Shown here piece after piece: positions 1 to 64,000 of a stretch of DNA of 64,000 nucleotides. The stretch covers positions 3,973,001 to 4,037,000 of the forward strand of contig NC_060022.1 of assembly GCF_021134715.1 (NCBI RefSeq), written 5' to 3'. The position numbers and the translations under genes are program-made. Below the pieces are notes generated by a model. It worked only from the letters and a program-made list of their open reading frames with translations. It did not search any database and was not told where the DNA came from. The DNA is from Daphnia pulex (taxonomy: Eukaryota > Arthropoda > Branchiopoda > Diplostraca > Daphniidae). Position 1 is the stretch's first letter. Each line of letters starts with the position of its first letter.

Positions 1-1194
1 TTACAACTTCTTCAGCTTAAACACAAAGTAATTCTTTTGGACATAAATTACCCAAACAAAAAATGGGATTCCAATTTGGAATTTTCTCCCAATGGCAATG
101 GAGAAGAATTGGAAGATATATCCTGTTCGTACGGGACTATGAAATTTGTTAAAGGTAATTTTCGTTATTCAAATTGTGTCAACCGCCGAAAAACAAATCA
201 TATTTTTGTTTTAATAATAGGAGACGTACGAGACATCAATATATTATTGAGAGCTACGCAAGGTGTCACTTGCGTCATTCATACAGGTATTCGTATACGA
301 GCTCTTTTTAAAACGACACATTTGCAGATCGAAAATCATGTGGGATTTTTTTTTTAAACAGTTGGTTATGGAATGTCTGGAGTTCAGCAAATGCCTAGTC
401 ACTCACACCTGGTGGAAGAGATAAATATCAACGGAACACGTAACGTGATTGAGGCTTGCGTCAAGAACAACTGCAGAGGACTGGTCTACACAAGCACCAA
501 CAACGTGGTCTTTGGTGGACATCCAATATTCAACGGCGATGAAAGTCTACCTTACTACCCGTTGCACAAGCAGAGTAATCATTACTCAAAAACAAAGACG
601 ATTGCCGAGCAGCTAGTTCTTACCAGCAACGGACGTGGAGATCTGCAAACGTGCGCACTTAGATTAACAGCCGTTATTGGACGCGACGAAGTGCGAACTT
701 TGCCCCGCACTGTTTGGTCCATCCGCAATGGTTTGCTTGCATTCAAATTCCATGATAAACACGGCAGCTTAGTGGATTGGATCGGAATAGACAACGCAGT
801 TCAAGGGCATGTGAAGGCGGCCCTGAAATTAGTCGATCCTGATCCCAAGACTCCTGGAATAGGAGGCCAAGCGTTTTTTCTGTCTGACGGACGACCGATA
901 TCATATTTCGACTACATGAAACCTATTTACGAGTATTACGGCCAGCCATTTCCCGCTATTCGAGTCCCGATATGGCTCATGAACTTTTTCGTTTTCTTAA
1001 TTATGTGCGTTTGCAGTCTGTGGTCAGCGTTATTTTTCGAATGTGCTCCATTTTTGAATTCTTTTGAACTTGAAAAATCTGTAGTGACTCACTATTTTTC
1101 TATTGACAAAGCCAGAAAAGAGTTGGACTACCATCCGTTAAAACCAAATGACTTATCTGATATAATCGATTGCTTATCTGAAAATGAATGGTGA
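1..1194 (+). CDS. SDR42E-type short-chain dehydrogenase / 3-beta-HSD-like (5' partial)
   Basis: Extended short-chain dehydrogenase/reductase of the 3-beta-hydroxysteroid dehydrogenase branch, closest in pattern to vertebrate SDR42E1/E2. These are NAD(P)-dependent and usually membrane-bound; the substrate here is unknown. Exons read 1-154, 221-286 and 362-1194, joined in phase; reading is open from base 1, so the Rossmann glycine motif and start lie to the left of the window. Visible marks are VILLDI (end of a Rossmann beta strand), GDVRD, VGYGMSG, the catalytic YSKTK (YxxxK) preceded by VYTSTNNVVFGG, and NGDESLPYYPLH. A hydrophobic stretch near the C-terminus (MNFFVFLIMCVCSLWSALFF) fits a membrane anchor. 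An AATAAA lies at 1342-1347. The family call is firm; the exact member is inferred. Confidence 0.88.
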
Positions 1195-3112
1195 TGGAAC
1201 TTTTGGTATTCTTTGGTTTTAATAATGTTTCTTATGGGTAGAATAACATATTTATTATCTGTACTTCTACAGTTATAAAGGTATGGCTTGTACTCTTGAT
1301 TAGCAAAGAAGTGAAGATGTAAACTCACTGAATTCTTTAATAATAAACGGAGTTTGATTTAACTATGTTTCGATGGATTTATTTCAAAACGCATTAGATG
1401 GAAATGTTTTCACGCAAATTTTTTTTCTTCTGATACGCAAAATCAAAATTTAAGTTTCTCCAAACAAACTAGGTCACGGTTAAAATAGAGGTATATAATT
1501 CAAAAAAGTTTGAATGAAATCAGCCCGCAGGTGTGGTCGTTCGTTCGGAGAAACGCGCACACATTCAGACCAGGAATCTTGCACCTGCCTGCCTACGTGG
1601 GTCTTGGTCATTATTCATTTGGAGGCCAAAAGTGATTCGTTTGAATTTTGGTGTAATAACGAGTTTTCTAATCTAAGCCGTTGGTTAAAAACAAAGCCAG
1701 ACCCAGATCGTCATAAATATTAATTATTTGTTTTTAAATATAGTATCTGACACATTAACTAGGACAGCAAAAAGAATCTTCTGTCACTTTCTAGAATTTC
1801 CCTTTCGTTTTTTGAGATGGCCATCAACTGAAAAGTTCTGGAAATTCCCATATCAGTGAGTTGTGTAATAGCGTTACAATTTAAGGTAAAAAAGAAAAGA
1901 CGAAATAAAAATTAAGTTTTTCGAAAAAAGGAATACCTAAAGTTTTTTTTTGCATTAAACAAGATAACAAACTAAATAATATTTAGTTTATTAATCAGTT
2001 TTATCTTGTTTTAAAACTTAATAAATAAATTCCCCTAATCTACAAAAGTTTTGAAAAAACCTAACCATGGAGTGTTTAAGTTGCTTCACCAACGATAACC
2101 ACCAATAGTGACTTGTTCACATGGATTATGTTGGACAAGAAAATTCTGCGATAAACATATATAATGATGCCTCCATCAATCTTTTTCAAATTTTCTTCTA
2201 ATTAGGTTGATATGGTGATCTCAGCCGGGCAAGAAAGAAAGCTATGTCTGTGTCTATCTGTCTCTGCCAACTTTTTGCACTAATTCACCCCCCCCCCCCA
2301 GGTTTACAAAATAAAGATAATACCTGCCAAAAAAGTAGAATGTTCGTTGTGAATTGCGCAAACTATTTCTTTGTAGGTTTGATCTCTGATTTCTACTATT
2401 TACTCACACAAAAAGAAAAAAGAAAGACGTTGCACGCAAGAAGTGTTTTATCACTTTCACGACATGTGTCGTTCGCTAAATTGTAGTCTGCAATGTGGGA
2501 TGGCCCAATTTTGCATTTGCCAGATTGCGAAAATGAGTCGAAAATTGACTCAAATTTTTTTTTAATTATTATATCGAGTTTTTTATTGAATTTATCTTTA
2601 AACAAAAACAAATATTCAATACAAATTATTGGGTAAAAATAATAAAAATAAATAAATCGAATAAAACTAGGTAATCCGATCAAACTAGATTTGCAACGCT
2701 GGTGTGAAAAGTAAAAGTAACCGTGAAATTCAAGAACCTGTGTTATAGCGCCTTTGTATTTTTTTTGTTTTTTCTCAGCTCGCTGAGCGTTCTCTTTTAT
2801 AGCATTACACATTTAATTTGAATCCACGCATTCCTGAAAAAACTGTAAAAAAAAAGGAGAAAACGATCAAGTTGCTTCCGGCCATCCAATTTAACGCACC
2901 CTGTTGTGTTGTCAAGATAGGGAAATTCCGTCGACTGCTGTATCACAATTACGTCCATTGGCGTGATAGTTGCTAGATTGGTTTTAGGGTGTGTGTGTGT
3001 GTGCTTGGGTAAAATAATAATACTTGTAACCATTTATTTTATTTTGTTTTAGTATTCTCTCCGCCCGCTGGGTGAATCATCCCACGCATTTCATTTCCCA
3101 TCGGTTAATTAT
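1195..3112. other. Intergenic, between convergent SDR42E-like gene and starvin
   Basis: This stretch lies between the 3' ends of two convergent genes and should hold both 3' UTRs. It contains a 13-nt C run near 2288-2300 and a short GT repeat near 2990-3003. The open frames in it have no family resemblance. Confidence 0.6.
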
Positions 3113-6100
3113 TCATTCCAAAGCGGCGGCTGGGGCTGCGCTCGGCTCTGCTGGGGCGCATGTCGGATCGTTGATATTGATCATCAACTGTGTTACATGT
3201 CTTGTCGGTGATGGCGGTACAGCTGGCAGATTAACATCTGCCATTACAACATCATTGGGTTGCAGCTCCTCGGTCTTGGTATCGTTACATTCTCCCTCTA
3301 TCATTGGCTCGTCTGGCTCCCGCTGCTGTGAATCGTTATTGACGGTAGCCGGCTCGGTTCCTTCTACGTCAGACCTCTCAATGCCGTGGAGAAGTTTGGA
3401 TTCCAGTAAGTTGATGCAGCGAGTGATGGAAGCGATCGCTTGCCTGCGCGCAACTCGCACATCATCTCGACCCTCCACTTGCACATTGTCCAGTTTCAGT
3501 AACAATCTCGTCAGCCTGTATCAAAATCAAAGAGAAAATCACAATGGTGTTGTAAATAAGCTATGAATTTGAGATGAGTACATTTCATCGAGGAATAGGA
3601 ATCCACGATCGTGACGGTCGCCACGGAATTCTTCGATACGGGGAAGGAGAGTTTCCGTCTCGCGCTGGATCCGCTCGATGAGTTCCAAATCATTGGCCGT
3701 TTGGAGATCGACTGAAGCCGAGGAGCCGGCGGATTTGCCAGAGTCATCCGACAATCGATCATATGGAAGAGGAATGGGCACGGAAGCGTCCCGGACTTCC
3801 TCTTTCTGTTTGGCCGCTTTGTCAGTTGACGGAGTGCTGCTGCTGCTGGTCGTCACCGAAATTGGTATTTGTGTGACTGGCGGAGCTGTTGTCTTTTCCG
3901 CCGCTGCCGCCGCCGGATAGAAAGGCATCGGGATGGCTGTTTTGCTCCGCTTTTCCGCAGCTGAGAATAGACCAGCCCCTTCTTCGGCGACGGAAGGAAG
4001 TAGTGGCTCATCTCGACCCTCCACCATGATGGGAATGTGACGGACATTATTACTACTGCCGCCGCTGCTGCTGCTGCTGCTAGTGGAGTTGACATGATGA
4101 ACGTTTGGATGGCGCCGCCCAAGTCCCGGCGAATCTGTGGCTTGATTTTCACGCTGGCTGTTGATGATAGGATGACCGCCGCCCGCTTGCGGTTGGTTAA
4201 GAGTTGTGGTGAACACGCGTCTAGGACTGCCGGATGAAAGATTATTGTGATCGCCATTGTCAGCGACATGTGGCGCGACTGGAGGAGCAGAACTTGCCCG
4301 GCAAAATCCACTTTTAGGTGACGCCGCTGGACTGCCGGGTGGGAAATCACCGGTGGCACTTCTGGCCGCTTGTTTGGGAATGCGATGTCGAGTGCTGGGC
4401 GAGTCGCTCCTTCCCATTTTATTGTGCTGCTGGGCTGAACCCTGTCAAAATAGCGCAATAATCAAGCGATTAATGATAGACCGTACATGAATCATAGCTC
4501 GGCCAGCGATCGTGAAAGGTCAGCCAAGCCAAATCGATCCAACAACCCAAATGAAATGTTGAATTATTACACCTAGGCGTTAGGAACTCAAATCGTCTTT
4601 GGGTAAAATGACGCAAATACACCGATCGATAGAGGAAATTTTCCCAAGCACGATAACAAGACTCGGAATATTTGAATACCAAATCAGATGATGTTGTTGT
4701 TGGCCTTGTAGCTGTTTCTGCTGCTGGAGCGCCGCCGCCGCCGCCGCTGCTGCCGGCGCTCGAGTTGCTTCCGGCGCTGCGGCCACTGCCACTAGAGGGC
4801 CAACGCTGCCGATTTCCGGCCCGTCCGAACGGCGCCGCTAGATCGGCGTCATCCTCAGTCATCCACGCCGGAATATCGTCTTGATGGAAGGCGTAGTTGG
4901 CATGATGTGGTGGCGGTGGCTGGTGTGTTGGCGGCACGGACCTATCGAACACCCGTCGAGCAGTGTCCGTAAATGGGAATCCCGTCTAAAACACAAACAA
5001 CGTAATGAGAGCTATACTCGGAATTGCTAATTAAAAAATAATACCCAGCATAGAAAAAAGACAACATCACGTCTAGGAATATAATAAATGTGGAACAAAT
5101 CAAATTTCGATCCAAACATGGACCTTGGTTTGACCTCATTGATCGCCGAGTAGTTTGACGTGCCAAAATGGCATTCCCCCAACGCTCTCTTTTTTTTTTC
5201 CGAACCGTATCGGTGGGAAGATCAACCCAAGTGACGGGCGTTTAATTTTAGAGTGGCCACATATATACACACTAGGCACTCTTCAAGAGCTGTTGCCCAG
5301 CACAACTGAAACGCGCACGGGTTATTCTCTTGTGTTATTGTTATTCCCCAAATTGCGCTCGATAGCGCAGCCCTTGAAGGTGATAACTTGAACACATTTT
5401 ACGAGCCCAAGTTTCGCCAGTCGTACCAAGGGCGAAGTTAAAAAAGAAAGAAATTGTTGAGTAATAACGGGGAAAAAAAAAGGGGAAGACGTTTTTTGGG
5501 AGTTTTCGACTGGAACTGATTCAACGCTTTCATGTCTCTCTATTTTTATCTGTTCTGCATCTGTCCCCGTTTCGACCCTGGAAGAGAGAGAGAGAGAAAA
5601 AATGATGCATTCGTCTCGGAACAACTCCTGGGAGTTCCATCCAGTTATGTATTGCAAAAATTCTAGCGACGAATCGTTACGGACGAGATTCCACACAATT
5701 GATGGTCATAACCGTGGCCATTCAAGGAGTACTGCTATATACCGTCGCTACCGAGCGAAACAAAAAAGGCCGAGAGCCCATCGTTAAAGTCATGTCCAAT
5801 TCAGGGGATGCCGAAAAAAGCTATCTTTCCAGTTCATTTCTTACATGTTGGCTGTGTGTGTCCCTATCTACTTGTTCTGTTTTTATCATTCGATCGATCG
5901 GGATAACCAATAAGCCCAGCCAAATCCGTGTGTGCTATTCATGAAACAAAAAAAGGGGATCGTATCGATACGAATAAAATACTAGGGATCTGCTGTGCCA
6001 AATCACAGCAGTTTTTTGTGTGTGTGGAAACATTACTCGCATATCCAGCTGGAACGGTAGACGCAGAACGCGCACAAGGCGGGCTGATTTCCAACAAAAA

Positions 6101-6845
6101 CCTTATTACGTAGAACCAAATGTTAGGACTAAAAGGAGGTCAACCGAGAGAGGTAGAAAAACCAAAAAAATACATGTAGGAACACTGGAAAGCCCGGAGG
6201 AGATGAAAAGTTTGGAAGAAATCTGAATGTGAACACTTTCTCTAACGTGAATGTCGAGCTGGGGAACAAAAAACGAAGAAGATGGATTTTCTCTTATTCT
6301 TTTCTCTCTTGCGCGTACATATGTTATGGGCTAGGCATTTCAATTGACGAGATGCACCCATATATGGTCTCGGCGACTATTTCTAGAGGCTATAGCTTCC
6401 AGAAAATTCGTTTAAGGGCCACCGAGAACAACGGAAACGCAATGAAAGGATGAAAGATGATGTAGATTTACTTGACTGAATGCGAGGCATTATATATTCC
6501 ACAGTCTGGTAAAGGACAAACAAACTAGCTAAACAATTCGTAATAAACGACACTTACCCGTTGAGCGGTCGATTCCCACTGTGGTGCCAAACGATCGAAG
6601 AACATTTGTCGATGCTTATCGAGCTCGTCTCTTAACGACTGGATGACTTGGTCACTTGATTTCCGCTGGGCTGTGCTGTGTCCGAACGGAGAAGATGATG
6701 ACGAAGCTGAAGCTGAAGCGGATGCGCTCGGGTCGGCGGCTGTCCGGCCAAAGTGGGAACGACGGTCGCGGAATCCGGATGGAGGCCAAGCGAATGTTTG
6801 ATCTGAAGCTAAGTCTTCTTCAGCACCGGGATCGCGATGAAACAT
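3113..6845 (-). CDS. stv: Starvin / BAG3-like co-chaperone
   Basis: BAG-domain co-chaperone that binds the Hsp70 ATPase domain, homologous to Drosophila starvin and vertebrate BAG3/BAG4. Exons in coding order are 6558-6845, 4680-4985, 3582-4441 and 3113-3515, about 618 aa. The BAG domain spans the last two exons, from IERIQRETETLLPRIEEF to RVARRQAIASITRCINLLESK, and the exon 3/4 join (LDEM-LTRLLLKLD) restores it exactly. The middle is low-complexity Ser/Gly/Pro. RHIPIMVEG resembles the IPV motif by which BAG3 binds small heat-shock proteins. No WW domain is seen. The exon 2 donor (TTG|GTATTC) is weak, so that boundary is the least certain; the start is the first ATG of the most 5' exon, and a further upstream exon cannot be excluded. 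Intron 1 is 1.57 kb, long for this window. Confidence 0.88.
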
Positions 6846-7988
6846 GACGTATTTCTTTGCAAGTAGAGACTAGCTCAACGTTCAATGTGTGACTGTTTTA
6901 TATGGATATTTTTCAAAAAAGCTCTTTTCGGGATGATACTACGCGCCGCCTCCTTGGGCTGACTTCAACTCACGAACTGGACGGCCCACATTTTTACCAG
7001 ACTGTTCTACCGTCTTCCATTTCCCCCGCCTTGACGCCGTGTTGCCACATCGCAAACTCTCTGGTCGGTTCTCGTCCTTTCGGGCTGTGAATGTTGCGCA
7101 AGTTTTGGTTGCTTTAACGTCAAACAAATATATGGGACTGTATATAAGATGGAGGAGATGGCAGCACGCGATAAAAACATTGAGCAAATAATTAACGGTG
7201 GGCGCGCCGAAAAACAAAAAATAAAAAGTGTGCAGATGTAATATTGCCTGTTTTTCTCTCATTTGATGCAGCCTTTTTGACCACTTAAGGCTGCGAGTTT
7301 AGCCGAGTCTATTCGTTAGACTCTTGGCGGAATGACGTCAGCTAGTCGATGACATCAACTGGTTAAGGCCCTCCCTTTCCTCAGACTTAGTCGACTCAAA
7401 AGCCAACCGAGGGTATCGATCTAAGGAAACTGTTTTTCTTGGGTACTTTCCAACAGTCATTTGTTACGTGTTTTTGTTCGCTGACATTCATTTTCTTCTT
7501 TTCCGTGTTAGGCCAACGTTATAGGCTACGGTGTGCCCCCAAGATACATGATGACGACACTGGCTGTCTTTAGCCTGATGCTTTCATCGTCCTACACCGG
7601 CGTGAGTTTATTAGTCATGCAGTTCCAACAGTGCCGGTGAATCAGCCTTTTTCTTGTTGGAGAATATAGTAGCCTCTTCGTCGTAAACTGCCAAAACTAC
7701 TCAAAAATTGATTACGTAAGATAGGAGACTTAAACGGTTAAGTGAACTTCCCAACTTACCATATTTGGAGAACACATTTTCAAGGGGTAATAAAACCTGA
7801 TCTCATTGACACGACACACAGTCCTCAAACATGAAAAGTAAACACAATGCGATAATGTAGTTTCCGAAGTTGAAATGATTCTATTTTCTTTGTCTGCTAA
7901 CTTTCTGCGGAAACTATTGAACGACACTGCAACTCTGCATTGTCAAAAAAAGAAAACATAAACACACGTCTGCTAGGCCTAGTAAAAA
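6846..7988. promoter_or_regulatory. Divergent intergenic region, starvin (-) / PTCD1 (+)
   Basis: About 1.1 kb between two divergently transcribed genes, so it should contain both promoters. A perfect CRE/ATF palindrome TGACGTCA sits at 7333-7340. GTATATAAG near 7138-7147 is a TATA-like string. I found no clear run of heat-shock elements, although starvin is stress-linked in flies. Confidence 0.45.
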
Positions 7989-10382
7989 ATGGCCATGCGT
8001 TATTCATTTTTGTTTGGTGTTTCACGAATATTAACTCGCCAGACATATAACGTTTGTCAGAAACATCATGCAACTACAGCTATTTTTCCCGTTCCTTCAA
8101 AAAATAAAACAATTTCCAAGAAATTAGCCATCGAGCATGATGATCCTGACGTGTTCGGTACTCTTTCTTTACGTGAGAATCTCGGAACACAAAAGTTGGA
8201 TTCTATAAAGAATCACGATAATTTTATCGACGAAGGAGATGCAATAGAAGAAAAGTTTCTTAGTTTTGAACCTGCTGACAAAAAGAGTTCTGAACAGTTT
8301 GAATTGGAAATCGAGCAGTTAATAAATGACAGAAACCTGAAAGAAGCTTTATATCGACTAGAAGTTACCATGAAAGAGGACAAAGTCAGACCATCAAGAA
8401 GTATTTTTTCCATGCTAATTGGAGCTTGTGGTAGAGCTGGATATACCAAGAAAGCTTTCAATCTTTTCAATGTGGTAAAAACAGTTATTCCAGTTACCTC
8501 CTAAGGTTCAACCTAAATACTTAGTAATGTATGCATTTTTAAAATTTCTTCTAGATGAAAAAGAGAGGCTGTGTACCAGCAGATAGCCATTATACAGCTC
8601 TATTTAATTCATGTGCAAATTCACCATGGAAAGAGGATGGCTTGCAGAGAGCAACCATGTTGAGACAGCAATTGAAAGACAAAAATGTTATTCTAAATAG
8701 GGCTCAGTATCATGCTATGATTAAAGGTAATTACATTTTGACCCTGAATTGTTTTATATACTAAAATTTTAATGCTTTCTTCCTCTAGCTTTTGGTCACT
8801 GTGGAGAAATAGGAACAACACTTGAGATCATGGACGAAATGGCAACCAATCAGATTACAGTTACAACAGAAAGCTTCAACTTCTTGCTTCAAGCTTGCAT
8901 TTCTTTACCTGAAGAAGGATTTACTCGCGCCATCCTAGTAAAAATGAACTATGATTTCTTATGGGTCACTAACAAAACTTTTGAATATTACTTTAATTCC
9001 AAGATCTGGAGGAGGCTAAGGAATATGAGAGTCACCCCTTCAATCTTTTCTTACAACCTGATGCTTCGTGCCGCTCGTGATTGTGGCGCAAAAGATATGG
9101 ATGGAAAACATCAACCTATTGAATCCATGTTGCTTTTGGAAGAAAAAACTGGCTCTCAAAGCAATAATCCATTCAATCCGGCTGTATTGACTATGTCAGA
9201 GTTAACGACCGTTACAAACCAGCTGACGGTATGTCCAAACTTCCTCGCTGAGAAAATCCAGTCGAACAACGTTATGGGTTTGGCCGGATTAGATCGGACT
9301 GAGAATCGGTATCTAGACCTATATTTTTAAATGTAATCAAGTTCGTAAATTTCAGTGCTACGTTTGTTTCCTAGATTGGCTCTTTTGGGAGGTATTGAAG
9401 GTTTTCTGGCAGAAATGAGCAAGGATCATGTTAAACCCGATATCAAGACGTTTGCCCTTCTTCTCGAGACCATAGCGTCTGATCCATCAGAAGAAAAAGT
9501 AAAATTTAATTGCTACATTAATGAGATCAATATCCTCACTTGTAAATCTTTCCAGAAACTTATGGAACAAATGAAAGCATTTGGAGTTATTCCAGATGTA
9601 ACTTTTTTGAATGTTTTCATTAAAAAACGCCAATTTCGACGAGACAATTCCGGTGCTCAAGTAGGATTGAACCTTACAGCAAATTCCATTTAGCATTTTT
9701 AATTAATAAATTTTGTTTTATGTTAGGAAGTATTAAATTACTTTCAGGAATATCAGCTCTTTCCGAACATAATGACGTTTGGGGTTCTTGCAACGGGATG
9801 TCGTTCTTCTCAAGAAGCCGGTGCGTTGATGAAAGACATGGAAAATGCCGGATTCAGGTATTAACTATATTTGGTCCATGAATTCCGTTTTTCCGCCCAA
9901 CTAACTCTGATCGTTTCCAATGCAATGCAGAGTGAATATCGAAATATTCGGATCATTTTTAAAGAACGCGATTTTTCACAAAAAATGCTATTTTATCATG
10001 GACTTACTGAAACGAGCCACGGAGATGAACTTAACATTAGACGAGAAAGCTATCAAGCTTTTGGATAAATTCAGAAGAGAAACCAAAGAAGCTATTGCAA
10101 AGCATGTAAGTGTGCATTGACTTTCATGGTTGTCCATTTTTTAAATTATTAATTTTTTATTCATATCAGGATCGAGGTTTGGAAGTTTCTAAAATCTACG
10201 GAAACGAATGGTTTAGAGAATCATTTAGAGTGTTTTGCCTTGGATACAAACCTCAAATGGAAAAACTTGAAGTAGCCCTAGAACCTCACCCTTGGCAACA
10301 GTACCGATATCCTCTAGCGAAAAAGGATAAAACCGATCAGACTTCCTATCCATCCAAGAGTGGAAAAAGTGTACAAAATTAA
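7989..10382 (+). CDS. PTCD1: Pentatricopeptide repeat protein 1, mitochondrial (PTCD1)
   Basis: Mitochondrial PPR protein; vertebrate PTCD1 acts on mitochondrial leucine tRNA processing and 16S rRNA/ribosome assembly. Nine exons: 7989-8474, 8555-8726, 8789-8937, 9004-9308, 9375-9498, 9556-9660, 9727-9857, 9931-10105, 10170-10382, giving about 619 aa. The N-terminus is basic with Arg, Ser and Thr, as expected for a matrix signal. Family landmarks in order are [61 protein letters not shown], a [14 protein letters not shown]-type repeat and the C-terminal HPWQQYRYP, all at the spacing seen in animal PTCD1. All introns are 57-80 nt. An AATAAA at 10384-10389 follows the stop almost directly. The ATG at 7989 is preceded by a short AT-rich leader. 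Confidence 0.9.
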
Positions 10383-10636
10383 AAATAAATATTTTGATAA
10401 ATGAAAGAGAGCTCTGTATTTCTTTCTTTCTGCAATATGGCTGTTTTTGAAGAGACAATTTATATAATATGGCACTCAATTCTTCTTGATACGCTCGTCA
10501 TTAGAATTTAACCCTTTGCTAAATTCAAATCACAACCTGGACGAGAAACGATCCCTGGTCCGGATATCCAGGATATGCGACAAAATCTGACTTTGGTCTC
10601 ACAGCAGAAGTGTTGTCCATTCTTCTGTTATCAGCT

Positions 10637-11705
10637 TTACAGACTTCTCTGTAACCAGTGCTTCAGCTTCGCGTACCAGTACGTCGGATAGATGTTCTCG
10701 TAGAGAGCTTGGCACCAATGATAAAGATAATCAGTGCAAAGAAGTTATGGAAAATAAATATTTTAATGAATAAAATTTGAGAATAAATAATTTTTGCTTT
10801 GAAAAAAGGATATAGTAAGCCCCAAGGGGGATGTCCTCCGTTGATATAAAGTACGTACGTAAATCCATCTTTACACTTGCCATCTACGGAATAGTAGTAT
10901 GGCAAAAACGAGTGTAACCTAATAGAGAACAATAAATATAGCAAGTTACACCAAAAGTCAAAACAAAGAAATACCTGAAATAATGTTTTTCATAAAATCT
11001 TATGGCAGCGCTATTCATTGTCAGTACATGTAGGTAAATGGCTTTACAGATTTGATTTTCACTTTGAGTCACATGAGTAAGAAAACTGTCAAGTAATAAA
11101 GATGCAACACCCTGTCTCCTAAAACTTGAGCACACACCCAGGCTCAAAATATAGCCTACAGTGCAGTTTGAATACATTCGTCCATCCAGAATTCCTTTAT
11201 CCTGTAGCAAATGTTTACAAGTAAGAAATCAGAACAAACTTTGTTTTTAAAGGAACCCACCTCCTTGTTAATAGCATTGGATTGCTTTACTTCTGCTATA
11301 AGAAGCCCCACTAGTTTTGATTGGTACACAGCAGCTAATGAATAGAACCTTGGATCAGAAGTTATGTCTCTGTACCAGGCTTCCGGGTACTGAATGGGGA
11401 ACCATTCTTTACAGAGGTCCTTAACCTGTTACCCACAAATTTTCCAATATATTTTATTAGAGCAGAATGTAGGGCAACAGCATATTAAAGTAATTTACCT
11501 GGTCCAGATCGGAAGGACAGAGAAATCTCAACTGTAAGTCTACTGTGCTCGTAAACAAGGGATTCGAGTATTGCGATGTCGCGTCATGGTGATCTCGGTT
11601 ACTATCCTTAGAGCCCGAGTACCTGGAAAGTAGAATGCACTGTTAACTCGACACTTTTTTCGAATATGATAACAATAATCACCGATACCAATTAAAGGAG
11701 GTCAT
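10637..11705 (-). CDS. NAA60: N-alpha-acetyltransferase 60 (Golgi NatF)
   Basis: GNAT-fold acetyltransferase that acetylates N-termini of transmembrane proteins from the cytosolic face of the Golgi. Exons in coding order: 11689-11705, 11499-11622, 11261-11425, 10975-11201, 10814-10918, 10637-10733, about 244 aa against 242 in human. Landmarks are VKDLCKEWFPIQYPEAWYRD, YILSLGVCSSFRRQGVASLL (acetyl-CoA loop RRQGVA), KAIYLHVLTMNSAAIRFYE, LPYYYSVDGKCKDGFTYVLY and INGGHPPWGLLDYLYHW. The C-terminus is aromatic and basic (WYAKLKHWLQRSL), fitting a membrane-binding tail. The last intron, 10734-10813, begins ATATCCTT and ends in AC; only this splice rebuilds the conserved PPW..LDY sequence. The start exon (MTSFN then split W) is inferred from phase. 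Confidence 0.9.
10734..10813 (-). other. NAA60: U12-type AT-AC intron in NAA60
   Basis: On the minus strand the 80-nt intron starts ATATCCTTTT and ends TTTGCAC. TTTTCCATAAC, close to the U12 branch-point consensus TTTTCCTTAAC, sits about 10 nt before the end. Upstream exon phase is 2 and the downstream exon supplies one base, giving GGHPPWGLLDYLYHW, which matches the animal NAA60 pattern. No GT-AG alternative gives this protein; unspliced reading runs into an unrelated tail. Confidence 0.9.
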
Positions 11706-11947
11706 AATAAATCAGATTTATTGACCAACTGCGAATTGACATTTCACCGTATCCGCCCTTAAGCGTTCAATGAGAAGTGAAGGGAATGGAATATTGTGTT
11801 CGTGTGATAACAGCGTTGCCATTAGAAAAACATTGCATCAATAAGCCGATCAAATGATCCGATTTTGTAATATTAGCCAATCAATAGGAATGTTTGCATT
11901 ACATAATTGTAACTCATAATAGAAAGCAGGGTAACTTATAATAATAA

Positions 11948-14900
11948 TTAAAAGCGTCTTACAGTGACAAAAGTTATCGCAATAATGAAAATGATACCAC
12001 CTGTAAAAACAAAATGAATTTACCGGTTACTGTTATTTATGGGAAAAGGTATGATTGAAGAATGACTGGTCCAGGGGATCGGAAATGGATCGATTTCCTT
12101 TCCCCATTTCCAAGGATACTTACTTCCTGTATTACGTCTAGAAGAGTTCTCGAGATTTTCGCTGGAACCATAAATAACATAATTTAACGCATCCCGCATC
12201 TCATCAACGAGTCTGTAGCGTTGCCTTTCTCTGACTAGAACTGTTTGAGCCACTGCCAAGGGGAAACTGATATACCGTTGTCGATGATTAAAACGTAAGA
12301 CATAATTAAAGGAGGTAATCAATAAAATACTTTCGTATCTGTTGAGTTTTGAATGCTTCGAAGTTATTGTCAGGAATGCTCATCACTGCGCTTGGTGTTA
12401 AGCCCAGTAAAGAGTTGGCGGGTATCAGTCGTAACTGTTCAGGACTCAATCCCCCAATTACCGCTCCAATATTTCGAACCTAGTTTTAAAAATTTGATTA
12501 TTAAACAGCTTGATATGATTCATAGTATGCGATTTTAGTTCATACGATAGCGGCAGTCCAGTTAGAGGGCGCACCAAAAACCCTGAAATCAATCGCTTTG
12601 TTTGCTAAAGATGAAAGCACTTCGTCGGAGCACCGGGGCTGACAGAGTAACATTCCAAGGTACGCGGATGCTTCCAAGTACTTTTTTTTTTCCAATGTGT
12701 GAAAAATAGAATATTTTAAATTAACAGTTTGAGTGCGTATCCAGGGTGACAGTTATTTTGTTTGAATTAATTATTTATACCGCGATGGGGGAAATGCGAT
12801 CAATTAGGGATGCGTTCACGCCACACAGAAGACGGCCAAGAATAAGCAAATCTTGTCCTGTGTAAGTTTCAGGATCTTTCTCCCATTCCAACACTGCTCG
12901 ATTAGATAATACTTTCATCTAAGAAATAATAGTTTTGGTTATACCAATTAATTTTAGTTTCATACACGTTAAAACATTAAATGTAACATTATAGCATTCA
13001 GTTGAATAAACATTAATCAGGTGATAAGGTTCTTTGAACTTTAGGCAACGTTACCAAGATAAACACTATATATCTAGGTTTATTTTGGTTTTTCTATAAT
13101 ACAACCTTTTCCATGGAAATTTTGAAATCTGCTGCTCCTAATGCTGCTAAAACATCGGAGTCGTTCATCCGAAACTTGTCTAATGATTCCATATCAACAC
13201 TGGGTAGAATCCAGCCCAACCGAGTCAACTGATTTTTCGGTATTCGACTTGCGTCACTCTCGTAAACCTTTAAGACAAAATGGTAAACGTTTAAAAAAAT
13301 ATATTTTTTGACATCACATGGTTTCCCTCACTACCTGTAGTACCCGGTTCCACAATGCAGTTCCCTGGTCTGAATTTAGCGGACTGTGACCTAACTCATA
13401 CAAGCAATCTTGAATATCATCGCTGGAGAGAGATTCGAGTTGATCAACCGTGAATCCTGCAGCCGATCCCGAAGGCACGACCGCTTCGCAACTAAGCCTT
13501 CTTCTCTCATTTCCTACTTATCCAGTTAATTATTCATATAATACACAGTACTTAAAGCGCTTATTTATGTTATTTTTTAGAACTTACCAAAAAGTTTCTG
13601 GTTCTGAATTCCAAATATTTGCACTCGATCTCCAGCAAACGTATTGAAGGCAGCTATTGCCCTTTTCTTTGCAACAAGCTCATTACCTTGCCTTAAATCA
13701 TTTTCAAGCTCCCTGGAGCTAAGCTCAAATTGGCAGGCCACCTTTGAAAACCGCCGAATAGAGAAATTTATAAATTATAATTGGACTTTAACGTACTATA
13801 TACTTCGAGATTCTGTCTAAGAATTTGAAGATGAAAAGGTGGTGGAGTATCAGCATTGCAGCTTCGGCATCCTTCGAGGAACAAGTCGTCGCGAATTGAC
13901 TCCAATTCTCTCCATGACAGCGTATTTAAAGAACAGCAGGCCACCGCAACTGTGCCCAGATTCCAGGCATTTGGGTAACTGAATAATAAAACCCATTCAA
14001 AGAGTATACCATAACTCACCAAATTGGAATGCGTTGCGTTATTTCAATGAAATTAGAAAGCTTTGCATTTTATACCCGTAAAACGTTTTAAGAGATTTTC
14101 GTATCGCCGATCTTTGATCTGATGTTGTACAGGGACGTACTGACAGCCCACCGAAGATCTTGACATTTCCCTGCGTGAATTGTGTGTTAATTGAATATAT
14201 TCGACCCAATTATGTAAGCGGCGATTCAAATTTTACTTGAAGTATTGGAAGAGCAATCTCGAATGCTCCAGTTGTCATGTTATTGATCCTCGCTTCTTCC
14301 ATATCAACGACGGCGTTTCCAATTATTGTCATGTCTTCTTCGTTCAATTTCCGACCATTGCCATCTTTAACCTTAAATTGATCGTAATTTTTTTAAAATG
14401 AGCTGAGGCAAAGTATCTAGCTTGTTTGTCACCATGACAGCGATTCCTTGCTGCAATATGTTGATCCGCTTGTATCTCGGAATGGTGTAGTAATCGTTTA
14501 AGTATAGACGACCGAGCGACCGAAGCAACTCAATTTTTTTCATCCCAAGAATGGATTTTAATGCTTTGACGCTATAAATAAATAAGTATTAATCCATCAC
14601 AACACACATGAGTAATTAAATGAGACTAAGCACATCCTCCACAATTAAAAAATGAACATATTTTTTAAATCACACACTCTTTCCTTAATTAAAGCTATAT
14701 AACAAAACCAAGCCTCACCTGAAGCCGGCGATGACTGTGGCGGGATAAATGTCGTAATTTGATAACCAAACGTTTTCTAGAAGACTAACATCGGTGTTTG
14801 CGACATCGTGTCGCTTGTGCCTTTAAACAAATAAACGAGTCTTTCTGTATCATACATTTATTCAATTTAGAGTGCAAATTTAGATATAAAAAGTGATCTT

Positions 14901-17900
14901 TCCATTAAAGGATTACCTGGTAAAACTTCTCAGACGTGTCTGTAAAATCCTGACCTGATTTAACAAATTCGGCATTATAAAAAAAATGAAATTCAGTTAA
15001 TGGGCTCTTCTTACCATCTGTACCGGCGGTCCCTGGGCACTTGAACTCACAGCTTTCATTAAATCTGCAGTGTCCGCTACTGGAATGGAGTTGAGATGTT
15101 CAGGACTGAGATGTGGAACAAGAAGAGGTTGGCGAACTAAATCCGCAATGGAAGTTTTATATGTCCCGTCTAGTTTAGTTGCTGCGTATGTAAGCCTCTA
15201 TAACGAGATCAGCGCCAAGAATTTCCATGAAGTGTAATTTGGTTAAAAATGATCCGATAAATAGAAAAAGATGAATGCCTACGACGATGGAATCTATTGG
15301 CATGTCTGCCGCGAGATCTTGTAATTGATTCAAAGTGTACCGACTCTTCAAGTACGGAACGGGAATCATTGATTTAATAATCTGGGCAGAAGTTGTTGCG
15401 GACGAGAGATCGGCTTGGTCGTCTCTCAACTGGGTGGAACCAAACGGAATTTTAAATTTAATATTACGAACGATTACGAAACGAAAAACTAATTTGTCTT
15501 TTCCTTTATACCTTTGTGTAGATAACCCCCAAATGGGCACCATTCAAGTTATTAGCTACTGCTGACGTCAATTTATTTATTAAAGGTAGGATCTCCTTGG
15601 CTGATAGTGACGTGTAATCGGAAAGATTAGCACCACCCCAATATATTGCGGGGGTGTTGGCCATGCTCCAGCTGCCGTCGCTATTCCTGAATACCCGAGC
15701 AGCGATTGGGCTCAATCGATTGATCTAATTAAGAAAATTATAATTAAAAAATTCACTACGAATTCATTCGTTTGAAAATACTTGGCCACTAGAGAGACTG
15801 TCCGCCAAGGGATCGGTGTCTAACATCTGGAAAATGTTCTTGGTTGTGGAAAGAGACGGAGCGAGATTCATTTTCCAAAATTTCCATGGGGCAACTTTCA
15901 GGTAGGTGGCGTCAAATTGTAGAGGCAGTTCTTCGAAAGTGTTGTTGACGTCCTTTTCTGCCATGCCGGACAAACGAAACTGAAGGAGCGCTGAAGCAGT
16001 CATACGGGGAAGTGACATCCCACGATGGACCAAACTTTCCATTTTGCTTGCCCAAACTGAGAGTAACAACGCGGGAGCTGATTCGTTCTTATTATTTACC
16101 AAAAATTCGGGTAGGAGGTACGGACCCAAATACATCAACCTATGCCATACGTGAATCAACATTAGACACAATGCAACCTCTCGACTTTGTTTGATTTCCA
16201 GAATAAATTGAATAGATACCGATCTGTGATATTTGATAATCGATCGCCGTTGATGCGCTGCCGGAAACTGTTGGTAAACAAACTCTCAACCAGAGCATAA
16301 CCTTGTCCGTCGTTCCAGTTTCTTATCTTTGTTGCAAGATATAATAGAAATATCATAGGTGAATGGGTAAAATTTAGCTATCGAAAATTACCTGAGAAAG
16401 AAATGAAAGTGAATCGTTTAGAATTTGCTGGTTCATCATGGCTAACAAACGAGGACTCATCCGGCGGAATAAAGAAAAGTAAAAACTGATATTGGCCGTC
16501 GACCACTGGCTTATGTTTTCCCCGAGTACTTCCATCATTAGTTTCAATTGAATTCGCTACAAGAAAAGTGTTTCCGTAAAGCTATTAGCTATAAGTAAAA
16601 GTATTTCCAATAAAGTAAATTTTATTTTAAGGCTCGTACCTGCACATTGATGACCGAATCGGATGAGTCTGGGGGAAAGTCGCAGCCAAACTCGGAATAG
16701 TCTTGCGGTAGCCACCAATCCAATCTAATAAATTACGATTCCTTATGATTGAAACAATAAACAATAAATGAAATTCTCAATTACGTACACCGTTCTGGCA
16801 GCACATCGATCGCGGATTCTGATCAGAATGTCTGGCGGCAACGCAGAAATCAAACTAAACCCGTATTTTTTCACCAGCGTATTATTCCAGTTGTCTGGCG
16901 ATGGTAACAACCTGCAGTCGGATTTACTTTAGAATATTATTCAAATATTTTGTAAAACCGTAAATAATTACCTGAGTCCCTGCCGGAGAAATGACTGGAC
17001 ATCTTTATCGCAGCGCTGCAATGAAAGTATAATTTAATTAATTTCTATTTAATTACGTGACGATAAAGGCGATAAAGGGTTCTGTAATGGGAAACATACT
17101 TTGGTGTCAAAGCCGAATCGCCGATCGTTCCACAAGCTCAAGAATAAATCAGGATTTCCGTCATTAATGCGAAAGTTTAAGCTTTCAATAACTTGAGCCG
17201 CCTGACGGTAATCTTTCTTGTGTAAGAGGTTAATAATGATGTCAGAAACTTGTTTATCCGTCAACAACCGACTGAAATCATTCTGAATTGACGAACCGAC
17301 ATCAAGTGTAAATATGTAATAAAGGGCTATTATGTCATATGAGCGCATACCTTCAGCATAGCTATGGTGTTTGAGTAGAGCTGAAGCAAATCCGGAACGG
17401 ATATTTCATCGGGCGGAATCACAGTAAGGAATGCCAGGCGTACAGTTTTGGGAAGCATTCCGAGAATCTCCAGCCACCTTAAATGTTTAATGGACAGGTA
17501 TGAAATTAATAACAGTGCAGAAGAAGATTTTGGAAAATGGATGCATGAATTATACCTTGAAATAGAAGCTGCATTAAATAAAAGTTTCAGAAATAATAAT
17601 ATTCGTAAACCATTAAATTGTGCTTTTAAATGTCTAACCTGTATTATTCGAATTCCAAAATTCTGAGAAATTTTTCTGTGACATAATTTCGCCAAATTGG
17701 CTTCGCTTTTCGCGTTTGGTCTGGTTACGTACAGTCGACTCATACTTCGATCCTTTTGAACCCGAGGAAATAATCTCAGTAAAAACCATAGTCAAACCAT
17801 CAGTTTTCATTGCATCATCTGCTCTAGTGTGTCCAATGGCTGATTGCTGTGTGCAGCTTGGCAACAGCAACTTCACTGTTTATTCCAAATAGGAAAAGGT

Positions 17901-18033
17901 ACAATAAAAAAGTCGATACTTATTGTTTTCAGTTAAAGTTTGCATAACTTTATCTATTTTGACTGTAAAAGCTCATTTTACCCGTGAATAAACAAAACAG
18001 CAGTGTACATCGAGTCCTTGATGGGTAGTACAT
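11948..18033 (-). CDS. Large secreted/type I membrane protein, stereocilin/otoancorin/mesothelin-like (tentative)
   Basis: Twenty-eight small exons, about 1258 aa, on the minus strand. In coding order: 17982-18033, 17639-17875, 17556-17568, 17351-17477, 17100-17282, 16972-17015, 16789-16854 (or from 16912), 16640-16724, 16392-16556, 16220-16326, 15782-16139, 15512-15724, 15283-15429, 15015-15197, 14917-14954, 14719-14820, 14433-14571, 14237-14371, 14076-14170, 13804-13978, 13588-13741, 13335-13513, 13106-13267, 12781-12918, 12546-12680, 12331-12479, 12124-12266, 11948-12000. The start MYYPSRTRCTLLFCLFTV gives a signal peptide; the last exon encodes one hydrophobic segment, GGIIFIIAITFVTVRRF. 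The body is a series of helical repeats of the type LLILGRLLCGV..LIDRISP, LMYLGPYLLPEFLV and IGGLSPEQLRLIPANSL, typical of the superhelical mesothelin/stereocilin/otoancorin proteins, with several N-glycosylation sequons. The family is assigned by pattern only; function is unknown, perhaps extracellular matrix or epithelial adhesion. Confidence 0.72.
17556..17568 (-). other. 13-nt microexon of the mesothelin-like gene
   Basis: The exon is CTTCTATTTCAAG, between AATGCAG and GTATAA. It enters in phase 1 and leaves in phase 2, turning ..NNT-ASIS-RWLEILG into one reading frame between two otherwise phase-incompatible exons. The flanking introns (70 and 78 nt) are normal for this gene. Confidence 0.7.
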
Positions 18034-21000
18034 TATTGTAGTGAACGGTGTGTTAGTCGATATCCCGTTTAGATCGTGCTGCTGCTATGAAACGACAAAC
18101 ATGGATTTTAAAGGTTATATTAGCTGGTAATACTTTTAGACTGTGTTTAGTATTTCTTATTTCAGACTGCGTACTACGCTGCGTATACTTCCAACATTTT
18201 ACAGTTTGAATGAGGCGGTTTAATGCTTATTTGTTTTGAGGGCGACCGGTAAGAAATACGACCAATAAGGGTATAATACAATGGAAACCAACACGAATGG
18301 AACGATCTATCGATTTGTGAATGTACTACATACGATCGCTGGCGTACACATAAAGCACGTTATGGTACAGGATTACACTTAGATGTTATAATTTAGAAAT
18401 ATAATGCTTCGAGATCGTAGCGTCGTCTGATGATAAATGCAGTATAATGTCTAACACCGTAACTGTTTGAATTTAATTGCGAAATTCAGAAGAATTTCAT
18501 GAAAAATGGAGTAGAAAGTTTTGTACAGCAACATTGAACAGCACCCTTTTGTTCTTCGCTATATACCACGTGAGTTTCAAAACATCCAAGTTACTAATTG
18601 ATTCTCAGGTATTAGGGCCTGCATATTTTTTCAAGATAAAAAGATTTGAACTTCACGCGGAAACTTGTTACTTCTGAGGATTCTGCTTATCCCCCACACA
18701 CACTAAAAAGGCACTAATGCTTTTTCCTCAGTGAGTGAGAAAAGATTTAGGGATAAAGTGGACTAAAGCTTCCCAATTTATTTAAAATTAAGTTATCTAT
18801 AATAAGTTAATGACACGTACACTAGAATTGGAGAACTTACTCAAAATTGGTAGAAAAACATCCAAGGGTCGTCCATCAACACGCGAGTGAAAAGGCGCGA
18901 AAATGTGCAACCTGCTCCTTCGACGAATAACTGACAATGAGGAATCCACGAATCAACGCAGTGTTGCAATTTCAAAAATGAATCAAAATAATTATCTTTA
19001 AAATTGAATACCACAAATACAAAAAAAAAATTCAAGATGGTGATTCAATCAAAAATACTTATATAAAAATTCAATTTAATCGTGGTCAGTGAGAGGATGA
19101 GTAATTTGAATAAAGATAAAAAATTGTGGAGTAGGATGGGAAGTGGCAACTGCCAATCACAGAAGTCGAATGAGAGAATTTTAAAAAGTCAGTCTACTGT
19201 ACATTATTTAATGGAACTTAGATAAAAATTAAAATGTGAATACTCAATTAATTACAACCTTATCTTACCTTCTGAATTTCCGATGAACTAAAAAACCGTT
19301 CGGATAATTTTGCAATCAAATGCAATAACAAGACTTTGAACCAGGACGAAAAAATCGTTGATAAACTCGCGACTCGGACAGAGCCAAACTAGTCAGATAC
19401 TGGACAAAAAGTAAACTTTATAAATCGATGTGATAGAAAAGTCAACTTGCAGCTTATATACTGTGTATAAGTGTATTGATGTGTTGTTACTCACATCTAC
19501 TATGTATGCACACATCAACAGCTCAATTCTGTATGTACCTGTACGTGGCAGGTGCAATCGTTCACTGATACTAAAACAAACGCTATGGTGTAACAACATC
19601 AACACGGCACTCTTGCCGTGCTATTACATTCAGGTGTGTATGGTCACTATGGAATCAAAATGTGTAGGGCGCGGCCTACACCAAAAGGCTATTCCTCAAC
19701 ACTCCCGGCATTTTCCCATGTAATCAAACGAGGTGCTGGAACCTGCTGCTGTCATTGGACGAATAAAATTGGACTTGTTTGGATGATTGAACTAGGGTCT
19801 GATGAGAAGGTGTCGTTCGACTCGGCCTTTCCCACTTTATAGAGTTTTACATGCTCTGCTTATACGTACGCATATAATGATGCATTATATAACTGTGACA
19901 TGAAACTCGGAAGAGAGCTAGAGGCTTCGACACTCAAAAATTATAGCATTTTCTTCCTTTTTTCTCTTAATGGAAAAGAAGAAAATTTATTTCCCAGAAT
20001 CTTTCCCTCTAACTTTCCTTTCTCCTTGTTTATTAATTGTACAAATCTTGTTTGGTCTTCCCAATCTAATAATGGCGGATTTTTCTTCCATCACTTCCAC
20101 TTTTCCGCAATATCAGATTAATCCACTGCAGCCCTAAACCATTTTACCACCACCAATTTGATCGGAATGCGATATTTCTATCATCAGTTGAGTACTTCCC
20201 AGATAGCATAGCAATCACATCAGCACAGACAGATAGTAGTATATACTTCGGAGTGGTTTCAGGCGAAAGACTAATTTTTTTTTTACTAAGGTTCTAAGGT
20301 TATCACTGACACTCAGTAGTACTGAGTGTCAGCGTTTCTTGCCATTAATAATGTAGCCTATAATAGAGATATCAAGGCGTTTTCACTTTAGTATTTTAAT
20401 CTTTTTTCTCTTTCTTCTCTTAAGAAAAAAGTCTAGCGAATTTTAAATTCGAGTCGCTTCAGAGTCAGAATACTTTAGCGCACCGTATTTTGCCCACGCA
20501 GAATATGTCAGAAGTTAACTTTTGTCATTGATTCTTATAAATACGCGGTTTACGAAAAATGTATTTTAAAAGAAACTTTTTCTCCTTCTGCTTGAGTGCT
20601 TGATTTTTTCATCAGAAACTGATCAACACTTTGCGCCTTCAAGTCAAATTAACTATCGACGTGCGGATCATCAATCAAGGAAATGAGCAACTCCCAGTAA
20701 GACGACGCGGCTTCAGATCTTGTTTAATTTTACATGTGCGGAATAATGAATACGCTATGCTAATAAGACGAGGGAGCTAGTAGGCTCTTTAATTTGACAT
20801 TGATGAATAAAACAAGCCTTTCGAAATTAAATGTCAAACAAATGCGGCTTCCGAAAACAATTAGCTATTATGAGTCCTATACCCACACACGCTTGAGATG
20901 TTTCTGTTTAAGCGTATATTAACATTCCATTAATTTGGAATTAGTTCTCGATTAGACACTCGCCATTCGCACCTATAACATTCTGCAAATTTACTACTTC

Positions 21001-21332
21001 GGACATGTCTCATTAGATCTCAATGACCGACTACAATGTCCTTATTATTGCTTCAGCGTCATTGGATCTCTGCTGCTGTACAACATGAGCCACAGCCATG
21101 AACTGCGCAAGCCTTCCGCGCGTCGCTTTGACGCTTGATGGGAGACTGTGTATAATCTTTCTTCGCGACTCAAAATGGTCGGTAGACATATCTCCAGATT
21201 TTAGTGTTACGGAAATTCCCCTCCGAGTTGGATATCGCTGGAATTGTGCTCTCTCAAATCTGAATCTCTACAAAACGAACGGTGCCATGTCGACCGACTA
21301 TTTTACTTATATCGCATCGCCAGATTTAGTTG
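18034..21332. other. Intergenic, upstream of both mesothelin-like gene and GPCR
   Basis: About 3.3 kb between two divergent genes, so both promoters should lie here. A strong GTAAGT donor on the minus strand at about 18838-18843 could end a non-coding 5' exon of the mesothelin-like gene. A 27-nt near-perfect palindrome is at 20306-20332. No open frame here resembles a known family. Confidence 0.5.
20306..20332. repeat. 27-nt palindrome (13-bp arms, 1-nt centre)
   Basis: CTGACACTCAGTA is followed by a single G and then its exact reverse complement TACTGAGTGTCAG. The flanking bases do not extend the match. It lies about 1 kb upstream of the GPCR start. Confidence 0.9.
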
Positions 21333-21346
21333 ATGGGAATGAATAG
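21098..21346 (+). other. Upstream ORF overlapping the GPCR start
   Basis: An 82-codon ATG-initiated frame (MNCASLPRVAL...) ends at 21346, 14 nt inside the GPCR coding region and in another frame. It has no family resemblance. If the GPCR message starts upstream of 21098, this would be an overlapping uORF that reduces GPCR translation; alternatively a transcription start or splice lies between. Confidence 0.35.
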
Positions 21347-22601
21347 CACTGGTGACATTTCCACCGGAAACAATAACAATCAAGTGATCTTAAATGGTTC
21401 CGATGAGAATTCCAACCGGAACGAATCCAGCACTTTGTCTGCTGCAAACAACATTGACAATCCACTGAACGGCTCGTTCCCCATAGAAATGGATTTGTTC
21501 CGATCGACGTGTCACCTTCTACTGGTGTCGACTGGCGTCCCCCTCAACTTGTTCATCGCCGTCATTATCATGGCCTACAAGAGATTGCACAACAAGCCGC
21601 GCAACGTCCTCTGGCTGGGCGTCACCTTTTTCAACCTGTTGACGTTGTTGACAATCCTGATCGAGTTCGTGGCCTACCACACTCAGAATAATGTCGTCTG
21701 TCTCGTGTTCGTCTCCGTCACCGGTGTGGCTTACACCTCGATCCTCTTCAATCTCCTTTTAGCGCTGATTGATCGCTACGCGGCCATCGTCCATCCCATC
21801 TGGCACCGGCAGAACGTCACCGTCCGCTGGGTCGTCATCGGTCAATCGATGGGTTTCGTCTTGATTGTTGTCGTCATCAAATTCCCGTTCATCGCTCAAT
21901 TGGCACCTCCGTATTGCGGCTATTATCCGGTGCACGCCAAGTTGATCGCCGTGACCAATTTCAGTCTCTTCCTCTCGTGCATTGCGGCCCAGATGACTGT
22001 CTATTTCAAAACTCGTCAGTATTTTAACAGCAGTCGGGGAGACGGGACGACCGAAGCCACCGTCACGTTCGTCCTGTCCGCTATGCAGAGACAACAGCAG
22101 CGTGAAATAGCGGCCAACAACAGCAGCAGCACCCCGAGCAATAACAGCCAACCGTCTCGCCTACCGTCGGCGGAAGCCGTTGTGAACATCAACAGTCCTT
22201 CGGCTAGTAGTGCTGGCGATCGCAATCTAATTGATTCATCATCAGCAGTGACCGTCGGGAGCGGCGGCGGTGGCCAGCAGCAGTTGGTGAGACTCCGGCG
22301 GCACCAGAGCGTCGGGGGCAATCGACAAATGGAAATGGAAGCCACTTGGAGTCTCTTGTCGGGCGTCTTTTCCTTGTTGCTCTTCACCTTTCCAACTTTG
22401 GTGCTGGGCTTCGTCGAATGGGGTTGCCGGATGATGTACGGCGAAGGCCGCTATCCTCCTATTATCGGCATCAGCGTGTTTTACGCCCGTGAATTACTGC
22501 TTGGCCACCTCGTTTACAATCCCGTCATGTACATGATACGTAATCGCGAGTTCTCGTCGACCGTCCGGGAAAAAATTCGCTTTACTCTTCGTTCTCGTTG
22601 A
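21333..22601 (+). CDS. Orphan class A (rhodopsin-like) G protein-coupled receptor
   Basis: Seven-transmembrane receptor of about 422 aa in one exon. The first ATG in frame is 21333, with another two codons later at 21339. The N-terminus is Asn-rich with several N-glycosylation sequons (NST, NGS, NES, NGS). TM1 has GVPLNLF (Asn 1.50). TM2 reads VTFFNLLTLL, with Asn where Asp 2.50 is usual. TM3 has a Cys at its start and ends LLLALIDRYAAIVHP (DRY). TM4 lacks the usual Trp, and TM5 lacks the usual Pro. ECL2 has a Cys (PPYCGYY). ICL3 is long and rich in Gln, Ser and Gly. TM6 has LFTFPTL in place of CWxP, and TM7 has NPVMYMIRN (NPxxY-type). Peptide-receptor-like, but I cannot assign a ligand. The exon is GC-rich against AT-rich flanks. 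Confidence 0.85.
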   Translation: MGMNSTGDISTGNNNNQVILNGSDENSNRNESSTLSAANNIDNPLNGSFPIEMDLFRSTCHLLLVSTGVPLNLFIAVIIMAYKRLHNKPRNVLWLGVTFFNLLTLLTILIEFVAYHTQNNVVCLVFVSVTGVAYTSILFNLLLALIDRYAAIVHPIWHRQNVTVRWVVIGQSMGFVLIVVVIKFPFIAQLAPPYCGYYPVHAKLIAVTNFSLFLSCIAAQMTVYFKTRQYFNSSRGDGTTEATVTFVLSAMQRQQQREIAANNSSSTPSNNSQPSRLPSAEAVVNINSPSASSAGDRNLIDSSSAVTVGSGGGGQQQLVRLRRHQSVGGNRQMEMEATWSLLSGVFSLLLFTFPTLVLGFVEWGCRMMYGEGRYPPIIGISVFYARELLLGHLVYNPVMYMIRNREFSSTVREKIRFTLRSR

Positions 22602-25310
22602 ACTGCGATGATTTGCCACTAATCAGAAATGATATATGTAACGATGAAATTTGTTTTGAAAATTTAGACCATTTACTAGGTTAAGCCGACCTGCTGCGGT
22701 AAGGTGCTCTTTACCTTGTTCCTTGTTGAAATGTTGGTAGAAAACAGGGTCGATCGAGGATATAGAAAAAGCTTTCATCGTCTATATCGGGTATCTATGT
22801 AAAGAGTTCCTTGTGGGATTGCGGACACTCCAAGAGGAGGAAAGTCTTCATGGGAACACAATGTATTATAGAAACTTTTGCCTTATGCATGGAGACAGTC
22901 GATTTTTGATTCAATATTACATAAGCACACGTGAATATAAATGTATCATACATTTTGTTCAATGTTTTTATTGTCTGTGATGGATGTTGTGACAGAGATT
23001 GTTTTTGGTTCTATCCAATTCAAGTCATTTTCATTATTTGTATCATTTTGGGAATTTCCCAACTTGCGTATGATGGAGAAAAAATGCATCAATCGATATT
23101 CTTGAAATTCAAATTTAAAGTTTTTTAAAACTTCATATCAACAACCTGTAAACAAAAATACAAATTTTTCTTCTATTTACTTTTTGTGTATTTCCGTAAT
23201 GTCAAGAGAGCAATCTTGTATTTATTCGGACAAATGATACTTAACCGCATACTTTACCGTGCTTGATGATGTGCCATACGTGTTGCAATGGATTCGTAAT
23301 ATAATTACACGCTGTTCCTATAAATTATCACAAGATTAAAGGTACACCAGTTCTCGCTGCGTAGTCATCTCTATTCATGTACAGTGCGAACATTTGTGAT
23401 TTATTGAAAGCTCACAACTGTTGTCAGAAATAGTAACATTTAGGCTATCAAGCCCACTTCTTTTTTAATATCTATAGAAGCCATATTCGGTGGAAGCTGG
23501 AAGTCTAGTTTTGTTATAGAGATAAAAAAATTCTTGTGAATTAAATATAAATATAGGTATATACTTCAGTGCAAGCTTATCTTTTCGGGACATGTATAAG
23601 GTTTCAAATGAAACTGAAATTCTAATGCTGCATATTGTCCATAGATTTTTCCTTGTACTAACCAGCAGCCATTGTAGAGGATACGCCTGTTGTAGTCCAA
23701 GTATACTGGTATTTTACTATTAGAATGTAGAAGAATTCAGAGAAGTTCTGGTTTAACGACATTTCTAGGCCTGATAAGCATATATGAAATTCTGAATAAA
23801 AGAGCGGATTGAATTATGGCATACAGACCTGCTCCGAAATTCCCGATCTTTTATTTGAGAAGCTCTTTTTCTTTCAATAAAACCCCAGAATCCGACAGAA
23901 ATAAATGAAATTACAATTCCTTTGAATCCATCACAACTCCTAATTGGATAAACTTTATTACAAGTAAAAAAAAAATTAGAGAATTTCCGCTTGATCAACT
24001 GATTACTAAATTTTTTTAAGGCCCCTCTATGGCATCTTTTGAATAGTAATTATCTTTACTTACGAATAAGAGAGGTAAAAACCAGCACTCAATGAACCCG
24101 AATTCGTTTTCTGTAAATGTGCCAGTTTCTGCATGAATACAAGCACTCCGTTGGCTGATTATATATCCTTCTGATCCTACGGACTTACCCATTGAAAACT
24201 TGTGAGTGTAGCCTATCAGTACAAATAAGAGTCGCATTCGTGTATTTTCGGTATTTTCTATTCGACTACTTGCGAGACCGAAAGTGATGTGAATTCGCAT
24301 AATTAATTTCCCCTTGTGTGTTAGATAACGGATACAAAACATGGACATGATTGCTTTTATTGGAACCATATGGAATAATTTTACCCCAGTGTTTTGCCGA
24401 GCTCAAAATGACTAAATTTCCCTTTTGTCTGGATTCAAAATCAATCGTTCAAATTCATTCTCCTGTTTAGCTAATTCAAACTATAATCATCGATGTTTGA
24501 CTCAATTTAAAAGTTATTCAACTAGGCCTATAAAAAGAAATTTTAGCGGTTATTTCTTTAGACAGCTGATTTCTTCCAATGCGTTTCAGGAAGACTATTC
24601 AATGACCTGCGTTTCGCACAGCAAAAGATATAATAAGATTTCAATAAAAGAATGTAATTATTATTATCGTCAGCTGTCACGGATGCGATGAACGAGAAGA
24701 AATGGAGATTCCAGCTGAGTTCACGCAGTACGAGTGGCTCTCAATTGAGGCCGTAATATACGTTGGAATATTCGTATCCAGCGGATCCTTCCGCCATCTG
24801 TGAGAACCGGAAGACAGTTGACAGTGCGGTAATGAAAGCGGCGTACCCGCGTACCGGCGCTCTTGTTGGCTGACGGCCAACATCTCGTCAATATTTCCAG
24901 CAGGGCCAGCAGCCCAGCACCCGAGAGTGAACAGCAGATCTACCAATTGATTGCACACACGTAGATAGTTCCTGACTGAGATCTCGGCAAATAGAAAAAG
25001 TCAAGAAGATAAAAAAAAAAGAAAAGATTGGCTGTCGTCCAAATAGAAGGAATTATACCTGATTGCAGCTCGAACTAGAAATTATTATTCAATGTAATTA
25101 CTGACATGTGTGTAGTGAGTTAATTGAATCAGGAATTTTTAGTCATGACGCTAGAGCATCATATAATATGATTTTCATGCGTGTTCTCTCTATAAAGTGT
25201 GTAGTACGCCCGCATAGTGTAAGGAATGGTATATACGTAATAGATTAGCTACATAATAGATGCGCTGAAAAGCGGCGGAGCGATGCGCGCGCGCGCAAAT
25301 CCGCTCTCAC

Positions 25311-25341
25311 TTCACACACCCACACACACACACACACACAC
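25311..25341. repeat. CA microsatellite
   Basis: A run of CA units, interrupted once by CCCAC near its start, follows a short CG-rich alternating purine-pyrimidine string (GCGCGCGCGC at about 25288). Confidence 0.85.
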
Positions 25342-26146
25342 TGCTGCCTTATTGTGATGTGTTTGATCAGGGGTTTATACAGATAAATGGCTAGCTGTCT
25401 TTATCCTCGCTGAAATGATCGCTATTAATAGAATCCATCCAAAGAAACAAACAAATAAGTTAATCCAGGAAAAGTATCGGCTACTAATCTTTAGCGCTTG
25501 GACGGATTTGATATAAATAAAAGGGAAATCAATTTAAAAAAAAGTAAGCGCTCAATTTCGTCGCCTGGGTCTATTTTCAAAAATATATATTTAGAGGTGG
25601 TAATAATAATGCCGTGTTTATAGGAAAACAACGAAATCCTGGAGAAAAACAAGAGAAGGAAAAAGAATTCAATCATTTCAGGTCAGCAGGCTGCGTCAAA
25701 CCGGGGGCCAAATAAAATATGATACAATAGGAAAAGTGACTGGTCGGATAGACAGTCTGGTCTTTGTGTGTGTGTACGGCCTATATCTCACATATATATA
25801 CTATAGCGAAAGCTAAAAAAAGAAAAAAAAAATGTTTGATTTCGTATTTTGTGTTATTATTATACTTTTTGTTTCCTTATATTTCTTTCGAGCGGGGAAT
25901 AGTGTATAAGGTTGGGTCTTGTATATTCCTCCCGATGTCGACTAGAGAAAATCAATGCGCTCAGTGTGGAGAGTGGCGTTCTCTCGGCAGCAGCAGCAGC
26001 AGCATATAGAGCTGTGCTGCTCTCACCCACTCACGCCAGCTGCTGGCTTGAGCGCTTGACTCGATTCCGTCTATTCGGCGAGTTTGTTGAGGGCACACCG
26101 ACCCGACCATTGGCCGCGCCGCCTTGTGTATAGCCAGAGAGCTTAT

Positions 26147-26170
26147 ACACACACACACACACACACACAG
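26147..26170. repeat. AC microsatellite
   Basis: An uninterrupted AC run of about 10-11 units. A GT run about 120 nt downstream (26284-26298) is its complement, so the two could pair in RNA. Confidence 0.85.
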
Positions 26171-29100
26171 AGCAGTAGCTATATACCAACCAGGCGCATC
26201 TGGGAATCGCATGATTCAATAGCTCTCTCTTTCTCTCTCTCAGCAGCTATAGTGTGTGCTATATTCGCGCTATATATGCCCAGTGTGTGTGTGTGTGTCG
26301 AGTCATTTGTAATGTGGAGCTGACGGGTTTGCTCCGGCTTCCATCTTTCTCTTTTTCCCCCGACCTTTTTTTCTTTTGTCTGTTTGTGTGTGTGTCCTTC
26401 TTTCGTTTTTTCTCCCATTATTATACGACTATTATATAGCACCTACTAGCTACTTTAGTGCATATAAGCTCGGCTGATGGGCGGAGAGCGGAGGGGTGCG
26501 GGGAGTTATAATATTCTGTGGCGATGACGCTCAACGCATCAACCTATAGTCCTATACTTATATGTGTGGGTTACATATTGCGCAACATTCCTCGGTTGCC
26601 GACGGGCGGCATACCGAGTTAACATGAGAAATTGTTACGCGAGAGAGTCGAGCAGACTATAGCGTTGATTGATCCAGCACACCCCACGCGCCACTAAATG
26701 TTGGATGATGATGGAACACTTTCCGTCTAGCTCCTTTTCTAACCAGCCCAGGATCTCTCTATCTTCATTTCGACTTGGCCATTATTTAGATCTAACAGCA
26801 GCAATGCACTTGGTGAGTGGGGCTTGGGGTGGAATAGACACTGCGTCTATGTATAAGGACAAGGTCTCGCCGATGACAAGGAGCCAGGATAAAAGACTGT
26901 CGAGGCTTGTGAGCTGCTCTGCTGTCCAACATCTTCCGTCGACCGGATCAGTAGTTCCGTATATAGTATAGACTCGACTGTATATAAATGCATGAGCTCT
27001 CCTATACATATCGGCGGGGCTAGTCCAGGAGAATCAAAAGGGAAAAGTTGAAGAGACAACACGACGAGCCAAAAAGTAGCTTCTTCTTCAATTTGCCGCA
27101 TATCCGACCCGACTTTAGATCGATTCCAATGGGATGACAGTTTCTAAATGACTTTTGCTTTTTCTTCCGCATTTCCTATACGCGGTAGCCCCGACTCTCC
27201 CTCCCCCCCACTCGACTGCTGTTGTGTGCATTATAAACCCCCACCAATGCCGAGTCGGTTGACTAGGACGGACATATATATATATCCGCAGTGTCCACCT
27301 TGTATACCAACCACACTGCGCTACATGTGCATATAGGGTCGTGCTGTGTGCGGGCGACTCTTGTTTCTTGTGTCTAACGACGATGCTCGACCATCTCTGA
27401 ATGAATGAATGGCCCCACCAATTTCTCCTCTCTCTCTCAACAATGCCAATGTTTAGACACACAGTCGAGCCTTGATACTTTTGTTTGGTTGAACCCTCGT
27501 CACACGTACGGAGGAGAACAAGTCCTGGACACAGTGAAAGACAGCACACACACAGAGAAAAGGAGCTCTGTGATGCGGTAAGAGGACCTAGCATACTATA
27601 TCGCGGATCGATAATAGGCCCTCTCTCTCTCTACCAGTCCAGCACTCGTCTCTTATTGCCTCAAGGAGAAACAGAATAGAAAAATAACCCCCCAAAAAAA
27701 TCCGTGATATACACACAAGGAAAAAATACGACCCCTCCCGATAAAACCACATGAACAACAACAACATTACGCAGCACACACAGCACAGTAAGACGACTTT
27801 GAAACACACACAAGGCTGGAATTTTAAATGAATCGCCGAGTGTGGAGAATGAAATTCTTTTCTGACGGGCGAATGAATCGAACCGACAACTTTTGATTTC
27901 GCCGGGACGATTTTCGTGATAAACACATTCCCCTTTTTTAATAATTGCCGGGTTGTTTTTATTCGTTCTTTCTTTCTTGTGAGCTTCACCGTGTTATTTG
28001 TAAGTGGGCCAGAATGTTTGGGAAACACGTAAACCTGCGCTGCTGCGTATATGTATGTGAGGAAAATTGATTCGTGATGAATCGCGGTGCAAAAGTATAC
28101 ACGAGAGAAAGAAAGAAAAAAAAAAACCGGTTGAGGATCGATCGCGGGACCAGGAAAACTGTGTACCCAACCTCACAAAGTCAGTGCGGTAAATTCAATT
28201 TTTCTTTTCTTCTTCCCTGGACTGGACGAATAAACAAAAAAGTTTCGAATGAATGATTTTTTCTTGTCGTGCGTAAAAATGAAAATGAAATCAAAAAGAA
28301 AGCCGACTTGACACACAATCGTTTAAGTCAAAAGTAATAAACAGCAGTTTGGTTTTTTTTCTTGCCGTCGAGAAAATGTCGGAGACACGAAATTTGAATT
28401 TCACACGGAAAAGCACTTTGTGGATTAAGAAGGTCCAAATAATCGAGTCGGAGATCAAATAGGGAAATTTAATTTTGTTGATCTCCTTATCTCTCTCGTG
28501 TGATCATCTTTTTTGATTTTGTCATAAAGATGAAATGCTAATCTAAGATTTAAAAAAATGAAAATTCAGAAAGTCGAAAGAAGAAAGTTGCGTTGAGATT
28601 CATCCCAAATTTTATTCTCGTCAATGTTTTTTTTTCTTTCGCCCTGGCAGTCAAGGAATTAAAAGAGACAAAAGGGAATGATTAAGTTTTTTCTTGCCTC
28701 CTCATTTGAAAGGAATGGCGCGATAGAGTTTTAAAAAAGAGCAATTGAAGAAACAAACAAACAATCAAACAAGCCCTCCCCACCCCAAAAACAAACAAAA
28801 AATCCCCTCTTTTACCAACCTCAAACAGGTGCGTTACGTCATCCCCGGGAGACAACACTATTGATGATTGCCCAAGACAACAACAACAACAACAAATAAA
28901 AAAAAAGAAATGGAGGAGCAGAGGGGACGTCTTATCTAAGAAAAAAAAATCATATAAATTTTTATTATTATTGTCATATTTGTTGAGTTTCTTATTATTC
29001 CTCCCAGAAGAATTGAAACAATCCCCCATTTAAAATTTCACCAGCACACACACGCTCGAAAGTGAAAATTGGGGAATATGAAACACAATCAAGGATTGAG

Positions 29101-30289
29101 ATTTTTAATCATTTTGGTTTTCGATTGATTCATTTTGTGTCTTGATGGGTAGTCAATTTAGTTGAGGAAGAAGAAGAACAAGAACAGGGGGGATGCCAAT
29201 AACGACACAAAAGGAAGTCAACGGTAGTTCAAAGAGTTATTATATAAGAGTTCCCAAATCAATTGAAAAGAAATTTTCGTATTTGCGTCGGCGGGAAATT
29301 TCAAAACACAACCAACAAAAAGTTCCGCGTCTGTTCCAACATGATTTCACTATGAGGGAAAAGAGGAAGAAAAAAAGGGAAATCGAACAGTCATTCGACA
29401 CATACGAACTGCTAAGGAAAACGAAAGGCTTTATCCTTCCCTCCGATAATAATAATAATGATGATAACAAGTCGTGAGAAGTGAACAGAAAGTGAAATGA
29501 CGATGAGAGAAGAAAATAAAAAAAAAGAAGTATAATAATAATAAAAGAGCATGACGATGACACCGACGACACACCACCGGCGCTATGAAAAGTGAACTGT
29601 GGCCGGTCGATTTTTCCTTATCGATTCCTAATAATAATGAATTGAGAATGTTTGCATCTATGTAGATAATATTAGAAAACATCAGCAGCAGACAGCAACC
29701 GCCTCGATTAATAATAATGCATCACAAACGCCAAATAGGAGGGCTTTATGTTTATTGTGGGTGGACAAAATAGATGAATAGAGAGGGCCGTGGGCGGGAC
29801 AAGAAGAAAGGAGCAATTCAACCCACCCCAAAAAAGAGGAAAGAACTAGAGTATTATTGTAATAATAATAATAAAAAAACCCAAAAACAAATAAGGATGA
29901 AAGAAACTATTCCAACAGAAACATCAGTGTTTTTTTTTTTAAGTTTAGTTTACACTATCAACAGCCACTAACGATGTGTGGTGTGTGTATGTCTCAATCT
30001 GCCACTTCCATCCAAAAATCGAAATATTCTAATTCTGAATTACAAATCATCGAAAAAGATGGAACACAAAATCAAAGAAACAAAACCCAAAAAATGCATC
30101 AGCTCTTTCCAGTAGCTCTAAATCGTCTCGCACACACACACAGTTGGAAAGACGAAGAAAGAAAACATACTATTTCTACATGAGAAAGTTTCAACAAAAC
30201 TATATAAAGACATCATCAAAAATTCGTAACTCTCTTTTCGCTTCTCGCCTCTTTCTCCCCTTTACTCTCTCTCTCTCTTTCTACAAACA

Positions 30290-30317
30290 TACACACACAC
30301 ACACACAAACACACAGA
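30290..30317. repeat. CA microsatellite
   Basis: An ACAC tract with a single interruption (CAAACACACAG). It follows a CTCTCTCT tract at about 30266-30279. Confidence 0.8.
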
Positions 30318-31375
30318 CAAGAGCATGACTTTCTTTTGTGACCTTTCTAGGGCTCTTTCGCGTGTCTCTACGTGGATTCAATCAAATAACGACGACACAC
30401 ACATTCCTTTTCGTCTCGTTTAGTCGCTGCAAGTTTCTTTTTTTTTTGAAAACCCCCCATTCTCGATACAAGGGAGGTGGAAAGCTACCGAGCCATTCAA
30501 GAGCACACGATCGAGACGGAAGAGGAATAACTTCCAAAAAACCAAATCAATTGGAAATGAAATAATCAACTACGACTATAAAGAGCGAAATGGAAAGAAA
30601 ATGAAGGGTGGTTTCGGAGGAGAGAGATTTAAACCTAATGAATGGCAAGAAAACGAAAAAAGAAAGTAATTAGATCGTTGTGTGTGTGTCGGAGAACGTT
30701 TATACCAAAATGAACAAGTAAATAGGTGGGAATTACTTGGATCTGTTGATTTTTTTTTTGTTTCTTTCTTTCTTGTCCTTCTGCAATTTTTTTTCGAAAG
30801 GTGAGCACTCGAGTGAAGAGAATCAATGGCTTGGTGGATAAGGTTCTGAAAACATTTCGCTATATTGTGGAATGAAGGAGTAGTCTCCAGTTCGCTTTGT
30901 GTGTATGTGTGAACGACCCGTAACACCGGGGAGAAGGGGGAGAGATAAGTGGGGAGTTGAAAGTTATTGCAAGTGAGCAAAAATGATTGTAGGGAAAAGG
31001 AGGATGTCACGATGAAACGAGAGTGGCGGGAGAGAATAGAGTAGGTGACGCTGGTGGGAAAGGACCAAGAGAGAGAGAGAGAGAGAGAAAAAAAACGGAA
31101 GAATAACACCACCATTCATTCTGCGGAGGGAGAAATGTTAATGGACTTTGGTGGGTAGAAAGTGGAGCAGCACACACGCCGGAATAATAATAAAAAAATA
31201 AAAAGGAGAACTAAAGGAAAAACAAAACAATATACCCTTTTTTGTAGTTGTTTTCCTCTAGCGCACAGACCCACGCAAAAAAAGACTAGGCGCTCTATTG
31301 AATCTCTCTGTTTTGGGCTGCTATTCTACCAAGGATTTTTCTTTTCAAAGTCTATGCCATGTGTTTTTCTCGGCG

Positions 31376-31376
<1 letters not shown>

Positions 31377-31404
<28 letters not shown>
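31377..31404. repeat. 28-nt poly-T tract
   Basis: Twenty-eight consecutive T residues. A 20-nt poly-A tract lies at about 31879-31898, so the two could pair across about 475 nt. Nothing retroelement-like flanks either. Confidence 0.9.
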
Positions 31405-31410
<6 letters not shown>

Positions 31411-32164
31411 TTATTGTGTGATTCTATTTCGTTTCGGAAGTGTGTGTATGTATGTTTCCGATGATATATCATCTTGTTTTTTATTCGAAATCTTATTTGA
31501 CGGAAAACCAAGACCGTCCGTTTCCCACAGTCGGGAAACGCTGCATAGTGACGAGCAATAGCCAACCCAACGAATAAAAGGAAAAACAAAACAACCCAGA
31601 AAAAAAGGGGGAGCGACTACTAGATGTTTAAAAAAAAAAAATGTTGCTCGGAAAACTACATTTTTTTTTTTTGTATACTAAGGGGCAGCGAAAGAGACCA
31701 TTCCGTCCAGCGGCTCTCAAGTATTGGTTTCTTTTATTTTGTGTGTTTGTTTGTTCAGGAAATTTTCGTCATAGGAGCAGCCCCCCTTTCTCCCATTTCA
31801 CTGTCTGGTGAGTCCTAACTCCTTCCGGGATCCCGTTTCAATCAAATTGACTAACAAGAGTGAAGAAAGAAAGCAAAGGAAAAAAAAAAAAAAAAAAAAG
31901 GGAAAGAAGAAATTGGGAGAGTAAGAGAGACCGAGTCAACCTGTCGAAGTCTGTGCAGACTTGCAGAGGGTTGGTGGACGCGAGTAGGATTGAATGAGAG
32001 CTAAAGAGAGAAGGAGAGTGAATCAAACTGGGAACTGGGTGTACGAATTATTATTTAGAAGAGAGAAGAGTTAAGAGAGAGCGAGAGATTGGAGGGGATA
32101 GGCGAATGGCTGCGTGTGGATCACTCATGTGTGTTTGTTTTGTTTTTTTAAAAGCCAGAGAAGG

Positions 32165-33474
32165 TTAGCTAGATGTGGAGGCCAGAGGTGAATCCGCGCC
32201 TGGATGAGCTGGACTGCGCGAGTTCCGCATCCCACCAGAGGAGCCCAGGTGTCGGTCGTCGGGTCGGAGACATCCCTGCAAGGTGACCATCAGCTTTCGC
32301 GATCCGGCCTGGTTTCGATGCTCACACAACCAGATGCCCTGCCAGGTGCCCAACGCCAAACGGCCGTCGCTGATCGGCAAGGTCAACGACGATCCCAGGA
32401 AGCAAGCTTTGACGTGGGCGGGCTGATGTCATCCAATATCCGCATTGTCATCATCATCATCACGTGTTGATTGTTTGGCGCGATCGTTATAAGGCGTGCG
32501 GACGGACGGACGTAGACAAAAAATCCGATGACAATCCGCCGGAATTCCGGTTGAGGAGATATCCGCGCGTGTCAGTGGGGAGAGGGGTGGAGTGATGGAG
32601 TTTTTAACGATCGTAAAGGTAAAAGAGGATTCAAAAATAAAAGAAAATGAAATAAACAAAGTAAACAAACAGAAAGAAAAGAAAAGAAAAAAGGACGGTG
32701 AGGGGAGAGGGGTAGAAAGGCAACGAAAAACAGAAAGAAAAAACACATTGAGTTACGGTGATTCTACTAAAAGCTGCTAATTCTACATCTTTGTATACGT
32801 CTAATAATCTGAATATGAAAACTAATCTAGTCTTCAAGCCACATCAAATTTGACATTGAGTAATAAATCCAAGTTCAACTTTCTAACTAATCAGACGAGA
32901 AAAAATGTACCCACCATATCGTCCGGACCTTCGCACGAGTGCCTGTATGGCAAGCCCTGCTCGCGAAAGAAAAAAAGAAGAATTGTTAATATGTTCTGAT
33001 TTTCTGAAAATGAATGAATATGAAAAAAAGGAAAAAATATGCATACCTCAGGGATGATTCGATTCAACATCATTTCCATGTCATCCCTAGAAAATGATAA
33101 AAAAATTATTAATTAAATAATGAAAACCAGATGAGAAACATTAACAGCAATTACCTGACATCTGGATCCCAACTTTCATTCAATGCTAAACTAGCTGATG
33201 TGTGAAGTACTGAAAACGTGAGAAAAAGTAGAATGTGAGCGAAACATCAACACACATGAAATTTGTATTGAAACGTACTTTGAAAGTGAGCGAGCCCCAC
33301 AGAAAATTGTGAGATTTCAGGTATGAGTCGCAGCACCTCCTCTGTGACTAAGTGGACCCCACGATGCTGAGGCCTGAGGTTGATTCTTCTCTGAAACCAA
33401 GCAGAGCCTATTTGGATACCACTGGAACTACGGCTGGATCCGGGTCCACCACCAGTATTGAGTTCACAGCTCAT
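32165..33474 (-). CDS. YjbQ/UPF0047 family protein (thiamine-phosphate-synthase-like fold)
   Basis: Small enzyme-like protein of the YjbQ (UPF0047) family, widespread in bacteria, archaea and plants; bacterial members have weak thiamine-phosphate synthase activity in vitro and an uncertain natural role. Exons in coding order: 33279-33474, 33155-33209, 33047-33086, 32915-32956, 32165-32422, about 196 aa. The complete family signature is present: [86 protein letters not shown] and CEHR, including the histidines expected to bind metal. The tail beyond [11 protein letters not shown] is a Ser/Pro-rich extension not typical of the family. The start is the ATG at 33474. Intron 4 is about 490 nt; the rest are 54-92 nt. 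Confidence 0.9.
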
Positions 33475-34441
33475 TTGAAAAGCAGTCTCAAGTGACTTCT
33501 ACGTCAGTTTAATTTCAGGCACAACACTTTGTATAACACATTCATCATAGGGTTACAATACTATCCCTAAATTTCTTCACTCACTTTTCTCACTTCCCAA
33601 TGTCGACTAAAGCGCTCATTGAACGTTGATGGGTCCAGCTGTCGGTAAACATTTTACACATTTGAATTCCATCTTTCTTCATTGGGCAATGAAGAGATGT
33701 GGGCATATTATATTACGAACGCCCTTCATTCCTTTCTACATCACACAATGATCAACTCATTTTAACTGTAAGAAACTTGTACCCCGACTTTCACTGCCAA
33801 AATTTCACCAGCGCCATTAACCTAACTCTACCGGGCGTTGTCAAATCATTTTTCGATGAAATAGTTTAAAACATAAATAAAAAACCTATTTGTAAACGAG
33901 AATATGTTCTAAATTTTGGGAGAAACTTTGTAAATAAATTTTATCATTACGTAAATGATTAAAGTAAACGTAAATTTTAATGTTAATTTCACCAATCATT
34001 ATCCCATTCAATCGTCAGCCAGTAGATGGCGTTTACCGTGTACAAAACAGCATTTTGTATTTTTGTATTTCTATTTTTAGATTCTAACATGTAATAAATG
34101 TTGCCTTAAAATTTACTAAAACAAGTGCTTCTTTAGTTGAATTAAAACTTCGCAAAAATTCTCGTTACCAATTTCTACCCCAACTCCCCAAGTCACTCGT
34201 CAGTCGTCAACTCGTCAGCAGTCCTGCGTGTTTCCGCAATAAGCGCTCTTTTCGACTGTTTAGCCCCCTATTCTGCGGGATTAGATTTTGTTTTTTTACG
34301 ACACGCTGCGCCGTGTTTCCCGAAGTGTGTGTTGAATCAGTGTTGCACATGGTTTCGGTGATTTAGTCGTAATCTTAAGAATAAATAAAGTAGCCCCATT
34401 GACACATTTGAAATAGGCACATTTTTATTTCTGTGGATAAA
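33475..34441. promoter_or_regulatory. Divergent promoter region, YjbQ (-) / DUS3L (+)
   Basis: A head-to-head pair separated by 967 bp, AT-rich. At 34019-34032 CCAGTAGATGGCGT matches the CTCF consensus CCASYAGRKGGCRS at 13 of 14 positions by eye. Confidence 0.5.
34019..34032 (+). promoter_or_regulatory. CTCF-like motif
   Basis: CCAGTAGATGGCGT fits CCASYAGRKGGCRS except for the last base. It lies between two divergent promoters, a common place for arthropod CTCF/insulator sites. Binding is inferred from the motif only. Confidence 0.4.
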
Positions 34442-36979
34442 ATGAGTGAGAACACAGAAATTCAAATAAAAAAAGAAAAGGATGTAGAAGAACAACAGAT
34501 TAAGGAAGAAAGTGAAATTAATCCTATTCAAGTCAAGAAGGAAAGCGAAATTGATCCTATTCAAATCAAGGAGGAAAGTGCCATTGATCCTATTCAGATC
34601 AAGAAGGAAAGCACAATTGATCCTATTCAAATCAAGAAGGAAAACGAAATTGATCCCAATGAACTACAGATCAAGAAAGAGTATGAACAAAAAATGTTAA
34701 TAATTCAAATTATTACTTACTATTAGTTTTTATTTTTCAGGTATGTTTTAAGCATTCGGGAAAGAGTTCTCTGTACGGATTTGCTATCTGCAAAGGATCG
34801 TGTATTAATCGATGGTGCAGATAACTCTAAATCAAAAGAAAATGATACAGACACAATAGTTAAAGAAGACTTGAAACTAATATCGGTCAAATTGAAGGGT
34901 CAGAACAAAAACCGTCCACCTCCAATGAGATTTGACATCACTGAAAGAATATGTCCTTCATTGGTTGATGTTGCAGAAGATGAAGAGCCTAAAGTATGTC
35001 CATACAACCCAACTTGTCGTTACAGACATGATGTAGTAGAATATATGAAGGAAAGGAAGCCTGACATGTTACCTGGAGGATGTCCAAACTATCAGTCCAG
35101 TGGAAGGTGTTCTAGGGGTATAAGCTGTCTGTTAGGTGATGAACATGTGACACCAGAAGGGAAAAACAAAATTAACCCAAATCCAACCAGTCCTGGTTCT
35201 GAATACTTCAACTTCTTATCCAAGGATCTCCAAAAATCACTCAGAAAGAAAACCTACAACTTCAAGAAAGCAGAGAGTTTTGTAAAAAAGAACAATAAAG
35301 ATCAAGGTAACAGTAACAACAAGGATAAGAAGGAAAAGATTACTGAAGCAAATGGAGAATCCATCAATGTGAATGCTGTGGCATTGAAAGTAGAGCCCAA
35401 TAGTGAGAGTTCAGAAGTTGAAGAACCATCAGCCAAGAAAATTAAAGTAGAAATTACTGGCCCAATTACTAATGAAGATATCATCACATTGAAAACTGAA
35501 GAAAAGAAAAAGGTATTCAATAACATGTTATTGATATAGTTGTTGTTTTAATAAAGGCATTCAAAATAGATTGATTGGAGGGGTAAATTGTACCTGGCTC
35601 CCTTGACCACGGTAGGAAATCTACCGTTTCGAAGGTTGTGCAAAGCTCTGGGAGCTGATATTACTTGTGGTGAGATGGCCATGGCTGAAACACTAGTCGG
35701 AGGAGGGCAACAAGAATGGGCCCTCGTGCGCAAACACAAGTCTGAAGATCTTTTTGGAGTACAGGTAATAGTGGTTTATTTTGTTGTTCTTAACATACAA
35801 TTACCGCTAATTTTTCTTAGATCTGTGGCGCTAATCCATACATTCTAGGAAAATGTAGCCAACTGCTTGAAGAGAACACGGAAATTGATTTCATTGACCT
35901 TAATCTTGGCTGCCCAATCGACATGGTGTATCAAAAGGTACAAGTATTTATTGAGCTTTTCGAAGTGTTTGGTTAATAACTAAATTTTAAATTTAAAAAA
36001 CAAAAAAACAGGGAGCGGGCAGTGGCTTAATGCGTAGGAGGGGACCTTTGGAATCGTCTATCAAGACCATGTCACAATTGCTCAAGATCCCGTTTACTGT
36101 TAAAATGAGAATGGGCGTCTATACAGACCACCCATTTGCTCATCAATTAGTAGAAAAATGTCGGGATTGGGGTGTCTCTATGGTGACTGTACACGGTCGT
36201 TCCCGTGAGCAACGTTACACACGTCTCGCCGACTGGGATTACATAGGGAATTGCGTCAAAGCCGCTGATCCTATGCCCATATTTGGAAACGGAGACATGA
36301 TGTCTTACGAAGACTATGAACGAGTAGTGGATCAGAGTGGGGCTGCAGGTAAAAATTGTTTAGATAAAGATCCCCCTTCATGAAGTGACTCTTGGTATAG
36401 ATTTCAGTTATTATTATGTGTCTTATTCCCGTAGGCGTAATGATCGCTCGTGGGGCTTTAATCAAACCTTGGATTTTCACTGAGATAAAAGAGCGCAGGC
36501 ATTGGGACATCAGCTCTAGCGAACGGTTTCAGTATATGAAAGGTACATTCCTCTGTTATCATTAGTAACGTTTATGTGAAACTTCCGTTGACATTTCCGT
36601 CTTGTATTTATTTAGACTTTTGTAACTATGGCCTCGAACATTGGGGTTCGGATTCCCAGGTAGAGTAACTATTTCCAGCGTAAAAAATGATCCATTAATC
36701 AAGCGCTTGAATTGCTTCACCTAGGGTGTGGAGAGAACGCGCCGGTTCCTTTTAGAGTGGCAGTCATTTGCTCATCGCTATGTTCCCGTTGGTTTACTGG
36801 AAAGGCCGCCGCAAAAAATGAATCTCCGTCCACCCCCTTTCAGAGGCCGTGATGACCTGGAGACGCTACTGGGTTCACCTAACGCAGGAGATTGGGTCCG
36901 TATTTGCGAAATGTTCCTTGGACCAGCACCTGACGGGTTCCAGTTCTTGCCAAAACATAAAGCCAACTCGTGGAAGTGA
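34442..36979 (+). CDS. DUS3L: tRNA-dihydrouridine(47) synthase, DUS3-like
   Basis: FMN-dependent enzyme that reduces uridine 47 in the variable loop of cytoplasmic tRNAs. Exons: 34442-34680, 34741-35512, 35570-35764, 35821-35937, 36012-36348, 36435-36542, 36616-36659, 36725-36979, about 688 aa. The N-terminus holds an 11-residue repeat ([10 protein letters not shown] type). Two CCCH-type zinc-finger segments follow ([12 protein letters not shown] and [17 protein letters not shown]). The catalytic TIM barrel runs from [18 protein letters not shown], with the general-acid Cys in [14 protein letters not shown], then [27 protein letters not shown] and [17 protein letters not shown]. The C-terminal helical domain ends [11 protein letters not shown], as in human DUS3L. 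The start is the first ATG in frame, in an AT-rich leader. Confidence 0.93.
34508..34683 (+). repeat. DUS3L: Coding tandem repeat of 33 nt with SUMO-type motifs
   Basis: About four and a half copies of an 11-codon unit, consensus [11 protein letters not shown], in DUS3L exon 1. Each unit carries psi-K-x-E (VKKE, IKEE or IKKE); two more such motifs precede the array. The copies differ at several synonymous and non-synonymous sites, so the array is not recent. Confidence 0.8.
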
Positions 36980-37614
36980 GGAAAATCATTCACATCCATT
37001 TTGTCATGTTTTTTGCTAGTTCAAAGCAAATACTAACCAATGGGGAAAAAAAAAAACTAGTTTGTACCAGCCTTTGCCCGACTTAAATTATCTTGTTTTA
37101 CGTCATTGAGACAGAAAACTAAACTTAAGTTCAATCCTTCTTCAAACATCAAAAAAGATTTTGAAGATATTTATCGGCAGTTTGTACCAGACCTTTCTTA
37201 CTGAACGGCGACTTCGTTGACCTTCACGATACATAACTTTTAATCAAGAAAAAGTATGGCAGTGTATTTTCATCACCTTATCTCCCGCCCCTCTGTCATC
37301 AGGTAATCCCACGCGATTGTTTGTTTTGTAACTAGTGCTGCTATAAAGAAGGTGAGTATATCCGTCGTCAAATTGATTTATTTAACTTAAAAGAGCACTT
37401 GAGATCGCGAATATTTGCACAGTTATGAATTGAGTTCTGTGTAACGTTCGGAGATCGAAGCAAAACGACATAGACAAGTATGAAAACACAAAATGGGAAG
37501 AACGCGCGTGGGAGGGACTTCGAAAACGTTGGACACTTTACATCTTCCTGACCAAGTCCCCTACAGCGAATTGCAGGTAAAAATTCATTTTTAAATACAT
37601 TTAAGATTCGGAAC

Positions 37615-38328
37615 TCATGTGAAACGGTGTTTCGAGTCGCCATTCGTTTGAACGGGCCACATGCACTCGCAGCCCGAATGAATTTCTTTTGTGAATAGCG
37701 TCCAACATGATGTTCCAATTTTTCTTTTTGCTAACTGAATGGTTTTGGTGCGTTGAACGCAAGACAATCCCGACTGTAGACAAATCTGTAAATTCGTTTA
37801 ACGTAAGTGGCGTTACAGTTGGATCTCTCAAATGTAATCGAAAGCCAATCAAGTACCTGTGAACCGTCTTGATGTCCGCGATGATGTAACTTGTTGGCCG
37901 TGTGCTTGCACTCAATCGAATGATAAAATGGGGGTCGAAACTCGTAGTCTGGTTCGTGAAGATCCACTCTTTGATTAATAGACTGGCAAAGCGGCTGATA
38001 GTCCTGAGATTTCGCAGCAGAAATGTAAGACAACAATGGTTTCGTTAGGCCTAAACTGAATTTGATGGTTCGAAAGTAAAGTTTTTGTGTACCGGTAACG
38101 ATTCACGTTCACGAGTCAAAGTTGGACGCCAATTACGGTTGATGGTGTTTTCTCCGTACACTTCATTTTTCTGTATAACAAGTTTGAGCATTTTAAACCA
38201 AAGTTTTACCCACTGGTTTTTAGCAGGGGACTTACCCGAAATGGAATGGCTGCCACAGGACAGTAAATCCACTGGACGAAGATCAAGAAGAAGAACAAAA
38301 ATTTGTTTTTGGGGACGATTGGAGCCAT
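37615..38328 (-). CDS. trk: Trunk/PTTH-like secreted cystine-knot ligand
   Basis: Secreted growth-factor-like protein of the trunk family; in insects Trunk and PTTH activate the receptor tyrosine kinase Torso. Exons in coding order: 38236-38328, 38107-38170 (or ending at 38113), 37857-38050, 37615-37785, about 173 aa. The start MAPIVPKNKFLFFFLIFV with WIYCPVAA gives a clear signal peptide. The C-terminal half carries the family Cys pattern: YQPLCQSINQRVDL, EPDYEFRPPFYHSIECKH, ICLQSGLSCVQRTKTIQL, GTSCWTLF and GCECMWPVQTNGDSKH. The SCVQ...CW...GCECMWP signature is diagnostic for Trunk. Exon 2 has two possible donors six nt apart (GTGAAC or GTGAAT), both in phase, changing two residues. The protein is shorter than fly Trunk (226 aa). 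Confidence 0.85.
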
Positions 38329-41300
38329 GGCTACTGCTACCGCTGACACTTGTTTCAACTATCCTCGAAGTTTGGGAGACGTATCCGAGAATATATACCC
38401 CGGCAGCTCCAGCGTGACGTCTGACTTTTCCGTAAGGCACCTGACACTATATTGTTTGAACGAGGCCAGTGGGAATTTCCAAACGTTAGTATATATACGT
38501 ATTCACAAGTTTTCATCTCGCGTGTATATGTGTGGGCTAAAGGCTGCGTATGGCACTGTTCTAAAACTGCTACTTGTGGGTGGGGCAAACGAGGAGGGGA
38601 AACTGGAGACTTCGTGTAGGTTGGTTATTTATCTAATATCTCTTCCAAACGCCATTATAACTGACAACATCACCGAATTTGAAACTAGACTTTCAGCCTA
38701 TCGTTCACGTGATGCCCATGCCCTCCTGTTGAAGCTGACCAGACTTTTGTAGATTGCCTTGGGTTTTTATTAATGGAAAAGGTAATCCTAGCCGGCTGTA
38801 CTCAGAAACAGGATGCAATGAAGAATGCGCGTGACGCAAAATGAGCTGCCCTTGCATATATATAAATTACTAAGTGCCTGCCTACGTTTAATTTTGGAAA
38901 TTTTCCCCCGCAACAGATTAGACGTTGTTATGCAATGAGTTGGGCTGAACTCAATACGATGACCCTTGCACCTGTTTTTCATTGTTGTTCCTCAGTATAA
39001 AGTAAATGTCACAATCAGTAAACCAAAAGGAGTCGCTTCTAGATCGGGTTAAAACTGTCTGGATTGACGATAAGATTTATTTTACCACTTTACAAGTCGT
39101 TCGACAAACAACAAATAAGCTACACTATACATGAGACACATTCTTATCAACGATTCAGACATGTAAGCGTCCTCATTATTCTTCAAATAGGTGAAAAGTC
39201 TGGTGCCATTGACAGAGTTCGGCAGTTATGTTTTGTTGAGACGGAATGGTAATCCGCAGACTGGCTCGTTCTGGTTCGAATAATCTCCACACGAATGGAG
39301 TAAATATTGGAAATGGCGCAGACGCAGTCAAAAAATATCACGGGAATCTCCTGACCCAAGGAATCACGTTTCGATAATCAGTGAACATCGCAGGTCTGCG
39401 TGATAGGAAAAACCCTGTGATTACTCCTCCTTCTTGTATACTAAATGCTATCTAATTCTATCGATTGTTCCTCGATGCACGATAACGTCAACAACACACC
39501 AGATTGATCAGGCTTGTGTCAATATTGACATTTTTATCCGTGATCGGGTAAATTTGGACGTATCATGACACGAATGATTACATGTATTTACTACCCGATA
39601 TGTGGAGCGATATTTTTACATTTTCGCGTGCTCGTTTCATCAAACGCAAATTGTATTAAATTTTTTTTTCTCAGCAAAATGGCGATCCGAAAAAGACCGC
39701 CAAAAGCAACAAAGAATGTTATATGGTTTATCGACAGATGGCAGCGGTGTCAAGCTTCTTTTCCCCCCTCCCTCTAGCTGGTGTGTTATGTGTATTCATG
39801 GTCGAAAGAGAAGTTTTCCACCAGATGCTTGTGGATATACTAGACTGGCTGGAAGAACTGGTGGGTGTCCCTGGTAGTTGTTGAAAGGAGGAAAAGAGAC
39901 GGAATAAAGTACGAGGACTTCACACTCCGCCCTTGAGGTAAGTCACTAAATATGACTGACCTAATCTTGTAGTGATTTAAAAGAATTGGTTTGTCGTGTT
40001 GTCGATGACGACAAGTTCGGACGTGCCTTGTGCTAGCTGTGGAAGTGCATCTTATACGTGTGTTGTGAACGCCCCACACGAAGAAACGACGAACGTGTGT
40101 GTTTGTGTGCTGTTTTTCCAACAATTTTATAATATTCACCCTCCCTCGTTTCTTTTATTTCCAAAAAAGTGTCGATAAAAAAGCTCAGCTGCCCCCACTG
40201 TTCCAACAATTTTGGCATTCTTCCGAATTTGGCCCTTTTGCTCTGTCGTATTTTGACTTGGACGCCCTTTGTTTGGTATAATTATATTCCTTTATTATTT
40301 CTAAATTTTTGACGAAGGGAAAACGTTTCGAACGAGTTAAAAATTATTTCTTAAGAACGTTGAAATGTGGAGGCCATGCCTCATTATGTTTTGTGTTCCG
40401 GTTGAGACAACGTCTCGAAACGTTTTTATGGAAACGTGGATTTTGTGCTCATAGATATCTGTGTTTGTGTGTTGCCAGTGGAAATTTTGGGTGTGTGTCA
40501 GTGCATTCAAAAATAGGAAATCACAAGAGAGTTGCTTTCGACATAACACACACACACACAAGTCTTTAAAAAACCCTCAGCAAAGCAGCAGCAGCCATGT
40601 TGGTTATTGGTTGAAAGGTGCCCCAGGGTTTTGGGAAGTTTTTCCTGGCTTTTTTTCCTACTCATTTTTCCCTTTTTTTAATTCCAAGAGCACTCGAGCA
40701 TACACAACGAGAGAGAGACAAAAATGTGGAGGAAACGATTCCCAGCTTTAATTTTCAAGTTGTTTTATATTTCACTTTTCATTTCCTCTCTCTGGTGGCC
40801 ATCTAAGACCTAGCAGACAAACACACACACACTAAGTAACCTTGAAAGTTTTTGTTGTCGTCCTTCATCAATTAGATTCGAAAACTGGTATTTCGACTTG
40901 TAACTGGTGAATGTCGTTCTTCTGTGTTTTCATTTTCGATGGTGACTTTGACCCTTTTTTATTTCTGTTTTTGGCGAATTTGTTTTCAATTTTCCCCAAA
41001 TTTGGTTGCGACGACATTTGCCGGTTGTTTTTCTTTTCCATTGTGGCCGTTCCCGGCATTTTCCATTTCCACTTCCCCCCTCTCTTTTTTCTATTTGATG
41101 ATTACATTACATATTCGGCGTTTCATGGTTGTTTAGGGGAGGGTTATTTTCGAAGGCTGCCGCGTGCTGCCATCTAGCGTCAGTCAGGGCTACTCGCTTG
41201 GATTGTTGTAGGGGTCATTCGCCCCTTTCTATTTCATGTCCAAACAAAACAAAAAACGTGACACATCTGCGCCTTACCTCCCCATACATCCCCACATTTC

Positions 41301-43778
41301 CACCACTGACATGGGGGATTTCTCTTAAAAACAAAAAAAAAGTAAAAATCTGCTCTCAATTTCGAAACGGAAAACAACTTTTTCCCCTCCGTAAAACTTT
41401 CCTATCAACGACTAAATCAACAGAGATAATAATAATAATGCCTGTCCTGGGGTCAACGTTTCAAGTAAACACCTTTTTCAGTTTCTTTTGTGATGGTTTT
41501 TTTCTTTCTTTCGGGGGGTAACAAACAACAAAATGCCAATCATTTAATAGCTAAATAGAAGAACCAGAAACCTTGGAGACTCATTAAATAGGAATCTCTT
41601 GGAACCGGATTCTCACTCTTGCTAGAAGAACAACTTCTTCTTCTTATTTCCACGAGAGATAAAAAGGAATCGTCTGTGTAGCAAAAATGGTCGAGTAGTC
41701 GAGTGAGGAATTTCGAGTTGTTGCTTTGAGTTGCCTAGAGAATTTTTCCGAAAGGATTCCGGTTTCGTCCCTTTTTTTTTATTGATTAATTTATTTTAAA
41801 ATAAAAGTAAAAAAAAAAAAAAGGTTTTAAAAAAATATGAGTTGGGAGGGCGTTGCGCCTTTGTTCTTCTTCTATTTCTTACCCCCCGCACAAAATAGAT
41901 ATGCGCCCCCACCGAAACTCTCCGTGAGACCATTGCACTTGTGTGTGTGAGTGTATAGCAGCAGCAGCATATTGATCCTAGCCCGAGGCTACACAACACA
42001 CAAACACCATACTCCGGGACCCGACATCTTTTTTTCTTCTTTTTACCCCTCGTGAGAGAGAGAGGGTGGGGGTATTATATATCGAGAGACTTGCAGTAGA
42101 GAGAGAGAGAGAGAACCATTTTATTTTTTATTAAATAATAAATAATATATTAATGTCGACTTTGTTTTAAAATGATCTCGAATTTCGTAAATGTTCCTTG
42201 TCGTTGGAGTAGACGGACATCCGGAGTGGTTTTGATTGTCGACATGGTTCGTTGTACGCAAAGTTGATGCGACTAAACTTTTGAAATGTTGAAAAAGATT
42301 TGGGAAAAGAGTTTTTTTAATTTTTTGTTCGTTCAAAAATATTTAAAGGGTTTCTTGTTCAGCAGCAGCAGTGCCTTAGTGGTGGTGGTGGTGGCGGCGG
42401 CCAGTCCTCTCTCTCCCACCGACGCTTTTATTGATCCAGACCTACTGCCAACCCCACATCTGGGTTGAGCACCCCCTCGGATTTTATCCCTCCATCTTGG
42501 GTTCGATCCATCCGTCTATGAGTTTTAACATCCCCCCTCCCGAATCCTCCATTGTGTGACGACACGATCGATAGTCGTCGTCAACACACACGACCACCCC
42601 ATCCTCCCTCCCCCTAGAGTCTTCTGAATCAATGAGGGAAGAGAGGACTTTGTCTTTTCGTTCGTGGAAGAGCCGAAAAGGAACCGATTTTTTAAAAAAT
42701 AATCACGAAGTTTTTGCCATTTCAATTCTAGACCGATGCTCCATCTCTCGGCCGAACGTGAATTTTATTTTTCATTAATTTTTTAAGAAAAATCTGGGGA
42801 TTGAGAAAATGTTATCAGAGAAAAACTTGGGACAAAAATGAGTTTCAATCTGAAAAGGGAGGAAGAAAAAAGGGAGGTAGTAGGAGGAGTCTGAGTGTAA
42901 TAGTTCCCGTAGGGGAAGAGAGAGAGTTGGTAGAGAGGGGGGAGACCGTGAGGGGCGTTCGGGTGTAGGGGCGGCCATTTCCACCGAAACGAGCCAGTCG
43001 GCTGCCAACCTGCCTAGAGGGTTGTTGGTTGTTTGTTTCAACAGGAAAAAAAGAAAACGAAAACATTAGTATTTCTTTTTCCTTCTCCACCGATATTATT
43101 CCAACCCGGGAAAGGCTCACGCACAACGATCGTGTCAAGGACAGCAACACCAGTACCAGTGTCTCTCTCTTTCTGAAATCAAACTTTTTTCCCTATTGTG
43201 GTCTCCATGGTGATGTTTCCGTCCATCCAACGATTCAACGGGCATTTGTGCTGTGGGAGAAAGAAAAGCAGTAGTCGCTGGGTTGTTTGGACGATTGTTT
43301 GCTAACTAAAGTGTCGGTTGGTTGCGCCGATTCCTTTGGAGAGCCAAAGGAGAGTTAGAAAGTGACCTTTTTATTTTACACTCGAAAATTCATGGAAAGT
43401 GAAAACGACCAAAAAATACAAGAAACAAAAAAGAACTGAGCGGCGCTTTCTAGTGTAAATTCGAAAGAGAAAAGATATCTCGACTTTTTAGCCATTCTAG
43501 TGAAAACCAGCTCTGACCGTGTCTCTCTCTCTCTCTTTTTCGTTTTTCTCGGTCGTCAAGTGCAATTCCCTTTCGAAGGGAAAGACCGTAGAGTTTGTTG
43601 GGCAGCAGCAGCAGCTACACAAGTGTATGTGTGTTTGTGGTATCTTCTTCCCTGCCCAGCGAGAGAGAGAGATATACTTTACTAAATATCCGATAACTTT
43701 TTTTTCTTTTTGGGTGAAGACAACCGTCTTTTGTGTATATGTGCCGTTGTGTAATCATTTCCGCTGTGGGAACAAACA
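38329..43778. other. Region upstream of gustavus and trunk (divergent genes)
   Basis: About 5.4 kb between the trunk start (-) and the inferred gustavus start (+). No coding exon is recognisable. It contains CA/GT and GA runs, T-rich stretches and an inverted CTCF-like motif at 41167-41180. It should hold both promoters, and gustavus 5' UTR exons may lie in the right half. Confidence 0.5.
41167..41180 (-). promoter_or_regulatory. CTCF-like motif
   Basis: On the minus strand ACGCTAGATGGCAG matches CCASYAGRKGGCRS at 12 of 14 positions by eye. It lies in the trunk/gustavus intergenic region. Confidence 0.3.
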
Positions 43779-46700
43779 ATGGAGACGAGGTAAGCGGACG
43801 GTATTTTTTGATGTTTTGTTCCCCTACGTATTCCTTGTGTGGCTTCTTCTTATCCTCGGTTTCAACAGCGGAAGTTGGCCACGCTGGAAGATGTGGATAT
43901 GTTGAAAAAGAAAAAAAAGTGGAAGAAAGTTTACACCACTGGGTGTATATGTCCGTCCGAGCAAAAGTATTGATTCGCTATCGACTTTTGGGGTCTGCGA
44001 GTCGACTACGGGAGTCGACTCCGCTCGTATACATTTTCCCTATTTTAGCCCTACACACACACACACTCCCCCCCCCTTCTCCACTTCCTCTTCCACCAGA
44101 CTTTTTTTTTCCGTTTCTCAATCGATATGGCACACGCAGCTCACTCCTGCTCCTCACTCGCAAGAGGGGGAGGTTGTTATACGTGGTGGACGAGGGGTGG
44201 AGGAAATATTTCCATTCTTCTTTATTAGGGAATCTTGTCCGAATCCATTGACCCCGCCCAAGGATTTTTTCAGGGAATTTCACCGACCCAAGTTTTTTCT
44301 TTTTCTTTGCATCATTAAACAGAAATTGGGATGATGATATTTTTGAAAAAAAAAAAAAAAGTTTTGCTGAACAGAGAAAACCCCCCTATCCTCCCCCATG
44401 TGAAAACAGCTGCTTGAACCTGGTGCAGCTGCTCGGCCCTGGGTGGTGGCGATGATGAAGAGCATACACACGTAAAGAAAAAAAAAAAGAGACCAGCTGT
44501 GTTTTGGGCTTGATTCGGGATGTATTTTTCGACCCGTGGTGGATCTTTTTTAAAGGGCGAACCAACACACAGACACACACACACGACATGGCCAAGGCCC
44601 GTGCTGCTCACGAGCACTACCCCACCCCCCCGGAGGAAAGAAAGAAGGGTGGGATGTGGGATAGAATGTTTGGTTGGGTCGGTACGCAATGGAGGAAATA
44701 TCATGCGAGATAACACGTTTACAAAAAAAGAAAGAACCTGAGTCAGAGCTAGAGAGAGAGAGAGAGGCTTTTTGAGTAGCCAACAGACTCCCCCCCTCGG
44801 GCACTACCGTCTCTTTGTCCCGATGCTGGTGGTTGGGATACTACAGTTTGTTGTGTTCCAGGAGTTGGTGAGGGAGAACACAGTAAGGCCGGAGAAATTG
44901 CTGGTGGACCTTAAAGGTTTCCAGAAGAAGAAGAACGAAGAAGGGCCAACCAGACCAATCTGGTGAAAAGAAAAAGTTGTATAAAGAGGTCACGAAGAAG
45001 AAGAAAAAAAAACCCGAGAAAACGGGAAACTCGTTTTTTCTCTTCTTCTTCGTGTATAAATATCCCTATACTGTGCCTATAGCCTTAGAGGGTTATTTTG
45101 GAGAGCGTGAATATAATTTTTGTTTTTCCCTCCTCCACATAGACCCAAAGGGCTTCTTCATCCGTCCGCTCCCTCTCGGAGTAAATAACAAACAGCTGGG
45201 CGCAGAGATAAACCTCTCTCTCTATTTTGTCGAAAAATGAGTTTTAATCTTATCTCTCTCTATTGTGCGTGTTGTTTTTATTTTACCGGTTGTGAACGAG
45301 GGTGAGAGAGAGAGAGAGTCTGGTTACGTGTTCAAATGGATTTTCAATGTTAGGAAAGAGAAAAAAAGGCCCACCAGTCAAACCTTAGTAGAGGTCTCCC
45401 CCCTCTCTCTCTCTCTCCTCCCTTTTTCTCTCTTGTTTTGACGTTGGTGGGGAAACTTGCGCATCCGGTGTTCCAGCCGGAACAAGTTTGAAGCAGATGA
45501 TCGTCGTAAAAACGGAAAAAAGGGGCTTCCCGTCAGTTGTTTGTTTGGATGTCGAAAGAAAATTCGTGCAGCTTTTTGAATATTGATTTTATTTTATTTT
45601 TTTTCAAATTTTATTATATTTTTTCCTCATTTGTTTGTTTTGCTTTCGATTACGATCCAGTAGGTATCGCAGTAATCGCTCGGGCGGAATCCTCGGCCAA
45701 CAACAGAGCGCAAGCGCCAGTAGCACCGCTAGTAGCAACAATTCCGCCAGTTCTTCGTCTGGGGTGTCCATAACCTGGACAAGGAGTTGCCAGGTAATAT
45801 TCGATGGTTGCATAAAAATCTGTTTTGCGGATCTGTCAATCAATAATTTTCTGCATTGATTCTTTCTTTCTTTAATTTCCAGGCAACGTGCAGCAAGCAG
45901 CCTTGTTTAAGCTGCGCGGGCAATCCTTTGTTGACGCCCAGCAGTCAAAGTGGTGGTGGTGGTCCAGCCGCAGCAGCAGCCGCAGTCGCAGCCGCTGCAT
46001 CCGCAGCTGAAACGGAGCATCGTATTTACTTGCGCAGTCACCGGCAGCGACGCAATCAACAGCTGCTGCAAATCCAACAACAACAGCAGCAGGTCGCCAA
46101 TTTAACCCTGCGTCCATGGACGCGGTCCCGTGCGCAGCAGGTGCTGCACCACTATCAGCTTGAGCAACTTCACCCGTCTCACACCGGTATAATATATATC
46201 TTATCATTGCGTTGACATGTTTACACCTTTTTCTACCGTTATGAAACCTCAATCACCTTTCTTTTTCTAATGATTGTGATTAGGTGTCGTCTACTTGACT
46301 AATCCGAGCGAGCGGGCCGCCAGCAAAACAGGAATACCCTTGGTTCAGCAACTACCGCCACCGCCGTTACCACAACAACAGCAGCAACAACAACAGCAGC
46401 AGCAGCAACAACAGAACGTCAGATTGGCCTTGGCCGCTGTCACCAGAGCCTCATCATTGCCCACGGGTAAGACATTTTGAAAGTTTGTTGTTTCGTTGAT
46501 TCGGTTATTGGTCGACAACTTGAGCTGACTTGTACCTTTTTCTTCTTCTTCTTCTTTCTCCCATCTTCTTCTTCTTTGTGCTTCATTCCTTCCGTCTGTC
46601 TGTCACATTTAAAAAAAAAGTACGAAATCAAGTTAGTCCGCGCCGCAAATGAAATCGAACGGATCCAATCAGTCAAATTAATTTTTAATTTCTCCTTTTC

Positions 46701-47882
46701 GTTTGTTTTGCAGGTGTGGACCGGCGTCGCGTGACGCGTGGGATGACAATGGGTCAGAAGGTGTCTGGCGGAGTTAAAGGTCTCAGCGGTCGGGAAGGCA
46801 GTCACTCGTCGCTGGGCGGAGCCAAACCATCCAATTCTCGGCATGAAATGCCACACGATTTTACTAAACCTTCGCGGCTGGAAGCTCTGCTCGACATGCC
46901 GCCCACTTCCAGGTATATACACACATGTCAATCGATATACATACTGAAACAACAATGCAATCATTGATTTGAATTTTTAAAACCAAACAACAGGGAAGTG
47001 GAATTGAAGCATGCGTGGAACGCGGACGACCGGTCGCTCAACATCTTTGTCAAAGAGGAGGATCCGTTGACGTTTCATCGGCATCCAGTGGCTCAGAGTA
47101 CGGACTGCATCCGCGGCCGCGTCGGTTTCACGCGCGGTCTCCACGTCTGGGAGCTCAATTGGTCGACACGCCAGCGCGGCACTCACGCCGTCGTCGGTGT
47201 CGCCACCCTCACCGCCCCTCTCCACTCGGTTGGCTACCAGAGTCTGGTGGGCAGCAACGACCAATCGTGGGGCTGGGATCTTGGCCGCAACAAACTCTAC
47301 CACGACTCGAAAAACCAAGCCGGCACCACTTACCCGGCCATCCTCAAGTCGGACGAGAATTTCACCGTCCCAGATTCGTTTTACGGTGAGAGAATTTCGA
47401 TGGCAGTACGCGACCGAGATTTTGTTGTGTGTGCGTGTGTGTGTGTGTTTGTTTGCGATAACCATCAACCACTTTCTCTTTTTTTTTTCTTTTTCTCCTT
47501 GCGAAAAATAGTCGTTTTGGACATGGACGAGGGAACGCTAGCCTTTGTCGTCGATGGACAGTACTTGGGCGTGGCCTTCCGAGGTCTCAAAGGCAAGAAA
47601 CTTTATCCCATCGTCAGCGCCGTCTGGGGGCATTGTGAAATTACCATGAAATACATAGGAGGACTCGATCGTGAGTTTTGACAACTTTTACCTTTTCTCT
47701 TTTTGGATCATTTTCGTAATTTGTTTTTATTTATTTATTTTCCAGCTGAACCATTGACGTTGACAGACCTGTGCAGGCGAGTGGTTCGACAAACGGTGGG
47801 CAAACAGCGACTCGAGAGGCTGGACGAGCTCAACTTACCGCCGGCTCTCAAGAGTTACTTACTCTATCAACACCGGCGATGA
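43779..47882 (+). CDS. gus: Gustavus / SPRY domain-containing SOCS box protein (SPSB1/4 type)
   Basis: Substrate receptor of a Cullin-5/Elongin E3 ligase; in flies Gustavus binds Vasa through its SPRY domain. The conserved core starts MGQKVSGG at 46749 and continues through SPRY ([100 protein letters not shown]) to the SOCS box ([15 protein letters not shown]...[12 protein letters not shown]). Exons: 43779-43789 (inferred), 45661-45793, 45883-46186, 46284-46466, 46714-46912, 46994-47385, 47512-47670, 47746-47882. Exons 2-4 stay open and in phase, so an N-terminal extension of about 210 residues, rich in Ser, Ala and Gln (a 14-Gln run at 46373-46414), is probably translated. The first coding exon, METS or METR, is proposed from a good ATG context and an in-phase GTAAGC donor; if wrong, translation would start at 46743 or 46749. 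Confidence 0.9.
44991..45054. repeat. 64-nt hairpin (inverted repeat) in gustavus intron 1
   Basis: The left arm CACGAAGAAGAAG is exactly complementary to the right arm CTTCTTCTTCGTG. Inside, A-rich and T-rich segments and CGAG/CTCG extend the pairing with a small bulge. The loop contains CCCG/CGGG that could form a competing inner stem. Confidence 0.75.
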
Positions 47883-49478
47883 TCCGTACCGCATCGCAGA
47901 TGAAGTTGTCCATCAATCAACTCTCTAGAAAACAAAAATACCAGAAGAAGAAAAAAACAAACAAAAAAAAAGGCGATTTTTTAAGGAAAAGGAGGGCCCA
48001 TGAAAACGGTTTACAAAGAACAATTTTTCTCTTTTTATAAAGGAGCTCTTTTGAAGTTTGAGCTCGACGATTTCCAATCTCACTTGACACGTCAGTGGAA
48101 TACAGATCCTGAGAAGAAGGAATTCCCCCTCCCTTTTTAACCAAAATACTGTTTTTTTAGAAATTTTTAAAAATGAAACAAAAAATGACCATCATCTGAT
48201 CACACACCCGACCCCCGTGGATATAAAAGTGTTGTCTGCCTCCTTTAATTTTTTCATTTTTTTTTTAAATCATCTGTCGGTTCCGTTTTTTATTTTTCAT
48301 TTTTTCCGACCTCCTCCTTTACACTTCCGCCAGACTCTTTTTTATGTGTAAAACGTTGGAATGATTTTTGTTTTGTATGTGTCGTGTGTGGGAGAGGGGA
48401 GGGTAATTAGGAACCCGGGAGCTCAAAATTGAAACAACAAGAAGAAGGAAAATATTTCACTCCTTTATGTTAAAAGAAAATCATCTTTTTTTCGGTTCGG
48501 GAAAAAAAACTTATTTTTCTTTTTATGTAATTTTTCCCTCCCCCAACACATTTTTGTTTTATGTGTGTGTCTGTGTGGATGTTTGCGAGACCAAAAGAAT
48601 TCTTTTGTTTTATCTTTGTTTTCTTGTTCCGACACGGATCCCATTTAGACGCTCCCCTCATTGAAAAAAAGATTGACAACGTTGTCAGGCGTGTGTGTGT
48701 GTTATGCGGCATGCCAAATTTGTGTAATTCGGAATCTAATGCTGCTCGCAAGAAAAGAAGGAAAAAGAAAAAAGAAGCATTTTTTTATTGTATGCATGTG
48801 TGCCTGTATGTGTGCTGTATTGTACGTCTTTCCCAATTTTTATTTTACAAAAATCGACCGTGTGAATCTGTCCTCCCCTCTCCACTTTTCCTTTTTTTTT
48901 TTTTTGAATTACGAAACTTGAAAAAGCAGCGAGTAATAATCGAAATGCGATTCTCCTTTTCACAAATCTCGTGTCTTGTGTCTTGACAAAAAAAGCCTCG
49001 TTTCCCTCCACAAAAAAAGAAAGAAGAAAAGTATCCAAAAAAACACTTTTTTAAAAAAGAAAAATCATTCTGTTTATTTTTTTTTCGTCCAAATTTATAT
49101 TTTTTAATTTCTTTTGCTGGCATTTTTTTTAAAATTACCATTTATGAGTCAAGCGGGTAGTAGTGTCTGCTCTCGATTTATTTTGAAAAAAGAAAAAGCT
49201 CGTTTCAATTTTTATAATTTTTTTCCCCCAATCACCCCACCCACCTCCCTCAATCGTGTTTGAACCTCCCTCCATACAGGACTAAATCAATATTATCCGT
49301 GTGCTGTGTGCGTGTGTCATGAGTCTGGAGGAAAACAAAAAAAAAAAAAAATGACGAAATCCGGAAAGATAAAACAAAGAAAAATGAAACAAAACAAAAA
49401 AAAAGAATCGATTGAATCTAAAGAAATTAAAAAGAAAAGAAAAATAAGAATCTCCTCTTTCATTGATCCCTTTTGTCC
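47883..49478. other. Between convergent gustavus and Gly-rich gene
   Basis: 1.6 kb of A/T-homopolymer-rich DNA that should contain the gustavus 3' UTR. The short frames in it are Lys- or Phe-rich low complexity and unsupported. Confidence 0.55.
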
Positions 49479-50929
49479 TCAATCCACTTGGCATTGACTG
49501 TAGATTTTGTGGCAGTCGGCTAAATTTCGGCCGTGAGCAGCAGCCTCAGTGAAGGTTCCTTCCGGATAGGATGATGATTGGAAGTGTTCCAGAACGGCTT
49601 CGCTATACATTTGAAAAGTAACAATGTCAACAAGATTGTTTTTTTGTTTTTAAAAACTAGTTCTTTTTTTTTCTCGGTTGCCTTCAGAAGAAATTGAAAA
49701 CAAAAGTTTTTACCTGCTTAGTTTGCCAAAGACTTTCCCCATTTGGCCGTAGTTCGATGTCAAACGTCGATTGGCTAAACAGATGGACCTTTGAGCGCAG
49801 ACCAGAGGCCGTTTGTTATCACCATGTTCGGTGAACTCGCTCTATTTTTTAAAAGATTTTGTCATTGATTCTCAATCCAAAGACAAATAATTAGATTCAA
49901 ATTACTAGAAGCGGGAGAACGGTGGCGACGATTTCATAATTCAATGTTTGAATTCCTCCTTGGCCGAGATTGGAAAACCATTCCCGAAATGGATCTTGAA
50001 TAGATTTCTTCTTCCGGCCACTGGCAGCCGTCGTCGTTATTTGATTCAGAATGTCCTAAAAAATTGAATCGGAAGGTTAGATGATTCAAGTATTTGTGAA
50101 ACCGCGAATCACAGAATCATTCCCGTGCAAACAAGGATGAAAGGATTAATAGGTGGAAATTGATACCGACCCGCAAGAGATTGATCAGAAGCAAAAGTCC
50201 CAGTAAAGCTACCGCATTGCTGCCATTTGACCTATTAGAATCAAGAGAAAAGGAGCCATTGATATCTAATTGGTATTTTCAGTTTGTTAAGCAAAGAAGA
50301 AGAAGATTTCAGGGCGTGGCTAGTGATAAACTAATGCAATCACTTGTGTGATGACCTCAGACCTGCCTTTATTGGTTTTTACCTGGATCAAATTGAGTAG
50401 GTAAAGGAATCCCAACAGAGAAACGGCCGAAGTGTTTAACCTAATTTTTATGATACGTCAATTTCATTTTGAAAACAAAACTGGCACTTGACTCGGTCGG
50501 ATCAAAGTATCGATTTCTTGATAGTAAACAAAAATATTAAATTACATACCCGTGTCCGTAACCTCCTCCCCCGTGTCCACCGTAACTTGCTCCTCCACTT
50601 CCGTGGCCATAGCCTCCTCCGCCGTAGTTTCCTCCGCCGTAGCCCCCGCCCCCATAGCCTCCACTTCCGTAAGAAGAAGCGGCCGGTTTCAAGTCGGTGG
50701 ATCTCGATGATTGAGAACTCGTTTCATCGTCTGCATAGTCCAATCAAATTGATTATATCAATTATTTAATTTAAAATGTAATTCAATACTTACACGACGT
50801 GATAGCTGAAAATGTAGCCGAATGATCGGTTAGTCCGACCATTTGACGCCAGGCTTCGTCAGGGTCGTACGTTCCCGAATCTCCACTCACGATGACGACG
50901 ATGAGCAGAGGAGATAACCACAACTGCAT
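49479..50929 (-). CDS. Secreted Gly-rich arthropod protein of unknown function, with alternative exons
   Basis: I do not recognise a named family, though the layout recalls uncharacterised arthropod secreted or membrane proteins ending ..GR.LADC...Y..C. Exons in coding order: 50794-50929, 50550-50730, then either 50383-50440 or 50171-50231, then 49906-50055, 49714-49841, 49479-49602; about 258-259 aa. It has a signal peptide (MQLWLSPLLIVVIVSG), a Gly/Tyr/His-rich stretch (GGYGGGGYGGGNYGGGGYG) at about residues 70-103, and a hydrophobic helix from the alternative exon. DILNQITTTAASGRKKK (a basic GRKKK site) follows, then a Cys-containing C-terminal domain (VCAQRSICLANRRLTSNYGQ ... GRNLADCHKIYSQC). 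The start is the first ATG in frame. The Gly-rich part suggests a cuticle or extracellular location, as inference. Confidence 0.78.
50171..50440 (-). other. Pair of homologous, apparently mutually exclusive exons
   Basis: The exons at 50383-50440 (58 nt) and 50171-50231 (61 nt) encode similar hydrophobic helices: LNTSAVSLLGFLYLLNLIQ and SNGSNAVALLGLLLLINLLR. Both begin with one base completing a split codon and both end at phase 0, so either fits between the flanking exons, while using both shifts the frame. The second exon has a poor donor (CGG|GTCGGT). Confidence 0.7.
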
Positions 50930-52281
50930 CTTGTTACTTGACTTGTCCTCGATCCGAATTGATATCACGTCGAGGGACCATCATCCCTCTACTATTTATA
51001 GGGTTTCTCATAATGCCCAGGTAAAAATATTTCCGTTAAGGTGAAAGGACTGAAAAATAAAAATTTCTTTGTTTGAATTCATTTGAATTATTTTGATCGT
51101 CACGTCTCATCATTGTTTCGATCCTTATTCTGTATTTTAAATCTCTTGAATGCGAGTTTAACGGGCGAGAGTAGCGAACGTTGACCGAACAACACATTGC
51201 CGCATCAACGTTGAACAAAAATGGACGTCACGGTGTTGACATTTAAGAATGAAAAAAACACAAGAAAGGAAATATAACGGGGCGACTCAGGTTGTCGTAA
51301 TGTCTAGAGAAAATAAAAGAGAGTTAGGCAACTAAGAACACGAATTTTAAAAATCAAACGAATACCAGCAGAACACAACAGAATTAAAATTGTGATCGTT
51401 TGCCGCCAATACAATCGTGTTGCCAAGCTTTTAATGGCGTTGGTTTCTTAACAACGATTTAAAATTATTTTTATGATACAATAGAAATCTGTATTTTTTT
51501 TTTTAACTTTTAACTTTTTCAATGGTTTTGATTTCCATGATGGTGGCGATGAGCTCGAGAAAACATTTCCCTCCAGGGCTAAATGCGTTGTTCAGCCATG
51601 CCGCCAAAAATCGACGGCTAGCGTTCTTCATTTGTCTACGTTGTTGTTGCCTAGGGGGCTAGCGGTGGCGCTGTTCCACCACGGCGCCATCTATCTAGCT
51701 GGTGCCAGGCAATAGACTCCGAATTGTCTTTCCCGTGCCGCTCGTGGCAGAACGTAAGTATTGAATTGATATTCTACCTTTTTCCTTAGTCTTATTTCGC
51801 ATATTGATATCGGTAATTGTAGTTAGTTTAATAGCCAAAGTCTCCGTTACAAATTTGTGTTCACTTTAATCGTGTTGTTGACGTTTGTATTTCTGATAGT
51901 TGTGTTTTTTGGGCTTGGTAAACGCTGGTGGTCGAAGTAGGAATGACACATGGCACATGAGGTTACTTTGGGCGCCATGTTGGGATTTTAACCGGCCTTT
52001 TCCACATATTATTGTTGCATATTCATTAGCCTACAGTAGTGTTCTCATGTAATTGGATTCCATATCCTTATTCCTTTTTTTCAGTTATATTTCTTTGGGT
52101 ATTTAGTACTGTTGTCAAATTAAACTTAACGCCGTTGTAATAACTATAGTAGTCAGCTGCTGCGGCAGTGATCAATATAGAAGATAGTACTGAAATCGCT
52201 ACCCCATTGATGTGAATGTTTCTAATCACTTTCTTTTTGTCACAGTGATTCTATATATCCATTCCCCTGAACTTGTACAAC
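50930..52281. promoter_or_regulatory. Divergent region and eIF5A 5' UTR with intron
   Basis: The right part carries the eIF5A leader. A pyrimidine string CTTTCCC at 51728-51734 could be a 5'-TOP-like start. A non-coding exon ends at 51753 at a strong donor (AAC|GTAAGTATT), and the acceptor TTTTTGTCACAG ends at 52245, giving a 492-nt 5' UTR intron. GGCGCCATCTA near 51684-51694 is another AGATGGC-type motif just before this leader. The left part should hold the promoter of the Gly-rich gene. Confidence 0.55.
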
Positions 52282-52971
52282 ATGGCAGAGCTTGAAGACA
52301 CTCAGTTCGAGTCAGGGGATTCTGGAGCTTCAGCAACATTTCCCATGCAATGCTCTGCTCTTCGCAAGAACGGTTTCGTCATGTTGAAGGTGATTATATA
52401 ATAATAGAAATTATTTTAATCTTCATTGTACTTAAAGTGAATTTCATTTGAAGGCAAGGCCTTGCAAGATTGTTGAGATGTCCACATCCAAGACTGGCAA
52501 ACATGGCCACGCCAAGGTTCACATGGTTGGTATCGACATTTTCAATGGCAAGAAACTTGAAGATATTTGCCCTTCCACCCACAACATGGATGTCCCTGTT
52601 GTCAAGAGGGAGGATTTCACTGTAATATAAAATTACAACTTTGATTATGTTAGTTTGGAATTAACAAAATTTTTGTTTTAGCTCATTGACATATCTGGTG
52701 ATGGCTTTCTTTCAATGATGAATGACAACGGAGATTTGCGTGAAGATCTCAAGGTTCCAGAAGGAGACTTGGGTAACCAAATCAGGGCTGATTTCGAAAA
52801 TGGTCGCGAACTTCTGGTAAGCTAATTTTACCCTATGCGATGTATTGTTCAATTTGATATTAAGAGTGGATGTATAATCACCTGTTTTTTCTTCTATAGT
52901 GTACCGTTTTGAAAGCCTGCGGCGAAGAGTGTGTGATTGCCGTTAAAGCCAACACAGCTGCCGAAAAGTAA
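52282..52971 (+). CDS. eIF5A: Eukaryotic translation initiation factor 5A
   Basis: Translation elongation/termination factor that relieves ribosome stalling at polyproline and other motifs; it works only when one lysine is converted to hypusine by deoxyhypusine synthase and hydroxylase. Exons: 52282-52389, 52454-52621, 52682-52816, 52900-52971, 160 aa, the usual length. The hypusine loop [20 protein letters not shown] is intact, with the modified Lys in GKHGH. The OB-fold C-terminal domain ([35 protein letters not shown]) is complete. An AATAAA lies at 53012-53017, downstream of the stop. Confidence 0.97.
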
Positions 52972-53548
52972 TTCACACAAATTTGTGAAGTTTCACTTCC
53001 AACTGGTTACCAATAAAAATGGAGAGAAACACAAAAAAATAAACGGGAAACAGCTGTGGATATTGGATTTAAATTCTACTTTCTTTCTTTTAATTTTGCC
53101 TACTACCGATTGATGTAAATCGTGGGGAGAAATGGGTATCTTGACCTTGTTGCCTCGTTTCATTGGATAAGTCCATCTCTTGTTCTGGTTTATTATTGCC
53201 TCCCCCGTTCGACCCAATGGGTCAATAGACAGACTTGTTAATGAACACTACGCTATTCTGCAGTTGATTGCAAGATAGTTGTTTAACCTAAACCTTACTC
53301 ATACCCATTTCCCATGCAGCAAAACGAAAGAGTTCAATAAACCAATTTCAAGCACTTCAAAAATAATGGAGCCTTAAATTTAACGATTTTTACTTCAAAC
53401 TTTTATTTTCCAATCACTCAACATGTGAATTGAAGCAAAACGGGCAACAACTTGATTGGGTAATGGATGTTATACTTTACAGGAGGGGAAAAACTTGGTT
53501 GAATAAGGGAAATAATAGGAAAATGCAATTTATAATATTATGTATCAG

Positions 53549-54634
53549 TTAAGGATCGCTTTTTCCTTGTCTTTTCTGCAAAGCATTAGCCAGATCTTCG
53601 CTGAAAGCCTGCTTTTGCTTTTGATCGGCCAAAGGCTGAATGGAACGCAGCCCGTTGACAATATCCTTAGTCTTACCGAAGTAAATTTCATTCAAAGTGT
53701 GCCTAATTTTGTTCTCCATATCTTCGACAAGACGACCCATGTTTACGATGTGCGACGTAGGCTCGCTTACTGTTCCGTCTTGCTCCATCTAACACGAGAG
53801 AAAAAATCGGTTCAATTTAAGGGAAATATCTCATGGTCATAAAAGTAAACAATAATATTACCTGACGCGTTAAGCTTCCACCAAGGTTCATCGTTCCGGA
53901 ACCGGGACGACTGGTCTGCAGCCATAGCATGACTGTCGACGTAAGCTTATAGTGAGCCGAACGGCCGGTAGACTTTTCTTGCACTTCAATGACATGAATC
54001 GAATCCCAGCACCCTTTAATATTTCGAGCGCCATCACCAGCTCGTTTTATAAGAATGACTCCAGCAAATCCATGATCCAGGTCCCATAGGTACACAGAGG
54101 AGACTCCACCCTCAAAATACATCTGACGGTATTGATCAAATGCAGCATTGGCCTCTACTTCCAATCTACGTAGCCTGTCCGTGGGCAGTGTTCCATCTTC
54201 AAGAGGTGGTTCATAGGTGTTGCTCCATGGAGAACTGACAGATCAACATTTGTTATTATTAGGGTCAAGTTTTCAACACAACTGTAAATACTGTTACCGA
54301 TAAGAATCTCCATCACGGTTATAATCACAGAGAAGATAATCTTTTCCTTCTCTCTTATCACGTGCAATTTTAAGTGGTTGATCCACTGATGATAGAAGAT
54401 CCTCACACAGTTCAGGAACTAGGTCAATCAGGTCACTCAGGTTTTTTTCAATTTGCTGAGGAGGGAGACGTCGCATTAAGTCCAACGCTCGGTTCAATTG
54501 CTCCTCCGTCTGCAGAAACAAATAACAAGAGAAATATTATTAGACAAGTCAAATGTCAAATAAAATTTTCACTCTGAAATTGGAGGTTTAATACTAGCCG
54601 AAAATATGAATAAATTCGATTTTTAACTTACCAT
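53549..54634 (-). CDS. cpb: F-actin-capping protein subunit beta
   Basis: Beta subunit of the CapZ heterodimer, which caps actin filament barbed ends and is part of dynactin. Exons in coding order: 54632-54634, 54298-54509, 53862-54234, 53549-53788, 275 aa. The ATG is alone at the end of the first exon (ATG|GTAAGT), followed by [20 protein letters not shown]. The family sequence continues without a break: [99 protein letters not shown] and [20 protein letters not shown]. The C-terminal tail ([20 protein letters not shown]) is the actin-binding tentacle. Confidence 0.96.
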
Positions 54635-55230
54635 TGTTCAAAATGGACAGAAACGACAAACTTTTGAGATAATAAAATGGAACTGAAAAGGATTTCCGGC
54701 CTTTTTTCCCAGGAAAAACCAAAAAATGGGCGAGGTGAAAAATGAGTGGCGGTGACAAACAGAAATGTATGTTCTGAATCCGAAGTTGCGCTAAGCAATG
54801 AAAATCTCTGCCTGCTGGGAAATAAAAAAACGGTTGCGGATTCGAATTAGAATTCGAGATAAATCCACATATTAAATGACGGAAGTGTTGTTGGTCATTA
54901 AATAATAGCTGAGAATATTTAAAAAACAATTACAAAAACGATTTTTCTTTAAAATCAATCAAGTTTTGATCAATCTCGGAGAACGCCTCCTGGCGGCTGC
55001 ATAGAAGGTTAATCCTCGAAACGTCAGTTTTGCCAGTATTAACCGCCTGACTCATATTTTTAGGTTAAAACTAAAAGTGTTTTCTGTTAGAAGTTTAAAG
55101 AAGTTATAGTGGAATCGTGGTTCACAATCAGTGATAGCCTCAAATGGTTACAATAGTCCGGCTGCCGTGAGGACTTGTTTGTAATTTTGAGGAAACGGCC
55201 AATTTGTGCCCAACCCACCTGTTGTTTTAA
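54635..55230. promoter_or_regulatory. Divergent promoter region, CapZ-beta (-) / aPKC (+)
   Basis: 596 bp between two start codons, AT-rich, with no coding sequence. It must carry both 5' UTRs. I see no distinct TATA box. Confidence 0.5.
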
Positions 55231-57891
55231 ATGACGATGCCCACCACCCTCGTGAGTGATGGGGAAAAGGCCGAAATCAAAGTCAAGGCAGCTTTCAGCG
55301 GGTATACTTCATGTTTTTTTTTTCAATCTTTGTATGTACTTACCTCATTAGTTATTTTGCAGGAAAATTCTCGTGACTTACATAAACTCTGAGATCCTGT
55401 TGGATGATCTCCAAAATGAGATGCGAGCCATTTGCCAGTTTTCTCCTGATCAAGAGTTTACCATGAAATGGATTGACGAAGAAGGTTGTACAACACATAC
55501 AATCCACACAGTTTTCTTTTACTATGATTTACATCCCTTTAGGTGATCCATGTACTATCTCTTCACAAGTTGAAATTGATGAAGCTATTCGTCTGTATGA
55601 AGTGAACAACGATTCAGAAATCACTATTCATGGTATTTTTTAATTCTACTTGTGTATAAACTTGAAATTTAATTACTCTTTTTAAAATTCAGTTTTCCCT
55701 AGTGTCCCTGTGTCACCAGGGCTTCCATGTTTTGGAGAAGATAAAAGTATTTATCGACGTGGTGCTCGTAGATGGCGGAAACTGTACAGAGTCAATGGAC
55801 ATCTTTTCCAGGCAAAACGTTTCAATCGCGTAAGTTTATCCATGCAACACCATTGATTCCCAGTAATCCTTACTTTCCATTTTTATGACAGAGAGCTTCT
55901 TGCGCTTACTGTCACGACCGTATCTGGGGTCTAGGTCGGCAAGGATTCAAATGCATTCAGTGCAAGCTGCTCATCCACAAAAAGTGCCACAAGCTTATCA
56001 AGATCAGTTGCAACACGGAGCAAGTGGCCGCTCTGAACACTCCATCCCAGGTTCATCTACTGTCAAATAGCGCGCTCAATACCAGTTCAGGGTCCGCAGT
56101 GACCGCTGCTGCTATTCCATCTATAAGCCCTGTTGTTAATGCCGGAGAACCCCCGACAGCGCTGCGACAGAATGGTGATGGTACCGAAGCACCGTCCGCA
56201 CCGCCAATAGTACAACCTATTTTTGAGTCTCACAGTGTGAGTGTTCCGGTTGATGGAAGTCCAGGTACTTTATATTTCCATACAAAACAATTCAGATTTT
56301 TAATTGTATACTTTAAAATATTAGAAGAAGGTGTCGAAGGTGGTGCTGTTCAACGTCCGTATTCGATGGCGGATTTTGAATTGATTCGTGTGATTGGTCG
56401 TGGTTCTTATGCTAAAGTGTTGATGGTTGAATTACGACGAACTCGTCGGGTTTACGCCATGAAAGTAATCAAAAAGGAACTTGTTACCGATGATGAGGTA
56501 TAAGAAAATTGATTCTTTGATTTTATCAACAACTTCTTCTAATTGAACAACTCGACTTTCAGGATATTGACTGGGTTCAAACGGAAAAACATGTCTTTGA
56601 GACGGCATCCAACCATCCTTTCTTGGTTGGCTTGCATTCGTGTTTCCAGACGACGTCACGCCTTTTCTTTGTCATCGAATTCGTACGTGGTGGTGATTTA
56701 ATGTTCCACATGCAGCGCCAAAGGCGACTTCCTGAGGAGCACGCTCGATTCTATTCGGCTGAAATTTCTTTGGCGCTCAATTTCCTACACGAGAAAGGAA
56801 TTATTTACCGTGATCTGAAGCTAGATAACGTCCTACTGGACCATGAAGGTCATATCAAACTCACCGACTACGGAATGTGCAAAGAGGGCATCCGTCCGGG
56901 TGATACCACGTCTACCTTTTGTGGTACGCCCAACTATATCGCTCCTGAAATTCTGCGCGGAGAAGACTACAGTTTCAGGTAATGTTTACAAATTAAACCC
57001 AATAGAATCTGGAACGCTAACTCCCCTGTAGCGAAAATGTCTAACCTTTTTCTTCGTTTTTATCAGTGTGGATTGGTGGGCGCTGGGTGTATTGTTGTAT
57101 GAAATGTTGGCCGGTCGTTCACCTTTCGACATCGTCGGCGCTTCAGAGAATCCTGACCAAAACACTGAAGATTATCTGTTTCACGGTAGAGCTTCATCTT
57201 GTCTTCTTTATTATAATATTTGCTTTGTGGAAACTCGCGAGTCCATTTGATAAAGTTCGCAAGAAAAACGGGGTCTTATCAAGATCGCGTGACCTTTTTC
57301 CACTTGAGAGGATTGTAAATGTGTTGTTTGTAAAACATTGTGTGTTTTTTCTTTTCTTTTCATATTGCAGTCATCCTGGAAAAGACGATTCGCATTCCCA
57401 GGTCGTTATCTGTGAAGGCTTCTTCTGTCCTCAAAGGGTTTCTTAATAAGAATCCAGCTGATCGTTTGGGTTGTCGAAAAGAAACGGGCTTTGTCGATAT
57501 CGTCCATCATCCATTCTTTAAATCAGTCGACTGGGAAATGGTATGAACATCTCTCTCTTTTACACGTTTAATCCACATTCTAGGAACAGATTACTAATCT
57601 TTTTTCATACGTGCACAGTTGGAGAAGAAACAAGTGGCTCCACCTTACGTGCCTCGTCTAGATTCCGACCGTGATCTGGCTCACTTTCCACCCGAGTTCA
57701 CAGACGAACCAGTCCAACTGACACCCGACGATCAGTAAGTGATGGATCGTCTGTCGATTAAGAATCGATTTTTATTTTTGTTTTATTTTTTGTTGCTTTG
57801 CAGGACGGTCATTGAACGCATCGATCAGTCTGAGTTTGAAGGTTTCGAGTACGTCAATCCTTTGCTCATGTCATTGGAAGACTGCGTCTAG
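55231..57891 (+). CDS. aPKC: Atypical protein kinase C (PKC iota/zeta type)
   Basis: Ser/Thr kinase of the Par polarity complex (with Par-6 and Par-3/Bazooka). Exons: 55231-55301, 55363-55484, 55543-55632, 55693-55829, 55892-56264, 56325-56497, 56563-56978, 57067-57185, 57371-57540, 57619-57734, 57804-57891, 624 aa. In order it has a PB1 domain ([15 protein letters not shown] to about residue 95), the pseudosubstrate [14 protein letters not shown], one C1 zinc finger ([29 protein letters not shown]...CHKLIKISC), an Ala/Ser/Pro-rich hinge, and the kinase domain ([33 protein letters not shown] with DYG in place of DFG as usual for aPKC, activation loop [16 protein letters not shown]). The AGC tail has the turn motif QLTPDDQ and [11 protein letters not shown] with Glu at the hydrophobic-motif phosphosite, then SLEDCV. 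Confidence 0.96.
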
Positions 57892-58733
57892 GATTAGAAT
57901 AGAAAACGAAGCATTCGCTTTCATGCCATTATAAGATTTACACTAAAAATTGGAACCACACACACACATGTTTCATAGGGAAAGTTTGGCAGGTTTCACG
58001 GCAGCAAAAATTCTAACAGCCTACCATTTCTTCTCTTTCGTTTTTTTCCCCCTCCCCTTTTCACCATCAGTTTATTCGGTCCAGTATTTTTAAATATGAT
58101 AGATCAAGTCTTAATCGACTTTGCGTCCATTCCAGTTCTTGCCTCATTGGAACATCTTTCTTTCCCTCCGTCACCTTTTCGATCTGTTGTACAACTGCCT
58201 TCATCTCTTTTGTCTTCTTTTCTTTTTGTGTCACTTTTAAAAGCCATTTTGTTTTGGTCACTTTTAGCCAAAAAGAAAATCTCTGTCTGGTTAATTATTA
58301 TATTTCCGCCTTACACAGATCGCCTTTTTCCGTCTTGTTAGAAATATACAAGAAAGATGTCGACACAATCAGCTAGATGGCATCCACAGTCAAGAAATGG
58401 TGGTGGCCTTTTAATATTATAATTGGTGAAACCTGTTGTTGTTCGATGGGAAAGGCATTTCTACGGTACGACGTGCCGTTAGCACAATCGTTGGTTGTCT
58501 TTATGCTAAACGATGTAATGCAGAGGAAAAAGGGGTTTATTACTAAATATCGATGAGAGAAAAGTAGTTTTTATCACGCACGAAACCACTCGTTTATTGG
58601 TTGAAATTTTTCGAACGAAGAAAGGAAAGAAAAAAAAAGCGTGTAGGAGGAAGTCGTTGTCGGACATTTCTTTTCTAGAAAGAAACGAACATCGACCGTT
58701 TTGCGGTTGGATTCCCCTATACATTTAAAGAGA

Positions 58734-58768
58734 TACACACACACAAACTCGTCTTGTGTGTGTGTGTA
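58734..58768. repeat. CA/TG inverted-repeat hairpin
   Basis: A CA run and a TG run flank a 7-nt centre (ACTCGTC) and can pair over 12-13 bp. It lies 0.85 kb after the aPKC stop, possibly in its 3' UTR. Confidence 0.7.
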
Positions 58769-60826
58769 AAGGAATAAAGAAAACCCCAGAAAACATTTTA
58801 CGCTCTCTATTTTTATTCTTTCGGGGCCGCGGAAAATGTCCCTCACCCTATGGTGTTTTCTTATCCTTTTTTTCCCATTGCGCATTCTTTTAATTTCGAT
58901 GAAAAAGGTTCTTTTATGGAAATATTTATAAAAGAATCAGCCCCTCTCTCTCCCCCCCTTAATAAAAACAAAATCAGGTTTATATCCTTGTTTTGTTTAA
59001 GAAGGATATCTTTTAGATTAGACAAATTTTCGTAATCAAGATTTCACACACACAATCAAGTTTTAGTCGAGTTTCGTTTTTTTTTTCATTTTTGTGGTTG
59101 CAGGCGGAGCGACACAACCCAAAAAGTTATACCGTTACATTTGTTACGTCTCGGGCTCTTTTTTCTTAACACACGTAGACCTTGGGTGCCAAAATGGCCT
59201 CCGGCTACTTAAAGGTCGTATTAAGCGTACTTGTAAATAATAAAAATGCTGCTGCATTTTAAAAATGTAGGTATAAACCTACGACAGACGCTTTCGTGAT
59301 AACTTGGCATCCATTTGGCTGCCACATGTTTATTTGACTCGTATTTCCACGATGTTAGTCAAGAATTCAGTCGGAGAGAAAAGAAAAAAAAGGACACATA
59401 AATTCATGTTTTGGTAGCACGTGGAGGGGGTACACACACACACACACACTGAAAATCCAATCGGCGCCATGTTTTTTTCTTTTCTCCCGAACGCGAGGAA
59501 TTCTCCAATCGATCGACAAACGTCCTTGAACCAGAATAATTGAAAAACACAATTTTGGGCGAGCGTGTTTGCCCTTTGCTAGGCAACAGTGTCCGCCGGT
59601 GTACTTTGCCTTCCTGTCTAATATCTGGTCTATGGCTGCTGTTACGTAAAACAAAGTGTTGAATTTATCTGCTGATTTTAAGAGTGTAGCAGCATTCAAA
59701 AGGCGTTGTGTTGGTCATGCCCAAAACATCAAATGATTCATTTAGCTCTCAAAGTTCAACCATCTGGCGTGGCAACAGATAAAAACAAACAAACACACAA
59801 AACGTTTTTGAGTCGACGACGTAATCGCGTTTGCAATCAATTGAACAATGTTTGACATCACATTTTACCTTATATTCTTAACGTTATTAATTTCGGGAGA
59901 GGCTAGACAACTTGGAAAGTTTACAGAAGAGAAAAAATAAAATATCTAAAAGCAAAACAACAACCGTGACGCCGCCGACTTGGAGCCATTCTTGAAACAA
60001 TCAATGGCGAAGAACTACATAAAGAAGACGGGGATGATGAAAAGACGTGGGGGGAAGAAAGAAAGAAAGAAAATGGCGGTGTAAAAATAACAAATAAAAA
60101 CAGCAGCAGCAGACCTGCGAGAGAAAGCCAAAAAGTCCTCTGTGAGCTGCTGGCTGAGCATGGAAGAGACTCGGCTCGGTTCTCTAACCCTCTGGGCTGG
60201 GCCAATGATGACGCAAATGTTTTGGGTCTTTTGCGCGACCTTCTCTCTTTTTGGCTTTTCTTTCTTTTCTTCTAAAAGAGAGATTCTCTCACTGCTAGTT
60301 CCTATATAGATTTAAGGTCAGACTTTTCTCTGCTCCTTCCACCAAAAAACACAATCGCTAAAAGTTTGTTGTGTATTTAGCAGCAGCAGCGTCAAGTCTG
60401 TTTTTGGCTATTTGAACTTTATCAAAAAAGAAAGATAGGACAAATAGAGAGAGGAGGGATCCCCGTTAAAAAGATTCGGAGCTAGAAAGGTGGGTAGTGT
60501 ACTTGATTATTTGGTACTTGAGTATATACTACGCTGTTGGCAAGGTTTCTCGTCGTAGGGCCATGTTTGGCGACTTTTTGATTTGCCAGTAGTTTTCCTT
60601 TGGCTGTTCAACCCAACGCCCAAAAGGCTTTGGTGGAAACGACAGAAAGAAATTCCACTTTTTTTTTAAAGGAAAGGGTGGCGTGCTAAACACAACATCT
60701 GGTTCCGCCAAAAAAGAAAAACAAAATTATCTTACGGCCTTTCACATGGCGCGGAGACTGTGCAGACGACAGAAGAATTCCTCCCCTTGTATATATTTAT
60801 TCCCAATTTTAAAAGCGGCGCCTCGG

Positions 60827-60834
60827 TGACGTCA
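60827..60834. promoter_or_regulatory. CRE/ATF palindrome TGACGTCA
   Basis: A perfect 8-mer, followed by CGTCGCCCGACGACAC, another partly palindromic CG-rich string. It lies about 1.6 kb upstream of the Sno start. Confidence 0.5.
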
Positions 60835-62456
60835 CGTCGCCCGACGACACACACAGCTTTTCGGCAGGGGGAAAAAAAGCGGAACACCCATCCATCTACG
60901 TCTGTGAATGTGTTATATCGAGGTATTTTTCTCCCTCGGACGAAACAAAAATCATCATCAGAAAGGAACAGAAAAAGATGGTGGATGAATAATGTATTTA
61001 GAAAGTTCAGCGCGTCGTCGTGGTCTTAATAACCAGAAGAAGAAGAAGAAGAGAGACTCTGACAGAATTATTATTATTATATATATATATTTTTTCACGT
61101 GCAGAGAAGAAAAAAAAGTTATTCAGGTCAGGGCGAGAAAATGTTTGGCGCCGAAAATCTCGACTTTCCGTCGACGACGACGACGAACGACGGCGACCTT
61201 TCCATAGATGAAAAAATATCCGGCTGCAGCAGCAGCAGCAGACAGCTGAGAGACGAGTTTTTACACGACGCCATCTTTCTTTCACAGTGTCTGCTGCTGG
61301 TGTGGGAGGCCCTTTTTTGCCCGTTTCTCCAATACCAGTTCACCCATTTTTAAAAAATGGTGGCCACAAGGACGACCGACTTGAGAGACTAGTCACGTTG
61401 TTGGCTCCGCCATTTTGAAAATTAAAAAGAAAATAGAATGTTGGCTTTGGTGGAAGAAAGGAGGGGGGGGGAGAACAAGATTTTCTTTATAGATAAAAGA
61501 AAAGAAAAAAAAACTTTGGGAAATTTCTCTCTCGTCTAGGGCGTTTAATCGCGTGTGCCCGTCAGGTTGCCGAAACTTTTCTTCGACCCTCCCATCCCCC
61601 CCTTCTGTTTTGTTCTATATTGGGAAAATCCATGTTGCTTGATTTCTCCGCCAGGAGGATAAATCCAAAATGGCCGCCGCCGTGTCGGCGAGACGGGCGT
61701 ACTCACAGGCGGCAGTCTAGTCGTCTAGCCTACTGTGTCAGTCTAGAGTGAACATCCGCCGTGAGAAGGTGGTTCAAGTGGACTTTCCACAAGTACGTAA
61801 CGTGTGTCTCTGTGTGTGTGTGTGTATCTCTGGTTGCTTCATTCCTCCAAAAGTGAACTGATAAAAATCTGGGCGCAAGAATAAGATTCCCCCGTTTAGT
61901 TGGAACAATGTGATCGAACGTCTATTTACATACACACACAAGTCAGAACGTCGGCCATGACGTTACGGCCTTGTTCATTGCCGTTGTCGAGGGCATTCTC
62001 TCGACTACTACCATGGATGGTTTAGTAGTTGCGACTAAAAGGTGATCTTGTTTCTGGCGTTTCTGGCTGGCTCTTTTGTGGTTCGCACCCAAACGAGTGT
62101 CTATGTGTATCCATCTCTCTCTCTCCTGTGTGTGTGAGTGTGTACATGCTCGGAAGCCAAAAAAAAAGTTGTGTGTGTGGATGTGTGTGTGTGTGAGGAG
62201 AATCGCCTAGACGAGGAGCTCTCTCTCACTGTTGGTACGGGGCTTCTTCAACATTTTCGAGAACTGCCATTATTTTTGGAGAAGTAGTTTATCCCTTCTG
62301 GCGTCTGCTTTGATCCTGGTTTGGCAAGTCACCTTTAGAATTGTTTTCTGGTTCTGATACACTGAGAGTGAGCCGAGTTAAACGATCGATTTAACATTGT
62401 TGTCGAAAGTCGAGTAGAAGAAGAAGGGGGGAGACTCTCAAGGTCGTTTGTTGGAT

Positions 62457-63959
62457 ATGATGTCGTCGCCGTCGTCTGTGACTGCCACTGGAGGCGCTTC
62501 GGTCGCGGCCTCTGCACCGTCGGTCGCGGCCTATCCCAGTCCACACCTGAAGCAAGTTCTACGCTCTTACCAATCGGCCGCCTCGAGCTCGTTGTCGGGA
62601 CCCAATGGAATCCTGGCTGGGCCGGAACACGGGGCCGAACAAGCCGGTTCAGGTCTGGTTTATTATGCATACCCCAATCTACCTCTGCCTGTGGTAGCCA
62701 CATCAGTCAAGTCGTCTATGGCCGATCTGTCGTCGTTGTCGTCTGCTGCTCCCTGTAAAATCCGAGTCAAGAGCGAACCCATTGACGAGAAATCGTCGTC
62801 GTCGCACGACAACTGCTGGTCGACACGCGGCGGTGGCCAGCACGCAGAGTACGACGAGTTCAAAGTGCTGAAACTCAAACGACCGGCCTATTATGCCACA
62901 ATCAAGGACAAGGATGCCGTTGATTTGTCCTCGAATCGCGACGCAGCAGCCGCTGCCGCCTCAGTCCGGACCGCAACCAAACCGCTTCTGCCATCGTCAC
63001 CGCAGCAGCAGCAGCAGCCAGCAACAGTGCAGCCACCGCTGCTGCTACCATCGTTCCCTATTTTGAGCGCGGCGGATCGAGGCTGGAGTCACGCTGAACG
63101 AAATGAGACGCAGCTGGAGGGCCAACCGATCGCTTGTTTCACTGTCGGTGGCGAGCCGCGCCTTTGCCTGCCCCAAATCCTCAACTCGGTCCTTCGACAA
63201 TTTTACGTCATGCAAATTCATGCCGTCTGCGACGAATTGCAGATCAATTGCTCCCGCTGCACGGCCGAGCAGCTCGACAGCCTCAAGGCAGCACCGGCCA
63301 TTCTGCCCCGATCTGCCGCCAGCTGCGGGCTCATTACCAAAACCGACGCCCAGAGGCTGTGCAGCGCCTTGCTGCGTCGCGGGCTCAACGAAGCCAGTGC
63401 TGGATCCGCTCCCGAACCGCATCGAACAGGGCCGGCTCAACAACTGCCGGCTACTGCTGCTACTCTTCCTTCGGGCCCTTCTGAAGTCTCCATGAAGGAT
63501 TGCATCGTCAAAAAGGAACCGGAAACTCTTATGGATGATGAAGGAGGCGACAACACCACCCGGTGTAGTCGCAAAAACAACAGCAGCAGCGGCAGCAATG
63601 CCTGGTTCCGCGTCTACCACCAATGTTTCGGCAAGTGCGAGGGTTTGTGCAAGCCGGAATTGTATACGTCACCAGACGCAGTGTGCATCGAGTGTGCCGA
63701 CTGCAGTCTGACTCTGAGTCCCGCTGATTTCATTAGTCACGCCCATCGTTCGGTGGAAAATCGAACATGCCATTGGGGTTTCGATTCGACCAACTGGCGG
63801 GCCTACCTCCTTCTGGCCCGTCGTCAACAACAGCCGCAGCCATCCAACGAGGTTCTCCTTCATCAGCTGGACGAGTTTAAGAATCGATTTGGTTGTTCTT
63901 CATCGACAGCCGCTACGGCAGCAGCGGCAGCAGCCGTGGCCGTTAAAAGGAAACTCCAG
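62457..63959 (+). CDS. Snoo: Ski/Sno family transcriptional corepressor (first coding exon, 3' partial)
   Basis: Nuclear corepressor that binds Smads and tunes TGF-beta/Activin/BMP signalling. The 501-codon exon runs from the ATG at 62457 (the next codon is also ATG) to a donor after CTCCAG at 63959; the gene continues past the window. The first 215 residues are Ser/Ala-rich with IRVKSEPID, a SUMO-type motif. The Dachshund-homology domain spans about residues 218-305 ([40 protein letters not shown]). The Smad4-binding SAND-like domain spans about 383-455 ([40 protein letters not shown]). CHWGFDSxNWRAYxLL is the Ski/SnoN signature and favours Ski/Sno over SKOR/Fuss. Gln and Ala runs separate the domains. 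The C-terminal coiled coil is not in the window. Confidence 0.93.
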
Positions 63960-64000
63960 GTAGATTATTATTGTTATTAACTGCCCATTAAATCCCACCA

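Follow-up and report, generated by a model that had tools for sequence, protein, structure and literature searches.

A gene of 28 exons was found on the minus strand of the analysed stretch of 64,000 nt (the window), running from 18033 to 11948 and obtained by three-frame translation and phase joining (Table 1). Its exons amount to 3,834 nt and encode a predicted protein of 1,277 aa, with an ATG at 18033 and a TAA stop ending at 11948. All 27 introns (57–187 nt) are of the GT-AG type and phase-consistent, and the G+C content is 44.7% in the exons vs 28.6% in the introns. No internal stop occurs in the joined frame and there is therefore no sign of a pseudogene.

Table 1. Exons of the 28-exon gene and other features of the window (chain, phase-joined manual model; finder, same exon from the gene finder).
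Feature	Position	Strand	Description	Support
Exon 1	17982..18033	-	52 nt; ATG, first part of signal-peptide-like hydrophobic segment MYYPSRTRCTLLFCLFT	chain + finder
Exon 2	17639..17875	-	237 nt; remaining signal-peptide-like segment, linker; weak donor	chain + finder
Exon 3	17556..17568	-	13-nt micro-exon; least certain internal exon	chain + finder
Exon 4	17351..17477	-	127 nt	chain + finder
Exon 5	17100..17282	-	183 nt	chain + finder
Exon 6	16972..17015	-	44 nt	chain + finder
Exon 7	16789..16911	-	123 nt; PDNW...LPPDILIRI stretch	chain + finder
Exon 8	16640..16724	-	85 nt	chain + finder
Exon 9	16392..16556	-	165 nt	chain + finder
Exon 10	16220..16326	-	107 nt	chain
Exon 11	15782..16139	-	358 nt, longest exon	chain
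Exon 12	15512..15724	-	213 nt; QINRLSPIAARVFRNSDGS...YWGGA	chain + finder + mesothelin alignment
Exon 13	15283..15429	-	147 nt	chain + finder
Exon 14	15015..15197	-	183 nt; residue 624, start of mesothelin-precursor-colinear stretch	chain + precursor alignment
Exon 15	14917..14954	-	38 nt	chain
Exon 16	14719..14820	-	102 nt	chain + finder
Exon 17	14433..14571	-	139 nt	chain + finder
Exon 18	14237..14371	-	135 nt	chain + finder
Exon 19	14076..14170	-	95 nt	chain
Exon 20	13804..13978	-	175 nt	chain + finder
Exon 21	13588..13741	-	154 nt	chain + finder
Exon 22	13335..13513	-	179 nt; NERRRLSC = basic stretch + C967; first part of weak Stereocilin match	chain + Pfam + alignment
Exon 23	13106..13267	-	162 nt; remainder of weak Stereocilin match; weak donor	chain + finder + Pfam
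Exon 24	12781..12918	-	138 nt; contains C1104, opposite mesothelin C442 in the alignment	chain + finder + alignment
Exon 25	12546..12680	-	135 nt; contains C1131, opposite mesothelin C468 in the alignment	chain + alignment
Exon 26	12331..12479	-	149 nt; GGLSPEQLRLIP motif	chain
Exon 27	12124..12266	-	143 nt; ectodomain end	chain
Exon 28	11948..12000	-	53 nt; GIIFIIAITFVTVRRF, then TAA stop; C-terminal hydrophobic segment, candidate short TM or GPI signal	chain
3-beta-HSD-like enzyme exons	358..1194	+
Long open frames	3542..4985	-	301 + 171 aa, Ser/Gly/Pro-rich	no Pfam match at E 0.01
PPR-like protein exons	7986..9330	+		matches just under Pfam cut-offs
GNAT acetyltransferase	10750..11642	-	next gene downstream of the 28-exon gene, same strand	PF00583 E 7e-12
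Rhodopsin-type GPCR frame	21330..22601	+	single exon, 423 codons; long third inner loop	PF00001 E 2e-9; loop by eye
DUS3L-type zinc finger exons	34727..35539	+
SPRY protein exons	46968..47681	+
eIF5A exon(s)	52436..52627	+
Atypical protein kinase C-like exons	55352..56982	+	C1, PB1, kinase-domain start	C1 44.9 bits; PB1 19.5 bits, below cut-off; kinase-domain start below cut-off in that exon
Kinase-like frame	56521..56982	+	reads as kinase	
SKI/SnoN gene	62418..63980	+	about 5 kb after the atypical protein kinase C-like exons	Ski_Sno_DHD + SMAD-binding domain

As a control, a gene finder was applied (a dynamic programme for spliced ORFs, with a codon table derived from other genes in the window). 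It scored 168.0 on the minus strand and 16.0 on the plus strand, with 40 dinucleotide shuffles giving 15.0 ± 4.0 (maximum 23.6); at a laxer setting the values were 359.3, 40.7 and 55.1 ± 17.8 (maximum 95.0), respectively. The finder placed 26 exons in one chain from 18033 to 12306, 18 of which are identical to the manual exons to the base, including exon 1 and the 13-nt exon 3; the other eight deviate, and exons 27 and 28 were not reached. The phase-consistent chain of 28 exons described in an earlier sequence-only reading was thus recovered with the same count and ends and a score far above shuffles, as was its C-terminal hydrophobic segment in a separate exon, and the gene is real with near certainty. 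The weak joints of the chain are the donors GTTAGA (exon 2) and GTTGTA (exon 23) and the 13-nt exon; together with intron 23, at 187 nt, they are what would suggest a fusion of two genes or wrong joints. Such an error is very improbable, as the finder returned a single chain whose base-exact exons include both flanks of the weak donors, and as the mesothelin-precursor match described below spans intron 23.

A protein search of the whole genome (133,188,837 bases, 13 contigs, the window being positions 3973001–4037000 of contig C6) gave 23 matches, all of them inside this gene, with 10 candidate places proposed and all 10 scored. At the sensitivity used the gene is single-copy and without a close paralogue. 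The arthropod origin of the DNA was confirmed by the cuticle domain PF00379, for which 331 places were proposed in the genome and 150 scored, all 150 above the cut-off, and which gave no signal in any of 14 control genomes.

By hydropathy alone, an N-terminal hydrophobic stretch was identified at residues 9–23 (15-residue mean of 2.05, with one Lys). The protein carries 16 sequons, compared with 10.4 ± 2.9 in shuffles (81 of 2,000 shuffles reach 16), and helical periodicity was detected. AlphaFold2 applied to exon 11 alone (118 whole codons) returned helices at a pLDDT of 41.5, which is not usable. The protein is probably secreted and is predicted to be built mostly of amphipathic helices. Its C-terminal tail consists of about 13–14 hydrophobic residues followed by RRF. 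Known members of the mesothelin, stereocilin and otoancorin group are attached to the membrane by GPI; here a transmembrane end, as put forward in the sequence-only reading, and a GPI signal are both candidates, the tail being short for a typical transmembrane segment and its basic end atypical for a GPI signal. Partial or complete release of the protein is to be weighed, either because the tail fails to hold or because retention of intron 27 (12001–12123, minus strand) would yield a soluble form. This intron, the third longest of the 27 at 123 nt, can be read through in frame for 34 residues from the split codon before a stop is reached, and exon 28 is without gene-finder support; however, the intron has a donor (GTAAGT) and an acceptor (TTTTTACAG) that fit the consensus well and agree in phase with exon 28, and release is considered quite unlikely.

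When 28 sequences from the protein and its parts were scanned against Pfam, the full-length protein matched no family. Mesothelin (PF06060, cut-off 25.8 bits) gave no match at E ≤ 10 in any of the 28, with mesothelin itself, the positive control, reaching 609 bits; likewise, mesothelin was not found at E ≤ 10 by phmmer against the PDB, which returned two chance matches only. Stereocilin (PF21058) was matched at residues 983–1052 in three of the 28 sequences (E 0.18–0.21, 11.1–11.3 bits), below its cut-off of 26.6, and was absent from four further scanned sequences that include these residues. Other stretches gave weak matches to DUF7716 (E 0.066 and 0.069), MIX (0.045) and DUF1005 (0.077). Among ten randomised versions of a 111-residue fragment of the protein (one reversed, nine shuffled) none matched PF21058, while two matched random families at E 0.16 and 0.10; the PF21058 E-value is therefore no better than noise, and what carries weight is solely which family was matched. 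Mesothelin itself does not match PF21058 at E ≤ 10, which indicates that the Pfam models are narrow and that missing their cut-offs does not exclude superfamily kinship. Because both cut-offs are missed, the protein is regarded as a candidate superfamily member and is assigned to neither of the two Pfam families, Mesothelin and Stereocilin.

No ARM (PF00514), HEAT, TPR or LRR match was obtained in the 28 sequences, although the same Pfam library gave Arm or HEAT matches for five of five importin and PR65 fragments; none of these five matched PF21058. A clear match to an unrelated repeat family, named in the sequence-only reading as evidence against its proposal, was not found in the 28 sequences, the sole repeat family being ALTTAQ (E 0.58 and 0.92).

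Residues 624–1250 were found to be colinear with the whole mesothelin precursor (498 aligned pairs, 137 of them identical), with p ranging from 9e-5 to 3.5e-2 depending on settings and with competing registers among the mesothelin alignments. In exon 12, QINRLSPIAARVFRNSDGS...YWGGA was aligned with mesothelin QLDVLYPKARLAFQNMNGS...FLGGA, the Q of QINRLSPIAARVFRNSDGS being the last codon of exon 11. Mesothelin has disulfides C302/C326 and C442/C468 (PMC10035497). C1104/C1131 align with C442/C468 in all five settings, and in three of five with all Cys masked, the bond being putative. C967/C995 align with C302/C326 in three of five settings and in MAFFT, whereas the precursor alignment pairs C910 with C302. 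The Cys-masked C-terminal score was equalled by 33–195 of 2,000 shuffles; this is marginal, and much of the strength of the C-terminal similarity thus lies in the cysteines.

These features could also be explained by a lineage-specific secreted alpha-solenoid of no common origin with mesothelin, the likeness being due to leucine-rich amphipathic helices and LSPxxL-type turns. Such convergence would agree with the lack of significant Pfam or PDB matches, the marginal Cys-masked similarity and the dependence of p and register on settings, but the unrelated ARM/HEAT controls (importin-alpha and PR65) aligned to the protein at shuffle level under the same settings, the C442/C468 pair stays in register without cysteine information in three of five, and the only trace of a family named beforehand, Stereocilin, is lost on shuffling. 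Convergence is rated as rather unlikely, and the protein is likely to be distantly related to the mesothelin/stereocilin/otoancorin superfamily. Residues 624–1250, which make up its C-terminal half, correspond best to the whole mesothelin precursor in these alignments. Kinship is supported statistically, short of proof: the distant relationship first proposed has the alignment statistics and the C442/C468 pair in its favour, but neither a family cut-off in Pfam nor a mesothelin match in the PDB.

The precursor (MPF plus mesothelin, PF06060; 7UED) resembles the Daphnia protein in this colinearity, the aligned cysteine pair and a hydrophobic C-terminus. It differs in that PF06060 does not detect the Daphnia protein and in the RRF end of the Daphnia tail. 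A furin site includes a P4 arginine, which is missing from ERRR, the basic stretch of the Daphnia protein close to the boundary between MPF and mesothelin. The precursor is also shorter, at 622 residues, and stereocilin, which is likened by the weak match at 983–1052 and as a large helical protein, is longer, at 1,775 residues, its E-value of about 0.2 coming with 11.3 bits vs the 26.6 required; otoancorin, likened by length alone, is closest at 1,153 residues (PMC2628672). ARM/HEAT proteins share the supposed architecture class but neither Pfam matches nor alignment scores above shuffle level.

The superfamily has been described with a predicted fold and lectin-like binding (PMC2628672), mesothelin consists of 24 short helices that form a right-handed solenoid (PMC10035497), and otoancorin and stereocilin connect the tectorial membrane with hair cells and epithelium (PMC7886070). 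By analogy, the signal peptide would direct the Daphnia protein into the secretory pathway, where the chain would adopt an ARM/HEAT-like superhelical fold containing one conserved disulfide (C1104–C1131) or more; the hydrophobic tail would keep it on the outer cell face, and the solenoid would bind a glycoprotein, either in an apical extracellular matrix or on another cell, forming a tether. An intact gene for a secreted, divergent arthropod relative acting as a surface tether is the explanation we somewhat favour, with the chances of a cell-to-matrix role in particular being evenly balanced. More tentatively, a bilaterian tether ancestral to the ear and tumour proteins may persist as one gene in arthropods, attaching cells (perhaps ciliated mechanosensory, cuticle-forming or germ cells) to apical matrix.

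The main functional rival is a role in the gonad, because the tunicate and starfish genes named otoancorin are testis-expressed: the relative would act in adhesion of testis germ or somatic cells during spermatogenesis or fertilisation and not in epithelium or sense organs. At one stage the Botryllus gene shows a 54-fold increase in fertile animals, and in situ hybridisation places its expression in testes (PMC4523013); in the crown-of-thorns starfish, otoancorin is upregulated in testes (PMC9759900). Vertebrate members, in contrast, are described in ear and mesothelium (PMC2628672, PMC7886070), and a gonadal role is held to be somewhat unlikely.

The description of invertebrate members as poorly known fits the literature, but besides these two genes a mussel (protostome) gene has been named stereocilin, and on published gene names the Daphnia gene is not the first of its kind in invertebrates. 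No arthropod member is named in the titles or abstract openings listed by searches of open-licence PMC papers, and a review's table of selected apical matrix proteins gives otoancorin and stereocilin with no counterpart apparent in worm or fly (PMC7886070). The gene model may stand in protein databases under a provisional name. A single-copy arthropod relative, if true, would support an origin before the protostome/deuterostome split and would help to trace how these anchoring proteins originated. The family is familiar chiefly through human cancer and hearing, and mesothelin is a drug target; to our knowledge, ligand binding by these proteins and their origin are still little understood. The functions of the family have been established mainly in vertebrates; Daphnia would, if the kinship is true, provide a genetically tractable invertebrate, with knock-outs feasible in an animal that has neither ears nor a tectorial membrane.

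With regard to the neighbouring genes, the GNAT acetyltransferase looks NAA60-like, and human NAA60 lies in 16p13.3. MSLN is also located there (PMC10035497); this is a loose synteny lead only. Human PRKCZ and SKI presumably also adjoin, and the atypical protein kinase C-like exons and the SKI/SnoN gene may represent an old gene pair.
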